Part shown: piece after piece, positions 1-45,989 of the stretch | Position numbering within the stretch: the first letter of the stretch is position 1 | Layout of the letters: every line of letters begins with the position of its first letter | Assembly (NCBI RefSeq): GCF_001528745.1 | Contig: NZ_BCNS01000084.1 | Coordinates: forward strand, 1-45,989 | Reading direction: 5' to 3' | Length of the DNA: 45,989 nt | DNA from: Marinobacterium profundum | GTDB lineage: Bacteria; Pseudomonadota; Gammaproteobacteria; Pseudomonadales; Balneatricaceae | The notes under the pieces: model-generated | Databases searched by the model: none | Seen by the model: the letters and a program-made list of their open reading frames with translations, nothing else | What the model was told of the DNA's origin: nothing | Position numbers and translations under genes: made by a program

Positions 1-26
1 GCATATGGCCATGGATGGCCAGTAAC

Positions 27-53
27 CAGAAAATGCAGGAGCAATTTTCTGCT
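27..53. repeat. 27-bp hairpin repeat, copy A
   Basis: This 27-nt block is the exact reverse complement of positions 16853-16879. Each copy can fold on itself: an 8-bp arm CAGAAAAT, a 9-nt loop and the arm ATTTTCTG. This copy lies about 60 nt past the stop of the GntR gene on that gene's downstream side. It looks like a dispersed REP-like palindrome or a shared 3' hairpin. There is no T-run typical of an intrinsic terminator. Confidence 0.75.
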
Positions 54-116
54 CATAAGGGGGAACAAGAGCCGCGCTGATGTTTCTGTGGCAAAGGGCT
101 GCTAGCGCCTTGGCGC

Positions 117-782
117 TCAAAGCGGCAATTCGCTGCCCTTGTTGATATGTTCGTTCAGCAGGGCTGTTGCCGCGTCTAGCTTGTCATCCAGCATCAGATT
201 CACCAACTGCTGATGCTCATCCGCTACCGCTTCGCCGCGGAACGGACGCTTCTTCAGCGCCAGTACCTGGTAGCGCATGAATAATTCCAGCACTGAGCCG
301 TGGTAACGAATCAGCTGACTGGAGCCGCAGTTGGACACTATGGTCATGTGAAAATCGCGGTCGGCTTTTTCCCAGTCGCGCACATGGCTGCTTTCGTCTT
401 CCATCATCAGCTTTTCCATGCAGCTCAGGCGGTAATGCGCACTGATTAGCGCAGATTTCCAGTCCATGCGGTTTTGGCTGTTGGCCATGGACTTCTGCAG
501 CCCGAGGATTTCGAGCTGCACACGCAGCTCGATCAACTCATCCAGATCGGACACAGAAACCGGGTTCACGCGAAAACCTTTCTGGTCTTCGAAGGCAACA
601 AAACCATCGGAAACCAGCCGCATCAGGGTCTCGCGCAGCGTATTCACGCTGACACCGTAACTGGCTCTAAGCTCATTGAGTTTCAATTTCCGGCCGGGGC
701 CCAGCTTGCCGGTGACGATGTCGTTGCGCAGACTATCGTAGGCCGTCTGCCCAACCAGTTTACGATCCACTGCAGTATTCAT
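117..782 (-). CDS. GntR-family regulator with FCD ligand domain
   Basis: A DNA-binding repressor/activator of the FadR subfamily. It has an N-terminal winged helix-turn-helix (about residues 10-75, with the usual LRETLMRLVSDGF recognition region) and a C-terminal all-helical FCD domain with the metal-ligand pattern D..FH...H...H. FCD regulators commonly sense small carboxylates. The ATG at 782 is preferred because a short GAG lies 8 nt upstream; a GTG four codons earlier (794) is possible, and neither has a strong ribosome site. It sits beside the aroE-type gene and the TRAP transporter, so it probably controls quinate/shikimate uptake. A palindrome overlaps its own promoter region (810-827). 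The family is sure; the ligand is inferred from context only. Confidence 0.9.
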   Translation of the reverse strand: MNTAVDRKLVGQTAYDSLRNDIVTGKLGPGRKLKLNELRASYGVSVNTLRETLMRLVSDGFVAFEDQKGFRVNPVSVSDLDELIELRVQLEILGLQKSMANSQNRMDWKSALISAHYRLSCMEKLMMEDESSHVRDWEKADRDFHMTIVSNCGSSQLIRYHGSVLELFMRYQVLALKKRPFRGEAVADEHQQLVNLMLDDKLDAATALLNEHINKGSELPL

Positions 783-809
783 GTTCGTGCTCACAGATAT
801 ATGACAATC

Positions 810-827
810 AGTATTTCACCCGATACT
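810..827. promoter_or_regulatory. Candidate autoregulatory GntR operator
   Basis: An inverted repeat AGTAT-N8-ATACT lies 28 bp upstream of the GntR start. On the minus strand it reads AGTATCGGGTGA, resembling the two AAAGTATAGGTTA-type elements in front of aroE and dctP. Binding by the adjacent GntR protein is inference. Confidence 0.35.
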
Positions 828-1009
828 ACTCTAAATAAGGGCGGTTTTCCGGTGCAGTTACGCTTTAACTCATCCTGCGCCGCTGAAACCAAGGCCCCCA
901 CCCAAGATGGGTTACACCGCCCCAGCTTATGTAGATGTGCGGCAAGACCCACGGGGCAGCTTCTCCCATCCTGCGACTGCGTCATTTCTTCCCTTTAATC
1001 CGCAAAGAG

Positions 1010-1039
1010 CCAAAAAAAGGCCGCGTCAGACGCGGCCTT
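1010..1039 (-). terminator. Intrinsic terminator of the shikimate dehydrogenase gene
   Basis: A 10-bp perfect stem (AAGGCCGCGT / ACGCGGCCTT, 3-nt loop) is followed on the minus strand by a run of T. It lies about 95 nt past the stop at 1134. Confidence 0.85.
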
Positions 1040-1133
1040 GCTCTATCAAGAGCTGCACGGAAAACTGCATGACGCAGCCCCGGCCAAAACACACGCCCGC
1101 ACAGGCGGGCATGCGCGACACAATCATCAGAAA

Positions 1134-1985
1134 TCAGGCGATCAGATCACTCTGGATATCGAATTTCTGTTTAAAGCGCGCCAGCAGCGCCTGGGCATCG
1201 GCACGCACGCCGGTAAAGATTTCAAAGGCATCAATGCCCTGGTAAATAAACAGATCAAAGCCCGAGACGATCGCCAGGCCTTTGGCATGCGCCTGCAGCA
1301 GAAACTCGGTATCGATAGGCGTATAGACCGCATCAAAGGCCCAGCGCTGTGACCCGATCAGTTCTGCGGCAATGGGCAGGCCGGGCGTTTTGTAATGCCC
1401 GACCGGGGTGCAGTTCACCAGACCATCAGCACAGGCGGCAGCTGTTGCAACATTCTCGGGCGCCACGCTTGAAGCCTTGAAGCCGGCGGCGTTCAGCGCC
1501 TGGGCAAGGGAGGCTGCGCTGGCGGCATTAAGATCCGCCACCATGACTTCACTGGCTCCCACTTCAAAGAGTCCAAACGCCACCGCACGCCCGACACCGC
1601 CTGCGCCTATCAGCAGCACCCGACCTGCGGCCTGTTCGCCCACACGCTGGCGATAGCCACGGATGAAACCGCTGTAATCCGTATTGTGCGCGGCCACTGC
1701 ACCGCTCAGGTTGAGCGTATTGGTGGAGCCCACCAACCGGGCGCCCTGATAGACCTCCCCCGCATGGGCAACCGCCAGCTGCTTGTAGGGAAAGGTCACA
1801 TTGGCGCCGCGATAACCCTGTTCACGCAGGCTCGCAAGGGTGGCGACAAAGGCGGCTTCGCTGGCATCCGCCGGTTCGTGCAGCTCATAGCTCACCGGCA
1901 GATCGTACATTTCACCCAGCATGATATGCAGGGCGGGTGAGCGGGACTGGGCAATGGATTGTCCGATGAGACCAAGCTTGAGCAT
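1134..1985 (-). CDS. aroE: Shikimate/quinate dehydrogenase (AroE family)
   Basis: An NAD(P)-dependent dehydrogenase interconverting shikimate and 3-dehydroshikimate (or quinate and 3-dehydroquinate). The 283-aa product has the family motifs in order: SRSP at 14-17 for substrate binding, NVTFPYK at 62-68 with catalytic Lys68, NTD with catalytic Asp103, and the dinucleotide motif GAGGVG at 127-132. The frame stays open upstream to 2174, but the ATG at 1985 is chosen because the protein starts cleanly with MLKLGLIG and GGAG lies 8 nt before it. It stands apart from other aro genes and next to a carboxylate TRAP transporter and a dehydroquinase, so a catabolic role (quinate/shikimate oxidation) is more likely than biosynthesis. 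It is divergent from the transporter genes. The symbol marks the family only. Confidence 0.88.
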   Translation of the reverse strand: MLKLGLIGQSIAQSRSPALHIMLGEMYDLPVSYELHEPADASEAAFVATLASLREQGYRGANVTFPYKQLAVAHAGEVYQGARLVGSTNTLNLSGAVAAHNTDYSGFIRGYRQRVGEQAAGRVLLIGAGGVGRAVAFGLFEVGASEVMVADLNAASAASLAQALNAAGFKASSVAPENVATAAACADGLVNCTPVGHYKTPGLPIAAELIGSQRWAFDAVYTPIDTEFLLQAHAKGLAIVSGFDLFIYQGIDAFEIFTGVRADAQALLARFKQKFDIQSDLIA

Positions 1986-2173
1986 TCTTATTCTCCACAG
2001 CGGTAACGCATCCGCTGAATCATTCAGGGGCCGCAGAGATCCGGGACAGCGGCAGCATAGTTGCGCTCCATCAACCGAATCCGGTAACGGGAAGCCCCGT
2101 CGCCGACTGCGTTTCAAGATGAACAGATAATAGCCACCTAAACCGATAATCGTCAATATGTATGATATTTTCA

Positions 2174-2192
2174 AAAGTATAGGTTATTTTTG
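2174..2192. promoter_or_regulatory. 19-bp element, copy 1 (candidate GntR operator)
   Basis: AAAGTATAGGTTATTTTTG here and AAAATATAGGGTATTTTTG at 2417-2435 differ at two positions. Each is an imperfect inverted repeat around TAGG (AAARTA...TATTTT). Placed between aroE and dctP, they are good candidates for the adjacent GntR/FCD regulator. Confidence 0.45.
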
Positions 2193-2416
2193 CCAAAAGC
2201 CCTGAAACCCGCATCTTTACTGGCCTGACTCACAGATCACAGCCAAACATATCGATAATGGAATATAAAATTAACAAAATATCATTCTTGATAACGACCT
2301 GGATATTTAACGACAGACAGCCCTAGCCGAGTGACGGACAGTCCCACGAGCGCCTTGAAATCAAGAACTTGAGCACGGCAGCAGGGTCGAAGGACGCTTA
2401 CTTCAGGACCGACCTT

Positions 2417-2435
2417 AAAATATAGGGTATTTTTG
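2417..2435. promoter_or_regulatory. 19-bp element, copy 2 (candidate GntR operator)
   Basis: Second copy of the element at 2174-2192, with arms AAAATA and TATTTT around TAGGG. It lies about 140 bp upstream of the dctP start, close to where a promoter for the TRAP operon would be. Confidence 0.45.
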
Positions 2436-2576
2436 ATTTGAGCCTACAAACTTGACGATACTCAATACTGTTGTTAGCCTGCATTTCAATCGCAGGGCAC
2501 GCCCTGATGAGCATGAGTACTCACAACAACAAGTGATCGCGGATGCATACTGACATCCGTCTTTGGAGAGACAAGC

Positions 2577-3596
2577 ATGAAACTTTCAACAAAAAAAATA
2601 ACACTGGGACTTGCCACCGCCGCCGCCATCTTTGCCCTGCAGACACAGGCTGCTGATATCGAACTGACCCTGGGTCACGTCGATCCCCAGGAATGGACCA
2701 CCTCCAAAAAAGGCGCCGCCTCCAAGGTCTTCAAGGATCTGGTTGAAGCCGAGTCCGGTGGTCGCATCGCCGTAAACGTATACCCCGCCGGCCAGCTCGG
2801 TGGTGAAACCGACCTGCTGCAGTCCGCCCAGGAAGGCACCCTGAGCATGGCCATGGTATCCGGTGCCTATTCCAAGCTCTGCGCTGAAGCCTCGGTACTG
2901 GAAATTCCCTACCTGTTCCCGTCTGCTCCCGTCGCCTGGGAAGTGCTGGACGGTGAATTCGGCAAGGCGCTCGGTGAGCACTGCCTGCAGAAAACCGGCC
3001 TGCGCACCCTGGCCTACGCCGAAACAGGCTTTCGCAACTTCACCAACTCCAAGCGCCCTATTAGCGAACCCAAGGATCTGGAAGGCCTGAAAATCCGCGT
3101 CATGACCACGCCGCTGTACGTCGAGATGGTCAAGGCCCTGGGTGGCGAGCCGACACCTATCGCCTGGCCTGAAGTACCCTCAGCCCTGGCAACCGGCGTC
3201 GTTGATGGGCAGGAAAACCCTGTCAGCGTTATTTATGGCAACAAGTTCTACGAAATGCAGAAGTACATCAGCCTGGACGGCCATGTATACGGCACCGACT
3301 TCATCCTGATGAACGACGAGCTGCTGCAGAGCCTGAGCCCGCAGGATCAGGCCATAATCAAGCGTGCCGCCAAGGTCGCAGGTCTGGTGGGTCGTGCCAT
3401 TCAGCAGGTCAACTCCGCTGAAGGCCTGGCGAAACTGGCCGAGAACGGCATGGTAATCACCGTACCCAATGCCGAGCAGATGGCCAAGTTCCAGAGCGCC
3501 GCTCAGCCCGCCGTGATCGAATGGCTCAAGGGCGAAATTGATCCAAGCTGGATCAACAAGGCGCAGGATGCGGTAAAAACTGCTTCTTCAAACTAG
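2577..3596 (+). CDS. dctP: TRAP transporter substrate-binding protein (DctP type)
   Basis: The periplasmic receptor of a tripartite ATP-independent transporter, which delivers a carboxylate to the inner-membrane permease. At 339 aa it has normal family length. A signal peptide covers residues 1-25 (lysines, a hydrophobic core, then QTQA before ADIE). Arg174, in GLKIRVM, is the conserved carboxylate-clamping residue, followed by the usual ALGG.P...W.E...AL..GVVDGQENP block. GGAGAG lies about 8 nt before the ATG. It is first in an operon with the small and large permeases and a dehydroquinase, so a quinate/shikimate-like cyclic acid is the likely substrate (inference). A hairpin directly after this gene may keep receptor expression above that of the permeases. 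Confidence 0.93.
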   Translation: MKLSTKKITLGLATAAAIFALQTQAADIELTLGHVDPQEWTTSKKGAASKVFKDLVEAESGGRIAVNVYPAGQLGGETDLLQSAQEGTLSMAMVSGAYSKLCAEASVLEIPYLFPSAPVAWEVLDGEFGKALGEHCLQKTGLRTLAYAETGFRNFTNSKRPISEPKDLEGLKIRVMTTPLYVEMVKALGGEPTPIAWPEVPSALATGVVDGQENPVSVIYGNKFYEMQKYISLDGHVYGTDFILMNDELLQSLSPQDQAIIKRAAKVAGLVGRAIQQVNSAEGLAKLAENGMVITVPNAEQMAKFQSAAQPAVIEWLKGEIDPSWINKAQDAVKTASSN

Positions 3597-3613
3597 TCTT
3601 TTCCTGCATGCAA

Positions 3614-3643
3614 ACGCCGGAGGCCCTGAGCCTCCGGCGTTTT
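3614..3643 (+). terminator. Hairpin terminator/attenuator between receptor and permease genes
   Basis: An 11-bp perfect stem (ACGCCGGAGGC / GCCTCCGGCGT, 5-nt loop) is followed by TTTTC. It sits 17 nt past dctP and about 30 nt before the small permease, so partial termination would favour excess receptor. Confidence 0.8.
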
Positions 3644-3674
3644 CACAGCTACCTGTTTTCCGGGATCACAGCTT

Positions 3675-4136
3675 ATGAAGCTCTTCTACAAGAAAGTCCT
3701 GTCCTGGCTGACAGGCAGTTCACTCTTTATTGTTTTTGCGGTGGTGCTGGTCAGCAGCATGAGCCGCTACACCCTCAATGCCCCCATTCTCTGGAGCGAG
3801 GAAGTCGCCAAGTTCGCCATGATTTACGGCGCCATGTTTGGCAGCATCCTGTGCTACCTCGAAGGAATCCATATCAAGTTCAGTTTTGTGGAAGACAGTG
3901 TGCCAGCCTCAGTACGCAGAGTGCTGGCCATCGTGGTCGACCTGGTGTCCCTGGTGGCCGGTGGAGTTCTCGCCTGGTCCGGTTACCTCTTTGTGCTCAA
4001 GCGGGGTGCCATCCTGGCGCCTGGAACCGGTTTGCCAATGTACCTGTTTCAGTCCGCCATGATTGCCGGCGGCATCGGCCTGGTACTGGCGGCACTGATC
4101 AAGCTGTCTGAACACCGCGCCGGCACCCCGGCCTGA
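3675..4136 (+). CDS. dctQ: TRAP transporter small permease (DctQ type)
   Basis: The four-helix small membrane subunit that pairs with the large DctM subunit. The 153-aa product shows hydrophobic segments near residues 13-35, 48-68, 87-110 and 125-147. It also carries the family's N-terminal half pattern with RY..N.P..WSEE and the G...GS...Y motif. It lies 78 nt after dctP, beyond a hairpin, and 82 nt before dctM. No strong ribosome site is visible, which fits translational dependence or low expression. The family is clear from order and topology. Confidence 0.88.
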   Translation: MKLFYKKVLSWLTGSSLFIVFAVVLVSSMSRYTLNAPILWSEEVAKFAMIYGAMFGSILCYLEGIHIKFSFVEDSVPASVRRVLAIVVDLVSLVAGGVLAWSGYLFVLKRGAILAPGTGLPMYLFQSAMIAGGIGLVLAALIKLSEHRAGTPA

Positions 4137-4218
4137 CACCACGCACCCACACATCTGAACAAGAGCCGAGGCGTTGCTCGATCACCCATGAACGACGCCC
4201 AAGAGAGCGAATAAGACT

Positions 4219-5487
4219 ATGGTTGGATTTCTGATACTGTTCGTACTGCTGGCAATCGGCAGCCCCATCGCCTTTGCGATTCTGCTGGGCGTGTTTGGGC
4301 ATGTGTCCCAAACGCCGTTTTCCTTTGGTCTGGTCAGCCAGCGCATTTTTTCAGGCCTCGACTCCTTTGCCATTCTGGCCATTCCGCTGTTCGTGCTGGC
4401 GGGTGAGCTGATGAACGAGAGTGGCATCACCGGGCGCATCATCACCTTCGCCAATGCCCTGGTTGGCCATATGAAGGCAGGCCTGGCCCAGGTGAATATC
4501 TGGGCTTCGGTGATCTTCGCAGGATTGTCGGGCTCCGCCGTCGCGGATACCTCGGCCCTGGGCCGCATTTTTATTCCCACCATGGAAAAGGAAGGCTATC
4601 CACGGGACTTTGCCGCCGCGCTGACGGCCGCCTCCTCCGTGATAGGCCCCATGATCCCCCCCAGCATTCCGGTCATTATCTACGCTCTGATTACCACCGG
4701 CGTATCGGTACCGGCACTGTTTCTGGCGGGCGTGGCTCCTGGGCTACTGCTGGCCATTGGCCTTTCAATCTATGTGCGATTCTTCGCCGCCCACTATGCA
4801 CCGCTGCGTAAAAAGCTGTCGAACAAGGAACGCTTCAAGGCCTTTATCGACGCCCTGATACCACTGTTCATGCCGGTCTTTATTGTGGGCTCGATCATTA
4901 CCGGCGTTGTCACACCGACGGAAGCGGCAGCACTGGCCGCGGGCTATGCCCTGGTGGCCGGCATGTTCGTGCTCAAGAGCCTGAAACTGAGCCAGCTGCC
5001 AAGTATCTTCACCCGCGCCATGCGTGACTCGTCGATCATTCTGATCATTATCGCCGTGGTGGCTGCGGCCAACTGGATGCTGACCTTCTCCCGCGTGCCC
5101 CAGACCATAAGCAGCTTCGTGCTGGACGAGATTTCGAGTCCCTGGGTGTTCCTGATCGCGGTGAATTTGATTCTGCTGGTTGTAGGCCTGTTCCTTGAGG
5201 GCATCGCCGCCATGCTGATTCTGCTGCCGATTCTGCACCCCATCGCCATGAGCCTGGGCATTGACCCGACCCACTTCGGCATAGTCGTGATCTTCAACCT
5301 GATGATCGGTCTGGTAACACCGCCCATGGGTATCTGCCTGTTCGTGTCCAACTCCATTGCCAATGTGGGCATGGGGGCTATATCGCGCCGTATCATGCCC
5401 ATGTTCCTGGTTGAACTGCTGGTGCTGATTCTGATCACCTTTATCCCGCAGACCGTGACCTTTATCCCCAGGCTCTTTGGCTACTGA
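4219..5487 (+). CDS. dctM: TRAP transporter large permease (DctM type)
   Basis: The 12-TM sodium-coupled translocation subunit of the TRAP system. It is 422 aa and hydrophobic throughout. The conserved core [14 protein letters not shown] and the following P.M...[19 protein letters not shown] segment are diagnostic of the DctM/Siap large subunit. A second half-repeat carries GMITPTEAAA-like and TPP.G.. motifs ([12 protein letters not shown] near the C-terminus). It follows dctQ in the same operon and ends 17 nt before the dehydroquinase gene, so all are probably co-transcribed. Specificity is set by the DctP partner and is not readable here. Confidence 0.93.
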
Positions 5488-5504
5488 TAATCGGAGAGTT
5501 AGAG

Positions 5505-5942
5505 ATGAGCAAGTGTATCTATGTGCTGAACGGCCCGAATCTGAACCTGCTGGGCACACGCCAGCCCGAAGTCTACGGCCATGAAACCCTGGCGGATGTA
5601 CAGCAGCGCCTGCTTGAGCGGGCAGCGCAGCTGGGGTTTGAGATTGAGTTTTTCCAGAGTAATAGCGAGGGGGACATCATCGACAAGATTCACGAAGCCC
5701 GCAGCCGGGCCGATGGAATCATCATTAATCCGGCGGCCTACAGCCACACTTCAGTAGCAATTCTGGATGCGCTGAACACCTTCGAGCAGCCGGTGATAGA
5801 GGTGCATATCTCCAATATTCACCGCCGCGAAAGCTTTCGCCACCATTCCTTCGTTTCGGCTCGGGCCGAAGGAGTGATTGCGGGCCTGGGTACCAAGGGC
5901 TATCTGCTGGCGCTGGAGCACTTCGTCGACGCCGATCAATAA
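5505..5942 (+). CDS. aroQ: 3-dehydroquinate dehydratase, type II
   Basis: Catalyses the interconversion of 3-dehydroquinate and 3-dehydroshikimate. At 145 aa it has the typical length of the dodecameric type II enzyme. Visible signatures are [17 protein letters not shown] with catalytic Arg19 and Tyr24, NPAAYSHTS (residues 75-83) and the active-site His101 in EVHISN. It is preceded by GGAGAG and sits 17 nt after dctM. A dehydroquinase in a transport operon beside a shikimate/quinate dehydrogenase points to catabolic use: imported quinate to dehydroquinate to dehydroshikimate. The next enzyme, dehydroshikimate dehydratase, is not in the window. Confidence 0.93.
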
Positions 5943-5960
5943 AGTCCGCTTGCTGTACAG

Positions 5961-5980
5961 GCCGCTGGGCAACCAGCGGC
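5961..5980 (+). terminator. Weak hairpin after the dehydroquinase gene
   Basis: An 8-bp stem GCCGCTGG / CCAGCGGC with a GCAA tetraloop. There is no T-run, so termination may be weak or Rho-aided. It lies between convergent genes. Confidence 0.4.
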
Positions 5981-6010
5981 GCCCCGCTCTACCCTCTTCC
6001 TGCATATGTA

Positions 6011-6511
6011 TTAATTGCGTCCACTGGCGATCAGTACACTCTGATCGACGATCACTTCGGCCAGCATAATCACCGTACGCGCCATTTCCCGCGACAAGTT
6101 GATCATCAGCAGGCCAAAGTCGTCCGGCGCTTGCAGGTGCAGCTCATAAAACTGATCAGAAGAGATATGTACCAGGGTTACGGGATTCTGCGCCACACTG
6201 GTCGACCAGTGATCGTGCAGGCCTATCATGTCGACGAAGCCGAGCTGCTCACCCTGGCGGTAAAGCCGCGTCAGTGCATCCCGGTCGTGATGGTGCATGT
6301 AGAGGGCAATGGTGCCCTTAAGAATAACGTAGAAGCCGCCCGCTTTATCGCCCGGGCGGTACAGTACCTCGCCCTGGGCTAATTCGCCCAGTTGCCCATT
6401 CTCCAGCAGACTGAGAATAGTGCTGTCCTGCAGCGCACCAAAGGTCGACAGGGCACGGAAGTAATCCGCCCCCCAACGCTGCCACAGATCATTACCGACT
6501 AAAGTGCGCAT
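6011..6511 (-). CDS. Cyclic-nucleotide-binding (Crp-like) sensor domain protein, no HTH
   Basis: A 166-aa protein consisting of one cNMP-binding beta-barrel domain of the Crp/Fnr superfamily (about residues 20-140: GEVLYRPGDKAGGFYVILKGTIALY, then ...RQGEQLGFVDMIG). It ends at ...LIASGRN without the C-terminal helix-turn-helix that a regulator would need. It is therefore probably a stand-alone sensor or partner domain rather than a DNA-binding protein. The ATG at 6511 follows a GGGG stretch 9 nt upstream; a GTG one codon earlier is possible. It is convergent with aroQ and runs in the same direction as folE, about 100 nt downstream of it. Function unknown. Confidence 0.8.
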   Translation of the reverse strand: MRTLVGNDLWQRWGADYFRALSTFGALQDSTILSLLENGQLGELAQGEVLYRPGDKAGGFYVILKGTIALYMHHHDRDALTRLYRQGEQLGFVDMIGLHDHWSTSVAQNPVTLVHISSDQFYELHLQAPDDFGLLMINLSREMARTVIMLAEVIVDQSVLIASGRN

Positions 6512-6614
6512 CACTCATGCCCCGCTTTGGAGACCTCCAATATCTCTGTAGGCAGTGCAGCAGGCTAAGAGTTTCCTCCTGACCCGCCCTTGGCAGGCTG
6601 CCAGCCACAGGTAT

Positions 6615-7253
6615 TCAGCCGAGAAACTCAGCTCTGGTGCGGGCATTGCTTTTAAAGGTACCCCCCAGTGCCGTGGTCTCGGTCTGGGAGTTGGTATCCA
6701 TGACCCCGCGGGACTTGACGCAGTAATGAACCGCGCAAATGCTGACAGCGACGTTATCGGTGCCCAGCAACGTCTGCAGCGCCACCAGTATCTGCTGGGT
6801 CAGGCGTTCCTGAACCTGCGGGCGCTGGGCAAAGAAACGTACGATACGGTTGATCTTGGACAGCCCGATGATGGTCTGATCCGGGATATAGGCCACCTTG
6901 GCCACGCCATCGATCGTCACGAAGTGATGCTCACAGGTGCTGACAACACTAACGTCCCGCACCTTGATCATTTCCTCCACCCGCATCTTGTTCTCGATCA
7001 GTGCCATTTTCGGAAAACGGGCATAATCGAGGCCGGCGAATATCTCGTTAACATACATCTTGGCAATGCGATGTGGGGTTTCCGCCAGGCTGTCATCGCT
7101 GAGATCCAGCCCCAGCGTGCCGACCACTTCGGTCATCAGGCTTTTGATGCGCTCGTACTTCTGCTCGCTGCTCATGCCATTTTCCAGCAGCGGGGTCTCC
7201 AGGCCCCGCGCAATCAGCACTTCGCGAACAATCTTCGCTTCATTGGATATCAT
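6615..7253 (-). CDS. folE: GTP cyclohydrolase I
   Basis: Converts GTP to 7,8-dihydroneopterin triphosphate, the first step of tetrahydrofolate/pterin synthesis. The 212-aa protein is close in length to the E. coli enzyme. It carries the zinc ligands Cys107 and His110 (STCEHHF) and Cys178 (HYCVKSRG), the motif [11 protein letters not shown] (residues 57-67) and the GTP-binding [13 protein letters not shown] stretch. The C-terminal [18 protein letters not shown] is typical. It appears monocistronic, with a 500-nt upstream region holding old operon debris. In organisms with aromatic amino-acid hydroxylases it can feed tetrahydrobiopterin, but nothing here shows that. Confidence 0.95.
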
Positions 7254-7583
7254 TTTTCCATCCTGGGTGTGACGGGAATGCGAGAGTTCCCAAAATCGGA
7301 TTCCCGTACCTTTTACTTATTATTCGATCAGGCAGTTTTCTGCGTGAAACCTGCACGGTGGTCCAGTGTTAGAACCGCAAGGGACTCTGCCTTGCGATGG
7401 TAACGCGATATTAACAATCAGTAGCGCCGCTGAATACTCTATATAAGAAAACCGGATCAGATTGCTCTGATCCGGTTCGATTCCGGTGTTTTAACGGGAC
7501 TTGAAGTACGTCTGGTCAGATATCCATCAAACTGGCGCCCAGCAGCGCCATTGCACCGAGGGGCGGATTTTTCGTGCTACAAA
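7254..7583. other. Upstream region of folE
   Basis: Holds the folE promoter (not resolved), the hairpin at 7450-7477, and a short minus-strand open stretch ending at 7516 that could be the C-terminus of a lost protein. No intact gene is seen. Confidence 0.5.
7450..7477 (-). terminator. Strong hairpin behind the decayed mmsA copy
   Basis: A 12-bp perfect stem AACCGGATCAGA / TCTGATCCGGTT with a 4-nt loop. On the minus strand it is followed by TTTTC. It lies downstream of the mmsA fragment and looks like the former terminator of that lost gene. Confidence 0.7.
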
Positions 7584-7700
7584 TCAGGATGGAAGTGCTA
7601 ACTGCGCGCCTTCACGCACACCGGCGGCTGGCCAGCGCTTGGCGTATAGGGGTCGTTTTGCGCTTGGTGTAGAAAGGCACCGCATCGGACTCGAATCTTC
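7584..7700 (-). pseudogene. Remnant of a second mmsA 3' end, frameshifted
   Basis: The minus strand encodes the C-terminus of a methylmalonate-semialdehyde dehydrogenase in two frames. First comes SDAVPFYTKRKT, matching PDAVRFYTRRKT of the intact neighbour. After a frame change it reads KRWPAAGVREGAQLALPS and a TGA at 7584-7586, matching QRWPSAGVREGAQFAFPS. Homology fades beyond about 7700. The intact gene ends at 7774, so this is a truncated, frameshifted paralogue fragment directly behind it. It arose by tandem duplication or by decay of a second operon. It cannot make a functional enzyme. Confidence 0.8.
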
Positions 7701-7724
7701 TAACGCGGTGCCCAAGTTGCCAAA

Positions 7725-7751
7725 CAAAAAGGGGCTCCCGAAAGAGCCCCT
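7725..7751 (-). terminator. Intrinsic terminator of mmsA
   Basis: An 8-bp stem AGGGGCTC / GAGCCCCT with a 6-nt loop. On the minus strand it is followed by five T residues. It lies 23 nt past the mmsA stop. Confidence 0.88.
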
Positions 7752-7773
7752 CTGCATTCAGTCACTTACCCTA

Positions 7774-9264
7774 TCAGGAAGGAAACGCGAACTGCGCGCC
7801 TTCACGCACACCGGCGGATGGCCAGCGCTGGGTGACGGTCTTGCGACGTGTGTAAAAGCGCACCGCGTCCGGACCGTAAGCTGAAAGGTCACCGAAGAGT
7901 GAACGCTTCCAGCCGCCAAAGCTGTGGTAAGCAACAGGTACCGGCAGAGGCACGTTGATACCGACCATGCCCACCAGAATGTTGTCGCTGAAGTAACGTG
8001 CAGCTTCACCGTCACGGGTAAAGATGCAGGTACCGTTGCCGTATTCATGGTCGTCGATCAGATCCATCGCCTGCTGCATGGTATCAACTCGCACCACCAG
8101 CAACACAGGTCCAAAGATTTCTTCCTGGTAGCAGGTCATGTCCGGGGTCACCCGGTCGATCAGGGTGCCACCGACGAAGAAACCGTTCTCATATCCGCTC
8201 ACCGTTGGCGTGCGCCCGTCCACGACTATCTCGGCGCCCTGCTCCTGGGCACTGTTGATAAAGCCGACCACTTTTTCCTGGTGCGCCTTGGTGATCACAG
8301 GACCAAAGTCATTGCTGCTGTCGCTGAAGGCACCGACCTTGAGGCTCTGCATCTGCACCTTCATCTTGCTGACCAGCGCATCGGCAGCGGCATCACCCAC
8401 GGCAACGGCAACCGACAGCGCCATGCAGCGCTCGCCGGATGAGCCGAAGGCCGCGCCAGTCAGGGCACTGACGGCGTTGTCCATATCGGCATCAGGCATA
8501 ACGATGGCGTGGTTCTTGGCACCGCCCAGAGCCTGACAGCGCTTGCCGTTGGCACTGGCCTGGGTATAGATGTACTCGGCGATGGGCGTGGAGCCGACAA
8601 AACTTACCGCCTGCACACGCTTGTCCTGTAGCAGGGTGTCCACCGCTTCCTTGTCACCGTTGACCACATTCATAACGCCGGCGGGCAGGCCCGCTTCCAT
8701 CAGCAGTTCAGCGATGAACAGCGTAGAGGACGGATCACGCTCGGATGGCTTGAGCACGAAGGTATTACCGCAGGCGATGGCCATGGGATACATCCACAGC
8801 GGCACCATGGCGGGAAAGTTAAATGGCGTAATGCCAGCCACAACGCCCAGCGGCTGAAACTCGCTCCAGGAATCGATGGCAGGGCCTACATTTTTGCTGT
8901 GCTCACCCTTGAGCAGCTCAGGCGCGCCACAGGCATACTCGACGTTCTCGATACCGCGGGACAGCTCGCCCATGGCATCGTGGGAAATTTTGCCGTGCTC
9001 TTCACCAATCAGGCGGCAGATTTCTTCGGCATTCTGTTCCAGCAATTCCTTGAAGCGGAACATGATACGGGCGCGCTTTTGTGCCGGCGTGTTGCGCCAG
9101 GCCGGGAAGGCCGCCTGGGCCGCGGCTATGGCTTCTTCCACTGTGGCCTTGCTGGCCAGCAGAACCTGCTTGTCGACCGTACCTGTGGACGGGTTGAAAA
9201 CGTCCTGGCTGCGGCCGGAACCTGTGTGTGCTGTACCGTTGATCAGATGTCCGATAGTTTTCAT
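7774..9264 (-). CDS. mmsA: CoA-acylating methylmalonate-semialdehyde dehydrogenase
   Basis: Oxidises malonate semialdehyde or methylmalonate semialdehyde with NAD and CoA, giving acetyl-CoA or propionyl-CoA and CO2. It is 496 aa, the usual size. It has the ALDH fold with NFPAMVPLWM (residues 149-158), the NAD-binding FVGSTP, and catalytic Cys280 in GSSGERCMA. That Cys context and the C-terminal RFYTRRKTVTQRW are characteristic of MmsA rather than simple ALDHs. It lies 24 nt downstream of the beta-alanine aminotransferase gene, so the pair would take beta-alanine through malonate semialdehyde to acetyl-CoA. It is followed by its own terminator and by a degenerate duplicate of its 3' end. Confidence 0.93.
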   Translation of the reverse strand: MKTIGHLINGTAHTGSGRSQDVFNPSTGTVDKQVLLASKATVEEAIAAAQAAFPAWRNTPAQKRARIMFRFKELLEQNAEEICRLIGEEHGKISHDAMGELSRGIENVEYACGAPELLKGEHSKNVGPAIDSWSEFQPLGVVAGITPFNFPAMVPLWMYPMAIACGNTFVLKPSERDPSSTLFIAELLMEAGLPAGVMNVVNGDKEAVDTLLQDKRVQAVSFVGSTPIAEYIYTQASANGKRCQALGGAKNHAIVMPDADMDNAVSALTGAAFGSSGERCMALSVAVAVGDAAADALVSKMKVQMQSLKVGAFSDSSNDFGPVITKAHQEKVVGFINSAQEQGAEIVVDGRTPTVSGYENGFFVGGTLIDRVTPDMTCYQEEIFGPVLLVVRVDTMQQAMDLIDDHEYGNGTCIFTRDGEAARYFSDNILVGMVGINVPLPVPVAYHSFGGWKRSLFGDLSAYGPDAVRFYTRRKTVTQRWPSAGVREGAQFAFPS

Positions 9265-9288
9265 GCGCTTGCCTCTATAAGTAGTTGT

Positions 9289-10632
9289 TTAGTCGAGTTC
9301 GGCGAAGGCGTCGCCCAGGGCATTGATCACCCGGTCAATTTCTTCGCGCTCGACGATAAAGGGCATCCCCAGCTGGATGGTGTCGCCGCCGTAGCGCACG
9401 TAAAAACCTTTTTCCCAGCATTTCATCGCAATTTCATAAGGCCGCCGCGCAGGCTCGCCCGGGTAGGATTCAATCTGCAACGCACCGGCCAGGCCGTAGT
9501 TACGGATATCACTGATATAACGCGTGCCTTTAAGGCTGTGCAGCGCGTTTTCAAAGATCGGGCTCATTTCCTTCACCCGATCGATCAGGTTGTCATTCTG
9601 CAGTACGTCCAGGGATGCCAGCGCCGCAGCACAGCCCACCGGATGACCGGAGTATGTGTAGCCGTGGGGCAGCTCCATCATGTAGTCCGCCCCACCCTGT
9701 TCCATAAAGGTCTCGTAAATCTCGGTCTTGGCAACCACCGCGCCCATGGGGACCGCACCGTTGGTCAACTGCTTGGCGACGTTCATCATGTCCGGCACCA
9801 CACCAAACTCTTCAGCTCCGGTCATGGAGCCCATGCGGCCAAAGCCGGTGATGACTTCATCAAAGATCAACAGTATGTCGTGCTGATCACAGATTTCCCG
9901 CAGGCGTTTCAGGTAGCCCACCGGCGGCGGCAACACACCGGCGGAACCCGCCATAGGTTCGACGATCACCGCCGCTATATTGGAAGCATCGTGCAGCGCG
10001 ATCAGCTCAAGCAGGTCATCGGCACGTTCGGCGCCTTTTTCCGGCATGCCACGGCTGAACAGGTTCTCTTTCAGCAGGGTATGGGGCAAATGATCGGCAT
10101 CCACGCCCTGGCCGAAGAGCGCCCGGTTGGCCCCTATGCCACCAACACTGAAACCACCAAAGTTGACGCCGTGATAGCCCTTGGCGCGACCGATGAGCTT
10201 GATCTTGCTTGGCTTGCCTTTCTTGCGCCAGTAGGCACGGGCAATCTTCAGCGAGGTATCGGCGCTTTCGGAGCCTGAGCCGGTAAAGAAGACGTAATCC
10301 AGCCCTTTGGGCGTCAGTTCACGAATGCGATGGGCCAGCTCGAAAGCCTTGGGGTGGCCATACTGAAACGCCGGTGCATAGTCGAGCTCGCGCAGCTGTT
10401 TGGACACTGCCTCGGCGATCTCCGGCCTGTTGTGGCCCGCACCACAGGTCCACAAACCCGACAGACCATCAAAGATACGACGACCATCGGCGGTCTTGTA
10501 GTAGGCACCCTCGGCGCCAACGATAATCCGCGGGTCGGCCTTGAACTGACGATTGGCCGTATACGGCATCCAGAACGCATCCAGCTGCTCAGGACTCAGG
10601 CCTGCGGTTTTATCGTGCTGCGACTCAGACAT
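9289..10632 (-). CDS. Beta-alanine--pyruvate (omega-amino acid) aminotransferase
   Basis: A PLP-dependent class III aminotransferase, 447 aa. The N-terminus LDAFWMPYTANRQFK (residues 18-31) is typical of the beta-alanine:pyruvate group. Asp258 in FDEVITGFGRMG contacts the PLP ring, and Lys287 in MNVAKQLTNG forms the Schiff base. GAGHNRPEI and HGYTYSGHPVGCAA are further class III signatures. The ATG at 10632 has AAGGGG six nt upstream; the ATG seven codons earlier has none. It probably transfers the amino group of beta-alanine to pyruvate and passes malonate semialdehyde to MmsA. A LysR regulator is divergent and likely controls the pair. Other omega-amines are possible substrates. Confidence 0.9.
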   Translation of the reverse strand: MSESQHDKTAGLSPEQLDAFWMPYTANRQFKADPRIIVGAEGAYYKTADGRRIFDGLSGLWTCGAGHNRPEIAEAVSKQLRELDYAPAFQYGHPKAFELAHRIRELTPKGLDYVFFTGSGSESADTSLKIARAYWRKKGKPSKIKLIGRAKGYHGVNFGGFSVGGIGANRALFGQGVDADHLPHTLLKENLFSRGMPEKGAERADDLLELIALHDASNIAAVIVEPMAGSAGVLPPPVGYLKRLREICDQHDILLIFDEVITGFGRMGSMTGAEEFGVVPDMMNVAKQLTNGAVPMGAVVAKTEIYETFMEQGGADYMMELPHGYTYSGHPVGCAAALASLDVLQNDNLIDRVKEMSPIFENALHSLKGTRYISDIRNYGLAGALQIESYPGEPARRPYEIAMKCWEKGFYVRYGGDTIQLGMPFIVEREEIDRVINALGDAFAELD

Positions 10633-10811
10633 GGCATACCCCTTGTTATTCATATGGCGATATTAGTTAGGTGACACTGTATGAATTGAGTGTGCCCAAG
10701 CCCTAATGTAAATTAAACCCAAACGTATTAACCTTCACGCAAGTAATTACTTAACTTAAACCTGCGCGTTGTTTTATCCTGAGCTCTGCCCAAGCATTGA
10801 GGAATTGTAGT

Positions 10812-11744
10812 ATGAAATCCCGCAAGCCCGTCCTGCCCGGCCAGCTGAGTGATACCGACCTGCGCCTGCTGCGCATCTATCGCAAGGTGGTGGAGTGCGG
10901 CGGCTTTTCAGCGGCGGAGGTAGAACTGAATATCAGCCGTGCGGCCATCAGCATCGCCATGAATGATCTTGAAAGCCGCCTGGCGCTAAGGCTGTGCCAG
11001 CGCGGGCGCAGCGGCTTTGCCCTGACAGAGGAAGGTGCCGAGGTCTACGAGGCCACACTGCAGCTATTGGCGGCGATCGAAGGTTTCCGCACCCGGGTCA
11101 ATGGCCTGCACGCCCAGCTCAAGGGGGAGCTGAATATTGGCATCACCGACAACCTTGTCACCATGCCCCAGATGCATATCACCAATGCTCTCAATGCCCT
11201 GAAAAAGCGCGGTGACATCCGCATCAATATCCGCATGATCCCGCCCACGGAAATCGAACTTGGGGTACTGGACGGACGTCTGCACACTGGGGTAATCCCG
11301 GCGCTGAAAACGCTGCCGGGGCTGCATTACCGCCTGCTGTATGAAGAGGAATCACTGCTCTACTGCAGCCACCAGCACCCGCTTTTCGATGCCGCCAGCA
11401 TCAGCGTCAAACAGCTGGCCGCCTGCGACGCCGTACTGCCCGCCTACGCTCAGACCGCCCAGGTTAAAACACTGCACGAGCCCCTCAAGGCCGCAGCCTC
11501 TGCCACCGACCGCGAAGGCATCGCTTTTCTGATTCTCACCGGCCAATACATTGGTTTTCTGCCAACACACTACGCCGAACGCTGGATACGCGAAGGCCTG
11601 ATGCGGACACTGAAGCCGACGCAATACCGCTATATCACCCAGTACAGCGCTATTACCCGCAAGGGCGCACCCTCGAATCTGGTGCTGGAAGGCTATCTGG
11701 AGGAACTGGATCAGCTGATTCAGGCAGAAGCCGCCCCGGCCTAA
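10812..11744 (+). CDS. LysR-family transcriptional regulator
   Basis: A 310-aa LTTR with an N-terminal winged HTH (about residues 15-75: LRLLRIYRKVVECGGFSAAEVELNISRAAISIAMNDLE region) and a periplasmic-binding-protein-like effector domain (about 95-300). The ATG at 10812 has GAGG 9 nt upstream; a TTG five codons earlier is less likely. It is divergent from the beta-alanine aminotransferase/mmsA operon across about 180 bp, the classic LysR arrangement. It therefore probably activates that operon in response to beta-alanine or a related omega-amino acid (inference). Confidence 0.92.
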   Translation: MKSRKPVLPGQLSDTDLRLLRIYRKVVECGGFSAAEVELNISRAAISIAMNDLESRLALRLCQRGRSGFALTEEGAEVYEATLQLLAAIEGFRTRVNGLHAQLKGELNIGITDNLVTMPQMHITNALNALKKRGDIRINIRMIPPTEIELGVLDGRLHTGVIPALKTLPGLHYRLLYEEESLLYCSHQHPLFDAASISVKQLAACDAVLPAYAQTAQVKTLHEPLKAAASATDREGIAFLILTGQYIGFLPTHYAERWIREGLMRTLKPTQYRYITQYSAITRKGAPSNLVLEGYLEELDQLIQAEAAPA

Positions 11745-11765
11745 GCGGCACTGGTAACGATGACT

Positions 11766-12917
11766 TTATTGAGCCCCTTGGCCGAAAAAGAACGGCCGCA
11801 ATCGCGCCCCCAGCCAAACCCCTGGCAGCACAGCCGCAAACCAGAGCCAACCATGCAGGCTGGTGGAGGCAATGCCCGACACCAAAGCGCCTATGGTGCA
11901 ACCAAAGGCAATGCGCGCACCGTACCCCATCAGCAGGCCACCGAGTATGGCGGCAATGATGGCGCCGAACCGAAGATCCCAGCGCCATGCCCAGCGCCCC
12001 GCCGCAAGCGCAGCCCCCAGGGCCCCAAGCACCAGGCCGATATCCATCAGGGACGTCACATCCTGCAGCAGGTCGCCGGACAGGGCTGAAGACTGAAACG
12101 GTGCCTGCCAGAAAGGCGTGCTGGCCGGATCCCAGCCCAGCTGCGTGGCGACCTTGGCGCCCCAGAGCGCATAGGCCCAGGTGATACTCCAGGGATGACC
12201 TGCCAGCGCCAGGGTCGCCATGTTCAGCACCGCTAGCGCCAGGGCGCCAACCCACAATGGCCAGGCAGCATGGACACGTCTCGCCACGGCGGGACGCAGA
12301 CCCGCGAGCCACCAGAGTGCCGCGATCAGGATCAGTTGCAACAGCGCCGCCGGCCACCAGCCCAGCACCTGACCCAGCACCACCGCGTTGATGCCTGGCA
12401 GACTCTGCCACCAGCCCATCTGCAGACTGGCCATAAAGGAACCGGCACAAAAGGTTGCGATCACTAGCAACATGCGGCCATTGCCGCCACCCAGGCTATA
12501 GAGGGTACCGGAGCCACAGCCACCACCGAGCTGCATCCCGGCGCCAAACAGAAAGGCACCCACCGCCACCTGCACTCCGATGGGCGCACCCGAGCCCCCC
12601 AACGCCTGCCCGAAGACTTCGCCCATGGATAACAAGGGCGCGAATGCCAGCGTCGTCAGGCCAATAAGGGCGAGCGGCGCGCGAAGCGCGCGGGTATCAA
12701 ACTCCATTACGAAACGGCGCAGGCTGGCGGTAAAACCGATTTCGGTCAGTACCAGTACCGCACCCATCAGCAGACTGACGCTAAGAAGCGCCAGATGACG
12801 TACACCACTGGCACCGAACGCGGCGTAGCCAAAGCCTGCAACCAGCAAAGCCCAGCCCGCCGCCCAGCACAACCTGCCGACCGGCGGTAATTTCAGGACC
12901 GGCTTATTCGGTAGCAT
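11766..12917 (-). CDS. YeeE/YedE-family (sulfur-compound) membrane transporter
   Basis: A 383-aa polytopic inner-membrane protein made of two sulf_transp-type halves. Each half carries the conserved cysteine motif of the family: GGGCGSGTLYSLGGGNGRM (Cys134) and FGCTIGALVSG (Cys340). E. coli YeeE imports thiosulfate through paired cysteines, so uptake of thiosulfate or a related sulfur species is the likely role. The ATG at 12917 lies inside the upstream DUF302 gene, with a 14-nt overlap; the frame is open further upstream, but there the sequence codes for DUF302. Translational coupling is therefore likely, and the DUF302 protein may be a periplasmic partner. No separate promoter is visible. 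Confidence 0.87.
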   Translation of the reverse strand: MLPNKPVLKLPPVGRLCWAAGWALLVAGFGYAAFGASGVRHLALLSVSLLMGAVLVLTEIGFTASLRRFVMEFDTRALRAPLALIGLTTLAFAPLLSMGEVFGQALGGSGAPIGVQVAVGAFLFGAGMQLGGGCGSGTLYSLGGGNGRMLLVIATFCAGSFMASLQMGWWQSLPGINAVVLGQVLGWWPAALLQLILIAALWWLAGLRPAVARRVHAAWPLWVGALALAVLNMATLALAGHPWSITWAYALWGAKVATQLGWDPASTPFWQAPFQSSALSGDLLQDVTSLMDIGLVLGALGAALAAGRWAWRWDLRFGAIIAAILGGLLMGYGARIAFGCTIGALVSGIASTSLHGWLWFAAVLPGVWLGARLRPFFFGQGAQ

Positions 12918-13392
12918 CACGGGCGATGGCAGCAAAGACGTCGTCCAGCTCCAGCGCCATTTCATCCAGTGCAGGGCTGGCGTAAGGAGCAAAGGTGCTG
13001 CTCGGTGTCGCCCAGCTCAGGCTGGTGCTGCCATCGGCGTTTTCGGTCAGATAGAAACGCAGTGGCGCCTCTATACCGGCGGCCATGCTGGCTTCCAGCA
13101 TTCGCACGGCATAGTCATTGCGATAGACGCCCACCACCAGGTTGCCGGGAATAGTGATCCCGCGTGAGGCCGCGCCCTTGCTGGCACTGGCCTGGGTAAC
13201 CACCACCATCTTGTTCGCCGTCACCGCCGCCGCCAGGCGCTCGGCCAGCTGCGCAAAGCTCTGGGCGCTGTCGATACGGCGCACCTCATCGGCGGCCTGG
13301 GCCTGCAGTGATGACAGGCTGAAGATCATCAGGGCTGCGGCCAGCCGCAGGCTGCGTTGCAGGGTAAAAAGGGAAAGCGATCCGGTACTCAT
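12904..13392 (-). CDS. Exported DUF302-domain protein
   Basis: A 162-aa protein with an N-terminal signal peptide (Arg-containing start, hydrophobic LAAALMIFSLSSLQ, cleavage after QAQA near residue 33). A single DUF302 domain follows (LAAAVTANKMVVVTQASASKGA..., ...VVGVYRNDYAVRMLEASMAAGIEAPLRFYL). DUF302 proteins are small alpha/beta-fold proteins of unclear function, often next to sulfur or heme metabolism genes. The start at 13392 has GGAG 8 nt upstream. Its stop overlaps the YeeE/YedE start by 14 nt, so the two form an operon and may act together in the periplasm and inner membrane. Confidence 0.85.
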   Translation of the reverse strand: MSTGSLSLFTLQRSLRLAAALMIFSLSSLQAQAADEVRRIDSAQSFAQLAERLAAAVTANKMVVVTQASASKGAASRGITIPGNLVVGVYRNDYAVRMLEASMAAGIEAPLRFYLTENADGSTSLSWATPSSTFAPYASPALDEMALELDDVFAAIARDATE

Positions 13393-13625
13393 CGGGCAGA
13401 CTCCATCATTGCAAATCGGGCGCCCAGCCGTGCTGGAGCCTATGGGTGCTCCATCGTGGCTAAGCGCCGCCACAGCCCGCAGCAATTCGGCAGGCGACTG
13501 CAAAATTCTAAGCCCCCAGGCTGAGCTGTAGCTGAAAATGCGGACAGAGCGCCCAGCCCCCCTGGCTGTTGAATTGACCCCTAAGGACGGATCATGTTTC
13601 AATCACCGAACGCATAATAATAAAA

Positions 13626-13640
13626 GTTTTATATATGAAC
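13626..13640. promoter_or_regulatory. IclR-type box over the IclR1 start codon
   Basis: GTTTTATATATGAAC overlaps the ATG at 13635. It matches 14 of 15 bases of GTTTTATATATAAAC at 33838-33852 in front of the Rieske operon. A 15-bp site of the form GTT...AAC resembles the known layout of PcaR/PobR-type IclR boxes. This position would suit autorepression. Confidence 0.5.
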
Positions 13641-14417
13641 AACGATGCCGATCCTTACAGGGTTCCGGGGCTCGCCCGCGGACTGGCCCTGCTGCATGCC
13701 TTTGACGGCAGTCCCCGGGGGATGTCGATGGCGGAAATCGCCCGCCGCCTCAAAATCAACAGATCCAGCGTTTTCCGGCTGGTGTATACACTGGAAGCCG
13801 ATGGCTACCTGCAACGCATCGACAACGGCAGCCGCTATCGTCTTGGTGCCCGGGTGCTCGACCTGGGCTTTCGCTTTCTTTCGGGGCTCAACTTGCTGGA
13901 GCCTGCGCGCCCTGTGATGGAGCGCCTGCGGGATGAGACCGGACTCACGGCCCACCTGAGCGTCCGCGATGGTACCGATGTGCTCTATGTTGATCGCTAC
14001 CGGCCAGCGGGAAGCCGCAGCAGCAACCTCAAGGTCGGTGCCCGCCTTGCCGCCCATGCGACGAGCTCCGGGCAGGTACAGCTGGCGGCCCTGGCGGACG
14101 GGCAGGTCCGCAGCCTGTTTCACAACGTAAGGATGCAGGCCTTCACAGACCAGACCCCCACCAGCATCGATGTCCTGCTTGAACGGCTTAGAGACATTCG
14201 CCGGCAGCCGGCGGTTCTCAGCTGCGGCCGCTTCGATGCCCGCATCGCCTCCTGCACCGCACCGGTATACGGGAGTCGGGGCCAGGTACTGGCGGCGCTC
14301 TCGGTCAGTTGTCCCCTGGGGGCCGTGTCACACTCAAGGCTCGAACAGGAAATACGCAGCCACGTAGTCACCGCGGCACGGGCGCTTTCCCGCTCAATCA
14401 GTGGATTTTCCGGCTGA
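13635..14417 (+). CDS. IclR-family regulator 1
   Basis: A 260-aa regulator with an N-terminal winged HTH (about residues 10-70: VPGLARGLALLHAF, NRSSVFRLVYTLE) and a C-terminal GAF-like IclR effector domain (about 80-255, with LSVRDGTDVLYVDRY and the ...CGRFDARIASCTAPVY segment). It is a paralogue of the regulator at 34426-35214: both share PGL.RGLA.L, NRSS.FRLVYTLE and RILDLGF-type stretches. No Shine-Dalgarno is visible; the start lies in an AT-rich palindromic box. Neighbours are the porin (convergent) and an ABC transporter, which it likely controls together with the ring-degradation operon. Ligand unknown. Confidence 0.9.
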   Translation: MNNDADPYRVPGLARGLALLHAFDGSPRGMSMAEIARRLKINRSSVFRLVYTLEADGYLQRIDNGSRYRLGARVLDLGFRFLSGLNLLEPARPVMERLRDETGLTAHLSVRDGTDVLYVDRYRPAGSRSSNLKVGARLAAHATSSGQVQLAALADGQVRSLFHNVRMQAFTDQTPTSIDVLLERLRDIRRQPAVLSCGRFDARIASCTAPVYGSRGQVLAALSVSCPLGAVSHSRLEQEIRSHVVTAARALSRSISGFSG

Positions 14418-14463
14418 GAACTCAAGGTGCGCTGATAGCGCTGATAGCGCGGGCGGTCCTCGA

Positions 14464-14489
14464 AAAACGCCCCCGCCGGTCACGGGGGC
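14464..14489 (-). terminator. Intrinsic terminator of the porin gene
   Basis: A 7-bp GC stem GCCCCCG / CGGGGGC with a 7-nt loop. On the minus strand it is followed by GTTTTTC. It lies 40 nt past the porin stop. Confidence 0.82.
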
Positions 14490-14528
14490 ACAAGGAAGGG
14501 CAGGAGTACCTTGCGGTTTAGCCGCTAA

Positions 14529-15566
14529 TTAGAAGTGAACATTCAGCCCCACGGCCAGGTTGTCCTTGTCGGATTCCCTGTAGCTGCCGGCTTCGGCCCA
14601 AAAATCCAGCCGCTCGTCATGGGTATACCTGACCTGCGCCAGCACCGCGCGGTCTTCCACCAGGGCACCGGAGGTTGGTGCTTCCCGGTCCTGGTAGGAC
14701 AGCGCGTATCTGAATTTGCCCCGGATATAGGTACCGGTGATGCCAAAGACATCGAAATCTGCTCCGGTCGCGCCCAGGTCTCGGTTCATTTCATAAACAC
14801 CGGCCAGGCGGAAGCTGTCCCAGTTATAGTGGGACGCCACACGCCAGCGCTTGCGATCGGTTTCCCCCGAACTGACACCGGGCATTTCCTTGTCGAATAC
14901 GCTCAGGCCCGCGCCCAGCATGAAACGGTCATTCCTGTAGACGATATCCAGGATCTTCAAGTCATCGTCGGTATCGCTTGCACTCTGCACGCTGGCCAGC
15001 ACGAACTTGGCATAAAGGTTATTCCACACCGGCGACTTGTACACCAGTCCGTCCTTGCTCCACTTCGCCTGGGTCCACATCCTCGAGCCGTTTGCGACGG
15101 CCGATGGCGTGCTGTCCTGGGTGTTGACCTCGAATACATCCACCGGCGCATAGAACTCGTCGTAGGTACCGGATCTGGCGTCACCAATCGCGAACACACC
15201 GTAGGGCGTGATAAAGGCGGCGCTGGCATAGCGCACAAAGATGTCATCATCGTCGTCCTTTATCTGGTTCAGTGCGCTGTAGTACAGGCTTTTGCTGCCG
15301 TCGCCCTCCGCCAGTGGCGCAAAATCGGCCTCCAGCCGGTATGCCAGCCTGATGCCATCCGCCAGCGCATAGAGGCCGCGCGCCCCCAGAACAGCCCTGG
15401 AAATACTGGGCGAGGTATCGCGCTCGTTACCGATAAAGTCAGCCTCATCGAAGTGCACAATCTGACCACTCAACTGGCCGTACAGGGTGGGCGCCGACGG
15501 TTGCGCCAGCACAGCAGCAGACGCGCAGGCACTCATCAGGGCAAACCCCAGGGTGGAACATTTCAT
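14529..15566 (-). CDS. Gram-negative outer-membrane porin
   Basis: A 345-aa general-porin-type beta-barrel. A signal peptide covers about residues 1-22 (MKCSTLGFALMSACASAAVLA, cut before QPSAP). The mature protein begins with the usual first strand TLYGQLSGQI. It has alternating hydrophobic/aromatic strands separated by Asp/Glu-rich loops (for example DDDDD in the constriction-loop region) and ends in Phe (GLNVHF), the outer-membrane insertion signal. It is divergent from the ABC transporter with a 496-nt shared regulatory region. It probably supplies outer-membrane entry for the substrate that the ABC system imports. A 15-bp palindrome sits about 31 bp upstream of its start. Confidence 0.92.
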   Translation of the reverse strand: MKCSTLGFALMSACASAAVLAQPSAPTLYGQLSGQIVHFDEADFIGNERDTSPSISRAVLGARGLYALADGIRLAYRLEADFAPLAEGDGSKSLYYSALNQIKDDDDDIFVRYASAAFITPYGVFAIGDARSGTYDEFYAPVDVFEVNTQDSTPSAVANGSRMWTQAKWSKDGLVYKSPVWNNLYAKFVLASVQSASDTDDDLKILDIVYRNDRFMLGAGLSVFDKEMPGVSSGETDRKRWRVASHYNWDSFRLAGVYEMNRDLGATGADFDVFGITGTYIRGKFRYALSYQDREAPTSGALVEDRAVLAQVRYTHDERLDFWAEAGSYRESDKDNLAVGLNVHF

Positions 15567-15596
15567 CGACAGGACCTCGGCTCTTTATTGTTAGTT

Positions 15597-15611
15597 GTTT
15601 GAATATGAAAC
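15597..15611. promoter_or_regulatory. Candidate regulator box upstream of the porin
   Basis: GTTTGAATATGAAAC is a 15-bp imperfect palindrome with arms GTTT / AAAC. It lies about 31 bp before the porin start and is similar in size and layout to the boxes at 13626, 33838 and 33857. Confidence 0.35.
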
Positions 15612-15896
15612 CTTCATTCAAGGCTGATCCAAGCTAAAAGCTCGCTCGCCTAAAATCAACAATGGTTTTACATGCAAAACATAAAGCCATAATTCCTGTA
15701 CAACCCCAGCCCTTCAATCGACCACCAGGCGCGCCGCAACACACCTGCAACATGCCAAATAAACATTGTATATAAATTTATATTTAACAATTAGTTAATA
15801 CAAAAATATGAGTTCTCCCCCTCCCCTGGGCGCTCGCCGGGAAAACATAAGTGCTTGCATGCAGCAACCGAACCTGATAATTCTAATGCAAACTAA

Positions 15897-15914
15897 TTGT
15901 TCAAATATGAACAA
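15897..15914. promoter_or_regulatory. Candidate regulator palindrome upstream of the ABC operon
   Basis: TTGTTC-AAATAT-GAACAA is an 18-bp inverted repeat with perfect 6-bp arms, about 150 bp before the ATPase start. Its GTTC...GAAC core fits the box family near the IclR genes. Confidence 0.4.
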
Positions 15915-16062
15915 GCATGGTTACATCCAGCCATACAGCTTCACAGCCGCCAAACGCGAGGAGCCAAGGCGCAAACAGCAACGACTCCACAGGGGCAGGA
16001 CAAACAGCCACCCCGCGGAGCCCCGCACACTAACAATTAAACGACGGGTCACCGGGTACAAG

Positions 16063-16854
16063 ATGATGAACAGCCTGACAACTGCACTGGAATTTCGAGG
16101 CGTCACCAAGGGCTTCAGCCTGCCCAACTCGGCCGACACCCAGGTCGCCATCAATGACGTGAATTTCAATATCAGGCCCGGGGAGTTCGTCGCCATCGTC
16201 GGCCCCTCCGGCTGTGGCAAAAGCACCATCCTGAACATGACTGCGGGCCTCTACCAGCCCAGCAGCGGCGAGGTCTATGTCAGCGGCGAGCAGGTCACGC
16301 GCCCCAATTCCCACGTGGGTTTCATGCTGCAAAAGGACCTGTTGCTGCCCTGGCGTACCATCGTCGGCAATGTGGAATTCGGTCTGGAGGCCCGCGGCCT
16401 TGGCAAAGCCGAGCGGCGAGAGATAGCCCTGCGGGAGCTCAAACGCTGCCAGCTGGAAGGCTTCGCCAATCATTTTCCTTACCAACTGTCCGGTGGCATG
16501 CGCCAGCGGGCCGCCCTGGCCCGAACCCTGGCGATCAACCCCGCCATCGTGCTGCTGGATGAACCCTTTTCGGCACTGGACGCCCAGACCAAACTGCTGC
16601 TGCAACAGAGCTTTGGCGAGACCATCCAGAGCGCGGGCATCACCACCCTGCTGATCACCCACGACCTGTCGGAAGCCGTGTTCATGGCTGACCGCATCCT
16701 GGTACTGAGCGAACGCCCGGCCACCGTGATCGAGGAGCTGATTGTCGAGTTGCCCGAGCGCGGCAATCTGCTGGAAAGGCGCAAGGCGCCGAGGGCGGCC
16801 GAGTACATCAGCCACCTGTTTGACTTGCTGAAGCTCGAAACCCGTGGCCTCTAG
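16063..16854 (+). CDS. ABC transporter ATPase, NitT/TauT (SsuB/TauB-like) family
   Basis: The cytoplasmic energising subunit of an importer. The 263-aa product shows Walker A GPSGCGKST (47-55), the Q-loop LQKDLLLPW, the signature LSGGMRQRAALAR (142-154), Walker B IVLLDEPFSALD (162-173) and the switch His200 in LITHD. The ATG at 16063 directly precedes the ABC domain; the ribosome site is weak. It is first in an operon with the binding protein and permease, an order common for nitrate/taurine/sulfonate/aromatic-acid systems. A 27-bp hairpin repeat begins at the last base of its stop codon. Its place beside the porin and IclR1 suggests uptake of the aromatic or nitrogenous substrate of the nearby operon (inference). 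Confidence 0.92.
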   Translation: MMNSLTTALEFRGVTKGFSLPNSADTQVAINDVNFNIRPGEFVAIVGPSGCGKSTILNMTAGLYQPSSGEVYVSGEQVTRPNSHVGFMLQKDLLLPWRTIVGNVEFGLEARGLGKAERREIALRELKRCQLEGFANHFPYQLSGGMRQRAALARTLAINPAIVLLDEPFSALDAQTKLLLQQSFGETIQSAGITTLLITHDLSEAVFMADRILVLSERPATVIEELIVELPERGNLLERRKAPRAAEYISHLFDLLKLETRGL

Positions 16855-16879
16855 CAGAAAATTGCTCCTGCATTTTCTG
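16853..16879. repeat. 27-bp hairpin repeat, copy B
   Basis: Exact inverted copy of 27-53. Here the stem extends to 9 bp (GCAGAAAAT / ATTTTCTGC). It lies between the ATPase and binding-protein genes, where it may affect mRNA processing or stability. Confidence 0.75.
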
Positions 16880-16925
16880 CATACAGGTCATCCCTGACCT
16901 TAACCGAGAATAAGAAGGAAATCCC

Positions 16926-17903
16926 ATGATCAAGATGCTCAAACAGGCCGCCCTGGTGCTGGCCTCATCCCTGCTGATACAAAACGCGGTTGGTGCCGAG
17001 AAAATCACCTACCTGTTCCCGGCCCCGGACACCCTGCCGGCCTTTGCGCCCTTTCAGATAGCCAAGCACAAGGGCTATTACGCGGACGAAGGGCTGGATG
17101 TCAGCTTTCAGATCGGCAAGGGTGGCGCCGACGTCGCCAAACAGGTCGCCGTGGGCAACGCCGATATGGGCGGTGGCATCGGTGACACCCCCATTGTGAC
17201 CCGGGCCAATGGTCTGAAGGTGAAAGGGGTTGCGCTGCTCGGCGGCCAGGCCCTGACCCAGATCGCGGTGCGCCGCGATGCCGGCATTGAATCGGCGGCG
17301 GACCTTCGCGACAGGGCCATAGGCGTGCTGTCGTTCAAGGACACCACCTACTACAACCTGCTGGCGGTACTCGCCAGTGCCGGCCTCTCCAAGAATGATG
17401 CGTCGGTACAGGCACTGGGGCCGGGCGGCATTATCAAGCTGATGATCTCCGGTGATATCCAGGCCATGTCCGGGGTTCCCGAGTGGGTGGCCGCAGTGCA
17501 GGCTGCCGGCATCGAGGTGGATGTATGGAACATCAACGATATATTCCCCGCCATGGCCCAGGCCATGTTCGCCTCCGACGAGACCATCGCCGAGCGGCCT
17601 GAAGCCGTGCAGGGCTTCGTCAATGCCACCCTCAAGGCCGTGCGGGAAATCCAGGCCAGCCCGGCACAGGCCGCAAGCGACTACATCGCCGCGGTGCCCA
17701 GCCACCAGGGCAAGGAAGCCCAGATCACCGACATCCTGACCCGCTACACCGAGCTGGTGTACCCCACCCAGGCGCCGCTGCAACTGGGGCAGTTTGACGA
17801 AGTGCGGCTCAAGACCGTGCAGGATTTTTACCTGCACAACGATATCGTGCGCACCGCCGTGCCCATTGCGGACACCTTCACCAACCAGTTCGTGTCGAAC
17901 TGA
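16926..17903 (+). CDS. ABC transporter substrate-binding protein (NMT1/SsuA-like)
   Basis: A 325-aa periplasmic receptor. A signal peptide covers about residues 1-24 (MIKMLKQAALVLASSLLIQNAVGA). The mature protein has the NMT1/THI5-type opening (FAPFQIAKHKGYYADEGLDV) and the D..GGG.GD.P.V motif, as in receptors for nitrate, taurine, sulfonates, thiamine precursors and aromatic acids. A ribosome site AAGGAAAT lies upstream. It is the middle gene of the ATPase/receptor/permease operon. The substrate cannot be read from the sequence; linkage to the porin, IclR1 and the oxygenase operon suggests an aromatic or N-heterocyclic acid. Confidence 0.9.
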   Translation: MIKMLKQAALVLASSLLIQNAVGAEKITYLFPAPDTLPAFAPFQIAKHKGYYADEGLDVSFQIGKGGADVAKQVAVGNADMGGGIGDTPIVTRANGLKVKGVALLGGQALTQIAVRRDAGIESAADLRDRAIGVLSFKDTTYYNLLAVLASAGLSKNDASVQALGPGGIIKLMISGDIQAMSGVPEWVAAVQAAGIEVDVWNINDIFPAMAQAMFASDETIAERPEAVQGFVNATLKAVREIQASPAQAASDYIAAVPSHQGKEAQITDILTRYTELVYPTQAPLQLGQFDEVRLKTVQDFYLHNDIVRTAVPIADTFTNQFVSN

Positions 17904-17921
17904 GACCGAGGTCCAGACACC

Positions 17922-18686
17922 ATGAACAAGAACTACACCGGTGCGACCCTGACGTTCGCCCTGCTGATGATCGCCGGCTGGGAATACATTCCCGGCCTGT
18001 TCGATATTCCGGCCTACATTATCCCGACCTTCAGCGAAACCCTGGCTGAACTGCTGCGCATGTACCAGAGCGAAGCGCTGCTGCAGCACACGCTGTCGAC
18101 CCTGCAGATGACCCTGCTGGGCTTCATCATCGGCAGCATCCTGGGCGCGGTACTGGGCTTTGCGCTCGGTTCATCCCCGTTGCTCGAAAAGGTGGTATCA
18201 CCCTACATCCTGGCGCTGCAGATCGCCCCCAAGGTGGCCTTCGCACCGCTGTTTATCATGTGGTTCGGCTACACCGCCTGGCCCAAGCTGCTGGTGACCA
18301 TCCTGATCGTGTTCTTCCCGATCCTGGTAAACGTGCTGCAATCGATGAAAAACATCGACCGCGACATGATCAACCTGGCCCGGGCCTACAACCTGAGTCG
18401 CTTCCAGATCTTTATGAAGATCGAACTGCCCTCGTCCCTGCCCAACCTGCTGGCGGGCCTGCGTATCTGCGCAACGCTGGCGGTTATCGGCGTGACGGTG
18501 GGGGAAATGGTCGGTGGCAACACCGGGCTCGGCTTCCTGATTTCCTACGGCGAAGGCCAGGCCAACGCCGCCATGGTATTCAATGCCATCGCCCTGCTGA
18601 CGGTCATCGGCATCCTGCTCTACAGCCTGGTGGTCTGGGCGGAAAACCGCATCCTGCATTACATTCCCAGGGCAGAGCACCGCTGA
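17922..18686 (+). CDS. ABC transporter permease (NitT/TauT family)
   Basis: A 254-aa inner-membrane permease with about six transmembrane segments. The EAA-loop that docks the ATPase is visible as NLARAYNLSRFQIFMKIELP followed by SSLPNLLAGLRI. The GEMVGGNTGLGFLI motif near residue 205 is typical of the SsuC/TauC group. It starts 18 nt after the binding-protein gene and ends 31 nt before a bidirectional terminator. It forms the importer with the two upstream genes. Confidence 0.92.
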   Translation: MNKNYTGATLTFALLMIAGWEYIPGLFDIPAYIIPTFSETLAELLRMYQSEALLQHTLSTLQMTLLGFIIGSILGAVLGFALGSSPLLEKVVSPYILALQIAPKVAFAPLFIMWFGYTAWPKLLVTILIVFFPILVNVLQSMKNIDRDMINLARAYNLSRFQIFMKIELPSSLPNLLAGLRICATLAVIGVTVGEMVGGNTGLGFLISYGEGQANAAMVFNAIALLTVIGILLYSLVVWAENRILHYIPRAEHR

Positions 18687-18716
18687 ACACTGGGATTCGT
18701 TATTCACATTTGAGCG

Positions 18717-18754
18717 TAAAAAGGGGCCCGTACTCAGTAATGGCCCCTTTTTTA
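18717..18754. terminator. Bidirectional intrinsic terminator
   Basis: Stem AAAAAGGGGCC / GGCCCCTTTTTT with a 13-nt loop. It is flanked by A- and T-runs, so it can stop both the plus-strand ABC operon and minus-strand transcription from the nucleotidyltransferase gene. Confidence 0.9.
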
Positions 18755-18807
18755 CGCCGCACATCGGTTCCCAAGCAACCCTGGCACAACCTGTCCCAAG
18801 CGCTACC

Positions 18808-19473
18808 TCAACTCACTGAGCTCTGCATTCCCTGATAGCGTTCACGCAGCGCCTGCAGATCACCGGGGCGGTCGGCGTCCATCAGCACACCGGGGTCATC
18901 GACCTCGATATGCATGCGGGCCTCTGGGTGACGCTGGATCACCGCGCGTGCCCCCTCCTCATCCTGCAACCGTGACAGTTCGCTCCAGAAGTTGCGCCCG
19001 AAGATAACCGGGTGCCCGGGCTTGCCCTGGTACTCGGGGCGGACGATGCGATCCGCCGCCGCCTGCTCGACCAGCCGGGCCAGGGTGCCGGGTTCGATAC
19101 AGGGCATATCGCCCAGTAGCACGGCTGCAGCCAGTGCCTGCGAGCTGCGCAGCGTGCTGAAAGCATCCGCGATACTGAACCCCAGACCCTGGTCGGCACG
19201 AGGGGAACGAACAACGTCCGTTGCCGACTCCAACCCCAGTTCTGCAGGCTCGTCATCGCCGCGAATCACCACCCGCACGCTATCGAACACCGCCGCCATG
19301 GACTGGACCGTGGCCGCCAGCAGCGTACGATCGTGCAAGAGAGTTTCACGCCGCTTGTCGGCCCCAAAGCGTCGCGCCCGGCCCGCCGCCATCACCAGCG
19401 CCAGCACCTTGTAGTCAGTTTCTGCAACGCTCTGCCCAGTGGCCCCAGCCTCTCTCTTGGTATTTTCCGGCAT
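18808..19473 (-). CDS. MobA/MocA-like nucleotidyltransferase
   Basis: A 221-aa NTP transferase fold protein. The nucleotide-binding loop LVMAAGRARRFGADKR spans residues 26-41, with LLGDMP (metal-binding Asp) and KPGHPVIFGRNFW further on. It is closest in style to the molybdenum cofactor cytidylyltransferase (MocA) group, which attaches CMP or GMP to molybdopterin. About 20 residues precede the first beta-strand, so the true start may lie slightly inside. It stands alone between the ABC operon and aspartase; no molybdoenzyme gene is nearby, so the partner enzyme is unknown. Other sugar- or cofactor-nucleotidyl transfers are possible. Confidence 0.82.
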   Translation of the reverse strand: MPENTKREAGATGQSVAETDYKVLALVMAAGRARRFGADKRRETLLHDRTLLAATVQSMAAVFDSVRVVIRGDDEPAELGLESATDVVRSPRADQGLGFSIADAFSTLRSSQALAAAVLLGDMPCIEPGTLARLVEQAAADRIVRPEYQGKPGHPVIFGRNFWSELSRLQDEEGARAVIQRHPEARMHIEVDDPGVLMDADRPGDLQALRERYQGMQSSVS

Positions 19474-19585
19474 CGTCGATATCCGATCTAAGTTCAGTTG
19501 GCCACTATACCCTTACCCTTTTACATCCCCTGCATACTGCAGACAATTTCAGGCAAAGAATGCCATGCAGGCCGTTTCAGACAGA

Positions 19586-19622
19586 CCAAAAAATACCGGC
19601 CCCAGGGTAGCCCGGACCGGCA
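19586..19622 (-). terminator. Probable terminator of aspartase gene
   Basis: An imperfect GC-rich hairpin (CCGG arms with GGG/CCC inner pairing and a CTA loop). On the minus strand it is followed by ATTTTTT. It lies about 40 nt past the aspA stop. Confidence 0.65.
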
Positions 19623-19657
19623 TGAAAACAGTGTAAGCACACTACTGTTCAGTGCAG

Positions 19658-21067
19658 CTAGACGCTGGCGATCATGCGCTCGGGCCGCAGTACTTCGCGC
19701 AGCTGCTCGGGCGCCATGAGCCCCTCTTCCTCCACCAGTTCCAGCACGCTGCGGTTTTCCTCCAACGCCCGCTTGGCGATGCGTGTCGCGTTCTCGTACC
19801 CAAGGTAGGGATTGAGCGCGGTAACTATGCCGATGCTGTTATGCACCATCGAGGCACAGTGGGCTTCATTGGCGCTGATGCCGACGATGCACTTTTCCTC
19901 GAACATCTGCATGGCGCGCTTGAGCAGGCGCATCTGTTCCAGAATGTTGTAGGCGATCAGCGGTTCCATGGCATTGAGCTGCAACTGCCCCGCTTCCGCC
20001 GCCATACAGATGGCCAGATCATGCCCCATGATCTGATAGGCCACCTGGTTTACGGCCTCCGGAATCACCGGATTGACCTTGCCTGGCATGATGGAGCTGC
20101 CGGGCTGCTGTGCCGGCAGGTTGATCTCGTTGATGCCGGCGCGCGGCCCCATGCTCAGCAGGCGCAGGTCGTTGGCGATCTTTGACAGTTTGAGCGCCAG
20201 GCGCTTGAGCATGCTGGAGAACAGCACGAAGGCCCCCATGTCGGACGACGCCTCGATCAGATCCTCGGACTGGCGCAACGAAATGCCACTGATGCGCGAC
20301 AGCTGGGCGATGGCCAGGGTGCCATAGCGAGGATCGGCGTTGATACCCGTGCCAATGGCGGTACCACCCAGATTCACCTCGGTCAGCAGCTCCGACAGTG
20401 CGGCAATGCGGCTGATATCCTCGCCCAGAGTGCTGGCCCAGGCCTTGAACTCCTGCCCCAGGGTCATAGGCACCGCATCCTGCAACTGGGTGCGGCCCAT
20501 CTTGATGACGCCCTTGAATTCCTCGGCCTTGGTACTGAAGGCACCGCGCAGGGATACCAGAGAACCCACCAGGTCGGCGTGACTGAGCAGGATCCCCAAC
20601 CGTACGGCAGTGGGATAGGCATCGTTGGTCGACTGGGACAGGTTGACGTCGTTATTGGGGTGCAGGGCCTTGTAGTCACCCTTTTGCAGACCCATGAACT
20701 CGAGTCCGACGTTGGCGATGACTTCGTTGGCATTCATGTTGGTGGAGGTGCCGGCGCCCCCCTGGATCATATCGACCACGAACTGGTCGTGGTACTCGCC
20801 ACCGATAATCGCCTGAGTCGCGCACTGAATGGCCCGCGCCTTTTCAGGCGCTAGGGAACCCAGCTCAGCGTTGGCCTGCGCCGCCGCCTGCTTGACCATC
20901 GCCAATGCCATGATCAGGCGCGGGAAATGCTGCAGGGTCACACCACTGAGGGCAAAGTTGTTGCAGGCACGCAGGGTCTGGATGCCATAGTAAGCCTGCG
21001 CAGGCACGGGCAGTTTGCCCAGCAGGTCTTTTTCCAGCCGCACCGCGGCCACAGTCGGGTCCGACAT
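19658..21067 (-). CDS. aspA: Aspartate ammonia-lyase
   Basis: Reversibly splits L-aspartate into fumarate and ammonia. The 469-aa protein belongs to the aspartase/fumarase superfamily, with the signature GSSIMPGKVNP at 323-333 (catalytic Ser in the SS loop). It also has GAGTSTNMNANEV (105-117), HPNNDVNLSQSTND (136-149) and GTAIGTGIN (235-243). The ATG at 21067 has AGGA 8 nt upstream; the ATG five codons earlier has no ribosome site. It lies downstream of the 13-gene catabolic operon but is separated from it by a repeat region and a hairpin terminator only 33 nt from its start. Proximity to an aspartate dehydrogenase gene suggests that both handle aspartate or ammonia made by the pathway (inference). 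Confidence 0.93.
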   Translation of the reverse strand: MSDPTVAAVRLEKDLLGKLPVPAQAYYGIQTLRACNNFALSGVTLQHFPRLIMALAMVKQAAAQANAELGSLAPEKARAIQCATQAIIGGEYHDQFVVDMIQGGAGTSTNMNANEVIANVGLEFMGLQKGDYKALHPNNDVNLSQSTNDAYPTAVRLGILLSHADLVGSLVSLRGAFSTKAEEFKGVIKMGRTQLQDAVPMTLGQEFKAWASTLGEDISRIAALSELLTEVNLGGTAIGTGINADPRYGTLAIAQLSRISGISLRQSEDLIEASSDMGAFVLFSSMLKRLALKLSKIANDLRLLSMGPRAGINEINLPAQQPGSSIMPGKVNPVIPEAVNQVAYQIMGHDLAICMAAEAGQLQLNAMEPLIAYNILEQMRLLKRAMQMFEEKCIVGISANEAHCASMVHNSIGIVTALNPYLGYENATRIAKRALEENRSVLELVEEEGLMAPEQLREVLRPERMIASV

Positions 21068-21100
21068 TGAATAGGTCCTCATAAGGTTGTCTATCAGGCA

Positions 21101-21145
21101 GAAAAAACCCGCCCGAAATCTTCAGGTGCGATATTCCGGGCGGGT
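21101..21145 (-). terminator. Intrinsic terminator / possible attenuator in the aspA leader
   Basis: A 9-bp perfect stem ACCCGCCCG / CGGGCGGGT with a 21-nt loop. On the minus strand it is followed by six T residues. It sits after the long catabolic operon and only 33 nt before the aspA start, leaving almost no room for a separate promoter. It could either end the operon or attenuate read-through into aspA. Confidence 0.8.
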
Positions 21146-21211
21146 AGAAAAGGGTAAGAGGTGAGTCGTAAATCGTTAAAAAGCACGAGCCACCCTGCAA
21201 GCTAAAGCGCA

Positions 21212-21310
21212 CGCACATCCCTGTGCCCGCGGTTGTAGGGTGGGTTAGCGGCGCAGCAATTACAATTTAATCGTTTGGCAGCACTGTTCGGGCGCTGTGT
21301 AACCCACCAC
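21212..21310. repeat. REP-like tandem unit 1 (GGGTGGGTTA type)
   Basis: A unit of about 99 bp starting CGCACATCC and ending TAACCCACCAC. It is repeated 125 bp further on. Its ends GGGTGGGTTA and TAACCCACC can pair, so the unit folds into a long hairpin. Elements with this GTAGGGTGGGTTAG...TAACCCACC pattern are widespread non-coding repeats in gammaproteobacteria. Confidence 0.8.
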
Positions 21311-21336
21311 ATGGAGCCATGCACGTCCACCGCTCC

Positions 21337-21435
21337 CGCACATCCTTGTGCCCGCGGTTGTAGGGTGGGTTAGCGGCGCAGTCTGTACGATGTAGCCGCC
21401 TGGCAGCACTGTTCGGGCGCCGTGTAACCCACCAC
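21337..21435. repeat. REP-like tandem unit 2 (GGGTGGGTTA type)
   Basis: Second copy of 21212-21310. It is identical over most of its length, with the main differences in the central part that does not pair. The spacer between units contains CCATGCACGTCCACCGCTC. Confidence 0.8.
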
Positions 21436-21535
21436 CGATGCGTGCAACGCATTGCGCTTTTTGTCGCGCATTACCTGCAACCCATAGGTGCGGTTCGCTG
21501 CGCTTACCAGCACCCTGATTCGTGCTTTCAGCTAT

Positions 21536-23179
21536 TCAATAAAGCTTCTTCTGTGGGGGACCTGCGAAGTTCAGCGGGCCGACCTTGTCCATGTCCACCT
21601 CGATCACGGCGGGGCCGTCGATGGCGATGGCTTGCTGGATGGCGGATGCGAACTCCTCAACCGAGCCCACCTGCCAGCTTGGCATGCCCATGGCGGTGCC
21701 AAGATCCCGATAGCAGGGTGTATGCAGTTCGTTGTAGTACTGCCGGCCTTCGAAGTAGTTGTTCTGGATACCACGCATCACACCGTAGCCACCGTCGTTC
21801 ATGACGATCAGCACCAGATCGGTATTTTCCTGCACCATGGTGGCCATCTCGCCGATGCCGAGCATCAGGCCACCGTCACCCACCAGACCGACCACCTTGC
21901 GCGTCGGGTTGGCAATGGCGCTGCCGATAGCGTGGGCCAGACCCAGGCCGATGGCACCGGCCAGGGAATGGATGTTGCGGTTCGCCCCGTTGATCTCGAA
22001 CAGGCGGCTGCCCCAGGTGCTGCCGGACATGGTGATATCCCGCACCAGGATGCCGTCCTGCGGCAAAGCAGCGCGCAGCGCCTGGCAGATACCAGCATAA
22101 TTGCCGACCTGATCGCTCAGCGCCGCCACCGACTGCTCGACCACAGTCGCAATGGCACGATCATAATCCGCATCCACCTTTTCACCCTCGCTCAGGGCAT
22201 CGGCCAGGTACGCCAACACAACCTTGGCATCGGCGCAAATAAAACGATCGGCGCGGTAATTGCGATTCTGGGCTGCGGCATGGGCATCGATCTGTACCAG
22301 CGGCTTGCCGAACTCCAGCGAGTAGGTCAGGGTCTCGTTGCTGCGCAGGCGCGAGCCCGCCACTATCACCAGATCGCTGTCCCTGCACAGATCCTTGAAT
22401 GAGGCGCTGTTGTGAAAGGCGCGCAGGCTGCGCGGATGAGTGTCCGGCAGGATGCCGCGGCCATGAGTGCTGGACACCACCGGCACGCCCTTGTCGGCCA
22501 GCGCCTTTACTTCAGCTTCGCAGCCAGCAGCACCGCCACCAATCCACAGCAAAGGACGCTTGGCGCTTTTCAGCTGCGCGGCCAGGCTTTCCAGCTCGGC
22601 GGACGCAGGCACCGGCAGCGCCGCGGGCTCGATGGGGCCCAGGTCCGCCGGCAGTTCGATTTTCGCCGCCTGCACATCAATCGGAATCTCGATGCTCACG
22701 GGGCCCATGGGCACGCTGCGGGCGATGCGGATAGCTTCACGCAGGATGCCGGCGGCACTTTCCGGGTGGCTGATGCGAAACGCTGCCTTGCTGCTGGCCT
22801 TGAGAAAGGTCAGCTGATCCTTGGCTTCATGGATAAAGCTGGCATCGCGGTCCAGATATTCGCGCTCCACCTGACCTGTAATGTGCAGCACGGGGCTGGC
22901 GGCATTGCAGGCTTCAATCAGGGAGCCAATGGCATTGCCGGCACCGGCGCCGGTGCTGGTCAGGGCCACACCCAGACCTGCAAAGCGGGCATGGGCATCG
23001 GCCATGGTGACGGAACCGGCTTCACCGCGGGCCGGCACAAAGGTGATCTCGCCGCGACGGCCGATGGCATCGGCCACCGGCAGGTTGTGGATGGAAATCA
23101 CGCCGTAGACGTTGGCAACGCCGTGGGCTTCGAGGATGCGGGCGACGACTTCGCCAACGGTAATTTTTTCTGCAGACAT
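21536..23179 (-). CDS. Thiamine-diphosphate-dependent enzyme (acetolactate synthase/2-oxoacid decarboxylase family)
   Basis: A 547-aa three-domain TPP enzyme. The N-terminal pyrimidine-binding domain carries the activating Glu53 (RGEAGSVTMADAHARF), a central domain follows, and the C-terminal PP domain has the GDGGLMLGIGEMAT... motif at about 434-463 ending in NDGGYG. It is of the ilvB/benzoylformate-decarboxylase-like group, so it may decarboxylate or carboligate a 2-oxo acid. It is last in the operon, 37 nt after the aldehyde dehydrogenase. A decarboxylase making an aldehyde that the dehydrogenase then oxidises is the natural reading. With aspartate dehydrogenase present, oxaloacetate to malonate semialdehyde is one option, but the substrate is not shown by the sequence. 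Confidence 0.87.
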   Translation of the reverse strand: MSAEKITVGEVVARILEAHGVANVYGVISIHNLPVADAIGRRGEITFVPARGEAGSVTMADAHARFAGLGVALTSTGAGAGNAIGSLIEACNAASPVLHITGQVEREYLDRDASFIHEAKDQLTFLKASSKAAFRISHPESAAGILREAIRIARSVPMGPVSIEIPIDVQAAKIELPADLGPIEPAALPVPASAELESLAAQLKSAKRPLLWIGGGAAGCEAEVKALADKGVPVVSSTHGRGILPDTHPRSLRAFHNSASFKDLCRDSDLVIVAGSRLRSNETLTYSLEFGKPLVQIDAHAAAQNRNYRADRFICADAKVVLAYLADALSEGEKVDADYDRAIATVVEQSVAALSDQVGNYAGICQALRAALPQDGILVRDITMSGSTWGSRLFEINGANRNIHSLAGAIGLGLAHAIGSAIANPTRKVVGLVGDGGLMLGIGEMATMVQENTDLVLIVMNDGGYGVMRGIQNNYFEGRQYYNELHTPCYRDLGTAMGMPSWQVGSVEEFASAIQQAIAIDGPAVIEVDMDKVGPLNFAGPPQKKLY

Positions 23180-23216
23180 GGCTGTTTACCTGTTGTTGTA
23201 TAGGGGGCGAAAGCGA

Positions 23217-24683
23217 TCAGTTACACCAGGGGTTGGCGGTGTCACTGAGACCGACGTACAGACTCTTCTGTTGCATATACTCGAGCACGCCCAGTCGTCC
23301 CTTTTCGCGGCCCAGACCACTCTCCTTGAAGCCACCAAAGGGCGCCGAAATGGAGAACTTCTTGTAAGTGTTGATCCAGATGGTGCCAGCTTCCAGCTGA
23401 CGACCGATACGCCAGGCGCGACGGAAGTCCTCGCTCCAGATTCCGGCGGCCAGCCCAAAGACGCTGTTGTTGGCGCGGGCCAGCAGATCCGCCTCGTCGT
23501 CGAATTTCAGCACCACCAGCACAGGCCCGAAAATCTCGTCCTGGCAGACGCTGGCGTCATTATCGAGGCCGCTGATGATGGTCGGCGGATAGTAGCTGCC
23601 CTGGGCCAGGTCCCCTTCGGTCAAACGTGCGCCGCCGCAAAGGACCTCACCGCCCTCGGCGCGTGCCTTGTCGACAAAACCGGCCACAGACGCGAGGTGT
23701 GCTTCGCTGATCAGCGGCCCCATATGGGTACCCGACTGCTCCGGGTGACCGACGCGCAGCTTAGCCGTCAGCGTCAGCAGCCGATCCATGAAGCAGTCAT
23801 ACACCTTGGCATGGACAAACAGGCGGGAACCGGCGATGCAGGCCTGGCCCGAGGAGCTGAAGATGCCGTAAACAACGCCCTTGGCTGCCAGCTCGATATC
23901 CGCGTCATCAAACACGATGGTAGGCGACTTGCCGCCCAGTTCCAGCGAGGTCGGGATCAGCTTCTCGGCCGCCACATGGGCCAGATGACGCCCGGTGCCG
24001 GTGCCGCCGGTAAAGGAAATCTTGCGCACCAGCGGGTGCGCCGCCAGAGCTTCGCCCACCACCGAGCCCCGGCCCGGCAACACACTCAGCAGCCCCTTGG
24101 GCAGGCCGGCTTCCTCGAACAGTTCGGCCAGGGCCAGGGCCGCCAGCGGCGTGGCATCGGCGGGCTTGACGATAACCGCATTGCCCGCCGCCAGCGCCGG
24201 GGCTATCTTCTGCATTTCGCTGGCAATGGGCGAATTCCAGGGGGTGATAGCGGCAATAATGCCCAGCGGCTCGTGCACGCTCAGGGTCATGAATTCGCGG
24301 GAGCGCTGGGCCGGAAATTGCTCATCCAGGGTTTCGCAGGCGGCGGCAAAATAGCGCGCGGTGCCGGCCGCACTCATGACCAGGCCCCGGCTTTCAGCCA
24401 GCGGCTTGCCGTTGTCACGGGTCTGCATGGCCGCCAGTTCGTCGACGCGCTGGGTAATCAGATCCGCCACGCGATACAGCACCGCGGCGCGCTCATGAGG
24501 CATGCGGTTGCGCCAATCGGGCTCACGCCAGGCAAGCTCCGCCGCCTGTACAGCCTCTTCCACATCTTCGATGCTGGCAGTGGCGATTTCGGCATTCAGG
24601 CTGCCGTCGGCCGGAAAATAGGTCGCACGCACGGGGCCCCGTCCCTGTTTCCACTGGCCGGCGATAAAAATAGGCTTGGTCAT
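23217..24683 (-). CDS. NAD(P)-dependent aldehyde dehydrogenase
   Basis: A 488-aa ALDH superfamily enzyme oxidising an aldehyde to the acid. The catalytic residues are visible: Asn150 (PWNSP), Glu248 (LELGGKSP) and Cys282 (SSGQACIAGSR). The cofactor-binding SFTGGTGTG lies near 223-231. The ATG at 24683 has GAGGAG 7 nt upstream; an in-frame start seven codons earlier lacks one. It lies between the aspartate dehydrogenase (26 nt gap) and the TPP enzyme genes and probably consumes the aldehyde product of the TPP enzyme. It resembles broad benzaldehyde/betaine-aldehyde-type ALDHs and lacks the MmsA signature. Confidence 0.92.
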   Translation of the reverse strand: MTKPIFIAGQWKQGRGPVRATYFPADGSLNAEIATASIEDVEEAVQAAELAWREPDWRNRMPHERAAVLYRVADLITQRVDELAAMQTRDNGKPLAESRGLVMSAAGTARYFAAACETLDEQFPAQRSREFMTLSVHEPLGIIAAITPWNSPIASEMQKIAPALAAGNAVIVKPADATPLAALALAELFEEAGLPKGLLSVLPGRGSVVGEALAAHPLVRKISFTGGTGTGRHLAHVAAEKLIPTSLELGGKSPTIVFDDADIELAAKGVVYGIFSSSGQACIAGSRLFVHAKVYDCFMDRLLTLTAKLRVGHPEQSGTHMGPLISEAHLASVAGFVDKARAEGGEVLCGGARLTEGDLAQGSYYPPTIISGLDNDASVCQDEIFGPVLVVLKFDDEADLLARANNSVFGLAAGIWSEDFRRAWRIGRQLEAGTIWINTYKKFSISAPFGGFKESGLGREKGRLGVLEYMQQKSLYVGLSDTANPWCN

Positions 24684-24709
24684 GATTATTCTCCTCGAAG
24701 CCAAAGGCC

Positions 24710-25513
24710 TCAGATCAACAGGGACGCGGTGCTGTGACGACAGGCGCGAACAACGCTCAGCGCCGCCAGGGTCGATGTCTTGGGGTTGCTCTCCAGCGGC
24801 AGGCCGCTCAGCTCCAGCTTCATATCACCAAAGCGGCCACGGGCGCAGATCAGGTGCTGGTTGCGCTCGATGCCGGGATCCGCCATCAGCTCGACCCGGG
24901 TGTCATCCATGCCGATACCGGCCAGGGCGATGGTCGCCGCCACATTGGCATTGGCCGGGAACAGCAACGCCGCCTCCCGGGCGGTGCCACGGTAAAACAC
25001 CGTAGGCTCGGTGATGGCGTCCAGATCGATCAGGGTTTCGGCCGGGCTGCCTCTCCAGCTTTTTGGGCTCTTGCGCGAGCAGTACACCACCTCGTCCAGG
25101 CCGCCTTCTTTCGCCGCAGCCAGACCATCGATACCGGCAATGGCGCCGGCCAGTGCATGAATGCGGGCCTTGCCCGCCACCGCCGCGCTCTGCAGTCGAT
25201 CCAGCAGGGCATTGTCGGCAAAGGCGCCGACGGAAATCACACCCAGATCCCAGCCCCGGGCCAGGACCGCTTCACCATGTTCGCGGATCGCGCCCTGACC
25301 GGCACACTCAACCACCAGGTCCGGCGTGCCGTCGCAGGCCGCATTCACAGCATCAATAGTGCTGATCACCCGAACATCGGCTGATACCTGGCCGCGAGCT
25401 GCTGCCACGCTATCCGCCGGTACCAGCAGCCATTGCAGATTAAGGTCTTCGGGCAGCAGCGCGACCACTTCGCGGGCCATGGAGCCAAAACCGATCATCA
25501 TCAGTTGTTTCAT
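24710..25513 (-). CDS. L-aspartate dehydrogenase family protein (NadX-like)
   Basis: A 267-aa NAD(P)-dependent dehydrogenase of the aspartate dehydrogenase family, interconverting L-aspartate and iminosuccinate/oxaloacetate plus ammonia. Visible are the N-terminal Rossmann motif GFGSMA (8-13), SVGAFAD, GAIAGIDGLAAAKEGGL, KSPKSWRGSPA, NANVAATIALAG, and the catalytic-region NQHLICARGRFG with its conserved His. The ATG at 25513 has GAGG 9 nt upstream; the TTG five codons earlier is rejected. It is embedded in a ring-degradation operon rather than with nadA/nadC, so NAD synthesis is unlikely. It probably handles an amino or imino intermediate, or recycles ammonia into aspartate. From memory, not checked, a similar ALDH/AspDH/TPP/SDR order exists near PA3504-PA3507 of Pseudomonas aeruginosa. 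Confidence 0.88.
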   Translation of the reverse strand: MKQLMMIGFGSMAREVVALLPEDLNLQWLLVPADSVAAARGQVSADVRVISTIDAVNAACDGTPDLVVECAGQGAIREHGEAVLARGWDLGVISVGAFADNALLDRLQSAAVAGKARIHALAGAIAGIDGLAAAKEGGLDEVVYCSRKSPKSWRGSPAETLIDLDAITEPTVFYRGTAREAALLFPANANVAATIALAGIGMDDTRVELMADPGIERNQHLICARGRFGDMKLELSGLPLESNPKTSTLAALSVVRACRHSTASLLI

Positions 25514-25524
25514 GCAGATTTTCC

Positions 25525-26319
25525 TCAAAGATGCCGGTTAAAGCCGCCGGACACATCCAGTGCCGCGCCTGTGGTGAAAGACGCCAGGGGCGATGCCAGG
25601 AACACCAGCGCGCGGGCCGGCTCTTCGGGCTTGCCCAGACGTCCCATCGGGATGCCGCGCTTGGCCGCGATGGCACCAATCCAGCTGTCCCAGCCCATGC
25701 CCTTGTCGCTGCGATCCTCAAAGCGACGACGCCACTGCCCCGACTCCACCATGCCCAGCAGGATCGAATTGACGCGAACCCCCTTGGCGGCAAACTCATG
25801 GGCCAGCGAATGGCTCAGATTCAAGAGCCCCGCCCGTGCCGCCGAGGTGGCGATCATGTGGGGTTCAGGCTGCAGCGCCAGCAGGGAATTGACGTTGGTG
25901 ATGGAGCCGCAGCCGGAGGCTTCCAGCATGGGCTGAAATGCCCGCACCGGATGAATCACACTGAACAGCTTCAGCTCGGCCTCGGCCAGCCAGTCTTCAT
26001 CCGCCGTTTGCGCAAATGAGCTGACCCGGCCCTGACCGGCGTTATTGATCAGGCAGTCCGCGCCGCCGAAGGCGTCCTGCACCTGGGCGGCAAAAGCCTC
26101 AACCTGGCTGCGGTCCAGAACATTGCAGACCGAGGTCAGCATCTGCCCTTCAGGAAAGGCATCACGCATCAAGCCTTCAGACTCCGCCAGACGCTCGGGG
26201 TTGCGGCCACACCAGGCGACCTTGGCACCTTCTTGCAGCAGCAGGCGCACCGTCTCCAGTCCGATGCCGGAGGAGCCGCCGGTTACCACAGCAACCTTGC
26301 CGGTTAAATTAAAGCTCAT
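25525..26319 (-). CDS. Atypical short-chain dehydrogenase lacking the Tyr-Lys pair
   Basis: A 264-aa Rossmann-fold SDR with a good cofactor site: TGGSSGIG at 13-20 and NNAG at 92-95. The expected Y-x3-K catalytic motif reads Thr158-x3-Arg162 (IATSAARAGLL), although Ser145 is kept. The codons (ACC at 25846-25848, CGG at 25834-25836 on the minus strand) are clear, and the frame is intact on both sides. It is therefore not a frameshift but a true substitution or a divergent subfamily. It may catalyse something other than classical alcohol oxidation. The stop of the upstream hydrolase overlaps its ATG (ATGA), with GGAGG well placed. AspDH follows 11 nt later. Confidence 0.88.
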   Translation of the reverse strand: MSFNLTGKVAVVTGGSSGIGLETVRLLLQEGAKVAWCGRNPERLAESEGLMRDAFPEGQMLTSVCNVLDRSQVEAFAAQVQDAFGGADCLINNAGQGRVSSFAQTADEDWLAEAELKLFSVIHPVRAFQPMLEASGCGSITNVNSLLALQPEPHMIATSAARAGLLNLSHSLAHEFAAKGVRVNSILLGMVESGQWRRRFEDRSDKGMGWDSWIGAIAAKRGIPMGRLGKPEEPARALVFLASPLASFTTGAALDVSGGFNRHL

Positions 26320-27194
26320 TGTTCGCCTCCAGAAAAAGCGCGCTGGCCCAGGCCCTGTGCAAAAGTCAGGTTCTGTGCGTAATCGGTGATGGCCGCGGCG
26401 AAAGCCGCGGGCGCATCTATATAGCTGGCATGACCGGCCTGGGGCAGTGCTACATAGCTTGCCTTGTTGCAGTCTGCAGCCAGATCCGCCGCAGTCTGCG
26501 GCGGCGTAATGCTGTCTTCATCGCCACAGATCACCAGCAGCGGGCGCTGGTAGTCCAGCAGATAGCGCCAGATATCATCGTGGGCCAGCAGCCAGGACGC
26601 GGCGCTAAAGCCCGCCATATTCAGCCGCTGCATGCCATCGGCCACCAGTGCCACCTTTTCAGCGCTCGCACTGGGCGACAGCAGCGCCGGCGCCCGCTCA
26701 AGCGCCAGGCCCTCGGGACCCAGGGCTTCGAGCATGGCCGGGCGTTTGCGAAAGATATCCTGCTGCGTTTGTGCGTCCGCCTGGCCGTAGCCCTGGGCCG
26801 GATCCGCCAGTACCAGGCCCGCCAGGCGTTCGCCCTGCAGGCTGGCAAAGGCCGCTGCCTGCAGGGCCCCCAGGGAATGCCCCAGCAACAGCGGGCGCTG
26901 CAGATCCAGCGCCTCCACCAGCCCCAGCAGGGCCTCGGCATAGTCCAGTGCCGTTGGCGTTGCGGTCTTCAGTGCATCACTGCCTCCGTAGCCCGGCGCA
27001 TCCCAGGCAATGACCCGGTACTGGGCGCTGAGGGATTCGAACTGCTGGACCCAGGAGCCTGACCCCGAACTGATGCCATGCAACAGCAGCAGCACCGGGC
27101 CTTCTCCTGCCTCACGGTAGGCCAGGCGACGCCCCTTGAACTGCAGCATTTGCAGCGGGTAACGGCTCAGCTTGTCGGTCAGAGTGGACGCCAT
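26316..27194 (-). CDS. Alpha/beta hydrolase (meta-cleavage-product-hydrolase-like)
   Basis: A 292-aa alpha/beta-hydrolase. The oxyanion region LLLLHGISSGSGSW (35-48), nucleophile elbow GHSLG with Ser107, acid in ICGDEDSITPP and His in QAGHASYID are all present. In a ring-cleavage operon such enzymes usually hydrolyse the C-C bond of an extradiol meta-cleavage product, or an ester/enol-lactone. The ATG at 27194 lies 5 nt after the cupin stop, and the gene ends in an ATGA overlap with the next SDR. Substrate not readable. Confidence 0.9.
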   Translation of the reverse strand: MASTLTDKLSRYPLQMLQFKGRRLAYREAGEGPVLLLLHGISSGSGSWVQQFESLSAQYRVIAWDAPGYGGSDALKTATPTALDYAEALLGLVEALDLQRPLLLGHSLGALQAAAFASLQGERLAGLVLADPAQGYGQADAQTQQDIFRKRPAMLEALGPEGLALERAPALLSPSASAEKVALVADGMQRLNMAGFSAASWLLAHDDIWRYLLDYQRPLLVICGDEDSITPPQTAADLAADCNKASYVALPQAGHASYIDAPAAFAAAITDYAQNLTFAQGLGQRAFSGGEQ

Positions 27195-27199
27195 CAGCT

Positions 27200-27721
27200 T
27201 CAGCCCCGCTTGATCTGCGACAAGGGGTGATCTTCGGGGTAGGTCGGGATCTGCGGCTTGGACGTACCGAGCATCACGCACATCAGGGCGTCTTCCTGAC
27301 CGGGGTTGAACAGGCCGCGGTAGATGCCGGGCGGAATGGAAATCAGGTCACGCTCACACAGAGTCGTCTCGAAGCGCTCACCATTGTGCTCGACAAACAG
27401 GTTGATGGTGCCGCGCAGCATAAAGAACACTTCCTCGACATCGTCATGCACATGCAGCGGGCCTTCACACTGGGCCGGCAGCATCATGGTCGAAAAGGTG
27501 AAATTCTCGGCCTGTACGGCGTTGCTGTCCGCGCTGACGCCGGTAGCACCGGTGCCCATGTAGCGCATCTGCGCGCGACGGTACTTGGGATCGTAGTCGG
27601 CCTGAAACTTCAGGGCGTTGAAGTCGTAGGTGCGATCCTCAAAGCGTGCAATGCGGCCATTGAGCCAATCACCCAGCGATTTGTCTTCCGGCTTTACCCA
27701 ACCTTCGAATTTAAGTGTCAT
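27200..27721 (-). CDS. Cupin-domain protein
   Basis: A 173-aa single-cupin protein. The metal-binding motif 1 is GPLHVHDDVEEVFFMLRG (His90, His92, Glu96/97) and motif 2 is the later ISIPPGIYRGLFNPG, where the usual His is replaced. Cupins in such operons act as dioxygenases, isomerases or decarboxylases on ring-cleavage intermediates. The ATG at 27721 has GAGAGG 8 nt upstream; the ATG two codons earlier is too close to it. Downstream is the hydrolase (5 nt). Upstream is the MFS gene, separated by 78 nt holding a 7-bp hairpin. Confidence 0.87.
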   Translation of the reverse strand: MTLKFEGWVKPEDKSLGDWLNGRIARFEDRTYDFNALKFQADYDPKYRRAQMRYMGTGATGVSADSNAVQAENFTFSTMMLPAQCEGPLHVHDDVEEVFFMLRGTINLFVEHNGERFETTLCERDLISIPPGIYRGLFNPGQEDALMCVMLGTSKPQIPTYPEDHPLSQIKRG

Positions 27722-27758
27722 GCCCATATCCTCTCGCTATTTAACGGCAACAGTTACC

Positions 27759-27782
27759 CCTGCCCGCCCGATACAGGGCAGG
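27759..27782. other. Intra-operon hairpin
   Basis: Stem CCTGCCC / GGGCAGG with a 10-nt loop, in the gap between the MFS and cupin genes. No T-run; probably an mRNA processing or stability element. Confidence 0.4.
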
Positions 27783-27799
27783 CGGAATGGAAGTACAAC

Positions 27800-29056
27800 T
27801 CAGTATTTTTTAATAAGTGGCAGCAGTACCAGGGAGCCGACAATGGCAATGACCACCAGGAACATGATGCCGTTATCGAAATTCCCGGTCTGGGTCACGA
27901 TATAGCCCATAAGTACCGGGGCCGCGGCACCGGCAAAATTGCCAAAGCCGTTAAACACTCCACCGGCCGTGGCGCTGACATTGTCCGGGCTCACCCGGGC
28001 CAACAGGGCAAAGACAGATGCAACACCAAAGCCCCAGCTCATGGCACTGATCGACATGGCGAGAATGGTCAGCATCGGGCTTTCGATCAAAGGCACCGCT
28101 GCCATGGCGATGCCGGCCATCAGCAGGCCACCAAATACCTGGGCGGCACGCTTGCCGGTTTTGTCCGACAGGAAGGCACCGGCAACTTCACCGAACAGCA
28201 TGGCGATGAAGGGCAGCGATGATATGGAACCAAACTCTTTCAGGTTGATGCCCTTGGCTTCGATCAGATAGCTCGGCAGCCAGCCATTGAGGCCCCAGAG
28301 ATAGGTCAGCAGCGCGGTATTGAACAGACAGACGGCCCAGAAAGCCCGCGCACCAAAGAGAACCTTGCAGTTGGCGATATGCTGCTGCCAGTCCATCTTC
28401 TTCTTGCCGGCGTTAAGCTCGGCGCCAGTTTTAAGCTGCACATCCCGCAGGCCCAGCACCACCACAGCCACGACAACCACCGTCAGCGCAGCCATCACGA
28501 AGAAGGTCATCTGCCAGCCGTAGTTGGCCAGTACATAGGCGGTAATCGGAAAACCCAGGGCTGCGCCTATGGGCGTCCCCAGCAGGAACATGGTTGATGC
28601 ACGGGCGATCTGATGCGGGCTGTAGCACTGCTTGACGATGGTATAGGCCAGCGCAAACAGCGGGCCTTCGGCAACACCCAGCAGTACCCGCAGCACCAGC
28701 AGCTGCTCATAGCTCTTGGCCATTCCCATCAGCGCCATCAACACACCCCAGAGCACCACACAGGCGGTAAGGCATTTTTTGGGATTGACCAGGTCGCCGG
28801 CCATGCTGAGGAATATCGAGGAGAAACCGTAGGCCAGCAGGAAACTGGTCATTAGCCAGCCCAGCTTGGTTTTGTCATCACCGATGCCCATGACCGTCTG
28901 AAAGGTCGGATCGGAAAAGAGCACGGCAATGCTGATCTTGTCGAAAAAGGCCAGCACGACGCAAATCATCAGCACGCCGGATATCGACCAGTGTTTCAGG
29001 TTGGAGCCGGTTTTTGGCATGCTCGCAACGGCCATATCACCCTTCAAAGTTTGCAT
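27800..29056 (-). CDS. MFS transporter, anion:cation symporter (ACS) family
   Basis: A 418-aa, 12-TM major facilitator. It has an early Asp/Lys-containing helix (VVLAFFDKISIAVLF), the A-type loop GDLVNPKK between TM2 and TM3, and the LLGVAEGPLFALAYT stretch in TM4 typical of the ACS family, which imports organic anions such as hydroxybenzoates, phthalate or hexuronates. It lies within the oxygenase operon, so it likely imports the aromatic acid substrate. The start at 29056 has AGG 8 nt upstream; the internal ATG at 29035, with AAGGG close by, is also credible. Confidence 0.92.
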   Translation of the reverse strand: MQTLKGDMAVASMPKTGSNLKHWSISGVLMICVVLAFFDKISIAVLFSDPTFQTVMGIGDDKTKLGWLMTSFLLAYGFSSIFLSMAGDLVNPKKCLTACVVLWGVLMALMGMAKSYEQLLVLRVLLGVAEGPLFALAYTIVKQCYSPHQIARASTMFLLGTPIGAALGFPITAYVLANYGWQMTFFVMAALTVVVVAVVVLGLRDVQLKTGAELNAGKKKMDWQQHIANCKVLFGARAFWAVCLFNTALLTYLWGLNGWLPSYLIEAKGINLKEFGSISSLPFIAMLFGEVAGAFLSDKTGKRAAQVFGGLLMAGIAMAAVPLIESPMLTILAMSISAMSWGFGVASVFALLARVSPDNVSATAGGVFNGFGNFAGAAAPVLMGYIVTQTGNFDNGIMFLVVIAIVGSLVLLPLIKKY

Positions 29057-29136
29057 ACTAGTACCTGTTTATTCTTATAGCGTTGTTTTAAACAGCTCGC
29101 GGGCCTGTCCGCGCGGTATCAGCCCAAGGTTCCAGG

Positions 29137-30357
29137 CTAAGGTTTTAGCGTCATGAGATTCTGTGCAGGATCCGCCAGTATCTCGGCCGGCAGCTTCATA
29201 CCCGCCTTGATCCAGCGCTTTCCCAGCTTGATCAGTTTCGGGTCATTTACTGCAATCAGGGACTCCAGACGATCATCGGCATCCAGGCGGATAAAGGACT
29301 GCTGATTGTCGCCGCAAATACGGCGGATATCGGTGCCTTCACCGCTGCCGGCGGCCCCCAGGATCTGGATATTGCACTGATACTGATCCGACCAGAGCCA
29401 GGGCACATCGGCATAGGGCGTATCCTGCCCCAGCAGGGAGAGCGCCGCCGAAATCGCCTGATTCTGCGCATTGGCCCAGGACTGGATGCAGTAACCCAGC
29501 TCCGGGTGAATGGCGACGTCACCGGCGGCATAGATATCGGCATCCGAGGTCTTGCCGCAAGCATCCACCACCAGCCCGGACGTGGTCGCAAGACCCGCTT
29601 CGCGACCCAGCTCCGAGGCGATCTCAGCACCCGCGCCTACCACCACCGCATCAAACAGGCCCGCCACTGCGCCTGCGGCAGACACCAGCACAGCACCACC
29701 GGCGGCGCCGGCCAGTTCGATGGCACCGCAACTGAGCTGCACATCGACACCCTGATCGCTGTGCAGCTGATAGAGAAAGTCAGACACTTGCGGCGCCACG
29801 CTGCGGGCACACAGACGCTCTGCGAGCTCAAACACCGTCACATCCAGCCCCTGCTTGCGTGCCGTGGCCGCCACTTCCAGACCGATCCAGCCCCCACCGA
29901 TAATGGCCATTCTGCGCCCCGGCTGCAGCTTTTCACCCAGACGCGCAGCATCCGCGATGGTGCGCACCGTATAGACGCCATCAATTTCGGCCCAGGCCTT
30001 GACCGGCACCCGGGCACGGCTGCCGGTGGTCAGCATCAGCTTGTCGTAGCTCAGCAGCTTGCCACTGGCCAGGCGCACTTCCCGGCGCGCACGATCGATC
30101 GCCACCGCCGTATCCGGCTTGTGCCACTGGATATTCAATGCCTCTATGGCTTCGCTGGAAAACAGCTGCGTCGCGGAGGCATCCATTTCACCGGCCAGCA
30201 CCTGCTTGGACAGCGGTGGGCGTTCGTAAAACACCTGATCCTCGTTAGAGACCAGCGCCAGCTCACCCTCGAAACCGTTCTGGCGCAGCGTATGGGCCGC
30301 CCAGGCGCCGGCCTGGCCGGCACCGATAATCAGAATGCGGGAAATGCTGTGGCTCAT
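29137..30357 (-). CDS. FAD-dependent ferredoxin reductase
   Basis: A 406-aa NADH:ferredoxin reductase of the BphA4/rubredoxin-reductase group. FAD-binding GAGQAG spans 12-17, then YERPPLSK, the NAD-binding GGGWIGLE (154-161) and the second FAD motif IYAAGDVA. It passes electrons from NADH to the Rieske ferredoxin, which supplies the terminal oxygenase. GAGGA precedes the ATG. It lies mid-operon between the VOC dioxygenase and the MFS gene. Confidence 0.92.
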   Translation of the reverse strand: MSHSISRILIIGAGQAGAWAAHTLRQNGFEGELALVSNEDQVFYERPPLSKQVLAGEMDASATQLFSSEAIEALNIQWHKPDTAVAIDRARREVRLASGKLLSYDKLMLTTGSRARVPVKAWAEIDGVYTVRTIADAARLGEKLQPGRRMAIIGGGWIGLEVAATARKQGLDVTVFELAERLCARSVAPQVSDFLYQLHSDQGVDVQLSCGAIELAGAAGGAVLVSAAGAVAGLFDAVVVGAGAEIASELGREAGLATTSGLVVDACGKTSDADIYAAGDVAIHPELGYCIQSWANAQNQAISAALSLLGQDTPYADVPWLWSDQYQCNIQILGAAGSGEGTDIRRICGDNQQSFIRLDADDRLESLIAVNDPKLIKLGKRWIKAGMKLPAEILADPAQNLMTLKP

Positions 30358-30421
30358 AAGATTATCCTCGCTCTTTAGCTGTCATTTAAAAGGCGTTCAT
30401 ACCGAAATCAAGGCGGCAATA

Positions 30422-31363
30422 TCACGCTAGCTGGGTCACCACCTGGCGACGGGTGTTGCCGTCCAGACCGCCCTCCACGGCCCACTCGGTGAAGAGTTCC
30501 AGGCGGTGTTCGAGGGTGCGGGGCTGCCAGGCTGCAGTCAGGTAGTCGTCGTTGGTGTAGTACTCGAAAGCGCCGCCCAGCGGGCTGTTGACGTACCAGA
30601 AATAGGCCGAAGATATCGGATGACGCCCGGGGCCAATAAAGGTGGACCAGTCTTTGCGGTTCATCGCCATGCCACCGCCGATCACCTCGTGTATATCACG
30701 CACGGTAAAGGCGACATGGTTAAGGCCAGCAGGCTTGTTCGGCACCTTGAGCAGGAAGAGATCATGATGATGGCCTTCGGTGCCGGCGCGCATGAACACA
30801 CCCTTGCCGATGTAGCGATCCGACACCTGGAAGCCCAGCTTCTCGTGGTAGAAGGCTTCAACAGCGTCGAGGTCCTCAACGAAGAACACCGCATGGCCAA
30901 TACCGATCGGCTCGCCGCGCTCATATACGGGACTCGGCGCATCCACACGACGGATATCACCGTGCTGGTTGATGCCAGGCACCGTCAGTTCCACCGGCAC
31001 CTGAGTCGACAGCTGAAAGCGCAGGTACATGCCATTGGGATCCAGGCAGCTGACCGAATCCGCATCGCGGGCATAGCCCTGAACATCAACAAGACGTTCA
31101 GTCAGGGCATCGAGATCCGACGCCTGCTCAACCCCCCAGACCAGGGTGCGCAGTGTCGAGCCGGCCTCAAAGGCGTTCGGCAAACGCCTGTCGCCCTTGT
31201 CGTACAGGTAAAGCCGGCTCTGGTTCAAGGTGCGGTATAACTTCGCATCCTGCACCGCGCTGTTGTCGGCTTTAAGACCGAAATCGCTCAGAAAGCGGCA
31301 GGCCTGTTCCATGTCCTCGACGCCGAAGTGTAATTCTTCGATACCCTTGATCTTCATAGTCAT
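30422..31363 (-). CDS. Type I extradiol ring-cleavage dioxygenase (VOC family)
   Basis: A 313-aa two-domain vicinal-oxygen-chelate protein like catechol 2,3-dioxygenases. The Fe(II) ligands are visible in the C-terminal domain as His157 (GIGHAVFFV), His216 (NHVAFTV) and Glu267 (GGAFEYYTND). It should open a dihydroxylated ring next to the two hydroxyls. An N-terminal VOC domain without ligands is normal for the family. The start is the ATG at 31363, with a second ATG two codons in. Position after the SDR and before the reductase fits hydroxylation, re-aromatisation, then cleavage. A glyoxalase-like non-dioxygenase is unlikely given the ligand set. Confidence 0.9.
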   Translation of the reverse strand: MTMKIKGIEELHFGVEDMEQACRFLSDFGLKADNSAVQDAKLYRTLNQSRLYLYDKGDRRLPNAFEAGSTLRTLVWGVEQASDLDALTERLVDVQGYARDADSVSCLDPNGMYLRFQLSTQVPVELTVPGINQHGDIRRVDAPSPVYERGEPIGIGHAVFFVEDLDAVEAFYHEKLGFQVSDRYIGKGVFMRAGTEGHHHDLFLLKVPNKPAGLNHVAFTVRDIHEVIGGGMAMNRKDWSTFIGPGRHPISSAYFWYVNSPLGGAFEYYTNDDYLTAAWQPRTLEHRLELFTEWAVEGGLDGNTRRQVVTQLA

Positions 31364-31389
31364 CTCTCTGTTAAAGGCTTGAGGCCCGA

Positions 31390-32148
31390 TCAGTTGCAGA
31401 CGAAGCCGCCGTTTACCGCCAATGTCTGACCGGTGACAAAGCTCGCCAGGTCCGACAGCAGATAAAGCACGCTGCCGGTCACATCTTCTGGCATCTGTTC
31501 GCGCTGAATGGCCCGGCCGTTTATATAGTGTTCATGACGTTCCCTGGGCACATAAGCGGTCGCCTCCACCAGGGTCAGACCCGGGCAGACGGTGTTGACG
31601 CAGATGTTCTGCGCCCCCAGCTCCCGTGCCATCGACCGGCTCATGGAGATAACGGCGCCCTTGCTGGCGACATAGGCCATCAGGCGCGGTGCGCCCCAGA
31701 GCGCGGTATCGGATGCGATATTGACGATCTTGCCGGCAGTCGAGGCCGCAAGGTGCGGTACCATCGCCCGACTCATCAGCCAGGTACCGCGCACATTCAC
31801 GGTCATCACCCGATCCCAGGTATCGATTTCCAGCTCACACATATCCGGGCCGCCGATACCGGTGGCAATGGCACCGCAGTTAACCAGGCCATCCACTTCG
31901 CCGAAACGAGCGGCACTGAATGCCGCGACCGCCTTAATGGATTCAGGATCCGCCAGATCCAGCCGTACCGCGACGGCATCAAACCCCTGCTCTACCAGGG
32001 CGCCAGCTTCCTGTTCCACCAGCTCATCAAGGATATCCGCCATCACCACCTGGGCACCGGCGGCACAGGCTGCCTGGGCAAAATCCAGCCCCAGCCCGCG
32101 CGCCGCGCCGGTAATCAGCAGACGTTTGCCCGCCAGCAGCTTATTCAT
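31390..32148 (-). CDS. Short-chain dehydrogenase (candidate cis-dihydrodiol dehydrogenase)
   Basis: A 252-aa classical SDR. The cofactor motif TGAARGLG spans 13-20, with Asp38 suggesting NAD preference, Ser146 (NIAS) and Tyr159-x3-Lys163 (YVASKGA). The NAG motif is replaced by NCGA. It starts inside the oxygenase gene with an 8-nt overlap (ATGAATAA), so translation is coupled. By position it would oxidise the cis-diol made by the Rieske oxygenase to a catechol-like compound for the extradiol enzyme. It is the operon's intact SDR, unlike the one at 25525. Confidence 0.92.
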   Translation of the reverse strand: MNKLLAGKRLLITGAARGLGLDFAQAACAAGAQVVMADILDELVEQEAGALVEQGFDAVAVRLDLADPESIKAVAAFSAARFGEVDGLVNCGAIATGIGGPDMCELEIDTWDRVMTVNVRGTWLMSRAMVPHLAASTAGKIVNIASDTALWGAPRLMAYVASKGAVISMSRSMARELGAQNICVNTVCPGLTLVEATAYVPRERHEHYINGRAIQREQMPEDVTGSVLYLLSDLASFVTGQTLAVNGGFVCN

Positions 32149-33184
32149 TGGCCGCGGCCTCTTTACAGGGCGCAGCCTCTTCGAGCTGGGCCAATTGCTT
32201 CTGGGCCATTTTTTTCATCAGCCGACGCAGGCGCGACAGGCCCACATCGTGCTGGTAGAGGAACTCATGGTTACGGGCATCCGGCGCCATCTGCTCGAGG
32301 ATGATCTGATCCTGAACCAGTACATCCCAGTGCAGTTTTTCCAGCCGGTTGCGATAAAGGAAACGCCAGGTGTCACGCTGCCAGCCCTGCACCTTGCGGG
32401 CACGCCAGAAGAAGACACGGGTGTTGTTTTCATCGATCGGGGTCGCCTGGCCAACAATCCAGAACTCGCCGCCGGGACCGAACTTCTGCTGATAGGGAAT
32501 CGACAGACGCAACCAGAAGGTGCCGCTGTCGCCAAATTCGACCCAGTCGAAATTGACGCCGCTCTGGCCTACTTTCTCGAATCTGAAGCCGTTCTCGGTG
32601 TCGACCACGCGCATATCAGCGCTACGTTCACCCTCGGCCATGGAGTGGGAGGTACCGTGCAGATAGCTACCGTGCATCGGGTCCATCACATTGTCGACGG
32701 CGTAACGATGGTTGCAGGCCCAGTCGGCGGTGCAGAGGAAGCTGCTCCACTGCTCGCTTTCGAGCTGCTCCGGCAAGACCAGGTCATCAGGCACAGTGCC
32801 GGCATCAAGACCGAACCAGACAAAGATGGCGCCGTGCTTTTCAAGCACCGGGTAGGAGCGCACGCATTTGGTGCCGCTCATGGGGCAGTTGCTGACGGCC
32901 GGCACATCGGCCACTTCGCCATCACCCTTGACCTCAACGCCGTGGTACCAGCAGGCCACGCGGTCGCCCAGGTTCCAGCCCAGGGACAAACGCGCACCAC
33001 GGTGTGGGCAACGGTCTTCCAGCGCATGCACCTGACCCTCGCGATCACGCCACAGCACTATATTGTCGCCCAGGCGGGTAATGCCCACGGGGCTGGTCGC
33101 CACTTCCCAACTGGCCACCACCGGATACCAGCGGTTGCGCAGCCCAAGATCAAGATAGCTTTCGATTGTTTGCTTGTCGTTCAC
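32141..33184 (-). CDS. Rieske non-heme iron aromatic-ring oxygenase, large subunit
   Basis: A 347-aa terminal oxygenase. The Rieske cluster ligands are Cys59, His61, Cys78 and His81 (CPHRGARL...CWYHG). The mononuclear-iron motif is N165-x2-D168-x2-H171-x4-H176 (DNVMDPMHGSYLH). The start is a GTG at 33184 with AGGGG 8 nt upstream; the longer frame to 33343 overlaps the preceding gene and lacks a ribosome site. No beta-subunit gene is present, so it is probably an alpha-only oligomer as in VanA/CarAa-type enzymes. It receives electrons from the ferredoxin (33515) and reductase (29137). It either dihydroxylates a ring or demethylates a side group. Confidence 0.93.
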   Translation of the reverse strand: MNDKQTIESYLDLGLRNRWYPVVASWEVATSPVGITRLGDNIVLWRDREGQVHALEDRCPHRGARLSLGWNLGDRVACWYHGVEVKGDGEVADVPAVSNCPMSGTKCVRSYPVLEKHGAIFVWFGLDAGTVPDDLVLPEQLESEQWSSFLCTADWACNHRYAVDNVMDPMHGSYLHGTSHSMAEGERSADMRVVDTENGFRFEKVGQSGVNFDWVEFGDSGTFWLRLSIPYQQKFGPGGEFWIVGQATPIDENNTRVFFWRARKVQGWQRDTWRFLYRNRLEKLHWDVLVQDQIILEQMAPDARNHEFLYQHDVGLSRLRRLMKKMAQKQLAQLEEAAPCKEAAANE

Positions 33185-33203
33185 GGTAAATCCCCTGTTC
33201 TGC

Positions 33204-33503
33204 TCAGTAACCCAGTCGCGCCATCTCGGCCTGGAAGCTGTCGGTGCTCCAGAGCGCCGAAGCTTCGGTGCGTGATCCCCGTGCGTTGAGCGCGGCAACC
33301 AGCTCATCAAGCTCCACCACACCCGTGGTGAAAACAGCTTCAAGGTGGGCTACCAGCGCCTCTTCGTAGCGGCTCGGCTCGCGGTGGCGGGTCTGCCAGA
33401 CGATGTTCTGAGTACGGCCCGGCACCTGGATGTTATTGATGCCAGCCAGGGTGTTGGGCTCATTCCGGAACCAGGTGGCAAGTTTGGGGTTGTACTCGGT
33501 CAT
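33204..33503 (-). CDS. Small recombinase-like helix-turn-helix protein of a Rieske operon
   Basis: A 99-aa protein beginning MTEYNPKLATWFRNEPNTLAG and ending ...FQAEMARLGY. The middle (RHREPSRYEEALVAHLEAVF...GVVELDELVAALNARG) resembles the small family named recombinase-like HTH; this is recalled, not searched. It has a clear GAGGAG ribosome site and lies between the Rieske ferredoxin (11-nt gap) and oxygenase (19-nt gap). It may be a small structural or accessory subunit of the oxygenase rather than a DNA-binding protein. The gene itself is well supported; the function is unknown. Confidence 0.8.
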   Translation of the reverse strand: MTEYNPKLATWFRNEPNTLAGINNIQVPGRTQNIVWQTRHREPSRYEEALVAHLEAVFTTGVVELDELVAALNARGSRTEASALWSTDSFQAEMARLGY

Positions 33504-33514
33504 GGTGCGTCTCC

Positions 33515-33823
33515 TCAGACCAGTTGCAGCTGAATGTCGTCGCCTTCAACCCGCAACGGATAGGTGTTCAGGTTGCGACAGCCTGGGCCGCTTTCCAGCT
33601 TGCCGGTGGGAATATCGAAAATCGCTTCATGCAACGGACATTCGACGGTGCGGCCTTCAACGAATCCCTGGGTCAGCAATGCATAGGCATGGGGGCAGAT
33701 ATCGTCGATGGCATAGAAGCCATCCTCCACCTTGAACACACCCAGCGCCTTGTCCTGGACCTTGACTGAAAACGGGCTGTCTTCCGATACCTGCCCCACT
33801 TTGCAAACTGACACCCAGCTCAT
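33515..33823 (-). CDS. Rieske [2Fe-2S] ferredoxin
   Basis: A 102-aa BphA3-type ferredoxin carrying electrons from the FAD reductase to the terminal oxygenase. Cluster ligands are Cys43 and His45 (CPHAYALLTQG) and Cys62 and His65 (ECPLHEAIFD), with the usual 16-residue spacing. The ATG at 33823 has GAGG about 9 nt upstream; a GTG three codons earlier is less likely. It is the first gene of the 13-gene minus-strand operon, with two AT-rich 15-bp boxes directly upstream. Confidence 0.93.
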   Translation of the reverse strand: MSWVSVCKVGQVSEDSPFSVKVQDKALGVFKVEDGFYAIDDICPHAYALLTQGFVEGRTVECPLHEAIFDIPTGKLESGPGCRNLNTYPLRVEGDDIQLQLV

Positions 33824-33837
33824 CGCGACCACCTCAT

Positions 33838-33852
33838 GTTTTATATATAAAC
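33838..33852. promoter_or_regulatory. IclR-type box 1 of the Rieske operon
   Basis: GTTTTATATATAAAC, an imperfect palindrome 15 bp upstream of the ferredoxin start. It matches 14 of 15 bases of the box over the IclR1 start at 13626. Confidence 0.5.
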
Positions 33853-33856
33853 ACTC

Positions 33857-33871
33857 GTCTTATATGCGAAC
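33857..33871. promoter_or_regulatory. IclR-type box 2 of the Rieske operon
   Basis: GTCTTATATGCGAAC, 19 bp from box 1 (centre to centre). It shares 12 of 15 positions with GTTTTATATATGAAC at 13626. Two boxes about two helical turns apart are common for IclR control. Confidence 0.45.
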
Positions 33872-34389
33872 AGAGATTACCGCCACTCAAAAACCAAGTC
33901 AACCCCACATGAAAAACAGGGCAATAGCTCTCAACTGCGCCATAAAAACCAACAGAAAAGAAAAAATATCTGTAAAAACAATATATTAAAAAAGAAATTA
34001 TCAATTAAGGCGGCATATTCCAGACACAGTGATTCCGCCCCTTTTGGCAAGACAGGGGCAGAGGCCGAACCGGAAAAAGAGGATAACGAACGGAAAAACA
34101 AGAATTTTTACTCAAATATGATTTTCATACTCGAACATAAAAAATTAATCCCGTTTCCGACGTTCAGGTCACAGGGGCCGTTCACTGGCGGCGAGACACG
34201 GCAGAGACGCATCAGATTCGCGGGCTAGATGAAATAACATTCCGGAGCCCAGATGAAAAACCAGACGGGATCAGTGGTGGCCGAGGCGGACATCAATTTG
34301 TGTGAAGGTTGGAGATATTGCAGCACAGACGCGACAGCGCCCAATGAATCACTTAAGGAAAAGAACGCAGAAGAAAGGAGCAAACCCAT

Positions 34390-34411
34390 GGCGGCTCATA
34401 AAAGAGCCGCC
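34390..34411 (-). terminator. Hairpin after the IclR2 gene
   Basis: An 8-bp stem GGCGGCTC / GAGCCGCC with a 6-nt loop, 15 nt past the IclR2 stop. There is no proper T-run, so it is a weak terminator candidate. Confidence 0.5.
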
Positions 34412-34425
34412 ACCGGTTCTGGAAA

Positions 34426-35214
34426 TCAAAACTGGGAAGAGTGCAGACTCAGCGTACGGGACAGATCCTGCGCGGCCTTGACGACCTCATCCCGGATACG
34501 GCCGTCGAACTCGTCCCGGGACAGGCTGCCCAGCGGGCAACTCACGGAAACCGCGGCAACGATACGCCGGTCATCCACACTGAAAACCGGTGCTACACAG
34601 GCCGCCATGCCGGGATTAAAATGCCCCCAGGCGATGGCTGCATCCTTGCCGCGGTAACTGCGCACCCGCTCCAGCAAGGCCTCGGGCGTGGCGGGCGTCG
34701 CTTCCGTGAAGCGATCGAAGCTGAAATCCTGGTACAGCTCCACAATCGCCTCATCCGACAGGGTCGAGAGCATCAGCTGCCCGGTGACAGTGGCGTGGGC
34801 CGGCCAGCGGGTCCCCACCGATACGGTACTGGTGAAAGGCCCGGTGGCCTGGAAGCAGTCGACAATCACGGTATTGCGCCCGTCGCGAATTAGCAGCTGG
34901 CTCGCCAGGGTTGTCTGGTTGCGAAGATGCTCCAGAATCGGACGCGACGGCTCCAGCAGTTCAAGGCTGGAGAGATATTGAAAACCCAGATCCAGAATAC
35001 GCGAGCTCAGGGTATAGCGATTACTGTCGCCAATGCGGCGCAGAAAACCACAGTGTTCGAGGGTATAAACGAGCCTGAAGGTACTGGAACGATTCACTCC
35101 AATCGCCTCTGCCAATTCAGTTATAGATACTTCCCTGTTGGTTTTGCTGAACTGCTGCAGCACAGCCAGCCCCCTGACCAGACCCGGGACTATATAACGG
35201 TCATCTGTTTCCAT
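34426..35214 (-). CDS. IclR-family regulator 2
   Basis: A 262-aa IclR regulator starting METDDRYIVPGLVRGLAVL. It has an N-terminal HTH (about 10-72; NRSSTFRLVYTLEHCGFL) and a C-terminal effector domain (LLIRDGRNTVIVDCF..., AWGHFNPGMAACVAPVF). It is a paralogue of regulator 1 at 13635. The frame is open to 35421, but the family start fits the ATG at 35214, which has only a weak ribosome site. It lies immediately upstream of, and in the same direction as, the Rieske operon and is divergent from the NCS1 transporter, so it could control either. The aromatic ring-degradation operon is the more usual IclR target. Confidence 0.9.
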   Translation of the reverse strand: METDDRYIVPGLVRGLAVLQQFSKTNREVSITELAEAIGVNRSSTFRLVYTLEHCGFLRRIGDSNRYTLSSRILDLGFQYLSSLELLEPSRPILEHLRNQTTLASQLLIRDGRNTVIVDCFQATGPFTSTVSVGTRWPAHATVTGQLMLSTLSDEAIVELYQDFSFDRFTEATPATPEALLERVRSYRGKDAAIAWGHFNPGMAACVAPVFSVDDRRIVAAVSVSCPLGSLSRDEFDGRIRDEVVKAAQDLSRTLSLHSSQF

Positions 35215-35764
35215 GATCTGTCTGTACCCACTGCGAACACTGCCAAAACGACCTGCGATTGGATCACGCGCCCCTGAAGCTGTCAATTGACGCCCCCTTG
35301 ATGGCTTGGCATCAATAAGCGGAAACTCTATTTTTGACCTTTTGGGAAAATTATCTTGCCCGGTCAGTTTCCAGGTTATATATTGACCAAAAGGTAAAAC
35401 AACAATAACAAACAACACCAAGGCCTAGCGTCCGATTAACCGGAGTTACACCGGAACCGGATACACACCCAGGCCCGCCAAGACGGAGACAGGATCGTGT
35501 TCAGAACCTTATACCGCACCGCAAGTCTGCTGCCCGCTCACTACATCCAGAGCAGCATCCATAGCCCCAACCGCATCCGTAATCCTGCGCCGCCCGACAC
35601 TGCCTGGCACAGCAAGCTGATAGCTGCACCTGGCGATTGTCAGATAATGTCCAGCACCGCGCACTGAGCAACATTCGCAAACCCCGACTTCCGAGCGATA
35701 CCCGGCTGCCAGGCTGTGCCCAGACGGCACCGGTAATACTTATAACAAAAAAAGAGGATGCATT
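35215..35764. other. Divergent regulatory region IclR2 / NCS1 transporter
   Basis: A 550-nt gap. It holds a 15-bp palindrome at 35374-35388 and an inverted pair CCTTTTGG (35338-35345) / CCAAAAGG (35387-35394), each preceded by TTGA. A long leader precedes the transporter, whose ribosome site is AGAGGATGCATT. A 57-codon plus-strand frame (35497-35667) has a fair ribosome site but no recognisable content. Confidence 0.55.
35374..35388. promoter_or_regulatory. Candidate IclR2 box
   Basis: GGTTATATATTGACC, an imperfect 15-bp palindrome with arms GGT / ACC and a TATATAT-like core. It lies 160 bp upstream of the IclR2 start and is related in layout to the boxes at 13626 and 33838. Confidence 0.35.
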
Positions 35765-37267
35765 ATGAGTACCGAGTCTCCCCGTACCTCAACCGCCGTC
35801 CAGGTAGGTGAGTTCTACGAACTCAATACCGGCCCAGACGTGCGCAACAGTGCACACTATAACGAGGATATAGCCCCCACCAGAATCAGCGAACGTACCT
35901 GGTCGACCTGGAACGTCGCGGCGCTTTGGGTCGGCATGGCCATTTGCGTACCCACCTATACCCTGGGCGGCGTGCTCACCGCCTACTTTGGGCTGTCGGT
36001 ATCCGAAGCCCTGATCACCATCCTGCTGGCCAACGTAGTGGTACTGATTCCGCTGACACTGAATGCCTACGCGGGCACCAAGTTCGGCATCCCCTTTCCG
36101 GTGTTGCTGCGCTCCTCCTTCGGTATTCTGGGCTCCAACATCCCCTGTATGATTCGCGCCCTGGTAGCCTGTGGCTGGTTCGGTATCCAGACACTGTTCG
36201 GCGGCGTGGCCATCCATATCCTCTTCTCGACGCTGATTCCCGGCTGGGAGAGCCTGGGCGGTACCGGCGAGGTGATCGGCTTCTTCATGTTCCTGGTGAT
36301 GAACCTGTTTATCGTTATCAAGGGATCAGAATCCATCAAGATCCTGGAAACCCTGTCCGCACCGCTGCTGCTGGGTGTGAGCATAGGCCTGATGATGTGG
36401 GCCATGCCCCAGGTATCCATGACAGAGCTGCTGGCCATCCCGGCCAACAGACCCGAAGGCGCGTCTTTCTGGGGTTACTTCTTCGGTGGTCTCACCGCCA
36501 TGGTGGGTTTCTGGGCCACGCTGTCACTGAATATTCCGGACTTCAGCCGCTACGTTAAATCACAGAAGGACCAGATCGCCGGCCAGATTATAGGCCTGCC
36601 CCTGACCATGCTGTTCTTTGCATCGCTCGGCGTTATCCTCACCGCCGCCTCCACGGGTCTGGTGGGCGAAACCATTTCGGACCCGGTCAACCTGATCGGC
36701 AAGATCGACAGCCCCTTCTGGGTCGTGATCGCCATGATCATGATCATCATCGCAACCCTGTCCACCAACACCGCGGCCAATATCGTCTCGCCGACCAACG
36801 ATTTTCAGAACATAGCTCCCAAGAAGATTAACCAGACCCGCGGCGTGCTGCTGACCGGTGCCCTGGGCATATTGCTGATGGGCTGGGAGCTGCTGAAAAA
36901 ACTCGGTGTGATCGAGTCCGATGTCAGTGTCGAGGCCATGTATACCGGCTGGTTGCTGGGCTACTCCAGTCTGCTGGGGCCTATTGCCGGCATCATGATC
37001 GTCGATTATTTCATTATCAAACGTCAGTTCCTCAACCTGCCTGAACTGTACAAGACCCATGGCATCTACAGCGGCTTTAACCCCGCCGGCCTTACTGCCT
37101 TTGGCATACCGGTGGCGCTGACGCTGTTTGCCATCAGCACCGGCTACCTGAACTGGTTCTATCAGTACGGCTGGTTTACCGGTTCCATTCTCGGCGGCCT
37201 GATCTACTGGATTGCAGCCAGCAAGCAGACTGCGCCCGTCACCCAGGGCCTGGCCCAGGGTAACTGA
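35765..37267 (+). CDS. NCS1-family nucleobase/hydantoin/allantoin transporter
   Basis: A 500-aa, 12-TM cation symporter. The N-terminus SERTWSTWNVAALWVGMAI and the GIPFPVLLRSSFGILG segment are typical NCS1 motifs. So are SLNIPDFSRYVKSQKDQIAGQ (about residue 255) and NTAANIVSPTNDFQNI (about 340). Family members import uracil, thymine, allantoin or 5-substituted hydantoins. It precedes a dihydropyrimidinase/hydantoinase by 106 nt, so a dihydropyrimidine, uracil or hydantoin is the likely substrate. Confidence 0.93.
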   Translation: MSTESPRTSTAVQVGEFYELNTGPDVRNSAHYNEDIAPTRISERTWSTWNVAALWVGMAICVPTYTLGGVLTAYFGLSVSEALITILLANVVVLIPLTLNAYAGTKFGIPFPVLLRSSFGILGSNIPCMIRALVACGWFGIQTLFGGVAIHILFSTLIPGWESLGGTGEVIGFFMFLVMNLFIVIKGSESIKILETLSAPLLLGVSIGLMMWAMPQVSMTELLAIPANRPEGASFWGYFFGGLTAMVGFWATLSLNIPDFSRYVKSQKDQIAGQIIGLPLTMLFFASLGVILTAASTGLVGETISDPVNLIGKIDSPFWVVIAMIMIIIATLSTNTAANIVSPTNDFQNIAPKKINQTRGVLLTGALGILLMGWELLKKLGVIESDVSVEAMYTGWLLGYSSLLGPIAGIMIVDYFIIKRQFLNLPELYKTHGIYSGFNPAGLTAFGIPVALTLFAISTGYLNWFYQYGWFTGSILGGLIYWIAASKQTAPVTQGLAQGN

Positions 37268-37277
37268 AGCCAGATGA

Positions 37278-38816
<1,539 letters not shown>

Positions 38817-38832
38817 TACAAGGAGAGCAGCT

Positions 38833-39276
38833 ATGAACTGGCTGGGAATCCCGCTGACACTGCTGGCCGGCGGCATGCTGGCGCTGCAGATCGGCGTCAA
38901 CAGCACCCTGGCCCGCAATGCCGGTTCCGCCCTCTGGGCGTCCGGTGCCTCCTTTGTCATCGGCAGCCTCGCCCTTGTACTCTGCTACATAGGTCTGCGA
39001 CTGCCCTGGCCGGGCTTGGAGGCATTGCGCGCAGCACCCGCCTGGTCCTGGACCGGAGGTCTGCTGGGTGCCTTTTATGTGACTACCCTGATCATTTTTG
39101 CGCCGCGTATAGGCGCAACTCTTGCGCTGGCACTGGTCATCGCCGGCCAGCTGACCGGCGCCCTGCTGCTGGATCGCTTCGGTCTGTTCGGCTTTGCCCC
39201 ACAGGCCATTACCCCCGGACGCCTGGCTGGTGTGGCACTGATACTCACAGGTGCTCTGCTGATCCGCCGCTTTTAA
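38833..39276 (+). CDS. DMT-superfamily YdcZ/DUF606 membrane protein
   Basis: A 147-aa protein with about five hydrophobic helices. The opening PLTLLAGGMLALQIGVNSTLARNAGSALWASGASFVIGS matches the DUF606/YdcZ half-size EamA-like family. Members are small inner-membrane transporters of unknown substrate. It follows dihydropyrimidinase by 16 nt with GGAGA before its ATG, so it is part of that operon. It might export or exchange a pyrimidine breakdown product (inference). Confidence 0.87.
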   Translation: MNWLGIPLTLLAGGMLALQIGVNSTLARNAGSALWASGASFVIGSLALVLCYIGLRLPWPGLEALRAAPAWSWTGGLLGAFYVTTLIIFAPRIGATLALALVIAGQLTGALLLDRFGLFGFAPQAITPGRLAGVALILTGALLIRRF

Positions 39277-39570
39277 TAACTCGCCTGCAGTACCCTGCTG
39301 AGGCCACCCCAAAGACGGGCGGGATGAACTCTGCGCCCGTGCACCCCGCCGCTCCGCCCCATCTGCCTTCGAACCCATAGGAATTGCAACATAAACCTTA
39401 AATATCAATTACTTATAAAACAATTCCGGCGTTAATCCCCCGCTACTCGCCAACCAGTCGACTGCCAAGCCACTGCTATACTTAGAGCTGGCAAGCGTAT
39501 TCATCCTTAGCCAACGACTGCATAACATTCGAGATCTGGAGGTCTCAGTCCTAACCGCTGGAGGTGTTTC

Positions 39571-40125
39571 ATGAACCGGCACTATTACATCAGTGACAAT
39601 CTTGACGAGCTTGAGTCCGTCGAGCACGAGCTGGAAGCCAAAGGTATCAGCACGGAACAAATCCATGTGCTGAGCGATAACGAAGCCGCAGTCGAGCAGC
39701 ACCAGCTGCCGAAAGTAGCCTCGTTCCTGAAACAGGATATAGTGCACTCCAGTGAAATAGGCGCCGCTATAGGCGTTGTACTGGCCGCACTGCTACTGGG
39801 AGCCGCTTACGGAATGGGCTGGACTGAAACCGCCGCAGGCTGGGTTCCCTTCGCCTTCCTGGCAGTTGTCCTGCTGGGTTTTTGCACTTGGGAAGGCGGC
39901 TTCCTGGGCCTGCAGGAACCCAACACGCACTTCCGGCGCTTCAAACGCCTCCTAAAGCGCGGCAAGCATGTCTTTTTCGTTGATGTTGAACCTAATCAGG
40001 AAGAAATTCTGGATCAGGTAGTGAAACAGCATCCACGCCTGAAAGTCGCCGGCACCGGCGATGGCGCACCGCACTGGGTAATCACCTGGCTGCAAAAATG
40101 GCATCAGTTCAAGCGCGCCATCTAG
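39571..40125 (+). CDS. Two-TM hypothetical protein with glycine-rich membrane segment
   Basis: A 184-aa protein: a soluble N-terminal alpha/beta part (residues 1-60, starting MNRHYYISDNLDELESVEHELEAKG), two hydrophobic segments (about 63-85 and 93-112) rich in Gly/Ala, and a C-terminal cytosolic part with HVFFVDVEPNQEEILDQVV. The layout resembles the general-stress/DUF1269-like membrane proteins sometimes annotated as NAD/FAD-utilising cell-division proteins. No catalytic motif is visible. A strong GGAGG ribosome site and a TATACT -10 candidate near 39477 suggest its own promoter. Function unknown. Confidence 0.82.
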   Translation: MNRHYYISDNLDELESVEHELEAKGISTEQIHVLSDNEAAVEQHQLPKVASFLKQDIVHSSEIGAAIGVVLAALLLGAAYGMGWTETAAGWVPFAFLAVVLLGFCTWEGGFLGLQEPNTHFRRFKRLLKRGKHVFFVDVEPNQEEILDQVVKQHPRLKVAGTGDGAPHWVITWLQKWHQFKRAI

Positions 40126-40132
40126 CAAGAAA

Positions 40133-40159
40133 GCAGCGGGGGCGACGCTCCCCCGCTGC
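40133..40159. terminator. Strong hairpin after the two-TM protein gene
   Basis: A 10-bp perfect stem GCAGCGGGGG / CCCCCGCTGC with a 7-nt loop, 7 nt past the stop. No T-run follows on the plus strand, so termination is uncertain. Confidence 0.55.
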
Positions 40160-40184
40160 ACTGCACAGATCGTCTCAGACCGAC

Positions 40185-40415
40185 TGTGGAAAAGCCCTGC
40201 ACAAGTTTTAACGATAGCAGTATCGATGTCCCTTTCGGAGCATTTTTCCACTGCACAGTGCAGATACTGTGCACCGGGCCAGATCCCTTTAACTGCGGGA
40301 TCTATCGCCAAGTGCACGGAGCTTACACACAGACTACCCACAACCTTGCCCAGCGCTTTTGTGGATGAAATACACAAACAATTCGCATTAATTTATACAT
40401 AAGCAGTTATCCACA
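40185..40415. promoter_or_regulatory. Cluster of DnaA-box-like 9-mers
   Basis: TTATCCACA (perfect) at 40407-40415; TGTGGAAAA at 40185-40193 (TTTTCCACA on minus); TTTTCCACT at 40244-40252; TGTGGATGA at 40360-40368 (TCATCCACA on minus). Four sites within 231 bp next to an AT-rich stretch is more than expected by chance. DnaA binding is inference. Confidence 0.45.
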
Positions 40416-40576
40416 ACCACCTCCAATACAAGCTGTCATAGCATGCGCGCGGCAGCCTCTCCTCTATACTTGGTTCAACGATCTGCAGCCGGCAAAGCAC
40501 TCCAGGCAGGCCGCCGGAAGCTGTGGGCTATTTTTCTCAAGCTCAGGGAATTTCAAACATCAGTGCAGGAGGCAGC

Positions 40577-41689
40577 ATGACGACAGAGGCACAGCCGTCG
40601 GATCTCTATTACGGCGATTACCTGCAGCTCGGGCGATTGCTCGGCGCCCAGGCACCGCTAAGTCGCCGTCAGGGTAACGAAGCCCATGACGAAATGCTGT
40701 TTATTATCGTGCACCAGGCTTATGAGCTCTGGTTTAGACAGATTCTGCATGAACTTGATGCGGTGCTGCGGGCTTTCGGGGAAGCCAGGCTCGATGAACG
40801 CCTACTGGCGGACATCTGCTCCAAGCTGGAACGGATCACCGTAATACAGCATCTGCTGGTCGAGCAGATCAGTGTAATCGAAACCATGGCGCCACAGGAT
40901 TTTCTGGAGTTTCGCGACCTGCTGGTGCCGGCCTCCGGCTTTCAAAGCCGGCAATTTCGGGCCATCGAGATAAAGCTCGGGCTAAGGGAACAGGATCGCA
41001 CCGCCTTCGACGCCTGTGCCTTCTATCAGCGTTTCAAGCCCGCCGATGCCGTTTACCTGCACAAGCTGCGCGCCGAGCCCAGCCTGTTCGACCGGGTCGA
41101 TGCCTGGCTGGCGCGCATGCCGTTCTTGCAGGACAAGCACTACGACTTCTGGTCCAGCTATCGCGACAGTATCGAGGCAAGCCTTGCATCTGACCGGCAG
41201 CTGATCGAAACGCACCCACTGCTCTCAGCCGACGACAAACAGCGCCAGTTGGTGCAACTGCTGCAAACCCGGCAGCAATTCGATTGCCTGTTTCTGCCAG
41301 AAGCCTACGAGTCACAACGGGCGCAAGATCTGGTACGACTGTCACACCGTGCCATTCAGGCAGCGCTCTTTATTTATCTGTACCGTGACGAGCCGCTGCT
41401 ACAACAGCCCTTTAGCTTGCTGAAACTGCTGGTGGAAGTGGATGAGCAACTGACCGCCTGGCGTTACCGCCATGCCCTGATGGTGCAGCGTATGCTTGGC
41501 CGTCGTATCGGCACCGGCGGCTCCTCCGGCCACGACTACCTGCGCACCAGCGCGGAGCGGACGCAGATATTTGGCGATTTTTTCAACCTCGCCTCCTACC
41601 TGCTGCCCCGCTCCAAACTGGCACCGCTGCCACCGGAACTGACTCAGCTGCTGGACTTTCATTTCAGCACCCTGCACCGCGACTTCTGA
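40577..41689 (+). CDS. kynA: Tryptophan 2,3-dioxygenase
   Basis: A heme dioxygenase opening the indole ring of L-tryptophan to N-formylkynurenine. The 370-aa protein shows YGDYLQLGRLLGAQ (11-24), NEAHDEMLFIIVHQAYELWF with the distal-pocket His46, the late helix AWRYRHALMVQRM with the proximal heme His, and the substrate-loop TGGSSGHDYLRTS. The ATG at 40577 has GGAGG upstream. It stands alone: no kynurenine formamidase or kynureninase is adjacent, so the rest of the kynurenine route must lie elsewhere. It is convergent with the GST gene 33 nt away. Confidence 0.92.
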   Translation: MTTEAQPSDLYYGDYLQLGRLLGAQAPLSRRQGNEAHDEMLFIIVHQAYELWFRQILHELDAVLRAFGEARLDERLLADICSKLERITVIQHLLVEQISVIETMAPQDFLEFRDLLVPASGFQSRQFRAIEIKLGLREQDRTAFDACAFYQRFKPADAVYLHKLRAEPSLFDRVDAWLARMPFLQDKHYDFWSSYRDSIEASLASDRQLIETHPLLSADDKQRQLVQLLQTRQQFDCLFLPEAYESQRAQDLVRLSHRAIQAALFIYLYRDEPLLQQPFSLLKLLVEVDEQLTAWRYRHALMVQRMLGRRIGTGGSSGHDYLRTSAERTQIFGDFFNLASYLLPRSKLAPLPPELTQLLDFHFSTLHRDF

Positions 41690-41722
41690 CGCCGATACTC
41701 GCTATAAAAAACACCAGTTTAC

Positions 41723-42364
41723 TCAGGCTGCCGCCGTGGCAACTGCTTGACCTTTCTCATAGGCACGTACGACAGCAGGCCGGGCCGCTATCCTGTCAAA
41801 CCAGCCCTTCAGATTCGGGTAGTCCTCCAGTTTTTGCCCTTGCCGCTCATGCCGCACTATCCAGGGATAGGCGGCAATATCAGCAATGGAGTAATCCCCG
41901 GCAATGAAGTCTCGCTGGGCAAGACGTTCATCGAGCACACTGTAGAGCCGCTTCGTCTCGTTAATAAAGCGGCGGGTCGCATAGGGAATGCGCTCCGGTG
42001 CATAGTGATTGAAGTGGTGGTTCTGCCCCAGCATCGGACCCAGCCCGCCAACCTGCCAGTAGAGCCATTGCAGCGCATCCAAACGCCCCCGGAGATCCGT
42101 AGCCAAGAGCTCTCCGGTTTTTTCCGCCAGATACTCAAGAATCGCGCCCGACTCGAAGATGGATAATGGCAGGCCACCGTCGGCCGGGGCATTATCAACA
42201 ATCACGGGCATCTTGTTGTTGGGGCCAATGCGCAAAAACTCAGGGGCGAACTGCTCATCCTTGTAAATGTTAACGGGTTTAATCCGGTACTCCAGCCCAG
42301 CTTCTTCCAGAAAGATCGTAATTTTGTGCCCGTTTGGCGTGGGCCAAAAATAGAGATCAATCAT
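41723..42364 (-). CDS. Glutathione S-transferase, YfcG/YghU (Nu) type
   Basis: A 213-aa GST. The thioredoxin-like N-domain carries TPNGHKITIFLEE (the TPNG motif of the Nu class replaces the usual Tyr/Ser site), NKMPVIVD with the cis-Pro, and FESGAILEYLAEKTG. The all-helical C-domain includes YSIADIAAYPWI. Nu-class enzymes reduce disulfides with glutathione. The ATG overlaps the stop of the upstream hydrolase (ATGA), so the last gene of a coupled three-gene operon is likely to act on the product of the monooxygenase and hydrolase. Confidence 0.9.
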   Translation of the reverse strand: MIDLYFWPTPNGHKITIFLEEAGLEYRIKPVNIYKDEQFAPEFLRIGPNNKMPVIVDNAPADGGLPLSIFESGAILEYLAEKTGELLATDLRGRLDALQWLYWQVGGLGPMLGQNHHFNHYAPERIPYATRRFINETKRLYSVLDERLAQRDFIAGDYSIADIAAYPWIVRHERQGQKLEDYPNLKGWFDRIAARPAVVRAYEKGQAVATAAA

Positions 42365-43158
42365 GCGCCGACCTCTAGAAATCCACTGATAGCACTATTG
42401 AAACCCTCAGGGTTATCCAGATTCGACAGATGTGCAGCATTGGGCACAACCACCAGTTCAGCCCCCGCGACTGCATTGGTCATTGCTTGCATAACAGGCA
42501 AGGGCGCGCCCCCATCTTCGGCACCCGCCACGAACAGCGTAGGCACCTTAATTGCCGCAAGATCCTTCAGGTAATCCAGCTGTTTCAAGGCCTCTGCGCA
42601 GCCTATCCAGCCAGCTGGCGATGTCCCCATTATCATGGCCTCGATACGGGCAACTTCATCCGGGTGGCTCTGAACGAAAGAGGGTACCAGCCAGCGCTCA
42701 ACCGTTCCGTTCAGGATGGCTTTGAGTCCGAATTTTTCAATAAGCCCAATACGCTCGACCCAACTATTGACGAAAGGCTCTGGCGCATCGGCCCGGGCGT
42801 CGCAGCACACCAGCTTATCCAGGCGCTCCGGGTGCTCGAGGGCCAGGCCAAGCGCTGTCATCCCACCGAGGGACAGTCCCATAAAACTGGTGCGCTCAAT
42901 ATCCAGATGATCCAGGATGCTAATAATGTCTTTCACCAGCAGCGCAAAGCTGTAAGGCCCTGGAGGCGCATCGCTGAGACCATGCCCACGTGCGTCATAG
43001 CGAAGCACGTTGTAGCGTTTTGTCAGCAGTGGGACCTGCCCATCCCACATTGTGTGATCGGCGGCGATACTATTGGACAACATTAACCAGGGTGCGCCCT
43101 TTTGCTGTGCCTCATCCACCTTTACAAACAGGCTTCCACCTTCGATTGCTATTCTCAT
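42361..43158 (-). CDS. Alpha/beta hydrolase, 3-oxoadipate enol-lactonase-like
   Basis: A 265-aa hydrolase of the PcaD-like group. It has WLMLSNSIAADHTMWDGQ at the oxyanion region, YDARGHGLSDAPPGPYSF, the nucleophile in GLSLGGM, the acid in VAGAEDGGAP and His in PNAAHLSNLDNPE. It is overlapped by ATGA junctions on both sides (LLM gene upstream, GST downstream). The resemblance to enol-lactonases is by family; here it probably hydrolyses an ester or lactone formed by the flavin monooxygenase (inference). Confidence 0.9.
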   Translation of the reverse strand: MRIAIEGGSLFVKVDEAQQKGAPWLMLSNSIAADHTMWDGQVPLLTKRYNVLRYDARGHGLSDAPPGPYSFALLVKDIISILDHLDIERTSFMGLSLGGMTALGLALEHPERLDKLVCCDARADAPEPFVNSWVERIGLIEKFGLKAILNGTVERWLVPSFVQSHPDEVARIEAMIMGTSPAGWIGCAEALKQLDYLKDLAAIKVPTLFVAGAEDGGAPLPVMQAMTNAVAGAELVVVPNAAHLSNLDNPEGFNSAISGFLEVGA

Positions 43159-44267
43159 GCTGGCACCTCCTCCATCCGGTTTTCACGCTCTGCTGCATTA
43201 ACCGCCGGTAGCACCTGCTCCGCCATGAGCCTCATGGATTCACGGGCGAGCTCAGGATCGACCCAGTCATGCCCTGCGTACAGCAAGGTGCCGAACTCGC
43301 CAACTTCTTCCCGGAATGCCAGCAACTCTCGAGCCACTTTTTCCGGAGATCCATGAATGATCAGCTGATCACATACGCTATCAACAGTTACCGCTTCATC
43401 AGGCATATTGCGATCGGTCTTGAACAATTCCGCCCGGCCATGCTTTTTCAGCTTGGTCACGAGCTGGTTATAATAATGACGGTAAGGGCTGTTTGGCCCC
43501 TCAACATATTCACGGGCGGTTTCGTCATCCTTGGCAACAAAGATACTCTTGGCTACCCGCCAGTTGGCCAGGTCAGCTGGTCGACCGGCACGCTCACAAC
43601 CTTCAGCATATTTCGGCCAATGACTTTTAACCCAAACAGGCATCAAGAAGTTTGCCGAGATGGGATCCCATCCTCGAGCCGCAGCCTCAGTGACACCTTT
43701 AGAAAATGGCGCTACTGCAGTTACAACAATGGGTGGATGCGGACGCTGCAGCGGACGGGGCAGTACGCCCTGGCCAATCTCAGCCATCAGGGTGCGTTCG
43801 GTAGAAATAGTCCAATATTTCCCTTTGAGATTATAGGGAGGTTCGTCTTTCCAGATCGCCAGGATTTGGTTTATTGATTCAAGAAACATCTCGTTTCGAT
43901 TGGCGTCAAGATTTCCAAAAACTTCTGCATCGGAGAGCAAACCACCAGGACTAATACCAAAAATAAGACGACCATCAAACAAATGATCCAGCATGGCAAT
44001 CTGTGAAGCGACAGCGGCAGGGTGGTTATTCGGCAGGTTTACAGTGCCCGTGCCGAGTTTAATCGTTTTTGTTGCATCGAGCAGCGAAGCAATAAAAATT
44101 GCGCAGGAAGTAATATTCTCCGCCTGGTCAGTAACATGCTCGCCGACATAGCCTTCGGTAAAGCCCAGCTGGTCCGCCAGAATAAATGCGTCTCTATCCT
44201 CCCGCAGTGACTGTTTCCAGTCTTTGTCCAGCGGATGAATTGGCATTGTAAAAAATCCAAGATCCAT
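43155..44267 (-). CDS. LLM-class flavin-dependent monooxygenase
   Basis: A 370-aa luciferase-like (F)MNH2-dependent oxidoreductase, with MDLGFFTMPIHPLDKDW at the start, EGYVGEHVTD near residue 45, LGTGTVNLPNNHPA near 95 and GRLIFGISPGG near 130. The style is that of the limonene 1,2-monooxygenase-like group. The ATG at 44267 has GGGAG 8 nt upstream; the longer frame to 44444 covers AT-rich non-coding DNA. It is first in a coupled operon with the hydrolase and GST. Base composition is somewhat more AT-rich than the central operons. Substrate unknown; no flavin reductase is adjacent. Confidence 0.9.
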   Translation of the reverse strand: MDLGFFTMPIHPLDKDWKQSLREDRDAFILADQLGFTEGYVGEHVTDQAENITSCAIFIASLLDATKTIKLGTGTVNLPNNHPAAVASQIAMLDHLFDGRLIFGISPGGLLSDAEVFGNLDANRNEMFLESINQILAIWKDEPPYNLKGKYWTISTERTLMAEIGQGVLPRPLQRPHPPIVVTAVAPFSKGVTEAAARGWDPISANFLMPVWVKSHWPKYAEGCERAGRPADLANWRVAKSIFVAKDDETAREYVEGPNSPYRHYYNQLVTKLKKHGRAELFKTDRNMPDEAVTVDSVCDQLIIHGSPEKVARELLAFREEVGEFGTLLYAGHDWVDPELARESMRLMAEQVLPAVNAAERENRMEEVPA

Positions 44268-44852
44268 GTCAGAGCTCCCGTTTAATTCTCTTGTTTTGTG
44301 ATTACATTTATAGCGCGGCCAGTAAATTATCGAAAATAATATAATCTGATCAAACGTATTAAATAGCCTTATTACATCAGGATTTATGCTTCCTGATTCC
44401 AGGCCTGAGGTGAAATTTCCATAGAGACAGGGGTCTTTAAACAAAGCTAACCAATAAAAATAAATTAATTTAATTTCTTTAATTTCAATGACTTAAAGCA
44501 AAATTGCGATTTAAAATCATGATCTCCTGGCAAGAGACCGCTGATCAAAAGACAACCATTTCAGTTGGGGATCATTCAGGTCAGTAAGGGTTCACCTCGA
44601 CAGTATGGGCAAACCTTGCTGAGAAATTTATCGAAAATTTTAATAGATGGCCGTAACACTGTACGACTTCACAGCTAAGCAGTAGATGCATACCGAAGTG
44701 ACAGATTACACATCTGCTTCCAACTGCAGGCCCGGGTGATGTTACAGCTCCTGTAACTCCATGCTCTGAGGATTCTTGAGGTGACTCATAAACCTGGCGA
44801 AATCAAGCCTTTTCAGCCCTGCAGGAAAACTGCATACAGTGGAAAAGGAAGA
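44268..44852. other. AT-rich intergenic region
   Basis: A 585-nt stretch, conspicuously A+T rich around 44455-44515, with no supported gene. It contains the perfect inverted repeat GTTACAG-CTC-CTGTAAC at 44741-44757 and a loose hairpin at 44807-44849 downstream of the channel gene. Confidence 0.6.
44741..44757. promoter_or_regulatory. Perfect 17-bp inverted repeat
   Basis: GTTACAG-CTC-CTGTAAC, 7-bp perfect arms and a 3-nt spacer, a typical dimeric-repressor operator shape. It lies 95 nt past the channel gene stop and 470 nt before the LLM gene, so its target is unclear. Confidence 0.4.
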
Positions 44853-45839
44853 CTAATCAGTAGCAAGTATAAAGAGTTGACCCTTAAAGATCGCACGAAC
44901 TGTACACCAGGTAACCAGAAGTATTAATGTTGTGGCTATCAACATTATTCCGATCGCCATTATCATGCTGCCCGAGGTATGAATCAGCTCATGATAACGC
45001 AGTGCGGCTATCGCCATAGCTGCAGATGGGAAAGTATAAGCCCACCATGATACGGAAAATGGGATTTTAATAAATAATTTCATCATACTAAACAGTAATA
45101 ACAAAATGAACAAACCTGTAAAAAAAAGCAACCTTGCTAACAAGTCCAATTCGCCGCCATTTAGGAAAAGATACACATTAAAACCAATTCCGGGAGGCGC
45201 CATTAGAATAAATAGAGTTGGCAAGAATTTTTTAGGTAGTTGGTCATGAAATATAATACGGTACATCATGATCGTAAACAGAATCACCCAGAACACCAGG
45301 CCAATAGAGAAAAAGAACCAGGATATTTCAACGTAGCCCAGTTGTGCTCCCGCCAGGGGTACCGTTATATTTCCAACCACAGGAATAAACCAGGATGGGT
45401 TCGAATGTTTTATTTCAAAATTATGGGTAATCCATCGATTAATTATAATGATAGACAAGCCCAAGTGCGCGGCTGCGGATATGAGCCATATATTTTCACT
45501 TGCAACCGCATCATAAGGCAGTATTACAGCTGATATTAACAACAAGCTAATCGTAATTGATGGAAAAAAGTTCACCTGCACCGGGTGCAGAAACTCATCA
45601 AACACAAACTCTTTGAAAACACAGAACTTAACTAAATACAGAATACTTAGTATGATGAAACATAGTATTGAAAATCCAACAATCACCTCTCCTATTAGCG
45701 CTGAATAACCAAAAACCTCATGAGCCTTTCTCCAGACAAGACCAAGACCCGAAAGCCCCATGACAATTGCAAATAGTGCAACGGGCGCGTGCGCTATCCA
45801 TTCGATGGATCTTTCAGATCTTGGCGTTGCAGCAGACAT
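44853..45839 (-). CDS. TehA/SLAC1-family membrane channel or transporter
   Basis: A 328-aa polytopic protein with about ten hydrophobic helices. The opening APVALFAIVMGLSGLGLVWRKA is the typical first helix of the tellurite-resistance/dicarboxylate (TDT, TehA/SLAC1) family. Later helices have NPSWFIPVVGNITVPLAG and SWWAYTFPSAAMAIAALRYHE, the latter also characteristic. Members conduct or transport anions, tellurite-related species or sulfite. Codon use is visibly AT-rich compared with the rest of the window, suggesting recent transfer. Inverted repeats lie just upstream. Substrate not readable. Confidence 0.9.
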   Translation of the reverse strand: MSAATPRSERSIEWIAHAPVALFAIVMGLSGLGLVWRKAHEVFGYSALIGEVIVGFSILCFIILSILYLVKFCVFKEFVFDEFLHPVQVNFFPSITISLLLISAVILPYDAVASENIWLISAAAHLGLSIIIINRWITHNFEIKHSNPSWFIPVVGNITVPLAGAQLGYVEISWFFFSIGLVFWVILFTIMMYRIIFHDQLPKKFLPTLFILMAPPGIGFNVYLFLNGGELDLLARLLFFTGLFILLLLFSMMKLFIKIPFSVSWWAYTFPSAAMAIAALRYHELIHTSGSMIMAIGIMLIATTLILLVTWCTVRAIFKGQLFILATD

Positions 45840-45895
45840 AAGGGACTTTCACCTTAAACACATAGTTGGAACCTTCACCACACTATTAACCCGGT

Positions 45896-45977
45896 GGACA
45901 AATAGGTTCCCTCCCTATTTGTCCGTCACGCCAGAAAAACTAGCGCAAGTGCATGGACTTGCTGGCTTTTCTGGCGT
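45896..45977. repeat. Two adjacent perfect 11-bp hairpins, one nested
   Basis: Hairpin 1: GGACAAATAGG (45896-45906) with CCTATTTGTCC (45914-45924), 7-nt loop. Hairpin 2: ACGCCAGAAAA (45928-45938) with TTTTCTGGCGT (45967-45977), enclosing an inner hairpin GCAAGT / ACTTGC (45945-45950, 45957-45962). No gene is seen between them and the window end. They could be a mobile-element end, a structured RNA or a gene-end signal from beyond the window. Confidence 0.7.
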
Positions 45978-45989
45978 TCGCATTGGCCT

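Follow-up and report, generated by a model that had tools for sequence, protein, structure and literature searches.

A candidate operon for kynurenic acid catabolism in Marinobacterium profundum

A run of 13 genes on the minus strand of Marinobacterium profundum contig NZ_BCNS01000084.1 (positions 21536–33823 of the window, i.e., the whole analysed stretch of 45,989 nucleotides) resembles the hitherto missing genes for the consumption of kynurenic acid, a bioactive tryptophan breakdown product, and is presented here as a candidate. With a probability of roughly 0.6 the operon serves to import kynurenic acid (4-hydroxyquinoline-2-carboxylate) and to degrade it completely by the quinoline route of tryptophan catabolism; the substrates named below are all putative. 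Kynurenate-consuming pseudomonads have reportedly been on record since the early 1960s, and the enzymology of that decade describes the quinoline route as ring dioxygenation, dihydrodiol dehydrogenation, extradiol cleavage, decarboxylation, and aldehyde oxidation. The operon matches the Pseudomonas pathway in step classes and order, while its cupin, hydrolase, and aspartate dehydrogenase steps are a new proposal. Every enzyme class of the operon fits one pathway step, which counts for the kynurenate reading. In the open papers searched no gene assignment for kynurenate degradation was found. The system had been called undescribed in a sequence-only reading of this DNA; if kynurenate is the substrate, this would be true of the genes but not of the chemistry, which would be that of an old described pathway.

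The order and strand of the 13 genes given in that reading were confirmed, as were the short gaps or overlaps: after start correction no overlap between neighbours exceeds 8 bases and no gap exceeds 80 bases, the gaps at the hydrolase and aldehyde dehydrogenase starts being computed by hand. By reading the translations the starts of the ferredoxin, aspartate dehydrogenase, and aldehyde dehydrogenase genes were moved to ATG 33823, ATG 25513, and ATG 24683, respectively. The hydrolase start was corrected to ATG 27194 and that of the Rieske alpha gene to GTG 33184, leaving a 347-aa product, since the 53-aa front of the 400-aa open reading frame is spurious.

In the upper half a multi-component Rieske oxygenase is complete. 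It includes a Rieske-type ferredoxin (33515–33823; PF00355, 75.8 bits), for which the HcaC-type and AndAb models are the best in NCBIfam with none reaching its cut-off, an FAD ferredoxin reductase (29137–30357; HcaD/AndAa-like, 316/303 bits, below cut-offs), and the alpha protein (32141–33184; PF00355 and PF19112 VanA_C). The Rieske ligands C112, H114, C131, and H134 of alpha, together with D221, H224, and H229, are invariant in a five-sequence alignment (400-aa open reading frame numbering), and carbazole dioxygenase and 2-oxoquinoline 8-monooxygenase are among its PDB relatives. Alpha is proposed to be a kynurenate 7,8-dioxygenase, which with the ferredoxin and reductase would dihydroxylate C7–C8. 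Both the dihydrodiol dehydrogenase class and the extradiol dioxygenase class are present by family. The former is SDR1 (31390–32148; PF13561, 191.5 bits), which adjoins alpha in all 80 named relatives (the best 80 of at least 518, ranked by alpha similarity) and would rearomatise the ring to 7,8-dihydroxykynurenate, a compound whose enzymatic formation is cited in a passage of PMC5610271. The latter is a VOC protein (30422–31363; HpaD and catechol-2,3-dioxygenase models, below cut-offs) with H157, H216, and E267 invariant in a five-sequence alignment; this putative 7,8-dihydroxykynurenate 8,8a-dioxygenase would cleave C8–C8a, yielding 4,6-dihydroxypicolinate with a 2-oxo-acid side chain. The extradiol match is partial (about 30–34%) in the alphaproteobacterial, Vibrio, and Streptomyces versions, which counts against the kynurenate reading.

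When a fused nitrogen ring is cut at the ring junction, a pyridine with a 2-oxo-acid chain is left, and the chemistry therefore calls for three activities: decarboxylation of the chain, oxidation of the aldehyde, and opening of the ring. By family, the first two are tentatively assigned to the TPP enzyme (21536–23179; NF005470, 812 bits, cut-off 495), a putative 2-oxo-acid decarboxylase whose model specifies no substrate, and the aldehyde dehydrogenase (23217–24683; PF00171, 556.9 bits), which would oxidise the side-chain aldehyde. The side-chain double bond would be reduced by SDR2 (25525–26319; NF005468, 434 bits, cut-off 266), whose model likewise specifies no substrate; it is the only candidate for this role and the least certain assignment, and an SDR acting as alkene reductase is unusual, which also counts against the kynurenate reading. 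Reduction, decarboxylation, and oxidation, in an order that we infer, would result in 5-(2-carboxyethyl)-4,6-dihydroxypicolinate, which is listed as a tryptophan metabolite in a passage of PMC10543884.

The whole of the subsequent ring opening is likewise putative: the cupin (27200–27727; PF07883 Cupin_2) would open the ring at C4–C5 and the alpha/beta hydrolase (26316–27194; PF00561, 109 bits) would split the amide to 2-oxoglutarate and iminosuccinate. The cupin has weak matches to quercetinase and 3-hydroxyanthranilate dioxygenase, and its H92, H94, E98, and E99 are invariant in alignments of 5 and 29 sequences; the histidine that usually ends the cupin motif is missing, another point against kynurenate. 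To our knowledge no cupin opens a dihydroxypicolinate ring. Ser136 (in GxSLG) and His284 of the hydrolase are invariant in 5 sequences (321-aa open reading frame numbering), and this protein is a distant match to alpha-(N-acetylaminomethylene)succinate hydrolase (3kxp, 1.1e-12), many other hydrolases scoring higher. Finally, L-aspartate dehydrogenase (24710–25513; NF009828, 389 bits, cut-off 177; PF01958), the putative iminosuccinate reductase, would convert iminosuccinate to aspartate with retention of the nitrogen; the presence of this enzyme would be explained because the ring part N-C2(COOH)-C3-C4 corresponds to iminosuccinate. Glutamate, alanine, and organic acids are given as products of kynurenate in pseudomonad metabolism in a passage of PMC11354673.

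With the canonical meta-cleavage operons (bph, car, and mhp) the operon shares the Rieske oxygenase, dihydrodiol dehydrogenase, VOC extradiol enzyme, and alpha/beta hydrolase, whereas the TPP enzyme, aldehyde dehydrogenase, cupin, and aspartate dehydrogenase set it apart. The dienoate hydratase, aldolase, and acylating acetaldehyde dehydrogenase families were not found among the window proteins scanned, a subset of the window open reading frames, and the canonical lower route was set aside on this basis. An upper meta-cleavage half joined to an unusual lower half without the usual enzymes, as initially read, is supported, while the view of the lower half as a stand-in for hydratase and aldolase is changed, as the side-chain and ring-opening chemistry itself would call for the TPP enzyme, aldehyde dehydrogenase, and cupin. 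In vitamin B6 and nicotinate routes pyridine ring opening is likewise followed by an alpha/beta hydrolase, but the proposed ring opener of the operon is a cupin. Pseudomonas aeruginosa PA3504-PA3514, named in the sequence-only reading as partly similar, presumably has the lower genes together with an SDR and genes for an ABC transporter, but not Rieske and extradiol genes; PA3505 or PA3506 is named in five papers. No Pseudomonas was present among the plasmid records matching the cupin (25 records) or the TPP enzyme (28 records).

Uptake is proposed for the MFS transporter (27800–29056; PF07690, 166.9 bits; TIGR00893, 187.5 bits, below cut-off). The plus-strand ABC transporter genes at 15808–18686 (ATPase, NMT1 binding protein, and permease) are 58–72% identical to in-unit ABC genes of Nitratireductor, Paracoccus, and Pseudosulfitobacter and probably encode a second importer of the operon's substrate. 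The 99-aa HTH_62 protein (33204–33503; PF20552, 88.5 bits) is conserved along with the unit and is the sole gene product without a proposed role; its gene heads the unit in three alphaproteobacterial versions, where ABC genes lie between it and alpha. An IclR regulator gene (34426–35214, minus strand, start inferred; PF01614/PF09339) has a counterpart of at least 30% identity in 80 of the best 80 relatives. Two neighbours were set aside as unit members. Aspartate ammonia-lyase (19658–21082) is separated from the operon by 453 bases and had no match in the 80 named loci, only 32 of which extend 2 kb beyond the TPP match, and it is absent from three loci extending 7–12 kb beyond it (L009-L011); NCS1 permease and dihydropyrimidinase (35765–38816) occur in one of 11 loci compared (M. 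sedimentorum).

A possible head of the route is tryptophan 2,3-dioxygenase (TDO; 40523–41689, plus strand, with ATG 40577 as the alternative start; PF03301, 331.9 bits), which lies 6.7 kb from the operon in a genome with no other match to the TDO family. It scores below the TIGR03036 cut-off (167.8 versus 390.7) and is full-length, with a PDB TDO match of 294 bits over residues 22–381. TDO lies near the operon in three close genomes, namely, the window genome, M. sedimentorum (92%), and HF-Din08 (73%). Kynureninase was not detected in the window genome (E<=1e-40), while in the class sample it was found in 19 of the 23 TDO genomes, one of the four others being only 62% complete. In Serratia, a sample of one lineage, alpha was present in 26 of 30 genomes and TDO in those same 26; kynureninase above cut-off was found in 0 of the 30, and the four genomes without both alpha and TDO are all small (1.5–3.6 Mb). 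According to a passage of PMC4938989, P. aeruginosa without kynU overproduces kynurenate, and because of this TDO without kynureninase plausibly leads to kynurenate.

Other observations count against the kynurenate reading. In Serratia TDO is far from the operon (in genome G362 the two are at 3.08 and 4.18 Mb of a single contig), Serratia microhaemolytica has the operon without TDO, and of the best 80 relatives just one carries TDO within the fetched stretch. TDO was sought in 50 of the 80 operon-bearing relatives and had no match in 25 of them, among these every one of the 7 Acinetobacter genomes sampled; in such genomes the substrate would need import. Kynureninase was above cut-off in 8 of the 9 operon genomes tested. 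In Zobellella endophytica kynureninase and TDO are on the operon's contig at about 27–29 kb, a linkage discounted as too distant, and the open reading frames listed around TDO in two Serratia genomes and one Zobellella genome offered nothing telling.

Variant units suggest a wider substrate range. They contain a monooxygenase, a family also known from nicotinate routes, with 6-hydroxynicotinate 3-monooxygenase (NicC) as the nearest PDB match (285.6 bits); at >=60% this NicC-like enzyme matched 6 plasmid records, all 6 with the TPP gene. It fits the conversion of xanthurenate to the same intermediate as kynurenate, which counts for the kynurenate reading. Tentatively, the operon may represent complete aerobic catabolism of both kynurenate (Rieske entry) and xanthurenate (NicC-like entry), meeting at 7,8-dihydroxykynurenate, after which the cupin would open the dihydroxypicolinate ring and aspartate dehydrogenase would take the nitrogen as aspartate. 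The sulfatase found in four Halomonadaceae-like units would handle xanthurenate sulfate in such strains.

Degradation of another N-heteroaromatic acid by the same chemistry, e.g., quinaldate, another hydroxyquinoline acid, or mainly xanthurenate, is rather improbable. The enzyme classes leave the substrate unfixed, and the NicC-like entry enzyme and the sulfatase hint at several related substrates entering a shared core; however, aspartate dehydrogenase would make sense only with iminosuccinate release, which would require a 2-carboxylate and a 4-oxygen and hence the kynurenate/xanthurenate pattern, and the TDO linkage points to tryptophan. Still less credible is a nitrogen-free aromatic acid with aspartate dehydrogenase just supplying NAD or aspartate: nitrogen-free routes often include members of the MFS and extradiol families, some aspartate dehydrogenases serve NAD synthesis, and the NadX model TIGR03855 matches below its cut-off, but the enzyme is kept within the unit from Marinobacterium to Streptomyces, a RidA-annotated gene (enamine/imine deaminase family, below cut-off) adjoins alpha in one version, and the alternative monooxygenase is nearest to an N-heteroaromatic hydroxylase. 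A nitrogen-bearing aromatic substrate, as suggested from sequence at the outset, is probably correct.

All ten core genes are on one strand in 71 of the 80 named relatives (again the best 80 of at least 518), and the 13-gene arrangement is thus not a chance one. Of 293 genomes of the order, four have a match to alpha (E<=1e-160), and these four are also the ones with a match to the TPP enzyme (E<=1e-90); they represent two genera (genus-level chance 1.4e-4). Three further genomes have weak partial alpha-like matches (36–38%, ~1e-31) without a TPP match, and in the class sample of 369 genomes alpha (E<=1e-90) was found in the window genome only. Two unrelated adjoining units, one for the upper oxygenase part and another for the lower part, are very improbable, for although the two parts lie 6–7 kb apart, with other genes between them, in Halomonadaceae-like genomes and Vibrio nigripulchritudo has the lower part with no Rieske gene within a 28-kb stretch, the co-occurrence is too tight and upper-half and lower-half genes are intermixed in Caballeronia, Novosphingobium, and Nitratireductor. 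The single catabolic unit assumed from the start is supported.

In summary, the operon is common to many soil, marine, and gut-associated bacteria, its carriers including Marinobacterium, Acinetobacter, Klebsiella, Enterobacter, Serratia, and Paraburkholderia, the last with P. xenovorans LB400 as one carrier. If kynurenate is the substrate, it would supply genes for several enzyme activities not known to have any and would offer a candidate pyridine-ring-opening cupin. Passages of PMC5610271 and PMC4938989 describe interaction of kynurenic acid with AMPA and NMDA receptors, GPR35, and AhR. Were both kynurenate and xanthurenate degraded, carriage by Klebsiella, Enterobacter, and Acinetobacter would mean that bacteria drain a signalling molecule of the host. 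A defined, widespread operon would allow kynurenate consumers among soil, marine, and gut-associated bacteria to be predicted from their genomes.

The thirteen genes listed by the sequence-only reading as one ring-oxygenase operon were all found on the minus strand from 33823 to 21536, where, after correction of gene starts, overlaps between neighbours do not exceed 8 bases and gaps do not exceed 80. An IclR regulator gene (34426 to about 35214) lies upstream on the same strand. The 99-aa protein was assigned by family search to HTH_62 (PF20552), and alignment with five relatives showed that the Rieske ligands and iron triad residues of the oxygenase alpha subunit and the three metal ligands of the extradiol enzyme are all present and invariant. 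Directly past the operon there is an aspartate ammonia-lyase family gene (19658-21082), which could convert aspartate to fumarate; no linkage of it to the operon was seen in relatives whose stretches reach far enough.

The named genome scan confirmed 518 relatives, and 71 of the best 80 loci carry on a single strand the complete core of ten proteins, namely the HTH_62 protein, alpha subunit, first SDR (SDR1), extradiol enzyme, cupin, hydrolase, second SDR (SDR2), TPP enzyme, L-aspartate dehydrogenase (AspDH), and aldehyde dehydrogenase (ALDH); nine loci lack one to seven of these, in several cases owing to the end of the fetched stretch or contig. In the same best 80 of 518 every locus has an IclR gene and has SDR1 directly beside alpha; ferredoxin is found in 77, FAD reductase in 73, and the operon's MFS type in 45. 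More distant versions (Novosphingobium, Nitratireductor, Paracoccus, Pseudosulfitobacter, and Streptomyces) retain the set with altered order and transporter, and in several of them the ferredoxin and reductase are different ones. The extradiol match is partial (about 30–34%) in Streptomyces and in three alphaproteobacterial versions with ABC genes, the cupin of the latter three being a 315-aa two-cupin protein (about 32% match). Within the window's order (293 genomes), alpha (E≤1e-160) and the TPP enzyme (E≤1e-90) occur in the same 4 genomes of two genera (chance 1.4e-4 at genus level); another three show weak alpha-like hits, near 1e-31, and no TPP match. Therefore the upper and the lower half of the operon belong together as one system. 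This is a real, conserved catabolic operon. The system is probably wider than the coordinates first given for it, since ABC genes at 15808-18686 share 58–72% identity with in-unit ABC genes of three alphaproteobacteria; another IclR gene (13635-14417) and a porin (14529-15566) lie beside them.

The best-supported substrate is kynurenate, with a probability of roughly 0.6. In a fused N-heteroaromatic substrate dihydroxylated at C7-C8, extradiol cleavage at C8-C8a would leave the pyridine ring intact with a CH=CH-CO-COOH side chain attached. The hydrolase, hydratase, and aldolase of usual meta-cleavage cannot come next on such a product, which is suited instead to a 2-oxo-acid decarboxylase followed by an aldehyde dehydrogenase. 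Bacterial kynurenate catabolism has the same step sequence as that proposed here: kynurenate 7,8-hydroxylase, 7,8-dihydrodiol dehydrogenase, and 7,8-dihydroxykynurenate 8,8a-dioxygenase, with the side chain then reduced and decarboxylated and its aldehyde oxidised to give 5-(2-carboxyethyl)-4,6-dihydroxypicolinate. The cupin would cut C4-C5 oxidatively and the alpha/beta hydrolase would then hydrolyse the amide, yielding 2-oxoglutarate, a putative source of glutamate, and iminosuccinate, the imine on which AspDH acts; AspDH would thus be expected where the ring bears a carboxylate at C2 and an oxygen at C4. The six PDB matches of the cupin are weak and all quercetinase or 3-hydroxyanthranilate dioxygenase, both ring-cleaving, and in alignments it lacks the last histidine of the usual cupin motif. 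In Caballeronia sp. M1242 (L108, 9569-9985) a RidA-family-annotated gene adjoins alpha; its best model is an enamine/imine deaminase, below cut-off, in keeping with an imine intermediate. Excerpts of the literature cite 7,8-dihydroxykynurenate formation and a suggested Pseudomonas fluorescens pathway (PMC5610271), name glutamate, alanine, and organic acids as kynurenate products of certain pseudomonads (PMC11354673), and list 5-(2'-carboxyethyl)-4,6-dihydroxypicolinate as a tryptophan metabolite (PMC10543884). No gene assignment for kynurenate degradation was found in the open literature, a scope outside which preprints and most subscription papers fall.

A full-length tryptophan 2,3-dioxygenase (TDO) gene at 40523-41689, assigned by family and PDB matches, is the only TDO-family match of the Marinobacterium profundum genome. 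It scores below the TIGR03036 cut-off and matches PDB 5ti9 (human) at 294 bits versus only 122 for the best shorter chain, 2nw7 (bacterial). M. sedimentorum (L013) and HF-Din08 (L116, on the same 29,021-base contig as L014) likewise have TDO close to the operon, and each combines a TDO of this kind with a TIGR03036 TDO. Between operon and TDO gene, an NCS1 permease followed by a dihydropyrimidinase (35765-38816; the latter 616 bits, cut-off 393) is likely a hydantoin or pyrimidine module, and a 184-aa ORF (39571-40125) with no Pfam or NCBIfam match has conserved counterparts beside the TDO gene of two relatives (86% and 68%).

Kynureninase had no match at E≤1e-40 in the window genome; of the 369 genomes in the class sample, 23 match TDO at that threshold, 19 of them with kynureninase. 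In Serratia alpha and TDO occur in the identical 26 of 30 genomes, the four without both being small, and kynureninase is above cut-off in none of the 30 (weak matches in 19). An excerpt of PMC4938989 reports kynurenate overproduction by P. aeruginosa without kynU, which suggests that genomes with TDO and no kynureninase plausibly make kynurenate. Against the tryptophan link, however, TDO is absent from 25 of 50 operon genomes, eight of nine tested have kynureninase, the Serratia TDO is far from the operon, and Serratia microhaemolytica carries the operon yet lacks TDO; import would have to supply the substrate wherever TDO is missing. The pattern backs the kynurenate reading as support, not proof.

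A possible alternative entry is suggested by Bisbaumannia (L090) and by L104-L106, the latter Halomonadaceae-like as judged from similarity to L090, all of which carry an insertion with a flavin monooxygenase, a TRAP transporter, and a sulfatase, that of L106 being cut by the end of the stretch. In Vibrio nigripulchritudo the lower genes and a divergent extradiol gene are accompanied by the monooxygenase and TRAP genes, and the 28-kb stretch contains no Rieske gene. In strain TUMSAT-V.nig1 (L093) the TPP and monooxygenase genes are split (17174-18848 and 22430-23519); the sister record NZ_AP024089 has the TPP match in one piece and the monooxygenase match in two, and assembly errors are possible. 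The closest PDB relative of the monooxygenase is 6-hydroxynicotinate 3-monooxygenase (NicC-like), and among 271 plasmid records matching it the 6 with at least 60% identity all have the TPP gene. Such an enzyme could turn xanthurenate (8-hydroxykynurenate) into the 7,8-dihydroxy intermediate shared with the Rieske branch, and the sulfatase beside it in all four stretches suggests a sulfated aromatic as natural substrate. The operon itself, for which kynurenate is preferred, represents a form of Rieske/meta-cleavage catabolism set apart by its lower part.
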